Shown here: positions 1-64,000 of the stretch, one piece after another
Layout of the letters: each line of letters opens with the position of its first letter
How positions within the stretch are numbered: the stretch's first letter is position 1
Assembly (NCBI GenBank): GCA_001599355.1
Contig: BCGQ01000002.1
Coordinates: 1,415,909 to 1,479,908 of the forward strand
Length of the DNA stretch: 64,000 nt
Direction: 5' to 3'
Origin: Nakazawaea peltata
Lineage: Eukaryota; Ascomycota; Pichiomycetes; Alaninales; Pachysolenaceae
Translations under genes and position numbers: made by a program
The notes under the pieces: generated by a model
Told to the model about the DNA's origin: nothing
Seen by the model: the letters and a program-made list of their open reading frames with translations, nothing else
Databases searched by the model: none

Positions 1-526
1 TAATGAAGGAGTAGTCTGTGTTCAGTATTTTATTTGGTGTTCCATAATCCACTACTTAATCTACACTGTATTAAAGATCTAGATGTCAATTCAAACGGTC
101 TCGAGTCTAATGCAGGTTTACGTAAATATCTCATGTACTATCTTGATCTAACTAATAAATTAAGCTTCTGGTCTCGAATTTGATTTCGTTTTAAGCGAGC
201 AACCTAGATCTATTGTTGATAATCGGCTGTGCCTGACAGATATCTTAAGAAGGGGTCAAATTGAATGCAGGCGCAAAATGACATCACGAGAATTATAAGT
301 TTATTCTATTATTGGAATGTATGAGTAGACCTCGAATTTTTCAAAAGGAGCAAGCCATGTTTATTCACGACCGTGGAGTTTCAAATGCTTAATGCCTATC
401 AAGGGTCAATAGTATGTGAAGTTTGATATAAAAGAGGTCAATTCCGGGGCAATTGGTCACAAGTTGGGTTCTACATCTCAGAAACATTCTATCATTTCTA
501 TAGGAACATTACTGATCAATTATAAT
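1..526. other. Intergenic sequence, left edge
   Basis: No open frame of useful length and no RNA gene was recognised here. It is AT-rich and would hold the promoter of the secreted repeat protein that starts at 527. The upstream gene lies outside the window. Confidence 0.5.
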
Positions 527-1180
527 ATGAAGTTTTCTACTTTTGCTATTGCCTCGATCGTCTCTGTTGCTTCTGCCGCACCAACAGACAAAAAGATGCC
601 AGGTCCACAACCTTCTGGAACCATTATGATTCCATCTGGTGTTATTCCTACTGCACCTCACCCTAGCTTTGCTGTTCCAACTGGTCTGATTCCTTCAGAT
701 GCATTTATGAGGTTTACTGCTGGCTCTGGTCATACCAAGGGTCATCCCAATGGATATACCAAAGGACATACCAAGGGCCATGGTGAAGAGCCTTGTGAGA
801 CTACAACAGCTGAATCAGCCGCAACTGAGTCACCAAGCGCACCTATTCCAAGTGTTCCTGTTGTCTCTTCTTTCGTTGATCCGGAAATTCCGCTGTTCAG
901 CGAGCCTTCGGCCACCTTCATCGCAAGCGATGCCGTTCCAACAGACTCTTTCGATATTCCACTGTTCAGCGAACCTTCAGCTACTTTCATTTCAACCGAG
1001 GCTTTTCCAACGGTCTCATTTGAAACTCCACTGTTCAGCGAACCTTCAGTGACTTTTGCTTCGAGCGATGCTGTTCCAACTGACTCCTTTGATATTCCAG
1101 TGGCTCCAACTGACCCAGCTTCACCAGTATCATCGGCCCCAAGTTTTCAGGTAACTTCGTTCATTACTTCGTTGATTTAA
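527..1180 (+). CDS. Small secreted Pro/Ser/Thr-rich repeat protein, probable cell-wall protein
   Basis: The first ATG at 527 opens with a typical signal peptide (MKFSTFAIASIVSVASA, cleavage expected near residue 17). An in-frame GTG at 416 lengthens the frame, but yeast does not use it. The 217-residue protein is rich in Pro, Ser and Thr. It has a Gly/His/Lys patch (HTKGHPNGYTKGHTKGH), then three tandem copies of a ~23-residue unit built on PLFSEPSATF...PTDSFD at roughly residues 124-195. One Cys is present. The C-terminus is mildly hydrophobic, but no clear GPI signal is visible. I do not recognise an orthologue. Secretion and wall location are inferred from composition; the repeat suggests a structural or surface role. 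Whether it is anchored or released cannot be decided here. Confidence 0.7.
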   Translation: MKFSTFAIASIVSVASAAPTDKKMPGPQPSGTIMIPSGVIPTAPHPSFAVPTGLIPSDAFMRFTAGSGHTKGHPNGYTKGHTKGHGEEPCETTTAESAATESPSAPIPSVPVVSSFVDPEIPLFSEPSATFIASDAVPTDSFDIPLFSEPSATFISTEAFPTVSFETPLFSEPSVTFASSDAVPTDSFDIPVAPTDPASPVSSAPSFQVTSFITSLI

Positions 1181-1226
1181 AAACACAAACAAAAGCTGGA
1201 CTTTATGACAAAACACTTTGCTACAC

Positions 1227-1255
1227 CGAGACCATCTTCATTTCCTTCGGTCTCG
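1227..1255 (+). other. Inverted repeat with T-tract after the secreted-protein gene
   Basis: A perfect 7-bp inverted repeat (CGAGACC at 1227-1233 and GGTCTCG at 1249-1255, 15-nt loop) is followed at once by a run of T. It lies 47 bp past the stop codon of the secreted repeat protein. It may be a 3'-UTR hairpin. No function is established. Confidence 0.4.
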
Positions 1256-3540
1256 TTTTTCTACTTTACTACATCTTTATATACATGATATAGACAAATC
1301 ACGATCTTTTTCTTTTCTTCTAATACAGAGTATGGTTTACAATTGGGGAGCTGAAGACCTTTGAAGCATTTTTTGATATCTACATCTAGATTATATCAGT
1401 GGCTGTAGTAATGAGTCGAAGATAACGGGTTTCAAATTTGACACATGACATAAGCAAGATTCCCTTTAAGGGTTTTGAAGTGCCCGATTCGATCAAAAAA
1501 TCGTTTCCATCAATGATATTTCGCTTTCCGTGTGCCTATCAATTTAAGACGAGAACTAGTTTTCAGATAAGGATTGGGGATACACTGATTATAGGAAACA
1601 TCGGAGTAAGTGGACCGGATGGATAGGATACGGACACAACAGAATCACCGAATTAGATGATCCTCAGCCATAAGAGAAATCAAGGCAAAAGCAGCACTTC
1701 GGTGATCATCAAATGGAATCTCGGTATTGTAATTTAAAGCGAAGATAGCATGTAATGCCTTACAAAACCCCCCCTCCCCCTCTCAAAAAGTATAGATTGG
1801 TGTCACAGGGACGCCGGATGAAAACTCATACGAAAACATGGAGGCACATCTTCAGAAACGGCATCTACAATGTGTTAAGGGGTGGAACAGTCTCTGCATT
1901 ACTAGGGGCACGGACGTTATGCACTCTCAAAAAAGATAACCAGAGATCGAATTGATTAAAACGCACCGGCTTAAGGAAAAAAAAACTAGCGGTTAACTTT
2001 AGTCAAAGCCGTATTGTTGGTGGAGGAGTCGCGGGAGCTGTCGAGGATTTCCAGAATCGATGAATTATGGAGGAGATCATGGGGGAGCAGAATTGGAGTG
2101 TTTACTCGATGAATGTGGCTGTTCTTTAACACATGCACAATTCGATTTACTTGGAGGTAACTAAGTACTAAATTTAGATGATAATGGCCTTAGTTTGGAT
2201 CTATCGATGGAACGGTACTGCCAAGATGCTAGTAGAACAAGCGGTAAGTTGCAAGTAATTTCACCGAATCACCGAAAATGAAATGAAGATTCCAGTAAAA
2301 TCCAAATTATCGCATTTAGGTAGTAGTAGATCATTTTGATCAAAAGATAAAATGATTGGCACAAAAGTCTCGAGCCCTGCACAGGGCATGGAAACCCAGG
2401 GCAAATTCAAAAATAAGTAAGCTAAAGCCGGTGAATAAAGATGATTTTTTTCTATTGTTCCCCAAAGAGGAGTGGACGCGCTTAACGAAGTGAAGAAAAA
2501 ATTACAAAGAGTGTTACTAAAGAGGATGCTAGCGCGCTAAGCGCAAGGTAAAATTTCTTTTGAGCTAAAACCAAGACTTGATTTCTATAGTGCCACTGCC
2601 GTGGCACAACCCAAAGTTGATAGCGTATGCAGCGCCAAGTTGCTACTAGAAAGTAAAAGTACGACCGATCGGGGCTAAGCTGATTTTCAGTGTGGCAACG
2701 GGCTCTGTGTAAGCGCACGGTTCCCTGGCAACTTCGGGAAATACAATCTGTCTGCATATTTTTGTAGTGATATTTTTGAATCAAATTAAGCTTTGCAGGA
2801 GACAAGAGAATAAGTTAATAGGGAAACTGGGCGAGCATTTTTGACCAAAAAGTGGAGGAGATGTAACTGATTGGGAGAAGAAGTATAAAGCCAAGACGGA
2901 TCCCCGAGTATAATCTTTGTAGCAACTAAAGGAAATTAAGATTGAAGTAAGCAACCCTCACTCTATAAGCTATAAGCCTTGAGACACGATACGTACCCGC
3001 ATATTTGAGTAATTGTATCCAGAGAGGAGATTTACAAAGTTAAATTCAAGTTGAGATTCAAATCCAGATTTACAAAGACTAGATTTGAATTCAATCCCTA
3101 GAGTTGCAATAGGTGAATCCAGTGAGGTATTTGATTTCAATTTAACCTGCCTCATTTTTCACTCGGTTTTACCAGATACCCAGATCAATCTTCCAAGGGT
3201 ATTATTGTTCTTTTTGTTTCACATTTTCATTTCTTTTTGTTCCGTTAGAGAGCCTGTACATAGTTTAACTCATCAGGCAAATCTTACAGAAATAGTACAA
3301 CGGGCAAGAAACAAAAAAAGGGCAATCTCGAAAAGAAGACCGAAAATTTTGTCCTTGATTTGTATTCAGTGCGCAGTGATTGGCCAAAGATCAAACTGAT
3401 TAAAATTACGTAAGCATATTATTGGCTGCGAAAGCAAGTCCTGTGATAGAAAACAAAGGGGCAAATTATACCATTTAATTTCTTTTTCTACATAGAAGCT
3501 CGAGCACCAGATTAGACAGGTGGAAAAATCTTCGGATTCT

Positions 3541-3551
3541 TATATATAAAA
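3541..3551 (+). promoter_or_regulatory. TATA box of the iron-type GATA factor gene
   Basis: TATATATAAAA ends 33 bp before the ATG at 3585. This fits a very short 5' leader and argues against the upstream in-frame GTG as start. Confidence 0.5.
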
Positions 3552-3584
3552 GTGAGATCGGGAAAGAGCGAAAATATTCCAAAG

Positions 3585-4763
3585 ATGTTGGTCGAAATTA
3601 AAATGAAGCCACTTCATGATATTGGGCAAATGAGATCTGTGCCGTTGGTGAAACGGGAACTGACCTCACCTAAACTGCTGTTACTGCCCAGAAATCCAGG
3701 ATCAAGTGCTATGGGTGATCTGAATAAAGGTCTTTCGTGCTCGAATTGTGGAACCACCAAGACTCCACTTTGGAGAAGAGCCGTCGATGGGAGTCTTATT
3801 TGTAATGCATGTGGATTATACTATAGACTGAATAATCACCATAGACCGGTGAATTTAAAGAGACCACTTCATACTGTGACGTTACCACAGCATCAAACTT
3901 CCGAAGGAACGTGTAAAGGTGATGGTCGTTGTAATGGAACTGGAGGTTCCCTGGCATGTAACGGATGTCCTCTGTATAATAATCGTGTTGTGATACCGGC
4001 AAATGGAGCCACTTCACCTAACCCTTCTTCACCACAAGGGAATGATTCAACTGATGGTCAAGTGAAATCGGAGGAAGAGACCGTCGCCATTGCATGTACT
4101 AATTGTGGTACTACCGTGACTCCTCTTTGGAGACGTGATGATGTGGGGAACAATATCTGCAATGCTTGTGGATTATACTTCAAATTGCGTGGATGTCATA
4201 GACCTATCAAGTTGAAAAGAGCCACGATCAAAAGAAGAAAGAGACTACAACCAACCGGTGCTTCTCTGAGCTCACCTCCTGGTGAGCTGTCACTGCCTCT
4301 GAGCAAGGTTGCAAAGACATCTGCTTCTCCTATTTTGAGATCACCTCTTGGAAATACTTCGATTAGTCCTGTGATTGTGGCATCTCCTGTTACTCAACAA
4401 TCAACTCCTGTTAGCTTTGGAGGTTCTGCTCCTCCTACTGACACAACTAATAGGATCACATTACCACCTTTGAGATTCCAACAGTTGCCTCCAGCAGTTG
4501 ATTTCACCCATTCATACAAGCCAGAATTGATGCTTCCTAGATTAAATTCTCCTAATCCAGATTCAGTTCATCCTGGGTTACCTAGACCTCAGGCCTCATC
4601 TTTAAGATCGACACCTGATCCTACACCTGGGCCTCAGAGTTTCCAGGTAACTCCTCCACGCCCATCTCAGCATAATGATAAACCAAGTTCAGCTAAATCT
4701 GAATCGGAGTCATCGACCAAGTTGTCACCACCTCCGATGAGTATGAGCTCGCTTTTGAATTAA
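3585..4763 (+). CDS. FEP1: Iron-responsive GATA repressor (Fep1/Sfu1/SreA family)
   Basis: The 392-residue protein has two GATA zinc fingers, with cysteines at 52/55/73/76 and 171/174/192/195. Between them is the hallmark cysteine block C-x5-C-x8-C-x2-C (110/116/125/128). In Fep1 of S. pombe, SreA of Aspergillus and Sfu1 of Candida, this architecture binds iron (or Fe-S) and represses iron-uptake genes at GATA sites when iron is plentiful. A basic stretch follows finger 2 ([11 protein letters not shown]). The rest is a Ser/Pro-rich, low-complexity tail. I chose the ATG at 3585, since the longer frame begins with GTG. A CTG codon in finger 1 (YYR-CTG-NNHHRP) sits where related fingers often have Ala. 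Role and nuclear location are inferred from the family; the motif itself is explicit. Confidence 0.92.
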
Positions 4764-4875
4764 TTATTTATTAACGTATTTATTGATTAAATGAACAATG
4801 CATGATATGTATGTAGGTAGTAGCGGTCACCGATGGTAGAGACCTCTGGTAAAGGCCTCTGGCGAACACCAAGGC

Positions 4876-5928
4876 TCAAACAGCAACTCTTTGTCTTCCC
4901 TCTCTTTGTAATGGAGGTAAATCGGTATTTTTGTCGTCTCCATACGGAACACTCCCCATTAAACCCTTGCTCTCGGCAAAATCTGACGATCTTTCGAACT
5001 GAGGATCCGTCTGGTAATACTCATCGATGATCGGATGCAATAAGACGGTCTGATTTTTCACAGTTAATATGGAATTTGTAGGCACTGTGATCCAATCTTC
5101 TCTTTCAAAGGTCAAAGGCTCAGAAGAAATCATAACCACGTCCTGTAAACGGTCTTTACGTTGCATTCTGAACTCTCCAGGTTCATATTCTACAAATTTG
5201 GACCCTGTACTGAAATGTAAAGAGGCCAGTTCATCAGTTTTTGAACTGATATATCTGGAAACTATGATTGTACAGCCATCGGTGACGGCAAAGTTCATCA
5301 ACGAAGGCTCATTACATGGGATTTCAACCTCTTTCTTCCATTTATTGAGAAGAGCAATGGTATCGAACATCAGCTGTCTCATTAACAGATGAGAAATCTC
5401 TCCTGGTTTGACATCTTTCAACTTCTTCCCTGCCAAACGTTGAAGAGAATCGAGATAAAGAGAGAAACAACTCTCACTATCAGTAGAACCTTGGATAATG
5501 TAGAAAAACTCGTCACTGATGTGATTAATCAACTTCTTCTTGATCCTGATGAAGTTAGAAACCCCACCATTGTGCATAAATGTGAAGTTATGGTAAGTGA
5601 ATGGATGACAATTGGTCTCTGATAAGACACCATAAGTAGAAGCCCTTACGTGGGCGAAAACAAGGTTAGATTTGGTTTTTTCCAGGATGACTTCCAAATT
5701 CAAGTTATTCCACAGTGGAGTAGTGTCTCTGAAACAACACGGACCTTCCACGTCACCTTCTGGGGTCTCTGGATAGTATGCTATTCCGAAGCCATCGGCG
5801 TTAATAGGGATATTGTGCATTCTTAGACGGGAGTCATATGATTGTTTTATGATGGAATGAGCGGGTCTTGTGAGTAATTTCGAGAGGAGGATTGGATCCT
5901 TGCCTTTATAGACCAAAAACCGGCACAT
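4876..5928 (-). CDS. DUG3: Glutamine amidotransferase subunit of the glutathione-degrading Dug complex
   Basis: Starting at the ATG at 5928, the protein begins MCRFLVYKGK, so Met removal exposes Cys2, the N-terminal nucleophile of class II glutamine amidotransferases. Upstream extension exists only from a TTG. The 350 residues match Dug3 in length and in conserved blocks: RPAHSIIKQS, NADGFGIAYYP, VFAHVRASTYGVLSETNCHPF, FMHNGG and QGSTDSE. With Dug2 it hydrolyses the gamma-glutamyl bond of glutathione in the cytosol, giving glutamate and Cys-Gly. The CTG codon at 5227-5229 (KTDE-CTG-ASLHF) falls where I recall DEAASL in relatives, consistent with CUG=Ala. The 3' end faces the GATA factor gene convergently, 112 bp away. 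Confidence 0.93.
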   Translation of the reverse strand: MCRFLVYKGKDPILLSKLLTRPAHSIIKQSYDSRLRMHNIPINADGFGIAYYPETPEGDVEGPCCFRDTTPLWNNLNLEVILEKTKSNLVFAHVRASTYGVLSETNCHPFTYHNFTFMHNGGVSNFIRIKKKLINHISDEFFYIIQGSTDSESCFSLYLDSLQRLAGKKLKDVKPGEISHLLMRQLMFDTIALLNKWKKEVEIPCNEPSLMNFAVTDGCTIIVSRYISSKTDELASLHFSTGSKFVEYEPGEFRMQRKDRLQDVVMISSEPLTFEREDWITVPTNSILTVKNQTVLLHPIIDEYYQTDPQFERSSDFAESKGLMGSVPYGDDKNTDLPPLQREGRQRVAV

Positions 5929-6393
5929 TGTGGGTGGTTTTGAGGTGGGATTGATTGGTGAGAGATGGTCTGTTGAGGTGATGAAGTGTGGCGTTTTTTT
6001 TTTTGTGCTGGACAAAGTGCGCGGGTGAGATGATGTGGCGAGTGAGCGGTGAGTGATTTTTTGTGGCGAGTGAGATGTGGCGCAGCAATGTGATCCGATT
6101 GACTAGCGAATTTTTTTGGTGTTACGATGTATTGGTGGGGTAGAGATCTGTAAAGGGGAGATAAGGGGTCATGATAGCGGGGAAGGGGCTAGTGGACACG
6201 GGCACGGCAACCACATGTTACAATGTTCAATCAAATTATTATATTAACTATACAAAACATTCCAGGGAGACTGGCGTAAGAGGGATAGAGCATGGCAGAG
6301 AGTGGCGGGCACAGAAGTCTGCCGGGCACAAAAGTCTACCGGGCACAGAAGCTTGCATGGCACAGAAATCAGCCGGGCACAAGTCAGGCACAC
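5929..6393. other. DUG3 promoter / SAC6 3' flank
   Basis: This 465-bp interval lies between two minus-strand genes. It holds the DUG3 promoter and, near 6306-6390, a short 17-bp tandem repeat listed separately. No other gene is seen. Confidence 0.5.
6306..6390. repeat. 17-bp imperfect tandem repeat, five copies
   Basis: Five consecutive units start at 6306, 6323, 6340, 6357 and 6374, each based on CGGGCACAGAAGTCTGC with a few substitutions. The array ends 3 bp before the SAC6 stop codon, in the distal DUG3 promoter. Copies have drifted, so it is not a recent expansion. Confidence 0.8.
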
Positions 6394-8527
6394 CTAAACA
6401 CCCAACGACATCAACGACCCAACAAACGTCAATATCAACCTAGATCTAACCTCATTGATATCCTCTGGTACCAACCAAATCAATGCCCCCAATTTTCTCA
6501 GAATAGAAATCAGTAATCTAGCATTAGCATATCTCTCCTCTTCGGTAGATCCCGAAGTGACCAAATCATAATCGACATATCCAGGTTTCAACCCATTGAG
6601 TAAATCTAAAAGCCAAACACCAGAAGACAAAGATGGATCTTTGAACGACCGAATAGATGAAGATTTGCCACCCTTGGCAACCTGCAGTTGTCCCCACTTC
6701 AAAATATCCGAATCGGTCAATTCTTTACCGTTCAGGGACAAAGAGTGCAAAGTTAAAGTGATGTTTCTGCGCATTAATTGCCAAACGAGCCCCAAAGTTA
6801 AAACTTTAGTACCATCTAAGATATCGGAGCCTTCGATTCCCACTAGGGAGAATTTGTTGGCTTTTCCGATTTCCACACAGTAATTTGTGTTTTCTAACGC
6901 TTTAAATCTCATTACTTCTCCACCATTAGCTGGTCTCTTGTTGACATGTTTCCAGTTAACGGTGCCAGGCATGACCTTATCAAAGGCTTGTAAAAGAACA
7001 AGACCATCCTTGACATCCTCGAATAAGGAAACCACTGGTGGGTCTACATCCAAAGAGTTCAACCATAAGGTGAAGACTCTGGCTTCTCTTTCGCCCTCTG
7101 CGTCGAACTCCTCGATTTCTGGTTTTTCCGACTCCTCGATAGGATCTAAACCAGGCCAGGTGTTGAACAAATGCAGAACAAAGGCCAAATTCAATTTAGG
7201 ATTACCGGCAACCAAAGAAGTTGGGGTCAAATATTTACGGCATCCGATTTTATCGGCATTATCCAAGATTTGTTCCAGTCTAGCAGTTAAATCCGAGGTC
7301 TGTAATGGCAGTCTGGAGCATACATCCGGTTTCAACTGGTTCAATAAGATAGTGTAATTTTCACCATCGCAAACATCCTTGGAAAAATTGGAGACTCTTC
7401 TGGACCAATTGGCCAGTTTCAAATGGTAATTGAACCATCTTAATAAGATCTGTTCTGGGGGCAATCTCAAGAATTGCTCCAAAGTCTCATCATCTTCCAA
7501 TAATCTATACAACTCAGGGTGTAATTTAATATCAATTTTACTCAATAAACCTCTTCTGATGATCTGCCAAATAAGACCTAAAATTAAATGTTCTTTACCT
7601 TCGATGATATCTTCGGAGTGGACGTTGACGACGACACAGCCAATGGCCTTAGCCGAATTGATCACAATATTGGCATTTTCCGACATGGTGAAGTTGTTGA
7701 GAGATTTACCTTTCTTAGGGAAATTCAATACTCTGGTATCGATGGTGTCTGGAACGGAGTCGTTAATCAATTTGGAAAGCAACAAACCGTCTACACACTC
7801 ATCGAAAAGTTGGAAATTGTCCAATGGGAGTGGTAATCTGTCACCTACATGAGGGTCTCCAGCTAAGACCGAGTTGATATGTCTAGTGAACTCGACTCTT
7901 TCTTCATCGTTGATGGTGTGAGTAGTGCCGGAGGTTCTTCCACTGACGATAACCTTAGCTTTATGACCTGAACCTGAATGTTGTTGCATTCCTGGAGAGG
8001 CTGGGGTGTTGAGGGTGGCACCAGCCAGAGGTTGAGCTGGCTCCAATTTCAACTCCTTCAATTTCAGCATCAATTCAACGTAATCGTCCAATTCTACATG
8101 ACCAGAAGCATCGACACTGACCTGTTTTAAGGTGTTACGAACTTCATCATACGAACCTTTACCTGATTGCGAGACACTTTCAATGATTTGTTGTTTGTCA
8201 GCCCAACCTTTGTCGTCCAGATCGATCGATCTGAACTCATCGATGATTCCAAAGAGATCTTCTTGGTTTAAGATTGGGAATTTTCTCTGTAGATGTTAGT
8301 AAGAGGTTTAGTATGGGTAGTTGAGATGAGCTTGATGGGTATGGGGTTGATTTGAGTTGAATCCGGGCTCTTCTAGTTCAATTCTAGGTCAATTTCAGTC
8401 CAGTATCAGCCCAATGATAGCCAATTCCAGCCAATTCCGGCCCACTCCAACCTAGTCCCAGCCAATGTCAGCCAATTTCATCTCTTAATATACCAAAATT
8501 ACTCACCTGTAATTTAACGATATTCAT
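6394..8527 (-). CDS. SAC6: Fimbrin (plastin), actin-bundling protein; two exons
   Basis: The coding sequence joins exon 1 (8507-8527, encoding MNIVKLQ) to exon 2 (6394-8286), giving 637 residues, close to the ~640 typical of Sac6. The intron is listed separately. The order is an N-terminal EF-hand-like region (KFPILNQEDLF...IDLDDKGW, then VDASGHVELDDYVEL), followed by two actin-binding modules with four calponin-homology domains to the C-terminus (NARL..RKLGALIWLVPEDI near the end). Fimbrin cross-links actin filaments in cortical patches and cables for endocytosis and polarity. S. cerevisiae SAC6 also has a near-5' intron. Two CTG codons at 6499-6501 and 6511-6513 (residues 603 and 599) fall on the two Ala of the plastin block corresponding to YAVSMARRIGA, supporting CUG=Ala. 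Confidence 0.95.
8287..8506 (-). other. SAC6 intron (220 nt, phase 0)
   Basis: The donor GTGAGT (8506-8501) follows codon 7. The branch point TACTAAC (minus strand, about 8295-8301) lies just before the acceptor CTACAG, which ends at 8287. Splicing restores the fimbrin reading VKLQ-RKFPIL. The intron body carries several AGCCAAT copies of unknown meaning. Confidence 0.92.
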
Positions 8528-8859
8528 ATTGACTCAATGAACCAATCAATCAGTACAAATTACCTCAATTTGAGTGTTCTACTCGTCCTTTGAGATCCTG
8601 TCAATCGCTTCTGCTGGCCACTTTAAATGAAGCAACCGCTGAGCAATTGGCTGAGCAATTGGACTGGCTGAGCAGACTGACACCGGGCTGAGCGGGTAAC
8701 GTCACGACACTGGGGCTGTGGATTTGCGGTGACTAAAGGGGAAATTGATATTTCGTGCACGACCATATCCCACCGGTGAAGAGTTCAGTTGGGTTGAGAT
8801 GGGTAGAGTTATTCAATTCACCTTCAGATCAACTACAACATCCAGCACATATTCTATCA
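8528..8859. other. SAC6 promoter / 3' flank of the 246-residue gene
   Basis: This 332-bp interval holds no further gene that I can see. It contains several GGCTGAGCA-type repeats near 8640-8690 and would carry the SAC6 promoter. Confidence 0.5.
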
Positions 8860-9600
8860 TCATTTATTCATACGAAGATGCAAAAATCTTTGTCGATATT
8901 GCAGAATTTCTAACCTACTTGTCTCTTTATCTAATCCAGGAAGACAAATAATAGGCTCCGAGATCTCTTTATCGGAGTCAAGGACCTCTTCAATACCATT
9001 GTCCAGCTCAAAACTGAAATAGAGACTAGTTGTATGTTCCAGTTGTTCGAGCAGTTTGATCTTTGAGGTTCGAAGAGGGTTTTTGCTTGAAAATATCCGG
9101 TACTTGTAATCGCTAACATCCTCTTTTTTATGTAAAATAAGCTCTTTCTTAGCCCTTGTATTATCCAATTCCATTTGAGCAACTGTAGAAGATTTGTTGT
9201 CTTGTAATAACTCTGATGAGTGAATTCCATTTCTTGAACCTCTAGATACCGGCTCACTCGAATTTTTACCCCCTAATGATGACGATGGTACAAGCAGGTA
9301 CTGCGAAATACGTTTGGATCGCACGCTCTTTGGGATAGTATGAGAAGAGCCCGACACATTGGCTGACACCACGGCAGGAGGTGATAACTCTCCAGGGAGC
9401 AGTTGATGCATCCCCAGTGGCAGCAGCAGATGCCGTACTTCATGAGAATTCGATGGTCTCGGCGGCATCTCTACCGGGTCTTCATTGGAACTTGAGGCAC
9501 CGCTGTGATGATGAAGCCTTGAGGCTCTAATTTTCTTTGTAATTCCGGCAAATAGTTGACGCCGTACATCATGGCTAGTCTCTGAACGAGATTCTGACAT
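8860..9600 (-). CDS. Unknown 246-residue protein, possible cell-cycle regulator
   Basis: A clean frame opens with ATG at 9600. I recognise no domain. The first ~130 residues are Ser/Pro-rich and look disordered; the last ~100 are more ordered and charged. Two short motifs stand out. VRRQLF at residues 12-17 resembles the RxLF cyclin-docking motif. The LLLPLGMHQLLPGELSPP segment (about residues 77-95) resembles the LLPP docking motif for G1 cyclins and includes an SP site. Four Mcm1-type boxes stand directly upstream (9692-9812), so expression is plausibly tied to M/G1 or mating-type control. A Sic1/Far1-like role is only a suggestion. The frame could also be a fast-evolving protein of another kind. 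Confidence 0.6.
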   Translation of the reverse strand: MSESRSETSHDVRRQLFAGITKKIRASRLHHHSGASSSNEDPVEMPPRPSNSHEVRHLLLPLGMHQLLPGELSPPAVVSANVSGSSHTIPKSVRSKRISQYLLVPSSSLGGKNSSEPVSRGSRNGIHSSELLQDNKSSTVAQMELDNTRAKKELILHKKEDVSDYKYRIFSSKNPLRTSKIKLLEQLEHTTSLYFSFELDNGIEEVLDSDKEISEPIICLPGLDKETSRLEILQYRQRFLHLRMNK

Positions 9601-9691
9601 CGCTCTTTAACTCTATAATCCTACACCTTCGATGTCCTTCAAATGAGCTTGACTTCTTTTCTTCTATTTGAGGTCTTGGGTATACACATTG

Positions 9692-9812
9692 CCTAATTAG
9701 GAAGGAGAATACTGAATTTCCCAATTAGGACTTGCATCGGCCTATTTGAGAAACATCAATTAAATATCCTAATTGGGAAAGGGGTTATTTCTACTTTGAT
9801 TTCCTAATTGGG
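9692..9812 (-). promoter_or_regulatory. Cluster of four Mcm1 (MADS-box) sites
   Basis: Four boxes of the form CC-N6-GG with the AATT core occur at 9692-9701 (CCTAATTAGG), 9720-9729, 9768-9777 and 9803-9812 (both CCTAATTGGG). Most have flanking TTC/GAA as in the Mcm1 P-box TTTCCTAATTAGGAAA. They lie 92-212 bp upstream of the ATG at 9600. The other neighbour, MTC5, ends here, so the sites most likely serve the 246-residue gene. Confidence 0.75.
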
Positions 9813-9834
9813 AATAATACTAAATATAGTAACA

Positions 9835-12800
9835 TTATACAAGAAGATTATGATCTAAACAATGACATCCACAACCACTTGGGCATTCCACCTCTTTAGA
9901 GACAGCCCACCATTCAGATGCACACTCAGCATGAAGGATATGTGTGCAATTGGAGCACGCAAATAATCTCTTGTTCACCAATAATCCACAGTAATTACAT
10001 ACTTGAGGTTTGGCCCTGGAAGAGACATACATTGGTTCGATTTGAAGTGATGAAGATGGCAGCGGAGAGTTAGCAAAACTGCTGGAATCATCAGGTTTCA
10101 CATATCCGATCAAACCTCTGTGAACGTCATATTCAGATCCCAATGGTGAAGGGTCATGTTTGTTACTTGGATAATTGAACTTTAATACTTTTACACGGCT
10201 AGCGTGTAACCCCCACAGGTATAATAATGACAGATATTCTTCTCTGTAGCGTTTGAGCTTGATTGGATCAATGGAGTCTAACATTTTCATGGCATATGAA
10301 GTGTCGAAAAGATCGAACTGTTCTTCATGTAATACCAGAACTTTGACTCTTGGGATTTCCAAATCAGAAGGGGGTTGAGAAGTATGACCATGAGAGGGGT
10401 GATGAAGGTTTTGGAAGTTCGACATCATTAATGTGGATTGAGACATCGGGAATCTAGTAGAATTGATGCTCGAATGTCTGTCGTCTCTCATAGAGATCCC
10501 TGACACGGAATGATTATGAGAAAAATACGATAATGAGGCCGAAGATGGGGCTCGGTGATGAGACATCCCACTCTGACCAGAAACCATCATATTGGAATTT
10601 TCACTTATACTTTCCCGATGCAATGAATAAGGAGAAGAAGGAATTTGTTTACGGAAATACCCTGGCAGACGATCCGGAGACAGAGATTTAAAACTATGCA
10701 GCTCAAACGACGACATTGAGCTGGCTATTGACCCGATTCTCAGTTGACTGGATGGTTGATGAGGGAAATAAGACGAAGTAGAAGGCATGCGTGCCATACT
10801 GGCACTCACACTACCACTAATAATTCCAGACAGCCTCGAAACGGAGCTATCCGACAAACTAAACAGCACTGTATTACCCCCAAAATGAGAAGATTTTTTA
10901 TGCCTGGAACTTTCTCCAGATGATTTCTTATATGGTACATGGATGGCCACGGATGTGTCCATACGATTATCTTGATTCTCAAATAATATACAACTTAACA
11001 TCAGTAACATTTGTATGTCCTGTCTACTTTCGTAATACTCGAACAATTTCTTAGTGAGCCATTTACCCCCAAATGGATGAGATCCCCAATAAAATCTAAA
11101 GAGCTTGGCCTCTTCCAGATCGGCTTGGGTGCTTTGTAAGAAATGTCCAAAGAGTTTGTTATTAGCGACCAGTTGCTGTTGCATTAGTTCGTCCTCTAGC
11201 TCTACATCTTTGGTGAGAATTACACTAAGAAGTCTCCAACAGTCCAGAATATCATGATAACCGAATCTCTCAGCGACAAATGAGTTATGTCTGGCCAACA
11301 TTTCAGGACTATCACCCAAAATACGGTACTCAAATGCCAATTCCATCTTTGCTGGAATCAAATGACGTAAATCATGAATTCTGACTATATTTCTGATTCT
11401 ACTAGACCCTAAATAGCGTCCATCAGTAGATTTAGAAGCATGAGAAAGTGCTGTTCCCGTAGTAGCATCACCTCCCCCGCCTCCAGGAGTATCAGAAAGT
11501 CCTCCGAATCTCTTCTGAGCTCTAGATCTCACCCCATATCCAATTCCAATGTTTTTATTCAAGAATCGAGAAAGTCTAGGTACTTCATCTTCGAGAATTT
11601 CATCGAAATCGTTGGAAAGTGAGTCTGAATCTGAATCATTGGAGTCTGAGTCAGAGGAATCGTCTAATCTGGACATTTTCTTCAGTGTTTTCAGTGTCTT
11701 AGCAAGTGTTCCCGTCAATCCGAACCCTTGTTGGTCAAATTTCAACATAGCAGTCTTGGGTTTCTCTACTTGGGGGATGAAAAAACACACTAAATGACCA
11801 CTTGCAGTCCAAATGGCTCCACAACCTTTAGGAACAGGAGTCGAATCGAATCCTAATTCGGTATTAGTGGTATCAGGAGCTGTTCCGGACTTATTTTGGG
11901 CCCCTGCCATGAGAAGATCGTCTTCCTCATCGTCTTCTTCTTCCTCTTCTTCCTCCGATGTAGCTGATGTCATGCTAATCTCATCGGCAACATCGAAATT
12001 GTCCTCATATGGAATCTCGAATGGATCCAACATCAATGCTTCATCTCCGTTCTCAACAAGAAGGTTTGCCAAATCCAATTTCTCTCCCATCAAGAACCGG
12101 AGACAAGTCTCAAGACAAAACTTGTGTCGTTCATGATATTTGGAGACGATTTCTCGTAATCCCAGAGTGATCTCCAGGTGTTTCTCGGAAGAGAGATCGT
12201 GGCTTTCTTCTATATGGAATTGAGGAGGCTCAGAAGCTGAAGGGTATCCTCTTGGGAAGACCAGTTCGACTCTGATGAAGATGAGATCTTCTTTAGAAGG
12301 GGTATCATCTGTGGAATTTGGGGGGTTAGACGGGTTACTGTTGGTGGGGTTACTGGTGCTACTATTACCGGAATTAGTGTTACTGGTAGGGCCGGGGTTA
12401 ACTACATCTACACTTCCCCATGGCCCCATCAAAGATAATATCAAGTTCCCTGTAGATACAGAAATCCTCTCAAATCTAATTTTAGGAAATTTATGACCAA
12501 CCATACTGACTTCTTCTCCGAAATTCAACACCTGCTCTTCATTACCTTCGAAGATATTACGAGAGATTTGGGTAGCTGGGTTCAGAGAACGACCTATTCT
12601 CACACCAGAAATCCAATTCAATTGTTGTTTAGCAAGAGCTCCTACACCTGAGGCAGCAGAAGCAGGGGCAGTAGAAGCTGTGGCAGAGGATAATCTCATC
12701 CTCGATGCCATATATTGGTTACTGGTAGCTGCATTTATAGCAGCCATAATCTCGTCCTGCTCCTCATTAGTTTCAGTAGAAGAGGTAGGAGTCGATGGGA

Positions 12801-13929
12801 GGGGTTCATCTCTATAAGTAATATAATTGTACGAGGGTAATTTCTTGCCTGAAGGTAGAGGGAGGCTCCGTTGGAAGTTGGCTTGCTCGTAGAAATCATC
12901 ATTAAGCGGCCAAAGTCTCAAATCGCAGTCCTTTGACCATGTCACAAGCTGGAATTCTCGGTCATCTACTTCACTATTTGGAGTATGTCTTTCACGCCAA
13001 AGGAAATCTTTGACAGGCTCACTATGGCCTTTAAAGATATAAGAAGGTTTTAATTTGGAAACTCCGGTCTGGTCTTTGTAATCTACGATGAAGACCGAGT
13101 TATTTCCACCCAGAGAAGGCATAATTCCACAAGAAGACTCGCCAAATGGTAAATGACGAGCTCTATTTACGGGGAAATCGGTATTTATAGTATATACAGG
13201 CTCCTCAATGCTCTTGTTGTAATCCCAGAACTTGACTGTCATGTCATGAGAACAAGAAATGATCTCGGTCTCGTATAATCGACCAAAATCAAGCCCATTT
13301 ATTCCTCTAGTATGAGCATTGATCTTATGTACCGGGATGGAACCTTTTCTGGTATCCCAGACATAGAAATAGTTATCGTGAGCACTCAGAAGAGTGTATG
13401 GGTTGATGAAATTCCATTTCACCTGCGAACTTCCAGCCTTCCAATCGGCAAATTTATGGACGGGTCTTCGAGAAGTTCGAAGGTCCCATACAGTGACAAA
13501 AGTATCGACACTACAAAGCAGGAGCAACTCAGGGTCTATGGGATGGAAGTTGATATCGGTAACAGCCCTGGAATGTCCATGTAAAACATGCTCTATGGCA
13601 TTATCGGCGACCCCACGGGCTAAATTCCATACCATCAGTTTCTGATTCGAGGTCGAGACCACCCACGAGGGTTTGACATTGCCATGGGGCGACCATTGAA
13701 CGTCGGCGACTTCCCAAGATGTCACGTGATGTAACCATCTCGGTTCTGAAAACGGGTCATCCAAATCTATCACATATAAACCCCTTCTGCCTGCTAGCAC
13801 GGCGTCTCTTCCATTGGGAGCTAAGGACATGGCGCCAATATCACCGTCCACTCTAAGAGAGAGGGTATTTTCGAAGGTTGTTGAGTCGAAGGGGGACATC
13901 ATTGAGGGGGATGATGATCGTAGGGGCAT
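9835..13929 (-). CDS. MTC5: SEA complex subunit Mtc5/Sea3 (WDR59-type WD40-RWD-RING protein)
   Basis: This 1364-residue protein starts at the ATG at 13929. The domain order is diagnostic. A WD40 propeller covers about residues 25-360 (for example VWDLRTSRRPVHKF and VKFWDYNKSIEEP). An RWD domain follows near 480-640 (PKIRFERISVS...RVELVFPRGYPSASEPPQF). Then come a long region with Asp/Ser-rich stretches and a C-terminal RING-like zinc module with paired cysteines (CNYCG, CSNC, HAEC, CPSGCGCHC). WDR24/Sea2 lacks the RWD, so WDR59/Sea3 is the better call. The SEA (GATOR) complex at the vacuole controls TORC1 in response to amino acids. Mid-protein Ser-rich segments are longer than in S. cerevisiae Mtc5 (about 1150 residues). 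Confidence 0.9.
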   Translation of the reverse strand: MPLRSSSPSMMSPFDSTTFENTLSLRVDGDIGAMSLAPNGRDAVLAGRRGLYVIDLDDPFSEPRWLHHVTSWEVADVQWSPHGNVKPSWVVSTSNQKLMVWNLARGVADNAIEHVLHGHSRAVTDINFHPIDPELLLLCSVDTFVTVWDLRTSRRPVHKFADWKAGSSQVKWNFINPYTLLSAHDNYFYVWDTRKGSIPVHKINAHTRGINGLDFGRLYETEIISCSHDMTVKFWDYNKSIEEPVYTINTDFPVNRARHLPFGESSCGIMPSLGGNNSVFIVDYKDQTGVSKLKPSYIFKGHSEPVKDFLWRERHTPNSEVDDREFQLVTWSKDCDLRLWPLNDDFYEQANFQRSLPLPSGKKLPSYNYITYRDEPLPSTPTSSTETNEEQDEIMAAINAATSNQYMASRMRLSSATASTAPASAASGVGALAKQQLNWISGVRIGRSLNPATQISRNIFEGNEEQVLNFGEEVSMVGHKFPKIRFERISVSTGNLILSLMGPWGSVDVVNPGPTSNTNSGNSSTSNPTNSNPSNPPNSTDDTPSKEDLIFIRVELVFPRGYPSASEPPQFHIEESHDLSSEKHLEITLGLREIVSKYHERHKFCLETCLRFLMGEKLDLANLLVENGDEALMLDPFEIPYEDNFDVADEISMTSATSEEEEEEEDDEEDDLLMAGAQNKSGTAPDTTNTELGFDSTPVPKGCGAIWTASGHLVCFFIPQVEKPKTAMLKFDQQGFGLTGTLAKTLKTLKKMSRLDDSSDSDSNDSDSDSLSNDFDEILEDEVPRLSRFLNKNIGIGYGVRSRAQKRFGGLSDTPGGGGGDATTGTALSHASKSTDGRYLGSSRIRNIVRIHDLRHLIPAKMELAFEYRILGDSPEMLARHNSFVAERFGYHDILDCWRLLSVILTKDVELEDELMQQQLVANNKLFGHFLQSTQADLEEAKLFRFYWGSHPFGGKWLTKKLFEYYESRQDIQMLLMLSCILFENQDNRMDTSVAIHVPYKKSSGESSRHKKSSHFGGNTVLFSLSDSSVSRLSGIISGSVSASMARMPSTSSYFPHQPSSQLRIGSIASSMSSFELHSFKSLSPDRLPGYFRKQIPSSPYSLHRESISENSNMMVSGQSGMSHHRAPSSASLSYFSHNHSVSGISMRDDRHSSINSTRFPMSQSTLMMSNFQNLHHPSHGHTSQPPSDLEIPRVKVLVLHEEQFDLFDTSYAMKMLDSIDPIKLKRYREEYLSLLYLWGLHASRVKVLKFNYPSNKHDPSPLGSEYDVHRGLIGYVKPDDSSSFANSPLPSSSLQIEPMYVSSRAKPQVCNYCGLLVNKRLFACSNCTHILHAECASEWWAVSKEVECPSGCGCHCLDHNLLV

Positions 13930-14066
13930 TGAGAATTCAATTGGGTGTTGATATGGGGTATTCAGATGGGGTACGGTGATGTTCTAGTAGTGAATACGGT
14001 AGTGTGGTAGTGTAAATTTACTCAAATATTTGGATTGAATTTTTGTCGTGTTTTTTTGCTCAATTG

Positions 14067-14076
14067 CCTAATTTGG
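14067..14076 (-). promoter_or_regulatory. Single Mcm1-type CArG box upstream of MTC5
   Basis: CCTAATTTGG fits CC(A/T)6GG exactly and lies about 140 bp upstream of the MTC5 ATG. It is similar in flanks to the cluster at 9692-9812. Confidence 0.45.
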
Positions 14077-14235
14077 AATACAGTACAAAGCCAAGAGTCG
14101 TGCATTTACCAAATATCCAGATCAGGAACTAATTGGGGGTTAGAATTGGGGGGATTGGGGGGTTCAGTTCATAGGATGAGTGGGATTATGTCATTGTACT
14201 ATTGAATCTACTCTAGTACTCCCTATTAGTTTTGC

Positions 14236-14350
14236 CTACCATCTCCTCCTACCATCTCCTCCTACCATCTCCTCCTACCATCTCCTCCTACCATCTCCTC
14301 CTACCATCTCCTCCTACCATCTCCTCCTACCATCTCCTCCTACCATCTCT
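14236..14350. repeat. 13-bp minisatellite, about nine copies
   Basis: The unit TACCATCTCCTCC repeats head-to-tail almost without change from 14236 to about 14350, and then degrades into CT-rich sequence. Its near-perfect copies suggest recent expansion or contraction. It lies between the GID11-like 3' end and the MTC5 promoter. Confidence 0.9.
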
Positions 14351-14535
14351 CTCTCTTTTCTATCCCTCTCGACTAACTCACCCTGCTCTTATCTTATCTG
14401 CTCTCATTACTGGTTCGAAATACTACATATTTCTCCCCTTCTCCCCTTCTCTACTTCTCTACTTCTCTACTCTCTACTATCTACATCAAATAAACTAATC
14501 CCTACATTAACTAATCCTAACTATACCATCCTCCC

Positions 14536-16678
14536 TTAACATATATCATAATTAGGGAAACATCTTCGACTCCATGAATCAATCTCCCATCTGAAAAGAC
14601 CTTTATCACATCCCACAAGAAGATGAGATTTCCCATTAGATGGGTCATAGTACCAATCAATACCATCGATATCCACCAGGGAGTCTTCATATATTGATCT
14701 CAACCGATAATCTGAGTCATCAATATCGGAATAACTAAGTCTTCTGCCAGTGAAATTCCTCGATACCACGAACAGACTGTTGGAATTATGGTAGAGATTG
14801 TCTGAGTTGGCTACATTTTGCAGTGTTTGCATTGACAATGAGAGAGGAGAACGACCAGGCGAACCAAGATCGATATCGTCACCCCAACTTTCTTCATAAT
14901 CGATATCACAAGCGTCTTCATCTTCTTCGTCTTCTCCGCCTTCTCCATAGTATCCCAATGTCTGTTGGATTGAGGTTGGAGAGAACGAGTTGGAGGTTGG
15001 AGCTGATGCTGCTTCCGATGGTCCCTCAGAAGCTCCTGCTGCTCTCTCATCATCCACTGATGAAGGAGACCTGAATCTGAACCTCAAATTACTCGTTTCC
15101 ACAGCCCCAAAACTACTACTACGATTATGTATATGCTGAGGTACTTTGTACGAAGTGATCCCGTTCGAATGGTAAAGGTAATCATAGTCGATATTGTACC
15201 TGGTCATTTGATCCAGAGAGTCATTCAAGTTGGCAATCACACTCTTGTATTCCCTCACAAGAGCCTCTTGGTAAACTCCTCCCTCGGTTGAAACTGCCTC
15301 ATTATCACCTTCCTCTTTGTCTTCGGTTGACACAGCCTCACTTGGTTTAGAAAAGATATGTTTAGGCAACACAATCACCTGATGCTTCTCGTAATTCCTG
15401 GTGTCAACCATATGAACTCTGCCAGTATGCTCACTCAAGAACAACAAGTCGTCGGTTCCTCCACTGAACTTACAGCAGCGGAACAGCCCATGCAGAGACT
15501 TGGGTCTGGTCGAGTAAATGGTATGTAAGGGACGTCTATGGTTCCTGATATCGTAAACCAGAGATATCCCATCTTGGAAGACACAGCAGAACTGTTTTCC
15601 ATCTGCACTGAACAGGGTAGAAATCCCTGTATCAAAAGTGGTCTTGATACAGGTTTGTTTATGAGATGGGAGCGTTGGTTTTGTGCTAGGATTGGAGCTG
15701 GAGCCGGAACCTGCTGACCCCGATGACATACTTTGCTCATGCAATAACACTATCTGCTTGGAATCCCCACATGCAACAACCACCTTCTTATCCACCGGCG
15801 AATAACTGGCACTATTGACGGGAAATCCAAGAGCACTTTCCCCCATCACGGTGATATCGCCCCTGTTATTCAAATCACAGTGATAAAGCGAGTAATCGTT
15901 GTTGCATACCAAGGTGTTGTATCTATAATTGGAGCTCCTCTGGATCCCCACATGGTTGTTGATCAATGAGCCCACATTGACAGTGCTGTTTATGCCCAAT
16001 TCTTTATTGCAAATGTTAAGAAGACCCTTCATGTTATTGACGGTGGAGGTCCTGGAGGTGAGTGGTGAAGCGTACGGCAACGAGGAGGAGGGGGAATATG
16101 ATGAGGGTGCCACTCCTCCCGATACTATGACACCATCGAGCTCGGCAAAACACCGGGGTTGGAAATCCAACTTACTGTAATTGACGATCTTATTGGATTC
16201 GTAATCATAGCCGCGGATTTGGTCTTTACAGGTGAAGAGGACCCTAGTCGGGTGTTTGGATGACGACTGGACGAGGTCTCTTAACTGCCAATGACTGGAA
16301 AGTGGTTGGTTAGTATTTGATTGGGGGTGAAACAGGCCTCTGTGGGGAAATTTGGAGGGCATTTGGAGGGCATTTGGGTGGGCAGACTTACTTGATGGTG
16401 ATTTTGAGGTTGGTGAAATCGGATTCCCGCTTCAAGAAGCTCTCATTAGCGGTCTTTATGGATGATTTCTTTCGGTTGCTGAATAGGCGTTAGTATGGGA
16501 TGATTTGAGGTGGGTTTATTGCTGTCAAACGGCGGCTAAAGCGGTTGAAATTGGGCGGAGCGGAGGGGTAGATTGGGTGGGAAAGTGGGGGGGAGGTGAT
16601 GCTGGCGGTACCGTTGGATGATACTTACGTGCTGGTTAACCGACCATCTGTGCTTGTATTTAATGTCTCGATAGTCAT
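14536..16678 (-). CDS. GID11: GID11-like WD40/DUF2415 protein; three exons
   Basis: The coding sequence joins 16629-16678 (exon 1, MTIETLNTS...), 16392-16478 (exon 2) and 14536-16294 (exon 3), giving 631 residues. Both introns have GTAAGT donors and TACTAAC branch points, listed separately. Across the exon 2/3 junction the sequence reads KITI-NHWQLRDLV, which flows better than the unspliced start at 16362. The body is a WD-like propeller (SLVYDIRNHRRPLHTI, HMVDTRNYEKHQV) with a disordered acidic insert. It ends in a DUF2415-type segment (LLVGCDKGLFRWEIDSWSRRCF). S. cerevisiae YLR149C/Gid11 has this architecture and recruits N-Thr substrates to the GID ubiquitin ligase. The family assignment is from memory of that architecture; function here is inferred. 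Confidence 0.72.
16295..16391 (-). other. GID11-like intron 2 (97 nt)
   Basis: The donor GTAAGT begins at 16391. The branch point TACTAAC is followed within about 14 nt by the acceptor TTCCAG ending at 16295. Exon phase is kept (AA|T CAT TGG). Confidence 0.88.
16479..16628 (-). other. GID11-like intron 1 (150 nt)
   Basis: The donor GTAAGT begins at 16628. The branch point TACTAAC and acceptor ATTCAG end at 16479. The exon 1 ATG is at 16678 and phase is kept (AC|C AAC). Confidence 0.86.
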
Positions 16679-17535
16679 TTTGATGATGGGGTAGGAAGTG
16701 GTTTGGTTGTTATCTGGGAATTAAATAAAGTGCTTGCAGGATAGTAAAAGTAGGCAGGAGTGGGCAGGTGAAGGGCAGAAATCGGGCAGAAAAGACAAGA
16801 AATGTGGAAAAAGGTAGGAAAGAAAGGCAAGAAAGACAAGGAAAAAAGGTGAAAGAAAGGCACTAAAGGCAAGAAATGTGTGGAAAAGGTGGAAAAATAG
16901 TGGGAAAAGAGTGAAGCGAGGCAATCAAAAAAGGGCAATCAGAAAAGGGCAAGACAGGAAAGGCAGGTAAGGCAATCAACCATAGCAAGATTATTTGCTA
17001 TTCACAATACAATACGGTAGTTCTAGAGATGTCAGAGCATGATCTGACTCTACGATCTGACTCTATGGCCCGAATGTATGACCTGACTGCATGACCATAC
17101 TATCACCTGATATTATTGCTGTATTGCTCCCACTCTTCCTAATGATAACCAGCTCAGCTTGTCTGTTTTTTGTTTGTTTTTTGTTTATACTCTGCCCCCA
17201 CAATATTCTGCTTCGCCGCATGATCTGCCCTTATCTTCTCATATTCTGCTCCACTTGACTTCCCCTTTAATCACCTTCCCCTTTAAGTAATTTCTCCAAA
17301 TTTTCACCCTCAGTCCCCTTCCAGACCTAACTCGGCTAAAATCAGATCGATTCAACTCACTTCCACAACCTCATCGGATCATAAAATCACTTCTAGAGAT
17401 CTCCAAATCATTATCCTGGACATCTTAATTCCAGACCACTCAAAACAAGCATATCCCCCCTCTCAAAATTCCCCCCTTACTAACGGCTCTCTTCCCTAAG
17501 AAACCAATTTTAATAAGGGGCAGACTAACGGCAGA
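16679..17535. other. Divergent promoter region, GID11-like and GCR1-type genes
   Basis: This 857-bp region starts with a purine-rich, low-complexity tract (about 16740-16980, many GGCAAGAAA/GAAAGGCA copies). It continues as AT/CT-rich sequence. A TACTAAC at 17478-17484 with an AG at 17499-17500 resembles a 3' splice region just before the GCR1-type gene. No further gene is seen. Confidence 0.5.
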
Positions 17536-18840
17536 ATGGATCGCATAAAACAGTTGAGCAATCGGATTGATTCGCTAGAAAAAATGGTCATGCAACTCCA
17601 ACTGGATAGCTATCTGCGGCATGAGGAACTCAAGCAGTACATTTCAGCCACCTTCAATATGATCCAGGCCAATTCAAATCTGCCACAGCATTCGAACCCT
17701 TCGCCTGTGACGTTATTACCACAGGGGGTTCAAAATGGTGGACCTGAAGTTTCTCCGACTGCGGCGACTTCGTCTCAGGCAGGCATATTCAGGTCACATC
17801 CTCCTCCTCCGCCACCTCAGCACTTGCATCTGCAGCACATGCACCATCAGTCAATGAGTGGATCAATGTCCCCTCCTCTTCAAAATATGGCACAGCCGCA
17901 GCACCAATTACAGCATCCACCGCAAAAAAGATCACTGCGTCAGCAACTGCATCATCAACCGCATCATCAACCGCATCATCAACCGCATCACCAACTGCAT
18001 CAACCAGTTCAAGTTCCTCAACTCCCTCACTCACTTCCATCACTGCACCACCAGCAATCTCCACTACCTCCTCCACCTCCACCTCCACCACCTCCCCCAT
18101 CTCATCATCATCAACGTTCCCATTCAGGTCACCAACAACCGCAGCTCCAAATCATCGCCGCACATCCATCGGATTTCTCTTCCCAAAAAAATATCGTCCA
18201 TTTCAGACCTTTGGCTGGTCAAAATACCTCTCAACATATACAAAATGACGTCGACCAAGACCAATCTGGGATCCATGTCCAAGTCCAGGTCCATGGCCAA
18301 GCTAATGGCCACTCATTTGATAACATCATCAGCCATGAGCCTCCTCAGCAAATTAAGAAAATACCTCAACACCCCCCTTCTCCTCCAATTACCAACGGAT
18401 CATCTAGAGACAACGATCATATTGGGGAATCGGAGGACGACGAAGACGACGACCATGATGACAATGATGACAACGACGACGAGAATGACGACCCTGAGAA
18501 TAAACTCAACGTCCCATTGGTGTCGATTCGTAAATCTTTGGCTACTGTAGAAGAGATTTGGAAGGAATATTACTACGGTTTAGATGGTAACCCGTCGATT
18601 AAGTCTCTTGATGCCGTGTATGGTAAACGTTGGCGTGATAAGCAAAGAGATAGAACCTACTTCCGTCGTAAACGGATCTTCCGGTTCATCGAGAAATACA
18701 TGGAGATTTACAACGCTACCGAGAGTCAGCTGGTTCAATATTTGGAGAACTGTCGCCTAGATCCCACCACCGGCCGCAAGAAAACCTTGATGTGGTTGTA
18801 TACACATCTACCCCCTTTACAAGGGAAACGAGCATATTAG
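17536..18840 (+). CDS. GCR1/MSN1/HOT1-type transcription factor
   Basis: The ATG at 17536 starts a 434-residue protein. It has a short N-terminal coiled coil (residues about 1-40, IKQLSNRIDSLEKMVMQLQL). A long His/Gln/Pro-rich, disordered stretch follows, including HHQPHHQPHHQPHHQ and a run of Pro. Next is an acidic run (about residues 298-323). The C-terminal ~105 residues form a GCR1_C DNA-binding domain (SLATVEEIWKEYYYGLDG, KRWRDKQRDRTYFRRKRIFRFIEKY). Gcr1, Msn1 and Hot1 share this domain and regulate glycolytic, stress and filamentation genes. Coiled coil plus terminal domain fits Msn1 or Hot1 as well as Gcr1, so I give no symbol. It converges on the GATA gene, 138 bp apart. Confidence 0.85.
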   Translation: MDRIKQLSNRIDSLEKMVMQLQLDSYLRHEELKQYISATFNMIQANSNLPQHSNPSPVTLLPQGVQNGGPEVSPTAATSSQAGIFRSHPPPPPPQHLHLQHMHHQSMSGSMSPPLQNMAQPQHQLQHPPQKRSLRQQLHHQPHHQPHHQPHHQLHQPVQVPQLPHSLPSLHHQQSPLPPPPPPPPPPPSHHHQRSHSGHQQPQLQIIAAHPSDFSSQKNIVHFRPLAGQNTSQHIQNDVDQDQSGIHVQVQVHGQANGHSFDNIISHEPPQQIKKIPQHPPSPPITNGSSRDNDHIGESEDDEDDDHDDNDDNDDENDDPENKLNVPLVSIRKSLATVEEIWKEYYYGLDGNPSIKSLDAVYGKRWRDKQRDRTYFRRKRIFRFIEKYMEIYNATESQLVQYLENCRLDPTTGRKKTLMWLYTHLPPLQGKRAY

Positions 18841-18978
18841 TGAGCATTTTAATTTTATATATTGTATAATAGGAAGGAGTTAATGGGAAAAGGGGCGAGT
18901 AAATTTTATACCAGGGCCCCAAATTAAGCTTTATAGTTTAGATAATAATAATAGTACATGATATTATACATCAAAAAA

Positions 18979-20670
18979 TTATTTAGATGCGTCTATTCTT
19001 GGTTTGACCTGCACGGGTGAAACTTCGTGACTTGGGTCGTATTTCAAGTTTAAAGGGGCTACTCCTGTAGATTCGCGGTTGGGAGTTCTTTCGAGATGGG
19101 GTTGATCTGGGTGATCAGAGATTTCAATGCTGGTGAATTGAGTGGGGGGAGACTGAGCAAAGGAATCCTTAGCTCCATCTAGTGGTGTTTCTTTGAACTC
19201 GTTGTATAATGGGTGATCAGGGATCTCTGCAGGGATTTCCAATTGAGGAATTACGACTACTTTTCTCTTCAGTCTAGGGACAGGAGATACATCTTCAAAG
19301 AGATCTCCAAGTTCTTTGAGTTTCGGTATTGTCACAGATTTGTGAATCTCCCGCGATTCCACCTCAATCACATCGTAATATTGAACAGATGATTCTCCCA
19401 ATAATGCAGGGGGTACTTTACGATCTTTAGCAAGAGCCGGAGATGTGAACCGACGTTTGGAAATTAAATGATCTGCAAGTTCCGTGCCTAATTTACGCAC
19501 AAGCTTAGCGTAGAATAATCCACATGCATTGCATAAAGTCTTCTCTCCATTCGGGCCTCTTCTCCATTGGATAGTCTCTGTACACTCACATTGATCACAT
19601 TGTCCGTAAGGCAAAGCCTTTTCTTTGTACATCGAGATTGCAGCAGCAGCGTCCGCCTTGACAACCGTATCGAGGTCACTGTGCATAGCATTCTCTAATG
19701 GAAAGGGCAAGGGCAAGGAAAGGGTTACATTGGGATCATCAAGACCGAAAACAGCATCCTGTGGAGCCCCTTTACCAGAACCATCCTTCAGGCCCAAGGA
19801 AAATTCGGATCTCAATGCATCACGCCAATCGAGCAAGACATCGCTGAGATGCCTCAGCAAATCGGCATTCTCTGTCAACATCTCCTCGGATACAGCATCC
19901 ATGCTGACACGGAATTTGGAATCCTTGGCTATCATATCTGCGAACCAGCGAAGTTTCTCGATATCCAGCTGCAGTTTACGGAATTGTTGTGCCATGATGG
20001 TACGTCCTATTGTGTGTAAATCACTACTGCTGAATTTGTCGCCAATGATTCCTGAGAGGTCGGCCAACAGCTCCATAGATTGGGTCCTCACCGAGGAAAG
20101 CTCCAGTTTACGATCAATCTTAGTCATAGGTGGAGTTGCTGGAGCCGCAGGTATAGGATAATAAGGCGGCTGTTGAATAGGTTGAGGTACCATGTAAGGA
20201 GGCATCAGCATCGGGTCATAAGGTGGAATCATGCTAGGTGGGAACTGGGGCATCATCGAATAAGGAGGCAGTAAATGTGGGGGGATGGGCCAGTGGAATC
20301 TCTGCAGGTCTTGCAGAGGCCCCATAGTCGGCGGAGGAGGAGGGGCAGGAGGTAAAAAATAGGGCACGGCCTTCCTAACGTCTATCTGTGAGTCTCTTGC
20401 CTTGGCATCTGCACTGTCATTGTCGTTATAGTGACCTAATATAGATTGGGGGTATGGAGCAGGAATGTCGTATGCATGCATCTGGTCAGTATTACTCGAG
20501 TCATCTATTATTTCCGGCACCTCAGTGCCCTGTGCAGATGATGCAGGGGCATTTGTTTTCCCCTTTAAAGGCACACGTCTGCGGTAGGCCCTCTTAGCTG
20601 GTTTGGGATCACTTTCCGGCAACGAAGTCGAAGACGATGTTCTTTTCGGGCGACCTCTTGGTAGTGACAT
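18979..20670 (-). CDS. GATA-type zinc-finger protein, single finger
   Basis: The 563-residue protein starts at the ATG at 20670. It has an AT-hook-like N-terminus (RGRPKR, residues 5-10) and a basic KRAYRRR. A very Pro-rich segment follows (about 102-182). A helical region (about 185-300) is followed by one GATA finger with Cys 358/361/380/383 and an 18-residue loop (CDQCECTETIQWRRGP, LCNACGLFYAKL). The finger resembles Gat2/Ash1-type yeast proteins more than the nitrogen factors Gln3/Gat1. Target genes are unknown. Five GATAAG boxes stand 511-614 bp upstream (21181-21284), so self-regulation or control by another GATA factor is plausible. Confidence 0.85.
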   Translation of the reverse strand: MSLPRGRPKRTSSSTSLPESDPKPAKRAYRRRVPLKGKTNAPASSAQGTEVPEIIDDSSNTDQMHAYDIPAPYPQSILGHYNDNDSADAKARDSQIDVRKAVPYFLPPAPPPPPTMGPLQDLQRFHWPIPPHLLPPYSMMPQFPPSMIPPYDPMLMPPYMVPQPIQQPPYYPIPAAPATPPMTKIDRKLELSSVRTQSMELLADLSGIIGDKFSSSDLHTIGRTIMAQQFRKLQLDIEKLRWFADMIAKDSKFRVSMDAVSEEMLTENADLLRHLSDVLLDWRDALRSEFSLGLKDGSGKGAPQDAVFGLDDPNVTLSLPLPFPLENAMHSDLDTVVKADAAAAISMYKEKALPYGQCDQCECTETIQWRRGPNGEKTLCNACGLFYAKLVRKLGTELADHLISKRRFTSPALAKDRKVPPALLGESSVQYYDVIEVESREIHKSVTIPKLKELGDLFEDVSPVPRLKRKVVVIPQLEIPAEIPDHPLYNEFKETPLDGAKDSFAQSPPTQFTSIEISDHPDQPHLERTPNRESTGVAPLNLKYDPSHEVSPVQVKPRIDASK

Positions 20671-21180
20671 TATTGTAGTATCTTGAAGAAATGGATTTTT
20701 GTCAACGGCGCTAAGTTGGTGATTTGTAAATTTGACTTTATATCAAGAATGGCCAGGTTAATATTTGCAAGATTTTTTTTCGTTCAATACCGAAGGGCGG
20801 ATGGGGTTTCTTTGGAGTATTTTAGGGTGAATGACCTGATTCGTTAATCACGATCAAATATTGCACCTCTAATGATGGTATATTCCCTGCTTCTTCCCTA
20901 AATATCCCCCTGCAACTATTATTTTTGGCAAACGAAAAAAATTCTCGAGATCGCAGAAAGGTCGTGAGGGGAGAATTGGCACCCCTAATGGTATGCAGTA
21001 TGGAGAGCATACTATGAGAATGTTATCGTTAGCATATTACGAATTATTGAAGTGTGCGCTGCTCATTTTGGGGTTCTCAGGGATTTAGAAAGTAGCGCGG
21101 AAACGAAAAGCAGCAGGAAGGATGTTGGTCAGCAAATTATGAATTTAAGTAGGGGCACGAGCAAAGCCGGAGCAGCAACA

Positions 21181-21284
21181 GATAAGATGGATTAAAGTAG
21201 ATCAAAATTGATAAGAAATGATAAGAATCTATAAAAAAGTGATCTAGAGTATCTAGATGATAATAATTGATAAGAATTGATAAG
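21181..21284 (+). promoter_or_regulatory. Cluster of five GATAAG sites
   Basis: GATAAG occurs at 21181, 21210, 21220, 21269 and 21279, all on the + strand. Two pairs are spaced exactly 10 bp apart (about one helical turn). GATAAG is the core site of fungal GATA factors, and one such factor is encoded next door. Confidence 0.65.
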
Positions 21285-21646
21285 AATTGAGTTTCTTTAT
21301 TGAGCTCTAATACAATCAATCTAGTCTTCACCTTCAAATCATTACCTATTCATCTTGATTTTCGTAAATTGCTGGTTTCGGATCTGCCATGATTCTCCTT
21401 TTATCTGATTCTGTCTTCCCTAACTTCCCTATTGTTCCACTATGATTCTTGACTAGTTCGTTCAGGAATAGTTTCCCAAAATGAGAAGTCCATCACTGCA
21501 TAATTCCCTCCTTCCCTTCCTTCCACATTCATCTCATCTGTCCTCTTATTTGACCCCCAAATTAAAGTTCATCCCGATTATGCACGGTAAATTTTTACCC
21601 TTTTAGGAAAAGAAAACCTCTTTATCGGTAATTTTTCAGGCTGATG

Positions 21647-21693
21647 AGGGGGGTTTGGGGGGTTATGAGGGGGATCTAAGAATCATATAAAAA
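21647..21693 (+). promoter_or_regulatory. AGGGG elements and TATA box of the cupin gene
   Basis: AGGGG at 21647-21651 and 21668-21672 matches the stress response element bound by Msn2/4-type factors. TATAAAAA at 21686-21693 lies about 93 bp before the ATG at 21786. The arrangement suggests a stress-inducible promoter. Confidence 0.5.
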
Positions 21694-21785
21694 TAGGGGG
21701 GTTCGCCCTGGAGGTCGTATATACTTCTTCAGGATAATCATTTCCAGTCAATTCCCAAGTCAATTCCCTAATAAAATCTCCCAAA

Positions 21786-22151
21786 ATGCCTATGTTATAC
21801 AAGCCAGCTGCCGAAGGTAAAGAGGTTAAGCCACCTCAAATCCCTTCCCCAGGTAACAACTCATTCCTTGGAGATATCTTCACATCTGAAGCTCCAGAAG
21901 ACAAGCAAATCTCTTGTGGTTTCTACAAGCAAGAAAAAGGAGAGAAATTGGTTTACCATTACGATTACGATGAAATGAAGATCATTTTGGAGGTTGAAGG
22001 AGAGTACACCATCACCGATGAGACTGGCTACGGTGTCAGTGTCAAGCCAGGAGATGTCTTCTACTTCAAGAAAGGATGTACTATCTCTTTCGAAACCACA
22101 GGTTACGGTTATGCCTTTTTCTGTGGATTGAGACCGCTGGACTCGGCATAA
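21786..22151 (+). CDS. Small cupin-fold protein, EutQ-like
   Basis: A 121-residue single-domain protein. The central part is a cupin barrel (EKLVYHYDYDEMKIILEVEGEYTI, VKPGDVFYFKKGCTISFETTGYG) of the ethanolamine-utilisation EutQ-like type common in fungi. The usual metal-binding His residues are scarce: only one His (H57) is seen in the barrel, so catalysis is uncertain. Codon choice is biased toward favoured codons (AAG, GGT, CCA), hinting at good expression. The promoter has stress-type elements. Biological role in yeast is unknown. Confidence 0.8.
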   Translation: MPMLYKPAAEGKEVKPPQIPSPGNNSFLGDIFTSEAPEDKQISCGFYKQEKGEKLVYHYDYDEMKIILEVEGEYTITDETGYGVSVKPGDVFYFKKGCTISFETTGYGYAFFCGLRPLDSA

Positions 22152-22220
22152 TTTAATGAATAAAGTCATATTTATTTCGTACCATAGAAAATATGTAAAT
22201 TGTAGAGTGTAATGTAGTTA

Positions 22221-25200
22221 CTATTCAGCTCCTGGAATCCCCAGATAGCTTGCTGCTCCCCCATTGAAAGAGTCATCATCAAACATCCCGTCCAAATATA
22301 TACTCGAAGTGGCCATTCTCTCAATTGCAGCATCGATATCGTGCTCGAAGAAAGGTGCGAAATTGCTTTCGTCTGGAATTCCCCCAGTAAGATTACCCTG
22401 ATTATCTTTCATGGCACTCAGTGAACTATTCATCATTGCCATCCACAAATTATCCACATCTGGATTATTAAGCAAAGTGTTGTAGTCTGGAGCTGGGAAT
22501 TCTTCCAGTGAGGCCGGAGTAGGAGGAATAGCAGGCTCTCTGGACTGAGTCTCGGATTTAAAAAGATCCACCGTATCGATCAAAGAATGGAGCTCGTCCG
22601 AAGTCAAGTCCTGTAAAAAATTATAAGATGGAGCTTCTACCCTATGGCCGTGCTCTAAGGGGATCTTAATCTCGGCCATTGGCTGTTCCAGATCGAAGAA
22701 AGCACTGAAGTTCTTCTTCAATACTTGAAGAATGAAATTGTGCAGCTTAGACATTCTCCAGGCAAAGTAATACCGATCACAAAGCATGGCGATTCCGGAC
22801 AAAGAACGTTCGGCACAACGAAATGCATAGTCAGATAGCCGGTCCATGTCCTGGTTCAACAGAGTGGTCAATGTGTCCTGCAGCTTGGCCGCCAGTTTGA
22901 CATGATGACACCTCATGGTTATGGCTACCAAGACTTGAAGGGTCCGGTGCATCATCGACTCGATCCGGGGGGTTAAGATAGGATCAAACCCAATACCAAA
23001 GTACCGATGGAAGTTCTTCAAGGTGTGTCCAAACCTACGAATGACCTCCATTGTGATCTTAAGAAGTTTATAGATATAATGTAAGGCCAAACGAGAGTCT
23101 CTCTTCTCCTCGTAGTGTAAAAATACATAGTAATAGATTGAGAAAAGTAATGACTCGGCATCAAAGTAAGTTACAAGTTGTTTTACCTTCTGGACATTGG
23201 CTATGTGGTCGAAATTATCCGGAGTCAAGATCTTCCACATATCACCGAGCTCTGTGGCCACATTCTGTTCGAGTTCCAGGGCTAAATGGAGGATAGTGAT
23301 CAATTTAGGCGGTGATCTTATGTTTAAGGCCAACTCTGCTAGCTTGATTAACCGAGAAGCCCAAACGGATTCTCTTTGCATCGCTTCTACAGTTGCCTTC
23401 TCCAATGTGAGGTCCAGGACATTGGCAAACTTGGCTCCTTCGAATACCGGAAGTTTAGTATCATAATATTCGGGTCTAATGGTAGGCAGAGTACCCATAG
23501 CACTCAGCTGCTTGACATCAGCGGTTACAAGAGTCCACCAAAGCTTTCTCCAAAGGTTGACAGACTTAGGGCTCAAATCGAATGATTCAGGATCACGATT
23601 CAACCCCAAAGACTCTCCCATATGGATCAACATCCCGGCAAATACAGTGGAATCTCCACCGTCAGGATGATCACCTTCTTCTGGAGAATACCAATTGTAA
23701 ATCCTCATGAGGAGCAGTAATTGGAAGACACTGAGAGGAACTTTACGGAGTAAATTGAACTGGTTGAGACAGTTCTGGGCTAAGAGACCAACATTGGTGG
23801 AAACAGGATGATCAGCGAGGAAATTGATTTCCTCGTCGTATTTACGAACCTCAGCAAGGTGTGACTCTGAGTTGGTGAGCACTGTGAGGAAACCCAAACG
23901 AACTACAAGGAGAAGGAGCCCTAAAGAGCTGAAGTCGAGCCTCTTTTCGAGCTGAATGCTCTTGACAGGCACATCTTCAAACGATTTAGCCCCCAAAATT
24001 TTACTTACATCCTCCACAAACGATTCTTCATCTACGAAAGGGAAGAAGGGATACACAAATTTGAAGAAACGGTCGATATTCATCCAGATCACTTTCTTCG
24101 ATGGAAGAGCTTGTTCGATACGTTTCATTAACCTCATTTCTGCCGACTGAGTAGCAGAAACATGGGCTAACTCTACAGCTCCTTCCCTCATCTGTCTAGA
24201 GACTTGCTTCAACTTTTGCTTTTTATACGGTTGCATATCTACGATACCTTCATACTCGGAAAGACGCTGACGGAACTCTTTCTCGGATTTACTTTTAATA
24301 GGAGGAGGAGGAGGAGGTAGTGGAGCATCTCTGGTAGCGGACAGAAGAGCTTCTGGAGACGCATGATCTCCGTCATCGGATCTTTCGTCGGATCTTTCGT
24401 CTTCCACCGAAGTTGCAGCGACTTTCTCGACGATCAGAGAGGCTCCACATTTCGGAGAAGTAGCTGTCTTACAACCCGAATCCGAATGAGACCCTTCGTC
24501 GGCCTCATCTTCATCCAATTCACCATCTGCGTCGACTCGTTTCTTGTTGGTGAGATTATGAGGGAAAAATTTGAGCTTCTTCTTTCTTTCGATAATTTTA
24601 ACCCACATAATCTTCAAGAAGCGATCACGTTTCAACATGGAGAGCCAGCCGAGAGGCCCGAAGTTCATTGTTCGTGACTGCCGCATGTGCACTGAGATGT
24701 AGCCTTTATAGAAATCTAAGACATCGTCAGGGTCTACGGAGCTCAATCCTATAGCAGTACTGGAATTATGAGAATCGGTATAGATCGAGGATACGGTAGG
24801 AGGGTCTGCGGTGGAAGAGCCAACGGAGTGATAACTTCCAATAGCTTTAGAAGATGAGCTTGAATCTACATGGCCTGAAGGACCCGATAAGGTATCTGAG
24901 AGTGTGTAAGAAGCCTCGATCTCACGGATTTTCTGCTTGAGGGTCTCAAGCTCAGAGTGAATAGACAGTCTTGGATTTGGGGCTTGAGGAGGACGCAATG
25001 GGATAGCTGAATGGTTATTTAGGGATCCAATGTATGTTGGAGGGGTATTTGGAGCCTGGTTCCGTTGATATACCAGTTGAAGGGGATTTACGTAAGGTTG
25101 GGTTGGACGGGTAGGATTGGCAGAAGGGCCATGAAGGGAAGGTCTTAATGGGGGTAGAGTTGAGGAATCCTGCTGTAAGCCTGGAGTAGAAGCTCCATAA

Positions 25201-25812
25201 TTGGCTGTTGAACGTTCATTAGATTGTGGAGGACTGATAGTACGGTAAGGATTCGACTGTTGAGGGTTGTCGAATAATGGGAAAGATTTGGATTGCTCTG
25301 GGGTGTGTAAGGCGGCTCCAGAGACAGCAGAGTGTAGGGCCTTACCAGAGCTTGGCTGTCCCGGGGCCTCAGAGCTCGTGTTAAGGATGTTCTGGAAATT
25401 ACTGGAGGCTCTCGGATCACCCGACCCAGTAGACAACAGGGTAGAATCTGTACTTGATGTAGAACCAAGGTCAGATTGCTGATTTCCCGCAAATAGAAGC
25501 TTAAATTCGCCCTTCAGAGGCTCTTTCTTCTTGTTTAAACGCTTAGGGCCGGTCCATACGGGTTCTTCGTACTCGCAAAGATGGGCAATATGGTACCTTT
25601 TGCATACTTCACAGTTGGGTTTGCCTTTGTCGCACTGAAATTCGATCAAAAAAGTTAGTATTAAATGGAAGAAGGGGCTATCACTGACGAGTCTAACATA
25701 CCTTGACTTTTCTTTTCCGACATATATTGCAAGACAATGGAAGTCTCTTTCTCTTGAGAGGTTTACGGGGCGTTAACTCGCCTTTCAGTACCTCCATTAC
25801 CATCTCATCCAT
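22221..25812 (-). CDS. HAP1-related Zn2Cys6 transcription factor without heme motifs; two exons
   Basis: Exon 1 (25702-25812, ATG at 25812) encodes 37 residues and exon 2 (22221-25634) the rest, for 1174 residues in all. Splicing completes a Zn2Cys6 cluster with Cys 28/31/38/45/48/57, spaced 2-6-6-2-8. This is identical to the neighbouring HAP1 protein and very like Hap1 (SCNICRKRKVKCDKGKP, AHLCEYEEPVW). A fungal-specific TF middle homology region spans roughly residues 550-1000. Unlike its neighbour, it has no Cys-Pro heme motifs. It appears to be a HAP1 paralogue that has lost, or never had, heme sensing. Targets are unknown. The unspliced frame lacks half of the zinc cluster. Confidence 0.88.
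25635..25701 (-). other. Intron inside the zinc cluster of the HAP1-related gene (67 nt)
   Basis: The donor GTATGT begins at 25701. The branch point TACTAAC lies upstream of the acceptor TTTCAG ending at 25635. It is phase 0 between Lys37 and Cys38, splitting the Zn2Cys6 motif after its second cysteine. Confidence 0.93.
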
Positions 25813-26456
25813 CTTGTCAATTTAAAGTCCGAGCAATATTGGGAGTGTGGATAAGGGTGCAATTTGAAGGGGTCTTTTGGGGTTCGATCGATTGTTTTGA
25901 CTATATTCGGCTTTCACAGGGTAATGACACTCTGGATTATTGATATCTAGCTCGTTACACCGTCTCAGCCTTGTCTATCTGTTGATAATAAAAGGTGAGA
26001 AATTCGATAATTTCGGAGATAATTTTGATTTTTTTCGGGGCTTTGCGCCGTGCCATTTTTCTCCGGTTCGGAGAAGCGGTTAAACTCGGAGATCAGCTCG
26101 GACATGTGCGAGATGCGCAAAGTGAAGAGGAGGGCTGATGTGGGGAGGGGGGTTAGGTATAAGTGGCTGATAGAATGTGGCTAATTGCAAGTGGCTGAGA
26201 TGGGCAGACATTGCACCCAACGAGCCAGATAACTCTACTTCTACTTCTACTTCTACTTCTACTTCTACTTCTACTTCTACTTCTACTTCTACTTCTACTT
26301 CTACTTCTACTTCTACTTCTACTTCTACTTCTACTTCTACTTCTCCTTCTACTTCTACTTCTACTTCTACTTCTACTTCTACTTCTACTTCTACTTCTTC
26401 TTCTACTTCTTCTTCTACGTCTTCTAAAATCATCATCTATTTCATAATATCATTAT
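25813..26456. other. Promoter of the HAP1-related gene / HAP1 3' flank
   Basis: This 644-bp interval is dominated in its right third by a hexanucleotide microsatellite (26235-26426). The rest shows no gene and would hold the promoter for the gene starting at 25812. Confidence 0.55.
26235..26426. repeat. CTACTT hexanucleotide microsatellite, about 32 copies
   Basis: CTACTT repeats almost perfectly for about 190 bp, with a single CTCCTT interruption near 26341 and degenerate CTTCTT units at the right end. It ends about 30 bp beyond the HAP1 stop codon, within its 3' UTR. All frames over it stay open (poly-Leu, Ser-Thr, Val-Glu), which explains the spurious frames there. Confidence 0.95.
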
Positions 26457-29400
26457 TCAATGGAACCATGACCCATTCTGCTGGCGATTCTGTCCCTCAG
26501 AATTCATCCCAGTTTGTTCCGGCCCCAGATTAGGGTATACAGGCAACGTATTAAGGTCGACGTTGGTGAAATCGATCTCATTGACCCCATAAAAGTGGTG
26601 CTGCTGGTTCGGAGGTTCATTGAAGACATCAGCACCGAAAAATTCAAAAGCTACAGGCATCGGATGAGCATCTGAAGCCTGTGGAGCAGCAGCAGATGTC
26701 CCCATGAACAAACTACGGTCATTTATAGGGAAATTATCGAGCATCAACTCGTCAAACATGTCCATATGATTTGGATCGGAGAGTCCGTTGAGTATTTGTG
26801 AGCCAAATTCGGTCGGACCATCATTTGAACCATCGGCCGTTGTTGAGAAGACTCCAGTGCTGGTGCTGGTACCGGTACAGGCGCCGTTACCGGAGAGAAC
26901 TCCAGAACCTGACTCCAGTTCGGTATTCAACTGTAAATTACTCGTAATCTGCTGAGCAGAAGGGGATGGAACCAAAATAGCAGGATTTGTAACAGAATCC
27001 TCTTGTTTAAGATGGAAAATATCGACCGTAGGAGATCTGAATTCCTGTGGAGACACCATTGATGAGTGTATGGAAGGTGGAATAGAAGACTGAGAAAGCT
27101 GTCTTTGCTGCTGTTGCTGCTGCTGTTGCTGCCTCTGCTGCTGAATTCTCCTCCTATCCCTCTCCAGAACCGCAATCTTCCTCTGATTAGGCAAAACAGG
27201 CACAGAAGAAGTCTTAATATCCTGAAGAACAGGACACTGGTCCATAGAACTCCCATTTCTCAGAAGCATCTTGGTATAATTAGTAGTAAATAACTTGCTA
27301 GAGCTAATGAGCACATTATAAAAGAATTTCATCAACTTTTTCAACCTCCAAGCATAATAATAATGTCTGGTCAATTTATCCAATTTGTTCAAGAAAATTT
27401 TAAGGTATCCAAATAACTTATTTAACAATTCTTCCTTATTAATTCCATTCAGAACCAAAATTTGAGTCACCATAGGATCCTCCTGCTGGAGTCTGAGCAC
27501 CAAACTGATAATGAATTGTTTGGAACGATGATTCAATATCATCAAAAATGGATAAATCAATAACTCACCCCCCAAATCCGGGAAAAATTTATGCGAATTA
27601 TCGAAAAATTGTACAAAAATATTATAGTTATCGATAGCCAACAATAAAGTCCTCTCGAAATGCTCGTCATAAACCAGTTTCGTGTATTGAATCAGCTGAG
27701 CCAATTGGGGATCCAATTTATCGAGGCAAGAAGGATCTTCAGCCACAGTCCGAGGATCAAGTCCATTCTCAGAGAGAAGTTCCTTCAATTTCAACTCATA
27801 ATTCAAAAACATGATATAATTCAAGACGAACATCAACATTTTTACGATTAAGAATAATTTGAACTCGAAAATACGGGCACTGGCCGATAATTCGGATTCT
27901 CTGTTACGGTCATAACGGGTGAGAAGTTGGGCGCAACTCAATGCGGGGGTTCCCGAGACATCACCACTAGATTTTTCTTCCGCTTCATCATGGACAAGCA
28001 GAGTCAATTGCTCTAAAATACCATGAACCTCAGCTCTAGCAGGTAAAGTCTTCACATTCAAAAGCACCTTCATCCCACGGTAAATTAAAATATTAATTTT
28101 ATACTCCAAATCCATTAACTGAACTACTTTCAATTCCCTTTGGAAATTGGTGTCGGAACCCCCCGAGAAGTCCGGGAAACACCTTCTCAAAGTAGCCAGG
28201 TCGGTGGCAGATGGTCTACGAGTATCCCAATATTCATTAAAATTCCCATGTCCAGATTCTACGCCATTATCGTCATCTATTTCGATATTCAAATGCTTGG
28301 AATAATCCCCGAGCGAAATATTAGTCAAGACATTCATATTGATCAATGAATACCACATCTTTCGCCATAAATGACGTCTACGAAGTAAATGTATACTGAC
28401 GGCCTCATCTTTGGACTGGGTTTGGAAGTTTTTAAAGTTCAATGGGTCCCTATTTAACCCAATAGTCTTAGCAAGAGAGATCAAAGAGTTCAAAAAGACC
28501 GACGAGTTCAAATTTAACAGTTCTTTGTCGGGAGAAACCCCATTGGAATGTCCAGAACCATTATAACTGTCGTCTAATTCGAAACCATCCTCCGGAGCTA
28601 ACACATTATAGTATTTAAGGAACATTCCCACCTGTAAAATGACTACGGAAGGTGTGGACAAGATGCGAACATCGGTGAATATCTCTTTAATCACATCTAC
28701 AAGTACCATTGGGACTACATTTTCGGGCCTGATCAAGACCTTTTCGTCTGCTGTTAATTCTTGCGAATGTTCACCTGTTTGAGAGAACTTTTTAGGTAAA
28801 TTTGACGGTAATGTGAGCCAACTTAACCTCAAAATGAGTAACATCAAACATAAAGTGAGGAAATCTTCGTTATAATCGGAACCTAAGTCGGTTAACTTGA
28901 TTTTTTGACCTCCAGGAGCCGATTCTACACTTCCTATGATCTTGGTTACTCTTTCTCTGAATGAATATTCGTCTACGATGGGCAAATGGAGGTACAATTT
29001 GTCGAAAAACCGGTTGATGAGTAACCAGGCCACTTTACGAGTGGGCATATGCCTTTCAAATACGGCAATTACCTCCTTGGGGTTGCTGAAATTCATCGCC
29101 TTGATGTCTGTAGGCATAGTGAGGGTCTTAAGACGTTTAGAATTGGTTTTACGACGCTTAGAGGCAGGATTTGAGTCACATCCGATCACCGGACATTCAC
29201 TTCCCAGTCCATGACCATGATCATGGCTGTCTCCACCATTAGAAGCCGAATTTCTGGCCGATAATCTCTCTCTAAAGATGGTTTTGGCATCTCCAATCAT
29301 CAATGGACAGACTTTTGAGTCTTCGTTGTCGTCATCTTCGGCTAGTTTGGCTAAATCCGAAGGGAGCAGTGGGCATCGAGCCTCTGAGACTAACTGTTTA

Positions 29401-30737
29401 AGACCGGCATTGTGTTTGATTACGGGACACTGTAACATGTGTTGGGATGGGATTGAACGGGAGACGTTGGGCAGTTTTTTGAAGGTTGGTTTGAGTTTTG
29501 GGGGAGCGGAGGATCCAGATGATCCAGGGACTGAATTTCCACTCACTGGGCAGGATCCGGATGGTGCAGAGACAGAATTTCCACTCACTGGACAAGATCC
29601 AGAAGACTCAGATACAGAATTTCCACTAACTGGACATGTCAGTGGAACCTCTGAGCCCTCTGAACCCATCTGTACATCCATATCCGCACTCCTCTTCAAC
29701 GGAACAGCAGCCTCAGGCTCATATCCTCCCATAGGACATTCTCCTACTTGCTTAGTCACTGGGCATTGAGCCGCAGCCGGAGGCTCCGCTTGATTAGTCT
29801 CAAAATTAAACGAATTATAATCAGTTTCCTCCTCCTTCATAGGCATACTCTGTCGACTGGTCACAAATTTAGCTGAATTACTCTTGATATTCGATATGAA
29901 AGTATTAGTCTGCTTGGATAACTCCAAGATCTTCTTACTGGACTCTGAACTATCAACCAGAGTATACTGCTGCTCATAATATTTCCTCAAATTGAACACC
30001 TTGATCCACAAATCGTTCAAGTAGCTGTCATTCTTGATGATAAACAACCATGACATGATACTTATCTGGTATATGATGGGGAGCTGGCTCTTGGTGTTGC
30101 GTTTAGAAGTGTATAAAATATTGAAATTTTTAACCAAATCGATCTCGTTTAGTCCAATAGTGTAAGGGTTGTCTGCGATGGCTGGAACTCGTTTTAAATC
30201 GGCTCCATTGGATCCTAGACCACTCCGCGGCGTCGCAATACTCGTCACTGGTGTGTTCGTCGAGATAATGGGCACTGTACTGAGCTGTTGTCTCTGGAAC
30301 AGCACGGTATTCTCCAACTCTGCGAGTTTCAGCCGCAATTTCTGGATCTCTTCGTCTTTATTGATCGAGTCGGTGTCGGAATGGTCGTTTTTATCACGAT
30401 CTTTGCCGGCTTGAACCCCTGATCCTCCCACATATCCCATTTTTCCGTGGGTTTCCAGCACATCTTTGGCCCATGTTGGCTGCAAATAAAAGCAGAGGTG
30501 CTGTACACCGTTCTTCTTACAGTTGTTGCATGTCGGCTTGCCCTTGTCACACTTGACCTTCCGTCTCCGACAGATAGTACACGATATCGGGACTCTATTT
30601 CTCTTCCGGGCCTTCAGCAGAGCTCCATTTTTCTTGTCTTGACCGCTGGGTTCTGGCGTTTCTTGTTTGAAGGCGGCGGAGGCGTTTCCTGGGTGCGACT
30701 CACCTTCACTGGGTGATGGTGTGGTCGTAGGATTCAT
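26457..30737 (-). CDS. HAP1: Heme-responsive Zn2Cys6 activator Hap1
   Basis: The 1426-residue protein starts at the ATG at 30737. A Zn2Cys6 cluster has Cys 53/56/63/70/73/82 (ISCTICRRRKVKCDKGKP, QHLCFYLQPTWAKDV), and its Hap1 signature extends into the TWA segment. Ten Cys-Pro dipeptides followed by Val, Leu or Met are present. Nine lie between the zinc cluster and the middle homology region, including three 14-residue tandem copies of CPVSGNSV-type units. One (QCPVLQD) lies far toward the C-terminus, mirroring HRM1-6 and HRM7 of S. cerevisiae Hap1. Family knowledge: heme binding at Cys-Pro motifs relieves repression and activates respiratory and sterol genes. A Gln-rich run and an acidic C-terminal region look like activation segments. 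Confidence 0.9.
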   Translation of the reverse strand: MNPTTTPSPSEGESHPGNASAAFKQETPEPSGQDKKNGALLKARKRNRVPISCTICRRRKVKCDKGKPTCNNCKKNGVQHLCFYLQPTWAKDVLETHGKMGYVGGSGVQAGKDRDKNDHSDTDSINKDEEIQKLRLKLAELENTVLFQRQQLSTVPIISTNTPVTSIATPRSGLGSNGADLKRVPAIADNPYTIGLNEIDLVKNFNILYTSKRNTKSQLPIIYQISIMSWLFIIKNDSYLNDLWIKVFNLRKYYEQQYTLVDSSESSKKILELSKQTNTFISNIKSNSAKFVTSRQSMPMKEEETDYNSFNFETNQAEPPAAAQCPVTKQVGECPMGGYEPEAAVPLKRSADMDVQMGSEGSEVPLTCPVSGNSVSESSGSCPVSGNSVSAPSGSCPVSGNSVPGSSGSSAPPKLKPTFKKLPNVSRSIPSQHMLQCPVIKHNAGLKQLVSEARCPLLPSDLAKLAEDDDNEDSKVCPLMIGDAKTIFRERLSARNSASNGGDSHDHGHGLGSECPVIGCDSNPASKRRKTNSKRLKTLTMPTDIKAMNFSNPKEVIAVFERHMPTRKVAWLLINRFFDKLYLHLPIVDEYSFRERVTKIIGSVESAPGGQKIKLTDLGSDYNEDFLTLCLMLLILRLSWLTLPSNLPKKFSQTGEHSQELTADEKVLIRPENVVPMVLVDVIKEIFTDVRILSTPSVVILQVGMFLKYYNVLAPEDGFELDDSYNGSGHSNGVSPDKELLNLNSSVFLNSLISLAKTIGLNRDPLNFKNFQTQSKDEAVSIHLLRRRHLWRKMWYSLINMNVLTNISLGDYSKHLNIEIDDDNGVESGHGNFNEYWDTRRPSATDLATLRRCFPDFSGGSDTNFQRELKVVQLMDLEYKINILIYRGMKVLLNVKTLPARAEVHGILEQLTLLVHDEAEEKSSGDVSGTPALSCAQLLTRYDRNRESELSASARIFEFKLFLIVKMLMFVLNYIMFLNYELKLKELLSENGLDPRTVAEDPSCLDKLDPQLAQLIQYTKLVYDEHFERTLLLAIDNYNIFVQFFDNSHKFFPDLGGELLIYPFLMILNHRSKQFIISLVLRLQQEDPMVTQILVLNGINKEELLNKLFGYLKIFLNKLDKLTRHYYYAWRLKKLMKFFYNVLISSSKLFTTNYTKMLLRNGSSMDQCPVLQDIKTSSVPVLPNQRKIAVLERDRRRIQQQRQQQQQQQQQRQLSQSSIPPSIHSSMVSPQEFRSPTVDIFHLKQEDSVTNPAILVPSPSAQQITSNLQLNTELESGSGVLSGNGACTGTSTSTGVFSTTADGSNDGPTEFGSQILNGLSDPNHMDMFDELMLDNFPINDRSLFMGTSAAAPQASDAHPMPVAFEFFGADVFNEPPNQQHHFYGVNEIDFTNVDLNTLPVYPNLGPEQTGMNSEGQNRQQNGSWFH
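29515..29645 (-). repeat. Three tandem 42-bp units coding CPVSGNSV heme-type motifs
   Basis: Within HAP1, three 42-bp direct repeats each encode a 14-residue unit beginning with CPVSGNSV and ending near SGS. Each copy therefore adds one Cys-Pro heme-motif candidate. Confidence 0.85.
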
Positions 30738-31392
30738 TTTGTATGGTTTTTGGTGTTGCTCTGGGGGTCCTTCTTTGGAGGTGTTCGGGTTTGAATGGGG
30801 TCAAAATTTTACTATGGAAAAAAAGCTGATGGTTTTGATAATTTTTGCTGGATCGGAGAAGATTTGAGAAGATTTGAGAAGATTTGAGAAGATTTTTGGA
30901 GAAGATTTTGGAGGGGAGAAGATTGAGCGGAGAAGATTTAAGAGGCGGAGGGGGGAAATTTAGGGAGAGCTTGGCGGGGGACTTGACTGGAGGGAACTTG
31001 GCTGGGGGAAACTTGGCTGGGGGGAACTGATGGGGAGGAGCTTAGATGGAGAAACCTCTAAGCAAATCAGGGGGAGTGCAGCTGGCAGTAGGTTCCTCTA
31101 GCTGACTCTAGCTGACTCCAGCGAATTAAAACAACTAACCTACAAACATTACCCTGTTTTTACTATATTCCAATACTAACATTCCACGACTACTCCTCCC
31201 TTGGCTGCCTGCTCTCATCTTCTCCATCTTCTCCTGATCAAAATCTTCTCCGGCTTAACGCACACTCTCCCGACTTACTAATTAAAGTCGTGTATATTTT
31301 ACAAATCCCATTCTCAGTGAGCCAATTTTCCTCTTCATTTAACGGACTTATCGATCCAACCTAATCCCGTCCCATTTTCACAGGGTATCCCC
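30738..31392. other. HAP1 promoter / 3' flank of the sphingomyelinase-like gene
   Basis: This 655-bp interval has a GA-rich decamer repeat (GAGAAGATTT, period 10, about 30856-30900 with degenerate copies to 30945). A second set of AACTTGGCTGGGGG-type copies lies near 30985-31030. No gene is visible. Confidence 0.55.
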
Positions 31393-33390
31393 TTATTTAT
31401 TATCAACTATACAGTTTTCAAACTCTTCAAAGGTAAAACTCAGCATTTCGCAGAACACAGACTCACATATCCCGCTATTCTTCTTACCCAAGCAATCGGG
31501 TGCATATCTGGAATTCTTGTACTTCAACTTTATGTACTCCTGTTGTAACTTTGGGTTATCTTTAATCTGCTCTCTGAGCACTTTATCCCAGAAACTACTA
31601 TTTAAGGGCAGAGACTCTGGCCAAAATTGGGGGTTATTCTCACCATAAATCTCTCTCGCACTGTACAATAACTCCCATCGCGGTTCTTCTCCCTTGTTGT
31701 TGAACGTATCCTCTAATGATGTATAGTATGTGTAAGAGTTTAGAACATTGAAAGTTCTTGAATCTACTTCGTAGTATCTGATCCCAGGATTATTTAGTCC
31801 AAGAGGGGATACACTAGGGGCTATCCATGATCCTGCAACAGGCAAAGGCTCCAATCTTTCATTATAAGAATATAAGATGTTGTATCTATCTTGATGATCG
31901 TTTCCAAAGAATATTTCAGCAATCGTTGCTGGACTGAATCTCAGTATAATGTTAGACAAAATCCTCAGGGGCATCGGAAGCAGCTTCTCAGAACTCAACG
32001 GTAATGAACTCATGATCCAAACCCTCTGATCAGCTGCTTCGCTTTCAATAAGCTCATTTATCAAAAATCCAATCTGTCCAAAGGGATCCATTTCACTTGT
32101 ATTCCAGAAACAGTAATAATTATCACTGTTGTAGAAATTAGAATTCAATGTTATCACCTTCAATCCATACTCGGTAGTAATAGAATAGGCTCCATTGTGA
32201 GTTTTAATTTGTTTGAACTCTTTATTTCCTATCCAGTTATTCTCAATCAAGATATTCCCATACATCTCCTCCTGCCACTCAAACTCTTCACTCTTTCCTG
32301 ATGAATATTGCAGCATTTGGTTATCAGGATAAGTGTCATGACTTCCAAGCAGTGTTATCACAGGAATATAGCCAAAGTATTTTTTGATCAAATTGAAAAC
32401 TGTAAGCTCAGACTCCACTGTCTCATGGAAATCATTAGACCTCACTTGAAGACCACCATTCACGAGCACATACTGTACTTCTGGTACTCCTTCTTGAGAA
32501 ACACCCGATGCAAATCTCAAAGTGTTTTCTAGCATCACTTTGGGTACTCCACATTTATATTCTCCAAAAGTATGCAGCGGTGACCACATACCTCTATAAC
32601 TTGGTCTAAAAGTATCCACAAAATATCCCTTGTCAAATACCCCTAAAGAATATGAGCTATTATAATAGCTGAATTGATATTTGTCGTCATCTGAAAACAC
32701 TTCAGGTGACTTCTTATCGTTAAAACCACAATGTATACAACAAACTTCTTGTGAACAATTCAGCTCACTTCCAATATGATAATCAATTTGATAATCAATA
32801 TCGCTCAATTGTAATACATGGAAACTGTCAAACAGAGAACTTTTAGGGGCTTCATATTTATCAGGTGGTTTATCGGGATACCATCTCAGAATTCGTTTAT
32901 CGATATTGGGGATTTCAGGCTTATCGTTACATTGGTTGTCATGGTAATAACAGAACCAATCTCCGTCTTGTCCGAAAGGGTTCATGAGCTGCAATAAATT
33001 GGTGAAGTCAGAAGATTTTACGTACTCCTTCTGTTTCAATTCCTTCGAGTCGTAACGGATCAGGCAATCCACCTCATTGTCACCCCTTGATAAACACCAA
33101 GACATGAAAACCTCCGAAACCAAAGAAGGTTTACTGAGCGCTAATACTTTTCCAAGAGCCAAACGTGATTTGCATTTCTCACATCCGGACATATGTGAGT
33201 TGTTCTCTAAGGATTCAAAATTGGATCTGAATGTCTCCAAAATTTCTAACTTGGATGAAGCCGAGTGTTTAGGGAACCAGTCGGCGTTGAGGGAGTCTAA
33301 AAATTGGCCGCCCATATCAAGACACTCAACCGCCTTTGACCAAATCATCATAAAGACTAGAATTAAGTGAATCAGTGGTGCTTTTCTCAT
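31393..33390 (-). CDS. Acid-sphingomyelinase-like secreted protein with degenerate active site
   Basis: A 665-residue protein with an N-terminal signal peptide (residues about 1-22). A saposin-B-like cysteine segment follows (GCEKCKSRLALGKVL...SWC, about 69-99), then an SMPD1-type metallophosphoesterase fold (VLQLSDIDY...EVCC, YFGYIPVITLLGSHD, FFGNDHQDRY, SWIAPSVSPLGLNNPGIRYY). Acid sphingomyelinases use DxH, GD, GNHE, GHIPPG and GHTH metal or catalytic motifs. Here these read DID (197-199), GG (312-313), GSHD (349-352), SSLPLS and GNDH. Most metal ligands are therefore replaced, although the frame and structural residues are intact over the full length. It is best described as a probable pseudoenzyme, perhaps a lipid-binding or wall protein. 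Several N-x-S/T sites support secretion. Confidence 0.8.
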   Translation of the reverse strand: MRKAPLIHLILVFMMIWSKAVECLDMGGQFLDSLNADWFPKHSASSKLEILETFRSNFESLENNSHMSGCEKCKSRLALGKVLALSKPSLVSEVFMSWCLSRGDNEVDCLIRYDSKELKQKEYVKSSDFTNLLQLMNPFGQDGDWFCYYHDNQCNDKPEIPNIDKRILRWYPDKPPDKYEAPKSSLFDSFHVLQLSDIDYQIDYHIGSELNCSQEVCCIHCGFNDKKSPEVFSDDDKYQFSYYNSSYSLGVFDKGYFVDTFRPSYRGMWSPLHTFGEYKCGVPKVMLENTLRFASGVSQEGVPEVQYVLVNGGLQVRSNDFHETVESELTVFNLIKKYFGYIPVITLLGSHDTYPDNQMLQYSSGKSEEFEWQEEMYGNILIENNWIGNKEFKQIKTHNGAYSITTEYGLKVITLNSNFYNSDNYYCFWNTSEMDPFGQIGFLINELIESEAADQRVWIMSSLPLSSEKLLPMPLRILSNIILRFSPATIAEIFFGNDHQDRYNILYSYNERLEPLPVAGSWIAPSVSPLGLNNPGIRYYEVDSRTFNVLNSYTYYTSLEDTFNNKGEEPRWELLYSAREIYGENNPQFWPESLPLNSSFWDKVLREQIKDNPKLQQEYIKLKYKNSRYAPDCLGKKNSGICESVFCEMLSFTFEEFENCIVDNK

Positions 33391-33763
33391 CTTTTCTAAT
33401 TTTCAACTCTCACCATAAAAGGGGGTAATATTATTAGGATATATTTTTTATATCTCACCAAGAGGGAAAGAGTGGAAAATTGGGGGTTATATTTGGGTGA
33501 AACAAAGGTGGGGATTCTAATGCTTGGGGAATGTAATTGAAAGAAACGATGTTAGTGGAAGCTTCTTTGACCTGCTGGTGCCTTCACTTTGCTTTCACCC
33601 TGCTTTTACTGTGCCCTCACTGTGTCCTCACTAAGTCTCTGCTCCCTTCAATTCCCCCCCCCCTACAACCCCCCAGTGCTTCTTAAATTGTAAATTGCTC
33701 ACCAACGCAAACTCAATTTAATTCGTATTACGCTCAATATCTCAAGATATCCAAAGTAATAAA
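33391..33763. other. Divergent promoter, sphingomyelinase-like gene and CQD2
   Basis: This 373-bp interval between divergent starts contains a poly-C run near 33654-33663. No gene or clear regulatory box was recognised. Confidence 0.5.
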
Positions 33764-35629
33764 ATGCTCACCAACGTGATCACCAAAATCCCCGGCGATT
33801 TTTCAGGGCAAGAGCGGGTTAAAGACGAGACTTGCAAGTACTGGCTACTCCATCTATATATCATGATCAGTTTGACTTGTAAAAGGGCCAGTTACGTGGC
33901 GCCTATGTACAGAGTGACTTTTGGGGTCCCGAAACCCGGTATAAATACGGTTATTCCGAGGGTTCTTCCCGGGAATCCTTCGGTCTCGCGCCGATTAGCC
34001 AGTTATAGTCGTGAAGAACGTGGTAAAAATGGGACAAATGGTCGTTTTTTCACCGGATCAGTGGCTCTTGTAGGTACAGGAACCGTCTTATACTTCACGA
34101 ATGACAGTTTTCACGATTCCACCAAGCATTTTGCCATGACTTTGAAGCGTGTTGGAGTGATCACGGTGGCTGTCACCCAATGTTTCTATTTGTACTCGAA
34201 GCAGTTGAGGTGGAGCTCGTTTGGGAGTGAAGAAGAGCGTAAACTGCTGATGTCAGAAACACATAAGAGGGCTCTGAAAGTGACCTTGAAACTGTTGGAG
34301 ACCAACGGAGGAATCTATATCAAATTGGGACAGCATGTGAGTGCGATGACTTATTTATTACCGGCGGAATGGACAGAAACCATGGTTCCTTTGCAACAAT
34401 GCTGTCCTCAGAGTGATATGCAGGAGATCGAGAAGATGTTTTTGGATGATTTGGGTGTGTCTGTGGGTGATTTGTTCTCGGAATTCACCACAGATCCCAT
34501 CGGAGTACTGTCTTTACTGCAAGTTCATGTGGCTACTCTCCGAGAGACTGGGGAGAAGGTTCTGGTCAAGTGCCAGCACCCTTCGTTGAAGGAGTTTGTT
34601 CCGTTGGATGTGCTGATGACCAAATTGGTATTCGATTTGATGTTAAAGGTGTTCCCGGAGTATCCGTTGACCTGGTTGGGAGACGAGTTACTGACTTCTA
34701 TTTTTGTGGAGTTGGATTTCCAGAATGAACTGAGGAACGCAGAACATACCGATGAATATTTCTCTCATTACAAAGACAAGACTCTGCTTCGTATCCCTCA
34801 TATTTCAGAAGCTCATAAACGTATCTTGATTATGGAGTTTGTAGGAGGTGCTCGTTTGGATGACTTGGAATATTTGGATTCTCATCATATTTCAAGGGGA
34901 GAGGTGTCTTCATGTCTCTCTCATATTTTCAATAACATGATTTTCACCCCTGGAGTCGGTGTACATTGTGACCCTCATGGTGGTAACCTTGCTATCCGTT
35001 CGAGGAAGCCAACTGCCGACAATAAACATAACTTTGAGATCGTATTGTACGACCATGGATTGTACCGTCAAATTCCCGACCAGATGAGGAAAGATTACCT
35101 GAAATTTTGGTTGCTGTTGTTGGATGGGGATACCAAAGCTATGGAGCAGCATGCCAAACTGTTTGCCGGTATCAAAAGTGAACAGTTTCCTATCTTGGCC
35201 CTGGCAATCACCGGGAGAGACTACAAACATGCTCTTAGTGGGAATATTATGGAGGTCCGGGGGGAAGATGAGATCAATAATATGACAGAATCGTTATTAA
35301 ACAAGGGCCATGTCCTAGATTTGATGTCCTTGTTGCTGACATTACCTCGTGTAGTGTTGTTGATCTTGAAAACTAACGATTTGACAAGACATTTAGACGA
35401 AAGTTTGCAAAATCCGTTGGGATTGGAGAGAACTTTCTTCATATTAGCGACTTATTGTGCTCGTACAGTGTTACAAGAGGATTTGGAGAAGGCTTCTATT
35501 CTTAGAGGATGGAACTGGCTCATTGCCCAGTTCAAATGCTACTGGAAATACTACAAAAGAGTCGACCAATTGGTGTTGTATGACATTGGGATGAGCTTAC
35601 GTAATCTTTTGAGGAAAGGTCGTGTATGA
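33764..35629 (+). CDS. CQD2: Mitochondrial ABC1/ADCK-family atypical kinase Cqd2 (Mcp2)
   Basis: The first ATG is at 33764 (621 residues); Met33 (MISLTCKRASYVAP) is an alternative start giving a more typical presequence. ABC1-family motifs are in order: KxGQ-type IKLGQHVSAM, GVxSLxQVHVATL, VELDFQNE, MEFVGGARLDD, VHCDPHGGNLAIR and LYDHGLYRQI. These best match Cqd2/Mcp2 of the inner mitochondrial membrane, which affects coenzyme Q distribution and lipid homeostasis. A membrane segment is likely near residues 90-150. Three CTG codons at 34508, 34517 and 34730 fall on family alanines (GVASLAQVH and the Ala of NEARNAE), supporting CUG=Ala. Confidence 0.9.
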   Translation: MLTNVITKIPGDFSGQERVKDETCKYWLLHLYIMISLTCKRASYVAPMYRVTFGVPKPGINTVIPRVLPGNPSVSRRLASYSREERGKNGTNGRFFTGSVALVGTGTVLYFTNDSFHDSTKHFAMTLKRVGVITVAVTQCFYLYSKQLRWSSFGSEEERKLLMSETHKRALKVTLKLLETNGGIYIKLGQHVSAMTYLLPAEWTETMVPLQQCCPQSDMQEIEKMFLDDLGVSVGDLFSEFTTDPIGVLSLLQVHVATLRETGEKVLVKCQHPSLKEFVPLDVLMTKLVFDLMLKVFPEYPLTWLGDELLTSIFVELDFQNELRNAEHTDEYFSHYKDKTLLRIPHISEAHKRILIMEFVGGARLDDLEYLDSHHISRGEVSSCLSHIFNNMIFTPGVGVHCDPHGGNLAIRSRKPTADNKHNFEIVLYDHGLYRQIPDQMRKDYLKFWLLLLDGDTKAMEQHAKLFAGIKSEQFPILALAITGRDYKHALSGNIMEVRGEDEINNMTESLLNKGHVLDLMSLLLTLPRVVLLILKTNDLTRHLDESLQNPLGLERTFFILATYCARTVLQEDLEKASILRGWNWLIAQFKCYWKYYKRVDQLVLYDIGMSLRNLLRKGRV

Positions 35630-36915
35630 AGCTCCAAATATGGAGGTTGACTGGATCTGTGGCCGTTTGCACGACCTTTTGATATGTACATAAATTTAAT
35701 ACAAAGTGCTGCTCTTGAAGTGGGCGAGAGATCTAACTGCCTCAGGCGATTGAATGTAATTAATTTTAGGTAGGTACCAAGTGTGTAGAGATAAGGAGGG
35801 GCAGAGGGCATGGGAAATGAGATTGGGGTGTCCGGTTTGGAGAGGGAAATATGGTTTAAGGAGAAGGAGGGCAATTCGGAACAACAGGAATGCGACAAAG
35901 CGAGCGAGAGCGAGAGAGAGAGCGACAAAATGCAGACAAAGAGCGACGCGGTGACAAAAAAGATCTGTCGGGATTTAAGGTTCATTGATTTTAAAGCCGA
36001 GTGCTTGAGAGCGAAGCGTTTGAGAAAAGATGGAGTGCGATAAGAGAGACTTTTAGAATGGAATAACTGGAGGGAGTAACTGGAGGGTCTTACATAGTTG
36101 AGAAGTTAACTGAGATAACATATAATGGCAGAGATAAGGGATAGTGGGTTGGAACTACTTTAGTCCCGTTGTTGAAACGGGTCTAATTGTTGTCAAAAGA
36201 AAGATTTTCGGTCGTGTGACTGAATTTCTGCCCCATTTCTAAAAAAAAAAAATTGCCCTTTTTTCGTTCCAGGTGCATACTAAAAATAAGATAGGCAAAT
36301 AGTCACAAGACAAAAATTGTTGAGGGAGAGGAAAAAGAAAAAAAGCCCCTATGCCAAGACTTAAAGCTATACAAAGGGGGGAAAGGACGGAAATCAGTTT
36401 AAAATGGAGGGTTGAGGGTTAGCAAGGTGGTGTAAAGTGCGGTTGAAAGAAGTGGTTGTACGGTGGAGTTGTGAGGATAATTTGGAGACGAGAAATTGCA
36501 AGCGAAGAGAAGTCACCAGTAAATTTTCCCCCCAAAATTGACTGCCCCACTGACTGAAAATAGTGCCCAAATCTCAGCTGCAGATCACGCTAAACTGCCG
36601 GGCTCCCCTCTGACTCGCTCCCCACCAACTTTTATGCACTCGGACGAACCTGCAACTGGTTGAAAATGGAAATAGTCTGATTTCAGTACTGTAATTTGTC
36701 GTTCTTCTTCTTCTGCATGAAGCATAGCGTAAGCTCCTTTCCTTTATTGTTCTTATTATTTATACCACCATCAGTCTCACTGGTCAATTTTCCAGACGTC
36801 AATATTTAATTATTTGGATATATTTTATAGTGAGATATATAATTCCAGGAGCATTACCGACCTGAATCTTGCGTACTGTTAGATAAAATCTGGACACATA
36901 GGCTCTGATCACATC
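35630..36915. other. 1.3 kb intergenic region
   Basis: It has short frames only. A GA-rich AGCGAGAGCGAGAGAGAGAGCG tract lies near 35898-35922, and poly-A at 36241-36251. The right part is the promoter of the C2H2 gene, with AT-rich TATATTTTATA near 36818. No RNA gene was recognised. Confidence 0.5.
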
Positions 36916-37818
36916 ATGGCTGCTAATATTTCCTCTAAATCTCGTAAGCCAAGAAGCAAGTTTAGAGAGGTGGAGAGAATCTACTTCTGTACATTCGAAG
37001 GGTGTACGAAGGGGTACGGGAGATTAAACCATTTGAATGATCATATTAAAATTCAGAATCATGGGGAAATTAGAAAACCGAGTGAGTTTACATTGGTGAG
37101 GAAGGAATTAAAGAAGAGGAGATTACAGGAGGAGATATTGAAGGAGACATCTAGACAGCAGCAGCAAAATCACCACCAGCAACCTCAACAACAACCACAT
37201 CAACAACCTCTGCAAGAATCTCCTCTTCTGTCTCAATATTTCCCTTATAACGCCATTACACCATCGAGTGATAATGGAGATTTCAAGAATTCGGTTCCAC
37301 CAATCGATAAGAACAGAAACGGAGGCCCAACTTCAAGTGTAGGAATCCCAACTAGAGGTGTTCATCATCCATTAACACCACCTTCACTGAATTCTCCACC
37401 ACTTTTATCATCAACCGGATCCCCACCTTTGATTCTGCCTCAGGCTGGGTCTAAAAACAGTTTAGGAGTTGCTCATCCTCCTCAAGGTTATCATGGCCAA
37501 CCACCACAACTGCAACCGTACCATCAATACGCTTCATATCATCCACCACCCCCACTTCTACCACCACCGACTAACAGACCATATTTCCCATCATCACAGC
37601 CTCCAGTATTACCGCAAATGAGAACGTTGCTTCCACCTTTGAACAACGATGGAGCTCATTTGTATAATCAAACTGCTATGATGGGACCTAATACAGCAGG
37701 ACCAACACAAGGGTCTCCTTCTGTGTCACAATACCCTCAAGGAAGCTTTTCTCGCCCGGTAATACCAGGCCAGAATCCTACTAGAATTTCTACGGATCCG
37801 GCATCGTTTGTATCGTGA
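36916..37818 (+). CDS. C2H2 zinc-finger protein
   Basis: The 300-residue protein starts at the ATG at 36916. Near the N-terminus is a basic stretch, then one C2H2 finger (FCTFEGCTKGYGRLNHLNDHIKIQNH; Cys 35 and 40). It is followed by KPSEFTLVRKELKKRRLQEEI, a helical basic segment conserved next to this finger type in many fungi. The remainder is Gln- and Pro-rich, low complexity. The finger with its YGRLNHLNDH signature belongs to a broadly conserved fungal family whose function I cannot name with confidence. It is likely a nuclear DNA-binding protein. Confidence 0.82.
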   Translation: MAANISSKSRKPRSKFREVERIYFCTFEGCTKGYGRLNHLNDHIKIQNHGEIRKPSEFTLVRKELKKRRLQEEILKETSRQQQQNHHQQPQQQPHQQPLQESPLLSQYFPYNAITPSSDNGDFKNSVPPIDKNRNGGPTSSVGIPTRGVHHPLTPPSLNSPPLLSSTGSPPLILPQAGSKNSLGVAHPPQGYHGQPPQLQPYHQYASYHPPPPLLPPPTNRPYFPSSQPPVLPQMRTLLPPLNNDGAHLYNQTAMMGPNTAGPTQGSPSVSQYPQGSFSRPVIPGQNPTRISTDPASFVS

Positions 37819-37854
37819 TGGAGATGACTGAGGTGTAATATAATGAATGGAGGA

Positions 37855-37975
37855 ATGGAGAGACAGAGAGATAGAGAGATGGAGAGATAGAGAGATAGAG
37901 AGATGGGGAGATGGAGAGATAGAGAGATGGACGAGATGAAAGAAATGGACGAGATGAAAGAAATGGACTCGAATG
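37855..37975. repeat. GAGAGAT-rich tract and duplicated 18-bp unit
   Basis: Irregular repeats of GAGAGATAGAGAGATGG are followed by two perfect copies of ATGGACGAGATGAAAGAA at 37927-37944 and 37945-37962. It lies just past the C2H2 stop codon, in the 3' flank. Confidence 0.85.
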
Positions 37976-38519
37976 ATGGACAAGGACGATGGACAATGGA
38001 AGAGACTCACAGAGATGAACTGACGAAGTATAGCTATAATTAATGTCTAATTTAATGTTTAATATTTAGTATGTTAGTAATCCTATTCTTAGTATGCCTT
38101 AGTAATATTACATTTCTATAATGTTGTCACTACGATCTGACACCACACTAACACACTAAATAATATCTGAGGTTTTTTCAAAATACTACATTACAATAGA
38201 GAAATGTCACCAATGTCACCAAATCACACCAAATATTATCTAATTCCTCCCTCACCACATTACTAGAAAATATTTTCTCAAAAATTATATAGACGTATAA
38301 ATAATGGTCTAGATAACCCCCTAACTAACCCCTTCATCCACACTTCTTCCTCCAACTTTACTTCAAACTCCCTTCCTTTGCTCTCCTCTACTCTCCCTTT
38401 CTCTCCCCCTCTCCTCTACTCTCCTCTACTCTCAACTCCCACCCTAAAACACGAATCAACGATGATCCCCAACTTCTGCTTGGTCTTAACTCGAGTTCGT
38501 TCCCCCTCTCGGTGATATT

Positions 38520-38529
38520 CCTAATTGGG
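38520..38529 (+). promoter_or_regulatory. Mcm1-type box upstream of the first GT71 gene
   Basis: CCTAATTGGG lies within a near-palindrome ATATTCC...GGGAATAT, the same core as at 9768 and 9803. It lies about 370 bp upstream of the ATG at 38895. Confidence 0.45.
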
Positions 38530-38686
38530 AATATTTCAGAATACAAAAATTTCTTTTTTCTTAGACTCTGCCTGCCCCCCAAATTCTGCCCCTGCCCTCC
38601 CATATCTTACCCCTGCTAATCCAGACGTGTTACCGCAAAAAAAGAAAAGAGCCAAAAAAAAAGATCTTCTCTATTGAACAAATTTT

Positions 38687-38694
38687 TATAAATA
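38687..38694 (+). promoter_or_regulatory. TATA box of the first GT71 gene
   Basis: TATAAATA stands about 200 bp before the ATG at 38895. Confidence 0.4.
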
Positions 38695-38894
38695 AATACA
38701 AAGATACCTAGCGATTGGATAGGCTGGAAGGGTAGAGCGATCGCAAAGTAGCCGAGCACAGAGACCAAAGTTACAAGCAGGACGCACCAAAATCTTGAAC
38801 CATCACATTCGCTACTTCATCATCTCCTTTTAATACACACAAAATTGCATCTTATTTGAACCCACAACCTTTTTTAGCGCCAGCATAGACGAGG

Positions 38895-40865
38895 ATGATA
38901 CCACCTAAACTGCGCTCTATGAAGCTCTTAGCAGCAGTGTTGCTGCTGATTTGCATCATCCAGGTGTACATCTTACACAACTCGTCATACTACAACGTGG
39001 GCGGGCTCAAGAAGATCCAGTTTTTCGACAAGTCCACGGCGTCTACAACGTACCAAAAATTGTTGAAATACGCCGAGAACCAGCAGTTCCATGAGTTGCC
39101 TTTGAAGGACAGATGTGCCTCGTATTTCGACGAGCTTTACCAGATGGACGAGGAATGGTCCATTGGTCAGATCAAGGACTTGACTTACTCGTTCGATATC
39201 CATGACGAGCTGAACTATTACTTGAAGTCGTATGAGCTGCTTGAGGCCGAGTATAAGAAGGAGGAGAAACAGATAGACCAGGACCTGGTGATGAAGGTAT
39301 TTGATGGGTTGAAGGAGAAGCAGGAGACCAACGCTAAGATCGAGGAGAGTTTGAAGAACAGTGTCGGTCATTTGAGAATCTACGGTACTTGTTATATCAA
39401 GAATGAGAAACTTCATGATGAGCATTCGAGGTGTCTTGATATCGAGTCGAGATTGTTCCCATGGATGACCTTTGAGAGTCCCGTATTTGAACGTTGGGAC
39501 GGTACCGTGGTCAACGAGTTCCCTGACATCACCAAGTATTATAAATATCCTGGAATGGGTAAGAAGAGCACCCGTCAGACGGCTCCAGATTCTTGTTTTA
39601 TGTACAATTACAGGGATCAACTCAGTGGTAAGGGTATTGTTATGAGTGTGGGGGACCAATTAGTGGAGGAGCTGGTCAATTTGATCAAGGTGTTGAGATT
39701 TTACCGTAACGAGTTACCTATTCAATTCGTTCATAAAGGTGATTTGTCATATGAATCCAAGCTGAGATTGAAGACTCTGTGTCGTGAGGATTTGAAGTTG
39801 AAGAATTCCATTACCATCGACTTTGCTCCACAAGAGCTGTGGTTTGTCGATGCCAACAGATGTTTCCTTCCGGAATATTACCACAATTTCGATCATTTCG
39901 CCAACAAATGGATCGCTGTCATCTTCAACTCGTTTGAGGACATGATCTTGATGGACACCGACCTGTTACCCTTCATTAAACCGGAGCAATTCTTCGAGTT
40001 GGGTGACTATAAGAACAATGGAGCCTACTTTTTCAAGGATCGTACCTCTTTACAACCGATTCCTGAACAATTCAAGGAGTTGTACTTCAAGTTGTTCCCT
40101 ACACATCTGGAATCGTCATTATTTGGAGTACCACAAGTAGGAGAGAAGACTTACGGGAACCGTTTGTTTGCTAAGAAGTTACGTCACTCCATGGAATCGG
40201 GTGTCGTGGTGATGAACAAGAAGAAGAAGTTACTTGGGATCATGATCGCCGTCCATATTCAGTTCTGGGGTCCTCTTACTCAGCATATCCATGGAGAGAA
40301 GGAGATTTTCTGGCTTTCTCAATCGATTGCCGGTGATGAACTGTACGAATTCAACCCTAACTCTGCCGGAGCTGTAGGAACTTTGCAACCGGCCACCGAC
40401 ACTTATCCTGAGCATGTCGTTGGTATTCAACCTCTGCATGTTGGTCTGGACAACAAGACTTTGATCTGGATCAACAGTGGTGTCAAGAATTGTAAAAACC
40501 CATCTTGGGATAAGGATTTCGAGGAGAGTCCTCAATGGAAGGGTAAATTCGGATCCAAGGAAGGATTGAAGGACTTTTATAACTCTCCAATTGACATCAA
40601 GAGTGTAATTATCCCACCAGAAACGTTCCACGAGTGGCCTAATGATGAAGGAGCTCCAGTTAAAGGTTGGCAACAACGTGTGGATTGGGGTTGTGACGGA
40701 TATATGTGGGCTCTGTACTCGAAGGTGGGAGGAACCAAGGTACTGGATGAGGAGACTTACGGAACAATCGTCAAGTTTGAACAGAATGAGGTGGCGTCTT
40801 ATAATCGGATTGCTAAGATTTGGATCGCACCTATTGAGAATCATCTGATTCTTGAGACAGTTTAG
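38895..40865 (+). CDS. MNN1-family alpha-1,3-mannosyltransferase (GT71), first copy
   Basis: A 656-residue type II Golgi membrane protein. It has a short cytosolic tail, a signal anchor at about residues 8-26 (MKLLAAVLLLICIIQVYIL), a stem and a GT71 catalytic domain. Family blocks are clear: FESPVFERWDGT, LPIQFVHKGDLS, ELWFVD, FANKWIAVIFNSFEDM and the DxD motif in ILMDTDLLPF, which binds the Mn/GDP-mannose donor in this family. Towards the end come VVVMNKKKKLLG and WGCDGYMW. MNN1-type enzymes add terminal alpha-1,3-mannose to N- and O-glycans. The exact linkage and acceptor cannot be read from sequence. It is closest by eye to the copy at 50392 (both FIKPEQFFELG). Confidence 0.92.
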   Translation: MIPPKLRSMKLLAAVLLLICIIQVYILHNSSYYNVGGLKKIQFFDKSTASTTYQKLLKYAENQQFHELPLKDRCASYFDELYQMDEEWSIGQIKDLTYSFDIHDELNYYLKSYELLEAEYKKEEKQIDQDLVMKVFDGLKEKQETNAKIEESLKNSVGHLRIYGTCYIKNEKLHDEHSRCLDIESRLFPWMTFESPVFERWDGTVVNEFPDITKYYKYPGMGKKSTRQTAPDSCFMYNYRDQLSGKGIVMSVGDQLVEELVNLIKVLRFYRNELPIQFVHKGDLSYESKLRLKTLCREDLKLKNSITIDFAPQELWFVDANRCFLPEYYHNFDHFANKWIAVIFNSFEDMILMDTDLLPFIKPEQFFELGDYKNNGAYFFKDRTSLQPIPEQFKELYFKLFPTHLESSLFGVPQVGEKTYGNRLFAKKLRHSMESGVVVMNKKKKLLGIMIAVHIQFWGPLTQHIHGEKEIFWLSQSIAGDELYEFNPNSAGAVGTLQPATDTYPEHVVGIQPLHVGLDNKTLIWINSGVKNCKNPSWDKDFEESPQWKGKFGSKEGLKDFYNSPIDIKSVIIPPETFHEWPNDEGAPVKGWQQRVDWGCDGYMWALYSKVGGTKVLDEETYGTIVKFEQNEVASYNRIAKIWIAPIENHLILETV

Positions 40866-42193
40866 TTATATAGACAATGTTATTGGCATTGATGGGCTAT
40901 TAATTTGATATTGGTAATGGAGGATGTAGGGAGTGTAGAGGGAGTAGGATAGAGAATTGTAGGAGAGATGAGAAGATGAAGAAAGAGCTTTAACAGGTGA
41001 CAGGTGACTGATGAATGTTGACTGATGACTGTTGACTGATGACTGGTGACAGGTGACTGATGACTAGCCACTGACATCTGGTGTTCTGATGTTTATCTCA
41101 GTAAGTTGAATACTATTAAAATCTGATTCTAAATCTAAACTAATTCTATAAAATCCACAGTACAATTTACTGAGCTGAATATTATTAAGCTCAATATTTT
41201 CAAACTCGCATTCACATATTACCTCCCTCCATAACAAATAAAGTAACTCACTCAAGACCTCTAATGATACCCAAAATATTCACCATCTTTTCGCTGCCTG
41301 AAGGGCAATCAGATGAATCTCGGCAACTCAGAAAGTTGCATAAGGGCAAATTCCCAAAACAGAAATATCACAAGACCAAAAAAAGAAACGACACAAAAAA
41401 GCAAATTGCCCCTAGTTTTCAGAACGCAACTAAGATTTACCGCCCCCTGGATTAGGACAAAAATAGTACGAATCGAATCCGAAGATAGCGCACGGCCATT
41501 TTAAGCACTGCATTAAACTGACCAACAAGGGGGCGCATTAAAAAAACTTCGTTTGAGGTGAAATTATCAGTGCCATCATGTGAAACGGAAGAAAAGAAAG
41601 TGTGCAGGTTCTGTCAGTAAAAGTTTTTCGCTTCTTTCACATCCGTCACCTTCTATTGGAGAACTTCTGCACACTCGCTGTCAACCACCGCGCTCCCACT
41701 GCTCTCCCACTCAATTTCCCTGCTTACTTCCTCCCCTGTGCTCTCTCGTATTTCTTCTCACCTAAAAAATATTCTCCCTTTTTTTTTAATAGGCGATTTT
41801 TTTCTGCGCTTAGAGCGCTTTAACAATGCTCAAAGATAGTCCCGCCGCCTGCAGCGGAGTGAAGAGGTGAAGGGAAAGTCTTGTGAGGTGTAAAAGATGC
41901 AGGTCTTGTGACCTGTGGCGGGCATTTTCTCGTGTGAGTCGATCTGCGGGACCAACCAATCCATTGGCCACCGGGAATAGGTCCTAACTACAGGCTAAAA
42001 CTGCTGCTCATTTTCAAGTTTAAGATTTAGTACCGGATCTGCACCAGTTGGAGTAACCCGGCCTCGATAGCAAAATTAGTACCACATTGGGACTGATCCA
42101 ATTACATTGATTAGTACACGATCTGAACTACTCAATAAACTCAAAATCATAGCTATCTAATAATTCTTATATGACTTATAAATGCACAAATAT
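40866..42193. other. 1.3 kb convergent intergenic region
   Basis: It lies between the convergent ends of two GT71 genes. It contains short TGACTGATGACTG repeats (40994-41075) and a copy of TTTTCTCGTGTGAG at 41925-41938, found again at 44683. Small frames here show no coding character. Confidence 0.5.
40994..41075. repeat. Short TGACTGATGACTG-type repeats
   Basis: Interleaved copies of GGTGACTGATGA and GTTGACTGATGACT occupy about 80 bp in the 3' flank of the first GT71 gene. Confidence 0.7.
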
Positions 42194-44245
42194 TTAATCT
42201 GTTTTCTCAACAGAAGCACCCCAAACGCTAGCAAGTTTGCCGAAACTCAGCACCTCTTCCTCACTGTAACGAACCTCTAAACCTTTCTGATCGTCTACTA
42301 CAGAGTGAGCACTCCACAAATATCCTCCACATCCCATCTCCCAACGTAATCTCCAAGAGAATCTCGGCTCTTTTTCATCTGGATTATACTCGTTGGAATC
42401 TTTGTCTCTGAGTTTCCAGACTTCAGGTGGAACAATGAGCAGATTAATGGTGACGAGAGATTTATACTTCTTCTCGAGCTCCTCTACAGTGAATTTATCC
42501 TTGAATACGGTCTCGGCATCCTTCTCCCATGAGTTTTTCTTACAGTAGGTCAACCCACTATTCAACCACAAGATTGTATGGTTATCGTACATACTCAAAT
42601 GAGCTGGCAGAGCACTAACGACCGAGTTAGCAATCTCATATTCATCTTCGATCAACTCTCCAGCGGCTCCAGAGTAATGAGAGTTGAATACGTAGTCTTC
42701 ATTACCCATCATCGACTGTCCTAACCAGAACAAATCCTTCTCTCCATGCAATTTGACAGTAAGTGGTTGCCATAATTGGATTTGAGTCGATAAAAGTAAC
42801 CCTGGAAGATGAGTACGTCTATTAATGGCAACGACACCAGCCTCCATGATATGTCTCGAGTTCTTGGTGAAGAAATCGTTATGCATTGTATGGTTGGTCA
42901 ACTGAGAAACTCCGAAAAGTGAACTTTCCATCATAGATGGGAACAATTTCTGCCACATCTTTGGGAATTCTTGTTGCACAGAGTCAATTCCATATCTATC
43001 TTTGAAGAAGAAGGCACCTGAGTCAGTGTAACCTGGTAACTCGAAGAAATCCTTTGGAGGAACGAACAAAGCAACGTCAGTATCCATCAACATCATCTCT
43101 TCAAAAGAGTTGAACAAAACTGCGAGCCATTTATTGGCATACGAGTTGAAATTGCTCTCAAATCCCTCAGCAATGCAACCCAGTGTGTTCACAAACCAGA
43201 CCTCTTGCTTGTATTCATGCTCATTAGTGAAAGAGGTCCCTCCTTGTAAGACAATAGACTTTCTCAGCATGTCAATCAACTGTTTCTTGGACTCGGTGCT
43301 CAAATCACCCTTGTGAACAAATTGGATAGGATAAGTGTTCTGATGATAACGAAGTAATTTGATCAAATTGAGCAGTTCTGGTACAAATTTGTCGGCAATA
43401 CTAATGACAAGACCACGGCCGTACATTTCATGCTTTAATTTACTCCAATAACTGATATTTGGTTTATAGTTCAACATGCTTTTGTATTCCCCATCTTGAT
43501 ATTCATGACGCATGGCGCCGTAGGCATTCTCATCGGAAATGAGCTTACCGTCCCACCTTTCAAAAACAGGATTCTTGAAACTAAACCAAGGAACCATCTT
43601 GGAATCAAGAGAACGGAAATCCCGTTCGGTCTCGATATCATCGTTGTCCACGTAGCATGCGGCATACGAACGGAAATTATAAATTCCATCGAGTAATTGA
43701 GACTCGATTTGGGAATTGGTTTCTTCAGCACGTTTCATGTCATCGAAAATGGTCTCCACTACCGAATCGAATTCTTGTCCTTGGTCGGTCAAAGCTTTGT
43801 ATTTGTTCAGGAAGAATTCCTTCCCCTTGTAAACGTCGATGTTGTAACGGAATTCGTCTTGGAAGTTTGGAAGACTCCATGCAGATGAAAGATTATCGAA
43901 ATATAATTCACAACGTTGACTCTTGTCTAGATCAAGCACGTCATTTACCGGATGATGTGAAAGAAATTCTTCAAATGATGATGGAATTTGAGGTTGATGC
44001 AAAAAAACGGGTTTGTCGGCAGCAATGCCCAATGGTTTTGGAGATCCCTCGCTGGATGCGCCAGATCCCACCTTTTCCAAAAACTGCGAAAAACGTCCGG
44101 AGCTGCCCTGCCTATTACTGTTATCTCTAAGCTGCTCCTGAGGAAGCTGGGCCAGGTGAAATGAGTACATCACCACGATCAGGAAAACCACCAAAATGGC
44201 GAGATTCTTCTTGTAGAGCACTCTGAGAGTCCCCGAGTACTTCAT
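42194..44245 (-). CDS. MNN1-family alpha-1,3-mannosyltransferase (GT71), second copy
   Basis: I place the start at the ATG at 44245 (683 residues). From there the protein has the expected type II layout: short tail, signal anchor about residues 13-30 (NLAILVVFLIVVMYSFHLA), stem, GT71 domain. An in-frame ATG at 44479 would add 78 residues, but a TATATATA lies between the two (44303-44310), 58 bp before 44245. Family blocks are present: NPVFERWDGKL, YPIQFVHKGDLS, EVWFVN, YANKWLAVLFNSFEEM and DxD in MLMDTDVALF. It is more diverged than the other two copies (VPPKDFFELPG instead of IKPEQFFELG). It is transcribed away from the first LicD gene. Confidence 0.9.
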   Translation of the reverse strand: MKYSGTLRVLYKKNLAILVVFLIVVMYSFHLAQLPQEQLRDNSNRQGSSGRFSQFLEKVGSGASSEGSPKPLGIAADKPVFLHQPQIPSSFEEFLSHHPVNDVLDLDKSQRCELYFDNLSSAWSLPNFQDEFRYNIDVYKGKEFFLNKYKALTDQGQEFDSVVETIFDDMKRAEETNSQIESQLLDGIYNFRSYAACYVDNDDIETERDFRSLDSKMVPWFSFKNPVFERWDGKLISDENAYGAMRHEYQDGEYKSMLNYKPNISYWSKLKHEMYGRGLVISIADKFVPELLNLIKLLRYHQNTYPIQFVHKGDLSTESKKQLIDMLRKSIVLQGGTSFTNEHEYKQEVWFVNTLGCIAEGFESNFNSYANKWLAVLFNSFEEMMLMDTDVALFVPPKDFFELPGYTDSGAFFFKDRYGIDSVQQEFPKMWQKLFPSMMESSLFGVSQLTNHTMHNDFFTKNSRHIMEAGVVAINRRTHLPGLLLSTQIQLWQPLTVKLHGEKDLFWLGQSMMGNEDYVFNSHYSGAAGELIEDEYEIANSVVSALPAHLSMYDNHTILWLNSGLTYCKKNSWEKDAETVFKDKFTVEELEKKYKSLVTINLLIVPPEVWKLRDKDSNEYNPDEKEPRFSWRLRWEMGCGGYLWSAHSVVDDQKGLEVRYSEEEVLSFGKLASVWGASVEKTD

Positions 44246-44302
44246 TATGATACAAGAAAGCTGGAGTGTCCAGCCTGGAGGTGCTACAGCAGCAGCCCCA
44301 AA

Positions 44303-44310
44303 TATATATA
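44303..44310 (-). promoter_or_regulatory. TATA box of the second GT71 gene
   Basis: TATATATA on the minus strand, 58 bp upstream of the chosen ATG at 44245. It supports this start over the one at 44479. Confidence 0.5.
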
Positions 44311-44506
44311 CCAAATCCAAGTCCAAAAAGTGAGAGCAAAAATAAAGGCGTAAAAAGAAAAGTGCAACAATTAGGGGGAAAAACGTGCGTGAAACTGACT
44401 TGATTTGGGAGAAACTACGGCTGAAAATTGGGGAGGGAGGGGGGTTACGAGAGTGCAAGGTGGGGATCACAAGGTGCATGATGAAGCGAAGCTCTAGCGA
44501 GTCAGT

Positions 44507-45768
44507 GTAAACAACACGGTCTTGGGCGATAACCCATAATCATGTAATACATTCACCTCAAGTAATCTCACTACGTTTTTAGTAGCCTTCCTCATCAGAC
44601 GGAACTACAAAAAAATCTATGCTTAACTTATGCAAGTAAATAGTTTGGATCTAGATCGCTCACGAGACAGGAGAAAATTTTTTTTTCTCGTGTGAGGGAC
44701 TATTTAAGAGAGCTAAGCGAGTAATTTAGGAGAGAATCTGCAGGTCCAAAATTCAAATGAGACCTATGGTTGCGAATCTGAAGGTGTAGTGGTACGAATG
44801 GTAAGACAGTACCAATGAGGTGATGATAGTGAAATGGTTTTGAAGGTTTCAAGATATACTTTTTTAAGATTCAAAATACGACCTCTCGCACTTAAACTCA
44901 AATTATGTAATTACAGCATTATAAAACAGATCCACATATTACTGTCACTAAGGAAAAAAATCTCTCAAAATAGGCAATTACTCAATTGAGCAAGAGTAAA
45001 CAAATTTCTGTTGTTATAAACAATAGGCTGCTGCTAATAATTTGTCAAAGGAGTAAGGAAAGCTGATTACGAAATGCAACCGCAGTGATTGCTTTTACAC
45101 TACAATCAGACCAACAATGTAATAAAATATAGATGGTATATTTTGAGTGCGATCTTGAACCCTAGAACCGGAGATAGTGTCAATATGAAGGTGTCAAGTG
45201 GGGATAGGCGATTGTGATTTGGAATCCTCCCTTGTAACCTTCAACTCTTGAAAGTTTTCAATATACCTCAAGTAGCCCGTCTTGAAGCTGTTGTCAAGAT
45301 TGTGTAGATAAAAAAAGAAACGAGAAAAATAGTACAGAAAATGCACTGAACCGATTTCACGCATTTTATGCCCTCGGTGAAATGTCAATTTTATTCAGAA
45401 ATCCGGTTTCAGCGGGGATGTCAGAATGCCCTTTGATAATCTGCAAATATTTGCCCTTGCCCCAAATGCCCTCAGAATTCTAGCAACTGAGTTACAGAAT
45501 TTGTTAATACGCGTCCTCTTTTTCTTGGCATAGCACAGACATTCGAAAATACATAAACAAACTCTGTTATGTTGCCCAAGAAGCTTAAAATAGCATCAAA
45601 ACAAGTAGGCTTGATCATAAAAATCATTCAACTTCTCCTAATAACATATAACGTTATAAGAAAAGATAAGATAAGGGTTCAGGCTGTAAAGGTGGAAGGC
45701 CGGGTGCTCCAGTAGTGTGGCATCCACATTACAGCACAATACCTCACACCCAGGCACACTGTAAACAA
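44507..45768 (+). promoter_or_regulatory. Three forkhead-type sites (GTAAACAA)
   Basis: GTAAACAA occurs at 44507-44514, 44996-45003 and 45761-45768, all on the + strand. It matches the yeast forkhead core RTAAAYAA. The sites lie between the second GT71 gene and the first LicD gene and could serve either. Confidence 0.4.
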
Positions 45769-46265
45769 ATGCGCTCATCTTGGGACTCTCGGTTTTCTTA
45801 TTGCAGCGAGAATCGCTCACTTGCACTTTTCCGCGCATAGTTCCAGGTGAATTATTTGCTGGAGCGCACCAAAAGTGCGCAGTTTTCTGTCTATGTATTC
45901 TGGGGAATAAAAAGCTCTATTTGTAGATAAATTTCAACTGAGAAAGGATATGTCTTAGTTGGGCATGTCTCAAGCTAGTTCTTCGACATAGCCATGATAT
46001 TGTAAATGGAGAGAGAAGTCAAGTTGGATTCCCGACTCCAGCTCTCTCTTCCACCTTTCTTTCACTTCAACTCCGTCTCCATCCACTCCTAATAGTCCCA
46101 TCTACCTCTCATCAATCCCCCTGATATCCTTATCTGCCCTCCGTTTCAGAACACTGACGCGCCCCCTACCTCTTTGTCTTGTGCGCAGTTCTTTCCGCTA
46201 CTCAACTGGCATGTTTCCGTTTCTGGCCAACACAAAAAATTTTCCCTCGTTTCTTTTTATCCCCC

Positions 46266-46274
46266 TATATAAAA
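46266..46274 (+). promoter_or_regulatory. TATA box of the first LicD gene
   Basis: TATATAAAA begins about 147 bp before the ATG at 46413, a usual yeast spacing. Confidence 0.55.
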
Positions 46275-46412
46275 ACAACCGGGATCCATCTGGTTATCTT
46301 GTTGTCCAACTCAGATTCGTCCCAATAACTATTGTGTAACCATTTTTCAAGTTGTTACCGGATATCTGAACACTCCAACTTCGTGCAGAATCCCCAATTG
46401 AATTTTTGAAAA

Positions 46413-49022
46413 ATGATAATCACCGTCAGTGGCCCTGGAAGAAGAAGGGGGTTATGCTTCTACGTGATAGTGTCAGCAATTTCATTATTGCTGATCAATC
46501 TTTTTTTGTATTTTGTCGTGTACAATGATGCTGCGCTCGTAAGTTCTGCATCCAAGCACCTTAAATCTGGAGCCAAGGAAGCTTCTGGAGTTTCTGGAGC
46601 TGAAGATTCCACATCCGGATCCGAATCCGAAAATTCTGCAAATGACTCCGAATCTTCTGAATCTTCGTCTGGTTCGTCCAGTTACTGGGAAAGTGCCTCG
46701 GATTTAATTTCTTCTGTCACCGGTGGCTCAAGCTCCGCCTTGGGCAAGCTTCGTTCCGTCGAGCAAAACATCGTAAAGAGTATCAACTCCAACAGAAGAA
46801 ACCAACGTTTGAGATCGTTCTTGCCTCTGAGATATTACGAGGACGAGACTTTCTCTTCGTTGAAACTGAAGGAACCTTCTTTGAAGCAATTCGACCGTAG
46901 ATTATTGCCAGCTTATTGGATCCATAAGATTAATAAGCATTTGCAAACTTCCGGTGACAGTTTCTTGCCTGGTGATTTCAAGTTGCCTTTCAACTGGGAC
47001 TTGCTCAACGACTATGCTGTCAAGATCCAAGCCATGAAATATTTCGATAAGGTGGTCAAGAACAAGATGAACTGTGAACAGTTCCGTGACATTGCTCCAA
47101 AGAATTTGCCTGCCACTTTCTTAGAGAACTACTGTCTTAACTACAACTACGAGGACCCTAACTTCAACAACGAGTACAATGTTCCATTCTTGGTCCTCCG
47201 TAAGATCGACCAATACTTGAGTGACGTTGACTGGAGAAAATTGTATGGTATGATGTACAGTTTGACCAACAACCCAATCCCTGACAACGTCATTTTCCTT
47301 GGGGGTGTCGGTTCAGAAGGTAAATCTTTACTCGTCCCATTGGAAAAAGTGTCTAACGGTAAGAACAACTTGGCTAGTTTGGGTGACCAACCTTTGCAAT
47401 CTTACTACACCACTTTGACTGACGAGTTCATTGCCGACCAACAAGCTATGTACCCAAGTTTGAGCGAAGCCGATATTTTAGAGAGCGGTATCTCTTTATA
47501 TGAAGAGTGGATCCGTTTCAACGAGTTGGTTGGCGAACCAAGCGACTCCGAGATCGATTTGAACTACTTCCCATCCAAGCCAATGGTCATTGGTAACTCT
47601 CATAACCCAGAATTATCTCTTATCGACTTGGACCCAGAAGATTTCAAGTTCTACTTGCCAGACGAGGAGAAGAAATTGGCTTCTTTGATCCAAAATGCCC
47701 CAGAAGGTGCCAACACCAAGCAATTGGAGAACTTGAAATTGTGGGCCGACTTGGTTTTGGACCCTGAATGGGATGAACCATGGTACTACGGTATTCCTTC
47801 GATCGAGTCCGAGCATTTGGACCACTACGATTGGAGATTCTTCAGTGTTTTCACCTTGAAAGAAGACCAAGAATTACATACCGCTATCTTACATAGATTA
47901 TCTAGAGTTTGGTTCCGTATCTGTGCCAAGTTCGATGTTCCAAGTTGGATGAACCATGGTCCATTGATCGGTTGGTACTGGTCTGGTATCACTTTACCTT
48001 ATGATTACGATTTGGATTTGCAAATGCCTATTCAATCGTTGCACCGTATCTCCAAGTTCTTGAACAACACTCTTGTCTACGACTTCTCCAACGAGGACGA
48101 GTACGTCAACGATGACATCAAGATTGACAACAAGCTGGAGATGGGTATCAGAAGTTATTTGATCGATATTGACCCATTGTACTTTGACAGAAACCAAGTT
48201 AGAACTTTACACAACGATTTGGATCTGCGTTTAATTGACACCGAGACCGGTATTTACATCGATTTGACTGCCGTTTCCGACTTCCACAGTGGTAACAGAT
48301 ACGACTTGGAAGAACAAAAACGTTACTTCTCGAAATCTGATTACAACGGTTACAGAATCACAGTTCCAACCCATTGGGAAGAGTTCAAGGATGAGAGTGG
48401 AAACTACAAGGTTGACCGTGGTAAGGGATGTGTCATGAAGGATGAGTACGTCAAGAAGATTGAAAAGTACATTTCCGAGAAGAAGAGTACCGATTCCAGA
48501 CTGGATGACAGTCCAACTAAATTCCTTGAAGGTTACATTCATGACAAGCATTTCCACACTTACAAACTTTCCGAGCTTTCTCCTTTGGTTCCTACTTACT
48601 ACGAGAACTCTGTCAGTTACATGCCAAGTAACTGGAAGAAGAACACTTTGATCGAGTATCAAGGTGGTAAATGTTTGACCAACTCTTATTTCCAAAACCA
48701 TCTTTTCTTGGAGAAGTTGATGTTGTGGGTTGGATACAAAGAATGTCCAATTTGGGACGAAAAGACTGGTCTGTTGAAAGAAGGTATGACCCTCAACCAA
48801 GTAGCCAACCAATGTATCCGTGATAACTCCAAGTTGGAAGAGCAATACAAACGTTCTGTTCATTATTCCAACTTGCATAACATTTATAGAGACGTTATGT
48901 TGAAGGGACAAGGTGATATTTTGAAGATCAACGATTTCGAGACCAATATCACTCCATTGTTGAAGAAATTCGACGGTCAATTGTTTGTTCCTGAACCTTT
49001 CGTTGAAAGATACCTTTACTAA
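46413..49022 (+). CDS. MNN4-type LicD-family protein, mannosyl-phosphate transfer, first copy
   Basis: An 869-residue type II membrane protein with a signal anchor at about residues 14-36. A Ser/Glu-rich stem follows (about 45-110). The C-terminal half is the LicD/Mnn4 region: WMNHGPLIGWYWSG, PYDYDLDLQMPIQSLHRISKFLNN, RLIDTETGIYIDLTAV. The acidic triad D531/D533/D535 corresponds to the nucleotidyl/phospho-transferase motif of the LicD fold. In Saccharomyces and Pichia, Mnn4-type proteins are required for mannosyl-phosphate transfer to mannan in the Golgi; whether they are the enzyme or its activator is debated. Codon use is strongly biased (TTG, AAG, GAC, CCA), implying high expression. It is a paralogue of 58536-61007. 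Confidence 0.9.
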   Translation: MIITVSGPGRRRGLCFYVIVSAISLLLINLFLYFVVYNDAALVSSASKHLKSGAKEASGVSGAEDSTSGSESENSANDSESSESSSGSSSYWESASDLISSVTGGSSSALGKLRSVEQNIVKSINSNRRNQRLRSFLPLRYYEDETFSSLKLKEPSLKQFDRRLLPAYWIHKINKHLQTSGDSFLPGDFKLPFNWDLLNDYAVKIQAMKYFDKVVKNKMNCEQFRDIAPKNLPATFLENYCLNYNYEDPNFNNEYNVPFLVLRKIDQYLSDVDWRKLYGMMYSLTNNPIPDNVIFLGGVGSEGKSLLVPLEKVSNGKNNLASLGDQPLQSYYTTLTDEFIADQQAMYPSLSEADILESGISLYEEWIRFNELVGEPSDSEIDLNYFPSKPMVIGNSHNPELSLIDLDPEDFKFYLPDEEKKLASLIQNAPEGANTKQLENLKLWADLVLDPEWDEPWYYGIPSIESEHLDHYDWRFFSVFTLKEDQELHTAILHRLSRVWFRICAKFDVPSWMNHGPLIGWYWSGITLPYDYDLDLQMPIQSLHRISKFLNNTLVYDFSNEDEYVNDDIKIDNKLEMGIRSYLIDIDPLYFDRNQVRTLHNDLDLRLIDTETGIYIDLTAVSDFHSGNRYDLEEQKRYFSKSDYNGYRITVPTHWEEFKDESGNYKVDRGKGCVMKDEYVKKIEKYISEKKSTDSRLDDSPTKFLEGYIHDKHFHTYKLSELSPLVPTYYENSVSYMPSNWKKNTLIEYQGGKCLTNSYFQNHLFLEKLMLWVGYKECPIWDEKTGLLKEGMTLNQVANQCIRDNSKLEEQYKRSVHYSNLHNIYRDVMLKGQGDILKINDFETNITPLLKKFDGQLFVPEPFVERYLY

Positions 49023-50391
49023 GTTTTCTCGGCATATTTCATTCGTTTTTTGCTATTCTAATAATAATGACTTAATTTAAGTGTAAATGTAGGGATGTAG
49101 TTATGGTCCGGTCCTAAATAAGATGAGAAGAGGGTTTAGTTGAGGGGTGATTTTGGAGAGAAGGGGGGTGAAATGCGGTGAAATTTTGGGGAGAACAAGA
49201 ATAAGAACGGGAGGATAGAGGGCAGAAAGCAGGGCAGAGAAAGAGGGCACATAGAGGGGCACAAAATCAGAAAAGAACAGACGATCGAATTTGTCATCTC
49301 AGCGCTCTACAAAGTCCACAGATCATTGACACCTCATCATTTCCATCATTATCCAGGCTAACAATGATACGTGGCCTATATCTCATCATCTTGTTCCAAT
49401 ATAGTTAATGTCTTATGTCTTATATTGAGTAAAACTTTTCATCTTCTGCCCTTCCGAACGTCTATTGAAAAAAACTTTTCTGCCCCTCAAAAAAATTCAA
49501 TCCTTTTTTGCCCTCTATTCCAAAAGGAATTACTTCCCTTTCTAATTTTGATGTGTGGCTGCCCCGATCGCTTGAAATATTACAGCTCTTAGATCACCCT
49601 TAATCTGCATATATCAGCTTATGTTATAGAAGAATAATTATTATGAGGTGCACCGTACTAAGCATTACGAGGGACCTAAGTGATAAGGATACTCGTGTGA
49701 CTGGCAAGCAGATCTATTATCATCACTGGACACCACAGTTATGCTGCTTGGTTAAACAGGTAGATTACCCTCAGCTAATAAAACTTATCTTATGCGCTTA
49801 TTGTTCTACAATGTCAAGTAATTACCAGCACTATTGTGAATGTAACATATTGAGTCTAGCCTGTTTGTGTAAAATAGTAGTAATAACTGACTATTACAGG
49901 ATGATTTGAAGTGGCTCGCCTGCCGTCTTTCGCCTTTCGCCTTTCGCCTTTCGTCTATAACCTTTAGCCCTCTTACAACCTACTCCTCTGCCTCCCTTCT
50001 GCCTCCCCTTCTGCTTCTCCCTCTTTCTCGCCCTCTTTTGCTTTTCCCTCCCTGCCCTGCCCTATTTTCCCTCCTCGTCGTCTGACCTAAAGCCTGTTTT
50101 GTCTCTCCCCGTCACTTTTACGCCCTTTTCCTTCCCTTTTCGGCCTTTTTCCTCGTTTTGCGTCTACTTTTTTACATGCACAAGTTTCTTTTTACGTGAT
50201 CGAGCCCAAGTCTTTTCTTTTTTCGCGATAAAATTTTGGGGGGAAAGTCTCAGTCAAAATAAATAAATTCAACCCAAATAACATCCGGCTGTTGTGACCA
50301 AAGAGAGCGTTAGCGAGTTTGCTACTTGAGAACAGGTGTGTCCATAGGTTTAGCCACGCGTTTGCTGCACAAATACCCCCCTCTTTACACC
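49023..50391. other. 1.4 kb intergenic region upstream of the third GT71 gene
   Basis: It has pyrimidine-rich stretches from about 49920 to 50240, including CTTTCGC x4 at 49927-49953. Short frames around 49371-49909 lack coding character. No TATA-like box was noted near the 50392 start. Confidence 0.5.
49927..49953. repeat. CTTTCGC tandem repeat, four copies
   Basis: Four head-to-tail 7-bp units, with the last incomplete by one base. It is the start of a long pyrimidine-rich promoter tract. Confidence 0.85.
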
Positions 50392-52461
50392 ATGATCTTT
50401 GGCAACCCCAAGCTCATCAATCAGCTTCAGCGCTATACTATGGCGCTTAACCATCGCGCCATTGGCGGTCTGGTTCTTTTGTCCACTACAATTGTGTTGT
50501 TGTACTTGAATTTGGCACAAGATTTCTATCATCATAGCAAGCAGCTGCTGCAGAAACTGCTGAAGATGACCGTGGGAACCTTTGGTGCCGAAGATTCCAT
50601 AGATAGATCTTCGATCTCTCCTGTCACCGATAACAGAGCGTTATGGGTGTACGATGAATTCGATACCTCGTCATTCCAGAGTCTTCTTGAGTACAATGGG
50701 AACATTTTAGACTTGCTTTATAAGCCATTTGCCGAGAAATGTGATCTCTTCTCTCGTTCTCTTATCAACAAGGATTGGTCCATCTCAGAATTGAAAGATT
50801 TGGATTACACTATGGATCTGCATAACCCAAAGAAATTTTACGAGACCAAACTCGCAGAGTTTTCACCAGAAGATCAGAAGAAACCGGAGAAGATCAAAGA
50901 TATCTTCAGAGATTTCCAAAACAGAGTCAATAAGAATAATCAGGTTGAAGATTTGGTCTCTAGAGCTCTTTCTAACTTACGTATTTATGAGAAATGTTAT
51001 ATAGACCAACGTGTTGTTAACCATGAATGTCTTGATCTCGAGTCTAGATTATTCCCATGGTTGACCTTTGAGAGTCCACTTTTTGAACGTTGGGATGGTA
51101 CTGAGCACTTGGACTGGCCAGATCTCCGTCAATATTATAAAGGTGATCAGAAGATTAAGCAAGAGAAGAGTTACTCCAATGATCAAGATAACGGCTGTTA
51201 CTTGAATCTTTTGAAAAACAATTTCAAAGGTCGTGGTATCGCTCTTAGTATGGCCGATATGTTACTTGATGAGGCCATTAATTTACTTGCCGTCTTGAGA
51301 TTCCTCGGTAATGAGTTACCTATCCAATTTGTTCACAAGGGAGATTTGAGTTTCGATGTCAAACAGACTTTAATTCACCTGGGTCGTGGTGAGATCATGT
51401 ACGATGACGGCACCAAGATCACCGGTTTCAAGCAAGAGATTTGGTTTGTCGACACCAAGAGATGTTTCCGTGAACAAGACTATGACAAGTTCACTAAATT
51501 CGCCAACAAATGGCTTGCCGTCTTGTTCAACAGTTTCGAAGAGATGTTATTGATGGACACCGATCTGGTTCCCTTCATCAAACCTGAACAATTCTTCGAG
51601 TTGGGTAATTTCCCTAAGTTAGGACTGTATTTCTTCAAAGACAGAGAGACCAAGGACACTTTACATGAAGGTTTCGACAAATTGTTACAAAAATTGTTCC
51701 CAAAGAGCATCGAAAATGCCATCTACGGAGTTCCTCAGATCACTGAAGATATTTTAGAATACAATTACTTCAAATATAAAGGTTTCCATTACATGGAAAG
51801 TGGTATAGTGGTACTTAACAAACGGAAACATCTTCCGGGAATCTTGCTGCTGATCCAATTGCAATTCTGGAGGCCAATTTCCAAGTTCACCTATGGAGAT
51901 AAAGAATTGTTCTGGTTGGGACAAATTCTCACAGGTAACGAGAAGTTTGAGTTCAATAAGAACCATGCTCTGGGTATCGGACAGCTTCGTAGAACCGATT
52001 TCCAGATCGCCGACGCCATCGTTGGTATTCAACCAGCTCATATCTCCGGAGAAGATGACCACACTTTGTTATGGATCAACTCCGGTTTGGAAAATTGTAA
52101 GAGACCTACTTGGGATGACGACATCAAATTAGATGTCTACAAAGATAAATTCAGTTCAGCAGAAGAATTGAAAAAGCATTATAAAGATCATATCAAGATC
52201 GAGCATGCCATCATCCCACCTTCCTCTTTGAAACTGTTTCCTAATGAAGTCGGAGAACCAGTCACCGGATGGAATCAACGTAAAGAATTCGGTTGTGATG
52301 AATACTACTGGGGTGCATACTCTCATGTAGGACCCGGCTCAGATGACCCTGAGACCCAAGGTCGTGTCGTACGGTTCTCCGAAACCGAGATGGACAGATT
52401 CAACAGATTACTGCAAGCCTGGATCAGACCAAAAACATTCAGACTCAAGAACTTGAATTAG
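50392..52461 (+). CDS. MNN1-family alpha-1,3-mannosyltransferase (GT71), third copy
   Basis: The first ATG in frame is at 50392 (689 residues); the longer frame begins with TTG. Met at 50440 (MALNHRAIGGLVLLSTTIVLLYL) is an alternative. The protein is type II, with a signal anchor at about residues 24-40 and an intact GT71 domain: FESPLFERWDGT, LPIQFVHKGDLS, EIWFVDTKRC, FANKWLAVLFNSFEEM and DxD in LLMDTDLVPFIKPEQFFELG. It is closest to the copy at 38895. Its 3' end lies only 18 bp from the convergent MAP kinase gene. It presumably acts in the Golgi on mannan side chains; linkage is unknown. Confidence 0.9.
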   Translation: MIFGNPKLINQLQRYTMALNHRAIGGLVLLSTTIVLLYLNLAQDFYHHSKQLLQKLLKMTVGTFGAEDSIDRSSISPVTDNRALWVYDEFDTSSFQSLLEYNGNILDLLYKPFAEKCDLFSRSLINKDWSISELKDLDYTMDLHNPKKFYETKLAEFSPEDQKKPEKIKDIFRDFQNRVNKNNQVEDLVSRALSNLRIYEKCYIDQRVVNHECLDLESRLFPWLTFESPLFERWDGTEHLDWPDLRQYYKGDQKIKQEKSYSNDQDNGCYLNLLKNNFKGRGIALSMADMLLDEAINLLAVLRFLGNELPIQFVHKGDLSFDVKQTLIHLGRGEIMYDDGTKITGFKQEIWFVDTKRCFREQDYDKFTKFANKWLAVLFNSFEEMLLMDTDLVPFIKPEQFFELGNFPKLGLYFFKDRETKDTLHEGFDKLLQKLFPKSIENAIYGVPQITEDILEYNYFKYKGFHYMESGIVVLNKRKHLPGILLLIQLQFWRPISKFTYGDKELFWLGQILTGNEKFEFNKNHALGIGQLRRTDFQIADAIVGIQPAHISGEDDHTLLWINSGLENCKRPTWDDDIKLDVYKDKFSSAEELKKHYKDHIKIEHAIIPPSSLKLFPNEVGEPVTGWNQRKEFGCDEYYWGAYSHVGPGSDDPETQGRVVRFSETEMDRFNRLLQAWIRPKTFRLKNLN

Positions 52462-52479
52462 TATATGCATAATAATTAA

Positions 52480-53598
52480 TTAATATTTAGCCCGCTCTTT
52501 TGTTATCTCGTCGTAGAGCATACATTTCCAGTCGAACACCGATAAATCGTCTTTGAAAGTGTCGAACACAAAGAAATCAGGTGGCAATGGGGGTGCATCC
52601 GGTTCGTCTTCCACACAATGGTACTCCAGCAAATACGGATGTCGAAGCAGTTCTGCCACGGTGATCCTGTTCTTTGGATTGAAAGTCAACATCTTCTCCA
52701 TAAGGTCAATACCGTCACGGTCTACTCCCAAAGATGAAAATATCTTCTTAAGACTCATTTTACGGAAGAAAGGAAGCGATTTGATATACTCACTTGCACT
52801 TCGTGATTTTATCGCTTTACAATCTTCCCCCACCGGAGTCCCCAATACTTTGAATATGAGAATCAACTGGTCACGGAAATCCCTGCCAGGGAATAAAGGT
52901 TTCTTCATGAACAATTCCAGCATAATACATCCGACAGACCAAATATCGATCAGTTTCGAATATTGAGAATTGGTGAGCATGATCTCAGGTGCCCTGTACC
53001 ATCTGGTAGCCACATATTCGGTCATCATATTCAATTCTTGGTCAGGCAACTGTCTATTGGACCTGTTTTCCTTCTCATCGATCCTCGAGAGCCCGAAATC
53101 ACATATTTTCAAATCGCAATTGGAATTCACAAGCAAATTCGACGGCTTGAGATCCCGATGAATGATATTCACACTATGTAAAGCCTTAAGACCACGAAGA
53201 ATCTGATAAGTGAAGTACTTACAATGGTCTTGAGTCAAAGGTTGGGTATTGATGATCTTATGCAAATCAGATTGCATTAGCTCTTGAATGAGATAAACCT
53301 CATTGAACTGATCAAAATCTATCGGGTCTTGAACTCGAAAGAGCCCTATAATGTTCTCATGTTTGAAATGTCTGAGTATTTTGATCTCTCTTAGTGTACG
53401 AATACAGAAGAGGGCCCGCTCGAAGGGTTCGATTTTCTTGATGGCAACTTCACGTCCTGTCGCCTTGTGTACTGCCGATCCAACAATTCCATAGGCCCCT
53501 TCTCCGAGAATCTGCTGAACTTGGAATGACGATGAGATGTTGAAGTAAACCTTCCGTATAGGAGGCGCCTTTATTTGGGGATCCTTATAAACTTGCAT
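52480..53598 (-). CDS. FUS3/KSS1: Fus3/Kss1-type MAP kinase (pheromone/filamentation)
   Basis: A complete 372-residue MAP kinase. Features: Gly-loop GEGAYG (32-37), catalytic Lys54 in VAIKK, HRDLKPSN (147-154), DFG (167-169), and activation-loop TEY (193-195) followed by VATRWYRAPE. The short C-terminal extension has an acidic DEPDAPPLPPDFF segment as in Kss1. The TEY motif and loop insert place it in the Fus3/Kss1 (Candida Cek1) group acting in mating, filamentation and wall-integrity signalling. The protein has exactly four CTG codons (residues 216, 227, 317, 324). Each aligns with Ala in Fus3 and/or Kss1 (SRAMDVW, CILAEL, EALRHPYLAMYH). Confidence 0.93.
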   Translation of the reverse strand: MQVYKDPQIKAPPIRKVYFNISSSFQVQQILGEGAYGIVGSAVHKATGREVAIKKIEPFERALFCIRTLREIKILRHFKHENIIGLFRVQDPIDFDQFNEVYLIQELMQSDLHKIINTQPLTQDHCKYFTYQILRGLKALHSVNIIHRDLKPSNLLVNSNCDLKICDFGLSRIDEKENRSNRQLPDQELNMMTEYVATRWYRAPEIMLTNSQYSKLIDIWSVGCIMLELFMKKPLFPGRDFRDQLILIFKVLGTPVGEDCKAIKSRSASEYIKSLPFFRKMSLKKIFSSLGVDRDGIDLMEKMLTFNPKNRITVAELLRHPYLLEYHCVEDEPDAPPLPPDFFVFDTFKDDLSVFDWKCMLYDEITKERAKY

Positions 53599-54052
53599 TA
53601 GTGCGTGGCCCGAATAGCTTGGTATTTGCTGAAACGAGGTGGTTTTATATTATTTTTTACGAAAAATAAATTGGGAATAAAAGAGATAAGATTAAATGAA
53701 GAGGTAAATGAAGGTGATAAATTGAGCCTCAAAAAGTTGGCATTTGGTGATTGGGGTAGTGGGGTGTTTTAGGTGAGGAGGGGGCTGCATAGATCACAAA
53801 TTTGAGGTTATGATTAGTTGTATTCTAGTCACTTATAATTACTCTGATCATTATACCGAATTACTCACCTCCCCTCTCTCCATCCCCTGCCTTATCCCCC
53901 TCGCCCCTCGACCTCACCCCCCACCATCCCCTTTCTATATGATTATTGATATCTTGCTCACCATTTAGTGCACAATTTTTATATACGAGCGCATATGAAA
54001 ATACTTAAAGAGCGTCTTTTCGGTTTGAAGTGTTGAGGCTGAACCTGAAACA
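53599..54052. other. Divergent promoter, MAP kinase and ERG27
   Basis: This 454-bp interval separates divergent starts. A CT-rich tract lies at 53868-53935, and a TATATA-like TTTATATAC at about 53978-53986. No other gene is seen. Confidence 0.5.
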
Positions 54053-55087
54053 ATGACCAACACACATCATATCGCGTTAATTGCGGGGACCTCGAACAAT
54101 CTTGGACTCAATATTGCATACAGGTTGATCGAGGATCTGGAGCCTGACTCACGTTTGACATTGATCGTCACCTCTAGAACTCTCCCCAAGGTGAAGGAAT
54201 GTATCAGTGAGATCAAACTGTACAATGAGAAATTGGAGACGCCTAGAAATGTGGATTTTGACTACTTGTTATTTGATTTCACCAACATGATTTCGGTCTT
54301 GACTGCATATTACGAGTTAGATAAGAATTACACCCGCATCGACTCCGTGTATATCTGTTCAGGTTTGGGTGTATACGATGGAATTGATTGGATTGGACTG
54401 GTGAAACAAATTTGTGCTAATCCAATTGACGGAGTCACTCAACCCCACTACAAAAAACAAAGAGTCGGTTCACGCAGTAAAGATGGTATGGGTTTAGTAT
54501 TCCAACTGAACGTCTTCGGCCCATATTATTTGATCAATAAAATTCAGCATTTATTAGTTCATGGAGCCACCGTGGTTTGGATTTCATCCGTCATGTCAAG
54601 CCCATCCTACTTATCATTCAATGATCTCCAATTACTCGAATCCAAAGAATCCTATGAAGGATCCAAAAGACTCATCGATCTTCTCCATTTTGGCACATAC
54701 AAAAAATTTGCCAAATTAGGAATCCACCAATACTTAGTGCACCCCGGGATTTTCGAAAGTTTATCGTTCCATCAGTTCCTTAACGTCTTCACCGTTTACG
54801 GTATGTTATTCCTTTTCTACATCGCGCGGTTCTTTGGCTCTCTTTGGCATAACATCACAGGATACAACGCTCTGGAGTCGTGTATTTACGTCACAACACA
54901 CCGCGCAACACCCCTCGACCCAAACGTCAAATATGGCAGTGGAACCGATAGATGGGGCAACAGACTTGTGATCAAAGAAGAGATCGACACCACCGGCTCT
55001 GAAGACATTCTGCTGTATCTCGACAAACTCTGCCTGGAATGGGACGACAAATTAAAAAACCAAATAGTCAATACTCGAATTAAATAA
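54053..55087 (+). CDS. ERG27: 3-keto-steroid reductase Erg27
   Basis: The 344-residue protein matches Erg27 over its full length: the nucleotide-binding start ALIAGTSNNLGLNIAYRLIE, TSRTLPKV, DFTNM, DWIGxVK, VFQxNVFGPYYLI, VWISSVMSSPSYLS, SYEGSKRLIDLLH (catalytic YxxxK) and EEIDTTGSED. It is a short-chain dehydrogenase that reduces the 3-keto group in C-4 sterol demethylation at the ER and lipid droplets, in ergosterol synthesis. CTG codons at 54398-54400 (DWIG-CTG-VK) and 54506-54508 (VFQ-CTG-NVFG) stand where S. cerevisiae has Ala, supporting CUG=Ala. Confidence 0.95.
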   Translation: MTNTHHIALIAGTSNNLGLNIAYRLIEDLEPDSRLTLIVTSRTLPKVKECISEIKLYNEKLETPRNVDFDYLLFDFTNMISVLTAYYELDKNYTRIDSVYICSGLGVYDGIDWIGLVKQICANPIDGVTQPHYKKQRVGSRSKDGMGLVFQLNVFGPYYLINKIQHLLVHGATVVWISSVMSSPSYLSFNDLQLLESKESYEGSKRLIDLLHFGTYKKFAKLGIHQYLVHPGIFESLSFHQFLNVFTVYGMLFLFYIARFFGSLWHNITGYNALESCIYVTTHRATPLDPNVKYGSGTDRWGNRLVIKEEIDTTGSEDILLYLDKLCLEWDDKLKNQIVNTRIK

Positions 55088-55264
55088 ACTTGCCCTTCTG
55101 TACGCGCCTAGAACCCCCCTCTGTAGCCTCACAATAGCAGAAAAAATGAGCGAAAAATAAAGGGTCGACCCGACTGAAATACGTGGATCAAAAAGAGCAA
55201 AAAAGAAGCGAGTTGTTTTGAAGTGTCAGAACTGAGAATTCAAGGTAGCTGAAGCACTGGAGCC

Positions 55265-56044
55265 ATGTTGAATCGTAGAAGTAGAATGTTGCTGTTATCA
55301 GCGCTCATCTTGACGGTGGTGTTTATCTTCTTGATGACGTCTGGGAATGTGACCGCGGGAGGTGATCTGGGTTTGAGTCAGGCCGGAACGGGCGCCACCA
55401 AGGCGGAGATGCGCCAGAAAGAAGAAGTAGAGCTGAAGTTGAAAGACTCAGATAACTTGAATGACGTGGTCCGTAACCCTAAGAATGGTGAGATCGATGA
55501 AAGTAAGGTGAAACAAGCTGAAGAGATCATGAGCGCTCAAAAGAACGGAGGAGGTACTCCAAGGGAGATTTTGAAGCAACAGAATGTTCAAGGAGGTGAA
55601 AATAATGCAGTTGCCGCTGCTGGAGGCCAAGGAGTTGCTGCTGGTTCCGATTCAAGTGCTGGTTCCATCGCATCTGCTGATGATTTCGACCCAGCTAAAG
55701 AGTTCAAACAAATCATGAGTGTCTCGCCAGTGGTGATGTTCAGCAAGACCTATTGTCCATACTCGAAGGCACTCAAACAATTATTGAAAACACAATACAT
55801 CATTACACCAGAGCCTGCAATTGTCGAATTGGATAAACACGAGAATGGTGCCCTGTTACAACTGTACATTGGAGAGAAGAGTGGCCGTCATACAGTGCCT
55901 AATTTATTCATTAACGGGGTCTCTAGAGGAGGTTCCGACGACATGCATGCATTACATACTGCTAACGATTTGTTACTGAAATTGACAGATTGGGGAGGTA
56001 AATCAATCAGTGTTGACAAAGTCAATGCTCCTTCCAACTCCTAA
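55265..56044 (+). CDS. GRX7: Membrane-anchored monothiol glutaredoxin, Grx6/Grx7 type
   Basis: The 259-residue protein has an N-terminal signal anchor (about residues 8-25) and a Gly/Ala/Gln-rich linker (about 30-145). The C-terminal glutaredoxin domain has the active site CPYS (in SKTYCPYSKALKQ), the cis-Pro TVPNLFINGVSRGG, and a GSDDMHALH helix. A single active-site Cys makes it monothiol. The CPYS form matches Grx7 more than Grx6. These proteins act in the ER/Golgi lumen in thiol redox control and glutathionylation. The linker is longer than in S. cerevisiae Grx7. The gene follows ERG27 by 177 bp on the same strand. Confidence 0.88.
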   Translation: MLNRRSRMLLLSALILTVVFIFLMTSGNVTAGGDLGLSQAGTGATKAEMRQKEEVELKLKDSDNLNDVVRNPKNGEIDESKVKQAEEIMSAQKNGGGTPREILKQQNVQGGENNAVAAAGGQGVAAGSDSSAGSIASADDFDPAKEFKQIMSVSPVVMFSKTYCPYSKALKQLLKTQYIITPEPAIVELDKHENGALLQLYIGEKSGRHTVPNLFINGVSRGGSDDMHALHTANDLLLKLTDWGGKSISVDKVNAPSNS

Positions 56045-56145
56045 ATAAAATAAATCACCAGCAGAAAATTGATGAAAAAAATATAATTTACGTGATTTTT
56101 CACCCTTTAAACCTTTGTAGATGAGCTATCGCACACCAAGCAGCA

Positions 56146-56763
56146 ATGTTTTCTTCCACGACCGTTGATGAGCTGAAAAATTGCCCAATTGTCAGACCAA
56201 ATTATGACGGGATCAAGACTGGGGCTGTCACTTTGAAGATGGCCTCAGATTTGGGGCTCCTGGGTCATCCAGAGGGTGGTTTTTATAAAGAGACCGACAG
56301 ATCTCAATTCACCATGCCAAACCCTTACTATGGGAAGGAAGAAGGATCTGTCACCGAGACCAGAAATTATTCAACTTTGATCTACTATTTAATCACACCA
56401 GAGTCCAAATTAGGTAGATTCCATCGTAACCATTCCAGAATAGTGCACATCTTGCAAAAGGGACGTGGCCAATACGTGCTTGTATACCCAGATGGGACAG
56501 TTAAATCGTTCAAAGTGGGATTCGATTTCGCCAATGGCGAGGTTCTGCAATGGGTAGTTCCAGGTGGTGTCTACAAAGCCAGTTTCTTATTACCAGCCTC
56601 TGATCTGAGTAAAGAAAGTCCAGACGACTGCTTACTTATCAGCGAGGTTGTAGTCCCAGGATTCGAATTCGAAGATCATGCCTTCATGGAAAGAGAAACA
56701 TTGGATCAGCTCGTGGGGAAATCCAAAGCTGACGAACTCGACTGGCTTTTAGGCCCTCAATAA
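56146..56763 (+). CDS. Cupin (DUF985) protein, YML079W-type
   Basis: The 205-residue protein is similar over its full length to S. cerevisiae YML079W, a dimeric cupin of unknown function. Visible blocks are LGLLGHPEGGFYKETDRS, TLIYYLITPESKLGRFHRNHSRIVH, GQYVLVYPDGTVKSF, GGVYKASFLLP and VVVPGFEFEDHAFM. This family is related to plant storage proteins and bacterial epimerase-like cupins. No activity is established. It lies close to GRX7 (101 bp) in the same orientation. Confidence 0.9.
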   Translation: MFSSTTVDELKNCPIVRPNYDGIKTGAVTLKMASDLGLLGHPEGGFYKETDRSQFTMPNPYYGKEEGSVTETRNYSTLIYYLITPESKLGRFHRNHSRIVHILQKGRGQYVLVYPDGTVKSFKVGFDFANGEVLQWVVPGGVYKASFLLPASDLSKESPDDCLLISEVVVPGFEFEDHAFMERETLDQLVGKSKADELDWLLGPQ

Positions 56764-56860
56764 TTTACACCATAATAAACATCTCATCTTCCCTCGGCTA
56801 TTTAACCGTAGATGTCCGAGAGAGCCACACTATGTGAAAAAAAACCCTCTTATCGCACAC

Positions 56861-56869
56861 TATATAAAA
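56861..56869 (+). promoter_or_regulatory. TATA box of the MFS transporter gene
   Basis: TATATAAAA begins 72 bp upstream of the ATG at 56933. Confidence 0.5.
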
Positions 56870-56932
56870 ATCCTGAAATCGTACAGTAAAGAGACTAAAA
56901 GGCCAAGAGATTGAGGGGTGATATAACAAGGC

Positions 56933-58327
56933 ATGTCGTCGTTAGTGGTGAGGGCCTTTGAGAGGTTCAAATATGAGATCGGGTTAAATACTGTGATAAG
57001 AGCTCCACGTGATTATAAGCTTATTGTGGCTATCAGAGCGCTCCGATTCTTCGCCTTTGGAGGTATAGCGATCTGTAACGCCAAGTACCTTAAGTTGATC
57101 GGGTTTAACGAGAATATCATAGGGGTTTTCTTTACATTGACAATGTTGGGAGACTTGTTTATTTCATTTGTGTTATCATTGGTGTCGGATAAGGCAGGAA
57201 GGCGCAGGATGTTGAGTATCAGTAGCGTGATTTTACTTTTGACTGCCTTCATCTTCTGCATTACTGAGAATCACCTGGTGATCTTGCTTGCAGCTACATT
57301 TGGGTTCATGACTCCTTCAGGTAATGAGGTTGGACCATTTAGAAGTATTGAGCAGAGTGTCATTCTGGAATTGGTGCCGCAAGACCAGAGATCAGATTGC
57401 TATGCTTTCTACACTTTCTTTGGCGTTATGATGACAGCTTTTGGAAGTTTTGTTTCTGGTTTGGTAATTCAGTTCATGCAAAGTGGTTTGGAAATCTCTG
57501 AAAAAAACAGTTATAAAGTGACTTACGTTACATTGACCTTATGCTCGCTTGGTATGTGTTACGTGACTGGACTTTTATCAGAGATGGTGGAATTGAACAG
57601 CCTGAAAAGTATCGAAGATGAGGCCGAAATTGAATTGATGGATGATGAAGACGATGAAGACAGTGATCATAGCACTACCCCTGTCCGCAAACGCTCAACT
57701 TCAATACTAAATAAACCTACTATTAGAGATTTTGTGACTACATTAATTCCAAAATTCGAGAAATCCAGAGGTGTCGTTATCAAACTTGGAATTTTATTTG
57801 TCATCGATACTTGTGCCAAATCTTTGGTCACCAAAACCTGGGTTTCGTACTATTTGAAGCAAAAATTCCACTTGGAGGCAAGTGAATTGGGAACTGTGTT
57901 CTTCTTCCACGATGTCTTGGTCTCCGTACTGACTTTTATTGGCACTGCCATAAGTAGAAGAAAGGGCTTAATTTTCACGATGATCGTTACGCATTTGCCC
58001 TCAATTTTCTTCAACACTTTGATCCCTGTACCCCATGAGGTTGCCCTCTCGGTGATCTTTGTTCTTGGTAGAGGCTGCTTCCAGGCAATGGATATCTCCT
58101 CCAAACATGCTTTGGTCCTGTCGATTGTCGAGCCAGAAGAGAGAACCGCTGCTATCGCTCTCTTCAATTTATGCCGTACAATGGGACAAGCCATGGCTCC
58201 TACAGTCACCGGTTACGTCACAGGCATTGGAATGCAGTGGATCAGTTTTTTCCTCAGCGGTTTATTAAGATTGGTCTACGACATTGGATTATTTGTCAGT
58301 TTTTGGCATATTCGTGACACTTTCTAA
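56933..58327 (+). CDS. Major facilitator superfamily transporter
   Basis: A 464-residue membrane protein with about ten to twelve hydrophobic segments. An MFS signature loop lies between helices 2 and 3 (SLVSDKAGRRRMLSISSV). A long acidic cytosolic loop separates the two halves (about residues 222-255, EAEIELMDDEDDEDSDHS). The second half has GRGCFQAMDISSKHALVLSIVEPEERTAAIALFNL. I cannot assign a substrate; it resembles poorly characterised fungal MFS members rather than sugar or drug-H+ antiporter families. The plasma membrane or vacuole is likely. The gene lies between the YML079W-type cupin and the second LicD gene. Confidence 0.85.
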   Translation: MSSLVVRAFERFKYEIGLNTVIRAPRDYKLIVAIRALRFFAFGGIAICNAKYLKLIGFNENIIGVFFTLTMLGDLFISFVLSLVSDKAGRRRMLSISSVILLLTAFIFCITENHLVILLAATFGFMTPSGNEVGPFRSIEQSVILELVPQDQRSDCYAFYTFFGVMMTAFGSFVSGLVIQFMQSGLEISEKNSYKVTYVTLTLCSLGMCYVTGLLSEMVELNSLKSIEDEAEIELMDDEDDEDSDHSTTPVRKRSTSILNKPTIRDFVTTLIPKFEKSRGVVIKLGILFVIDTCAKSLVTKTWVSYYLKQKFHLEASELGTVFFFHDVLVSVLTFIGTAISRRKGLIFTMIVTHLPSIFFNTLIPVPHEVALSVIFVLGRGCFQAMDISSKHALVLSIVEPEERTAAIALFNLCRTMGQAMAPTVTGYVTGIGMQWISFFLSGLLRLVYDIGLFVSFWHIRDTF

Positions 58328-58483
58328 TTTTTTTTGTGGTGTCTTCTCCGATTTTTATCCATTTTGGGAAATGTATGGCACTGGATCAAAAAATGTGTTA
58401 ATCCAGTTAAAAATTGGGGGTAATTGCAAGGGTTTTTTTTTATTAATAGATAAGAGATAATGATAGCAAGACTATAGAGATAG

Positions 58484-58491
58484 TATAAATA
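58484..58491 (+). promoter_or_regulatory. TATA box of the second LicD gene
   Basis: TATAAATA begins 52 bp before the ATG at 58536. Confidence 0.45.
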
Positions 58492-58535
58492 TAATTTGAC
58501 TTCTTGTATGTAATTATTGTGCCTATTGTGCCAAA

Positions 58536-61007
58536 ATGTCCAATCCTTGGAATCAGCTGGTGTATGCTAAGCGCCGTTCAATCATTTTGTATTATACATG
58601 TTTATCACTGATTGCTATATTGCTCTTCAACTTTATCATGTACACAATTCTTGTGTATGATAGACAGCTGGAGGCAATGATCAAGGATAATGGGCGGCGT
58701 AAGTTCCATTCAGATCGAGAGGGATCTGGATTTTGGGGCAGTTCTAGGAATTCTGAATATTCTGCTTCCATCAAAGAGACGATTGAAAAGTCCTTGAATA
58801 GGCCTGACCGTTTGAGATCATACTTTTACCCCACTGAGGAATACTATACGGATCCCTTGTATTTAAAGATTCGTGAGTCTCCCGCTCTGGTTTTTGATAG
58901 AAGATTACTTCCGGCTCTTTGGATCAATCTTATGAATAGGAATATAAAAACATATGATTCATTCCTTCCCGAGAATTTCAAGTTGCCATTCAATTGGGAT
59001 ATGTTTAATGATTTGTCACACGAGTTGACTAAGCTTAGATATTTCGATAGAGTCATAAAATATAAAATGACTTGTGCTAAGCTCAAAGATCTTGCCTCCG
59101 GAGATATTCCATCAGATTTTGACAAAAAATATTGCATCGATTACGATTACACAAATCCTAACTTCATCAACGAGTATGAAGTTTCTCTTTTGATAACTAA
59201 GAAGGTGGATTTCCATTTGCCTGATATTGAATGGAGAAGGATCCACGGTATGATGTACAGTTTAATGAGCAGTCCAATTCCAACGAATGTCTTGTTTTTA
59301 GGAGGAATTGGTAACACAAAGAAATCATTGATTGTACCTTTGAAAAAAGTGTCCAATGGCAGAAGTAACTTGCTGAAATTGGGTAAACCAAGTATCAAGT
59401 CATATTATACCTCTTTGATTGACTCCTACCTTGCTCAAAGACCTTCCAAGGAACTCGCTTTGGTCGAAGGTATTTCTGTCACCGAAGAATGGGATACTTT
59501 CAACAAGTTAATCAATGAAACTTCTCCAAGAACCTTGAAGGACCTCAACTACCTGCCTTCTATACCTCTGTTAATAGGGACTCACTCTAGAGATCCATAT
59601 TCTTCGATTGAATTGGATGAAAGCTTGTTCAAATTTGACTTGAGAGAAGAAAAGAAGAAATTGAATAAATTACTTGAAAAATCTTCACAAGGAGATGACG
59701 TCCGACAACTAGAAAAACTCCAAGATTCAATGGACATTGTAATGAATCCAGGTCTGGAGGAGCCGTGGTATTTCGGTGCTCCATTGGTTGCCGGGAAATA
59801 CCTTGACTTCTACGATTGGAGATTCTTCAAAGTTTTCACGGTCGAAGAAGATGAAGAGTTGCATGATGCTGTTTTGCATAGACTTTCTAGGACTTGGAGC
59901 CATCTTTGTGTTCAGTTTGATATTCCTACTTGGATGAATCACGGAGCCTTGTTAGGATGGTATTGGTCTGGAAACAGCTTACCAAAACAATATACTGTCG
60001 ATATGAAAATGCCTATCCAGTCATTGCATAGAATCTCCAAGTTCTTGAATAACACTCTTGTCTACGATTTCTCCAATAACAGCAGCTATGTAAACGATGA
60101 TCTAAAGATAGATGCAATGCTGGAAATGGGATTGAGGAGCTACTTGATCGACATAAATCCAATGTATTTTGATAGAGATAGAGTTCGGAGTGATCATAAT
60201 GACGTCGATATGAAGTTAATTGATACAGAGACCGGTCTTTACGTTGAAGTAACTGCTATGTCTGAATTCCATAGTGGCCATGACTATGATTTAGAGAAAC
60301 AGCAGCTGTATTTGCAAAAATCCGATTATCAGGGTTATAGAATCACAGTTCCTTCTCACTGGAATGAATTCTTAGATGAGAACAAAGAATATAAAGATGA
60401 TCGGATTAAAGGATGCGTCATGAAGGATGAGATTGTTCAGCAGATTAAACAATTTAGAGAATACAGCCCTCAATCGGGGTCGTTACTGCCAGGAAGTCCT
60501 ACCAAATTCCTCGAAGGTTACGCCCATGATAAAGTATACCATACCAACAAAATCTCAGAGATTGCACCTTTGATTCCCACGTTTTATGAAGGCCACTTGG
60601 CTTATTTGCCAAGCAACTGGAAAAAGAATACTTTAATCGAGTATCGTGGATATGGCCGTTTTTCAAATGTTATTTATGGAAACTACAGATATTACAATGA
60701 TTTGCTGCTCTGGGTTGGCAAAGATGAGTGTCCTCTTTGGAATGAGAAGGATGGTAAGCTCATTGGTGAGCTCACAGAGAAAGCAGCATCTTATCACTGC
60801 ATCCTGAAGAGCGATGATGTGGGTAGAAAACTGGAAGGAATTTATCAATATTCACAATTGCACCGCTACCATAAAGAGAAATTGTTAAACGGTCAAGGTG
60901 ACATTTTGCACTACCCAAACTTCAATAGATACCAAAAATCTTCGTTGAAGTTATTCGACTCTAAATTACATAAACTGGAGCCCTTCATAGTTCGAAACTT
61001 GTACTAG
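58536..61007 (+). CDS. MNN4-type LicD-family protein, second copy, degenerate acidic motif
   Basis: An 823-residue paralogue of the protein at 46413, alignable by eye along most of its length: RRLLPA.WI, FLPENFKLPFNWD, WMNHGALLGWYWSG, MPIQSLHRISKFLNNTLVYDFSN, LIDTETGLYVE, SPTKFLEGY, LPSNWKKNTLIEY. It has a signal anchor at about residues 16-38 but lacks the Ser/Glu-rich stem. The acidic motif is broken. Where the first copy has PYDYDLD (531, 533 and 535 acidic), this one has PKQYTVD, leaving only Asp489. Its codon use is also less biased. It may be non-catalytic, a regulator, or specialised. Mnn4 versus Mnn14/Pno1 identity cannot be fixed. Confidence 0.88.
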   Translation: MSNPWNQLVYAKRRSIILYYTCLSLIAILLFNFIMYTILVYDRQLEAMIKDNGRRKFHSDREGSGFWGSSRNSEYSASIKETIEKSLNRPDRLRSYFYPTEEYYTDPLYLKIRESPALVFDRRLLPALWINLMNRNIKTYDSFLPENFKLPFNWDMFNDLSHELTKLRYFDRVIKYKMTCAKLKDLASGDIPSDFDKKYCIDYDYTNPNFINEYEVSLLITKKVDFHLPDIEWRRIHGMMYSLMSSPIPTNVLFLGGIGNTKKSLIVPLKKVSNGRSNLLKLGKPSIKSYYTSLIDSYLAQRPSKELALVEGISVTEEWDTFNKLINETSPRTLKDLNYLPSIPLLIGTHSRDPYSSIELDESLFKFDLREEKKKLNKLLEKSSQGDDVRQLEKLQDSMDIVMNPGLEEPWYFGAPLVAGKYLDFYDWRFFKVFTVEEDEELHDAVLHRLSRTWSHLCVQFDIPTWMNHGALLGWYWSGNSLPKQYTVDMKMPIQSLHRISKFLNNTLVYDFSNNSSYVNDDLKIDAMLEMGLRSYLIDINPMYFDRDRVRSDHNDVDMKLIDTETGLYVEVTAMSEFHSGHDYDLEKQQLYLQKSDYQGYRITVPSHWNEFLDENKEYKDDRIKGCVMKDEIVQQIKQFREYSPQSGSLLPGSPTKFLEGYAHDKVYHTNKISEIAPLIPTFYEGHLAYLPSNWKKNTLIEYRGYGRFSNVIYGNYRYYNDLLLWVGKDECPLWNEKDGKLIGELTEKAASYHCILKSDDVGRKLEGIYQYSQLHRYHKEKLLNGQGDILHYPNFNRYQKSSLKLFDSKLHKLEPFIVRNLY

Positions 61008-61620
61008 ATCTAATCTCCCCTTTTTTAAGCTAAACTTTAAGGTATATAATGAAACAAGAGATGTCAATGGTTTCCTCTAACGGCTGCCCGTAGTTAGTAT
61101 CTTGTAGAGGCACCCTCTTTTTATAAATTCATAATTTTTAGGACCCTTATTTAGCCCCATTGATAAACAAAGATCATTAGCAATTTACGACTTTAGTTTT
61201 CAGAGTAGAAGTGAGGCGCAGAAATATTCCTCTAAGCCTTTTCTGCAGTGATCATCTAAATCTGTGTAGCCTGTGCAGCCTGTTAATTTGGCTTGTCTTT
61301 AATGCAGAAAATAATGTGGTAGCTTGGTCAATAGAGAAATACATTGATGTGGACATTCTCTAATTTCTATCCACTATTATCATATATAGACATGTCAACT
61401 TAGCTGTGGAGACAGTGAATATTTAACATGGACCACTATTAGACGTACATTGATAGCGATAGCTGAATCGATTATTCTTGAATTCATCAAAAACGTGGAA
61501 TCTTTATTTGCCCCCTTTTAAAGGGAACTTTGCTCCTCTGAAACATTGGATTGGTTTTGTTTGATCCATATAGCCAAGCCACACACAATCCTAGCGGAAC
61601 AGGGTAATAAAATAAATATA

Positions 61621-61642
61621 CCAAAAAAAATTTTTTTTTTGG
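61621..61642. other. A8T10 palindromic tract
   Basis: CC followed by eight A, ten T and GG makes a nearly perfect palindrome and a very stiff DNA element. Such tracts often exclude nucleosomes. It is about 1 kb upstream of the adhesin start. Confidence 0.6.
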
Positions 61643-62587
61643 ACACGCAAATCTTTGAACAGATTAGGACCTATTTTCGATCTAAGATATCTGTCTTTGT
61701 GAATTTTTTCTCCTAAAAGGGATAAAGCATTGGCCTTAACAAGTGGCGTGTTAATAACTTTCTAAGTAGTGTCTCATTTTGCTTTCGCACTGCTGCATGG
61801 AAATTGGCTCTTTTGGGATAAGTACCATTAAGCATAGACGTGTTTGTGTGGTCATCAGCCAATGAGCAGCAGGCCATCTGTGATCCCTGTCATCTAGATC
61901 CTTGTGAGCTGGTCCATGTTACCTTAATATTGCGTCATCTCTACACTGTTTGTACGTTTTAGGAAGAAAATAAATTTTTATCAGAGCCTCCTTTAGGATA
62001 AAAAAAAGAATAACAAAAATAGGAAGTATTAACTCATTACAATCAACTTTCAGAATAACACAAGGATCTCTATGATCATTATGACTTTGTATTTGCAACA
62101 TGAAAGCTGTTCCAGTATAGATTATGATTAGTATGCCCACTTACGGACAAAAATACATGACCGAGTTTTTTCTTACTTCTGACGCAGTTGAAAATCCTAT
62201 ATTTATGCAAGGATTGTTATCCTGTCCATTGGAATCCTGCCAATCTTCCATATATTGTCTCATAATTTTAACTGTCAGCTAACCAAGGCCCCTGGTATTT
62301 GAATTGTCTTTGATTTTCATGAGTACACTGTTTATTATAAAAGTCAAGAAAATTCCCACTCTCTCAGCGAATGCTGCAAGCTGACACAATAGCAATTCAA
62401 GAAAAACAAATTTCATTAAGATGCTAATGTTAGTCTATATCGAAGAAGGTGGTGTTGGCTCTTAGATAGCCGTTTATCCGTTTATCAACCAATGTTTTGT
62501 TTTCATTGAGACCAATTGAGACTCTTATAGAGAAAGGTATGGAGCTCTAGAAGTTAATTATTGACACGCACCATAGCCAGAGTTTGA

Positions 62588-62595
62588 TATAAATA
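62588..62595 (+). promoter_or_regulatory. TATA box of the adhesin gene
   Basis: TATAAATA begins 63 bp before the ATG at 62651. Confidence 0.5.
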
Positions 62596-62650
62596 TGGTA
62601 TTCCCGGTCTCTCTGCAAGCAAGTCGAATAATAGTTCAACAACAGCTCTC

Positions 62651-64000
62651 ATGCAAAGGATGATTCCTTATTACTTTTGGATATTTGTCCTTATTGGAGC
62701 AGTGTTTGCTAAGGATAGAGATGGTAATAACTCCCGTGTCGTCTCCACTTACGGTTGTGATGTCACCGACTCATCCATTTCAAGTGGATTCAGCGTCCAG
62801 TTCTACAACTACGAAAACAAGGATTTGAAGTCATTTTTCAACGCAAAGTTCATGGCGTCAGGCTATAGGAAGCTCAAAAAGACTTCAAATGTAGTTGGAG
62901 TTAAACATCCTAGATTCAAGTTGATCGAAACCAGTGACGATCCCAATCTTCGTGATAAGGTCTATGGAGTGTCTGTGACTGTCAACCATTTCCTTGCCCA
63001 GTTGACAGGTTATTTTTACGCAAGAGAGTCAGGATACTATACCTTTCGTTTGTCTGTTGCTGATGATGCTTGTATGGTTTTCTTTGGTTCTGCAGCCGCA
63101 TTCAAGTGCTGTGACAAAGAGGCGTTTGTTATCAGCAAGAAAGTAACTGATGACTACTTACTTTACACAAAAAAGACAATTGATGAAGAGCAGTACTCAT
63201 CAATGACAAGCTCCATCTATTTAGCAAAAGGATATTTCTACCCAATGAGAGTCGTCTATGTTAATCTGGAGAGATGGAATGCAAAATTGGACTTCAGCGT
63301 TACTACTCCATCTAAGAACAAAATCACGAACTTCAATAATTGGATTTTCGATTTCAAAAATTCGAAAAACAAAAAGCGTTGTCATGCAACAACAGCTACC
63401 CCCAAAACTTATACCAGAACTACTCACTGGAGTCATCATTATACTAAGACTTTTACTCATACGTTAAAGAATGGTGATGTTTCAAAGGTTATCGATCTTC
63501 CACCATACAAAACGACAAAGACGGTTCCATGGTCTGGAACATTTACTACTAGAACCACTAAAAAGGACAAAATTGGCGATGTTACNGTGATTGTTAAGAC
63601 GCCAACTCATAAGCCACATACTGTCACAACCACTAAGCCTTGGACTGGAACTCGTACTACCCGTACCACCAAGACCGCACATAATAAAGATGTGACTGTC
63701 ATAGTTAAGACGCCAACTCATAAGCCAATTACCACTACCACTACAGAGCCGTGGACTGGAACTGTTACATCCAGTACTACCACCACTGGCTCGAATGGAG
63801 ATGTCACTGTTATTGTTGATACCCCAGCCTCAGCTCCGTTCACACTTACTAGAACTACATCATGGACAGGAAAGGTTAGATCTACCACCACTACCACTGG
63901 AGAACATGGCGATGTGACTGTTATTGTCGAGACTCCAAAGAAGAAGAAGAAACATACTACGACTACCACTACTCCATGGACAAGAAAGATCACATCAACC
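62651..64000 (+). CDS. PA14/GLEYA-type adhesin (flocculin-like), 5' part, runs off the edge
   Basis: The frame is open from the ATG at 62651 to the last base (450 codons, no stop). It has a signal peptide (cleavage near VFA-KD, residue 20). A flocculin-like ligand-binding domain spans about residues 60-240: LTGYFYARESGYYTFRLSV, ADDACMVFFGSAAAFKCC, YLAKGYFYPMRVVYVN. The DD and CC pairs match PA14 flocculins such as Flo5. From about residue 245, Thr-rich units of about 36 residues repeat five to six times, with PWTGT...GDVTVIVxTP cores. Family knowledge: the lectin-like head binds sugars or cells and the repeats span the wall. An ambiguous base N at 63586 sits in a Thr codon third position (ACN), so it does not affect the protein. 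Confidence 0.88.
   Translation, partial: MQRMIPYYFWIFVLIGAVFAKDRDGNNSRVVSTYGCDVTDSSISSGFSVQFYNYENKDLKSFFNAKFMASGYRKLKKTSNVVGVKHPRFKLIETSDDPNLRDKVYGVSVTVNHFLAQLTGYFYARESGYYTFRLSVADDACMVFFGSAAAFKCCDKEAFVISKKVTDDYLLYTKKTIDEEQYSSMTSSIYLAKGYFYPMRVVYVNLERWNAKLDFSVTTPSKNKITNFNNWIFDFKNSKNKKRCHATTATPKTYTRTTHWSHHYTKTFTHTLKNGDVSKVIDLPPYKTTKTVPWSGTFTTRTTKKDKIGDVXVIVKTPTHKPHTVTTTKPWTGTRTTRTTKTAHNKDVTVIVKTPTHKPITTTTTEPWTGTVTSSTTTTGSNGDVTVIVDTPASAPFTLTRTTSWTGKVRSTTTTTGEHGDVTVIVETPKKKKKHTTTTTTPWTRKITST

What the first reader, a model, noticed from the sequence alone, without database searches (positions are those of the whole stretch)
52627..52953. All four CTG codons of the MAP kinase fall on conserved alanines: nuclear CUG=Ala code
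The kinase has exactly four in-frame CTG codons, at + positions 52951-52953, 52918-52920, 52648-52650 and 52627-52629 (residues 216, 227, 317, 324). Read as Leu they give odd residues. Read as Ala they restore SKAIDIW, CIMAELF, AEALRHPYLA, matching Fus3 (SRAMDVW, CILAEL) and Kss1 (EALRHPYLAMYH). Reassignment of CUG to alanine is known only in the Pachysolen/Nakazawaea/Peterozyma lineage. It places the organism and changes every protein in the window. The alignments are from memory of the reference proteins.
Basis: partly seen in the sequence, partly recalled or inferred. Interest (0 to 1): 0.93.

Follow-up and report, generated by a model that had tools for sequence, protein, structure and literature searches.

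The report
Yeast reads CTG as alanine
This stretch of DNA comes from a budding yeast in which the codon CTG spells alanine instead of the usual leucine, a rare but already known change of the genetic code that must be taken into account to read its proteins correctly.

Summary
For the kinase alone the claim is overstated: three of four sit on Ala in FUS3, two in ERK1; the fourth is Gln or Glu. The conclusion is still right, on better evidence from the rest of the window. In 8 window proteins aligned to solved homologues, CTG cells hold Ala in 45 of 104, Ser in 10, Leu in 4; of columns invariant in at least two homologues, CTG fills 10 of 33 Ala, 0 of 80 Leu, 0 of 32 Ser. A 20-amino-acid test ranks Ala first (+39.5 bits; Ser +0.7; Leu -74.1) and recovers 50 of 53 control codons. 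Pfam scores of 20 proteins rise 84.7 bits as Ala over Leu, 36.7 over Ser. Window paralogues lean the same way. This is NCBI table 26, known from Pachysolen, Nakazawaea and Peterozyma (PMC5951914), so not new. The tRNA-Ala(CAG) gene, the species and peptides could not be checked: no genome is held, and no tRNA was found in the window. CTG is the commonest Ala codon here (254 of 880).

The parts
52480..53598 (-). FUS3/ERK-type MAP kinase (372 aa) with four CTG codons
52951..52953 (-). CTG, kinase residue 216 (FUS3 A, ERK1 S)
52918..52920 (-). CTG, kinase residue 227 (FUS3 A, ERK1 A)
52648..52650 (-). CTG, kinase residue 317 (FUS3 A, ERK1 A)
52627..52629 (-). CTG, kinase residue 324 (FUS3 Q, ERK1 E; not a conserved Ala)
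6394..8070 (-). Fimbrin (four CH-domain stretches), 10 CTG; of the 8 that align with fimbrin 1rt8 (S. pombe, species recalled), 6 are Ala, 1 Arg, 1 Ser
6499..6501 (-). CTG, fimbrin residue 524: Ala in 4 of 4 homologues
7174..7176 (-). CTG, fimbrin residue 299 (NLAFVxHLF): Ala in 4 of 4 homologues
7276..7278 (-). CTG, fimbrin residue 265: Ala in 4 of 4 homologues
33764..35629 (+). ABC1/COQ8-type atypical kinase, 16 CTG; largest single Pfam gain as Ala (214.9 Leu, 241.5 Ala, 229.0 Ser)
34508..34510 (+). CTG, ABC1 residue 249: Ala in 4 of 4 homologues
34517..34519 (+). CTG, ABC1 residue 252: Gly in 4 of 4 homologues (an invariant column that is not Ala)
34562..34564 (+). CTG, ABC1 residue 267 (EKVxVK; homologues EVAVK or EVAMK): Ala in 4 of 4
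34730..34732 (+). CTG, ABC1 residue 323: Ala in 3 of 3
9835..13929 (-). Mtc5/WDR59-type WD-repeat protein, 24 CTG; residues 98, 137, 181 are Ala in Mtc5 (8adl) and V, V, A in WDR59
4876..5928 (-). Class-II glutamine amidotransferase, 5 CTG; residue 82 Ala in 2 of 2, residue 72 Ala in 3mdn but Leu in EgtC (4zfk)

Best explanation
The window is nuclear DNA of a budding yeast of the CUG-Ala clade (order Alaninales, family Pachysolenaceae: Pachysolen, Nakazawaea, Peterozyma). CUG is translated mainly or wholly as alanine. Shown here: the codon's occupancy of alanine positions. Inferred from the literature: decoding by a tRNA-Ala whose anticodon mutated to CAG, possible because alanyl-tRNA synthetase does not need anticodon bases, in place of the ancestral tRNA-Leu(CAG). 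CTA and the other Leu codons still mean Leu here, so the Leu tRNA that reads CUA must not read CUG (inference).
For: Per-codon test with CTG masked: Ala +39.5 bits, Ser +0.7, Leu -74.1 over 38 nearest-homologue cells; 50 of 53 control codons with at least 10 cells recovered, the misses being ATG and TGG (single-codon amino acids, no training data) and GTA (Ile 7.8 over Val 4.9). With 24 homologue stretches: 104 CTG cells, Ala 45, Ser 10, Leu 4; Ala +92.1, Ser +1.3, Leu -170.0; invariant columns filled by CTG: Ala 10 of 33, Leu 0 of 80, Ser 0 of 32. Pfam, 20 proteins: Ala minus Leu +84.7 bits (15 up, 4 down, 1 tie), Ala minus Ser +36.7 (13 up, 5 down, 2 ties). Window paralogues: CTG lies opposite 15 of 167 GCN codons, 3 of 470 other Leu codons, 2 of 352 Ser codons. 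CTA stays Leu: 8 of 9 cells. The code and clade are described in PMC5951914, with LC-MS/MS on 18 species.
Against: No tRNA gene found in the window and no genome held, so the decoder is not seen. 59 of 104 CTG cells are not Ala, about the share for ordinary GCN codons (136 of 216 not Ala). One invariant CTG column is Gly, ABC1 residue 252, 4 of 4. In paralogues CTG also faces Met, Ile or Val in 16 of 79 cells and Lys in 8. Four of 20 Pfam proteins score better as Leu and five better as Ser than as Ala. A minor fraction of Ser or Leu incorporation cannot be excluded.
Confidence: 0.97

Rival explanations
1. CUG is serine (Ser1 or Ser2 clade, NCBI table 12).
For: Ser is second best: Pfam +48.0 bits over Leu; 5 of 20 proteins score better as Ser than as Ala. 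CTG cells hold Ser in 10 of 104, and Ser is the majority in 3 of 41 CTG columns.
Against: Ala beats Ser by 36.7 Pfam bits and by 38.8 bits or 90.8 bits in the homologue tests; CTG fills 0 of 32 invariant Ser columns but 10 of 33 invariant Ala columns; GCN cells hold Ser in 20 of 216, so the Ser cells look like ordinary Ala-to-Ser substitution.
Confidence: 0.02
2. Standard code: CUG is leucine and the alanine matches are chance or selective reading.
For: Four of 104 CTG cells are Leu; the kinase alone gains only 2.3 Pfam bits as Ala; 4 of 20 Pfam proteins score better as Leu.
Against: Leu ranks 19th of 20 amino acids; 0 of 80 invariant Leu columns use CTG and Leu is the majority in 0 of 41 CTG columns; none of 100000 random draws of 38 Leu-codon cells gave as many Ala, and none as few Leu.
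Confidence: 0.003
3. A variant of the best explanation, not exclusive of it: CUG is decoded ambiguously, mainly Ala with a minor share of Ser or Leu.
For: Conservation shows only the dominant meaning; PMC5951914 states that its LC-MS/MS does not rule out low-level incorporation of other residues. Paralogue cells include 16 of 79 Met/Ile/Val.
Against: CTG sits on conserved Ala as often as GCN does: 18 of 38 against 38 of 91, Fisher p 0.57, so no sign of avoidance of critical sites.
Confidence: 0.1

Closest known systems
CUG-Ala nuclear code (NCBI table 26), Pachysolen tannophilus, Nakazawaea, Peterozyma; order Alaninales
   Same: CUG occupies conserved alanine positions in nuclear genes; of 53 other sense codons with at least 10 cells, 50 keep their standard meaning in the test, ATG, TGG and GTA being missed.
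   Different: The source species is unknown. [quoted passage not shown] here CTG is the commonest Ala codon (254 of 880; GCT 244) and sits on conserved Ala as often as GCN.
CUG-Ser1 and CUG-Ser2 codes (NCBI table 12; Candida clade; Ascoidea, Saccharomycopsis)
   Same: Same codon, budding yeasts, same published route through a mutated CAG anticodon.
   Different: CTG fills no invariant Ser column here, 0 of 32.

Membership tests
CUG-Ala nuclear code (table 26) | CUG codons on conserved alanine positions | tested here: met
   10 of 33 invariant Ala columns are CTG, 0 of 80 Leu, 0 of 32 Ser; +39.5 bits Ala
CUG-Ala nuclear code (table 26) | tRNA-Ala with anticodon CAG | not testable with these tools
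   no tRNA found in the window; no genome held
CUG-Ala nuclear code (table 26) | Ala found at CUG sites by mass spectrometry | not testable with these tools
   needs cells
CUG-Ala nuclear code (table 26) | phylogenetic position in Alaninales | not testable with these tools
   no yeast genome collection is on hand; three scans for relatives in other collections found nothing. Fungal gene content only: the best PDB hits of five of the eight searched proteins (FUS3, Mtc5, Grx6, 1xe7, MNT2) are S. cerevisiae proteins, species recalled
CUG-Ser code (table 12) | CUG codons on conserved serine positions | tested here: not met
   0 of 32 invariant Ser columns; Ala over Ser by 36.7 Pfam bits
Standard code (table 1) | CUG codons on conserved leucine positions | tested here: not met
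   0 of 80 invariant Leu columns; Leu 19th of 20

The most novel reading that the evidence does not exclude
The yeast lies outside Alaninales and reassigned CUG to alanine independently, a second origin of the code. The window cannot exclude this because the placement rests on the code itself. A milder reading that the data do favour: in this lineage the reassignment is fully mature, with CTG as the commonest alanine codon and on conserved sites.
Probability: 0.03. Interest if true: 0.8.

Novelty: already known. Interest (0 to 1): 0.3.

Why it matters
All 254 CTG codons in the 25 listed reading frames would be misread by the standard table; annotation, structure prediction or expression of these genes should use table 26. 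For evolution of the code, the heavy use of CTG at conserved alanine sites shows what a completed sense-codon reassignment looks like.

Tried and rejected
tRNA search in the window with ARAGORN (four option sets, three of them with introns allowed) and Rfam at gathering thresholds: nothing. Whole-genome search: none held. Scans for relatives: fimbrin and MTC5 in viral contigs (2 of 8 scans used) and kinase in genome contigs: 1, 600 and 13 pattern matches, none a relative. G+C of the window is 42.2%; I recall about 30% for Pachysolen tannophilus, which would point to Nakazawaea or Peterozyma, but I found no passage to confirm it (search listings; the table passage gave no G+C), so I do not use it.

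I first pasted 14 homologue stretches (0 Leu in 62 cells; nearest-homologue subset of 10 stretches, 38 cells). Other printed homologues had Leu at CTG columns, so I redid the count with 24 stretches (4 Leu in 104 cells: ABC1 284, MTC5 273, amidotransferase 72, cupin 134). The control-codon test was run only on the 38-cell subset, not on the 24 stretches. Still left out among the printed alignments: near-duplicates or close relatives of rows used (2b9h, 4qtb, 2zoq, 1aoa, 3l4n, 4zfj, 5i35), the weak repeats of WDR24 (9dx2), short or weak extra domains of 3mdn, 4zfk, 4zfj and WDR59, Mtc5 domain 3, Mtc5 domains 5 and 6 that the printout cut, and the ends of Mtc5 domains 1 and 2. Hits without a printed alignment were not used.

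Only 8 of the 25 listed reading frames were compared with PDB sequences; P0008 was translated but not searched. Pfam: 28 stretches were scanned as Leu and 20 of them again as Ala and Ser; of the 8 dropped, 6 had no Pfam hit and 2 had one (26457-30737, Zn_clus; 62588-63998, GLEYA/PA14). Some of the 20 best-family scores lie below Pfam's own cut-off (the WD-repeat model of MTC5, ASMase_C, adh_short). Notebook entry 1 misdescribes ABC1 residue 252; it is Gly in 4 of 4 homologues.

Full report
Observation. The kinase ORF at 52480-53598 (-) has exactly four in-frame CTG codons at the stated coordinates. Its best solved match is FUS3. With CTG left as X, the aligned FUS3 residues are A, A, A, Q; in ERK1 they are S, A, A, E. 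So 'all four on conserved alanines' is not right: two are Ala in both, one is Ala or Ser, and the fourth is Gln or Glu. Three Ala of four has a chance probability near 0.0007. The Pfam kinase score is 221.8 bits as Leu, 224.1 as Ala and 220.5 as Ser. The kinase alone would be a hint, not a proof.

Window-wide homologue test. I translated eight window proteins with CTG as X and searched the PDB sequences. In a first set restricted to the nearest homologue per gene, 38 CTG cells held Ala 18, Ser 4, Leu 0; other Leu codons in the same alignments held Leu in 149 of 242 and Ala in 6; GCN codons held Ala in 38 of 91. Scoring all 20 amino acids with substitution frequencies learned from the other codons gave Ala +39.5 bits, Ser +0.7, Leu -74.1. 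The same procedure with each other codon masked recovered the standard amino acid for 50 of 53 codons with at least 10 cells; the misses were ATG, TGG and GTA, and seven codons had too few cells. With 24 homologue stretches there were 104 CTG cells in 41 columns: Ala 45, Ser 10, Glu 8, Gly 8, Val 5, Leu 4 and others; Ala is the majority in 13 columns, Ser in 3, Leu in none. Columns identical in at least two homologues: CTG fills 10 of 33 Ala, 0 of 80 Leu, 0 of 32 Ser; ABC1 residue 252 is an invariant Gly column. The clearest sites are fimbrin residues 265, 299 and 524 and the COQ8-type kinase residues 249, 267 and 323. Cells from several homologues at one column are not independent.

Pfam test. 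Twenty window proteins were scored under table 1, table 26 and table 12. Summed best-family bits: 2260.7 as Leu, 2345.4 as Ala, 2308.7 as Ser. Ala beats Leu in 15 of 20 (4 worse, 1 tie) and Ser in 13 of 20 (5 worse, 2 ties). Without the COQ8-type kinase the sums are still +58.1 over Leu and +24.2 over Ser.

Test inside the window. Three Mannosyl_trans3 genes and two LicD genes are paralogues (identity 0.40-0.51). In their four pairwise alignments CTG faces an alanine codon in 15 of 79 cells, another CTG in 10, Lys in 8, Leu in 3, Ser in 2, and Met, Ile or Val in 16. Seen from the other side, CTG faces 15 of 167 GCN, 3 of 470 other Leu and 2 of 352 Ser codons. Cells are not independent across the three mannosyltransferase pairs.

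Mechanism. Shown: CTG behaves as an alanine codon, and CTA still as Leu in 8 of 9 cells. From PMC5951914 (abstract, section 4, section 5 part 1 of 2, and section 11 read): the CUG-Ala clade holds Pachysolen, Nakazawaea and Peterozyma; [quoted passage not shown] AlaRS and SerRS do not need particular anticodon bases; a killer-element toxin against tRNA-Leu(CAG) is the authors' hypothesis for the cause. No tRNA was found in the window, and no genome is held, so the decoder here is inferred.

Usage. In 25 reading frames (14,501 codons, stops included; one frame open at the right edge) CTG occurs 254 times, 17.5 per thousand. Counted as alanine it is 28.9% of 880 alanine codons (bootstrap 25.2-33.2%) and the commonest, though GCT (244) is close and CTG leads in only 3135 of 5000 bootstraps. 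CTG lies in aligned stretches about as often as GCN (38 of 78 against 91 of 204) and on Ala as often (18 of 38 against 38 of 91, p 0.57). [quoted passage not shown] PMC6701816 (passages) removed five CUG-Ala species from its codon study; PMC11540330 (passages) included Alaninales. I did not see per-species CTG figures in the passages.

Other reading. PMC4986446 (2014, passages) reported that Pachysolen has no CUG at highly conserved Leu positions but some at conserved Ser positions; the alanine meaning in P. tannophilus was reported in 2016. PMC6692504 (passages), PMC8178436 (passage) and PMC11415595 (passage) name the same CUG-Ala genera, wholly or in part. PMC4050208 (Bagheera) was seen as abstract and outline only.

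Taxonomy. NCBI places Nakazawaea in Pachysolenaceae, Alaninales. Placement of this window there rests on the code alone.

Verdict.

Noticed in passing
window 38895-64000: Cluster of cell-wall or surface genes: three Mannosyl_trans3 genes, two LicD genes (Mnn4-like is recalled) and a GLEYA/PA14 protein with Thr-rich repeats running off the right edge.
   Followed up: partly
window 22221-25772 (-): Fungal_trans transcription factor ORF is open upstream of its first ATG and carries what looks like the second half of a Zn2Cys6 cluster (CDKGKPNCEVCKRYHIAHLCEY), so the gene is probably spliced with a first exon beyond 25772. Pfam found no domain in 24681-25772 alone.
   Followed up: partly
25 ORFs of the window: CTG is the commonest alanine codon (254 of 880) while GCG (41) and CTA (2.5 per thousand) are rare.
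   Followed up: partly
window 38895-61007, paralogues: Between paralogues CTG faces Met, Ile or Val in 16 of 79 cells, six of them Met; ATG is one base from CTG, but this may also be a trace of former Leu sites.
   Followed up: no
window 3585-4763 (+) and 18979-20670 (-): Two GATA-factor genes in one window, the first with two GATA finger matches.
   Followed up: no
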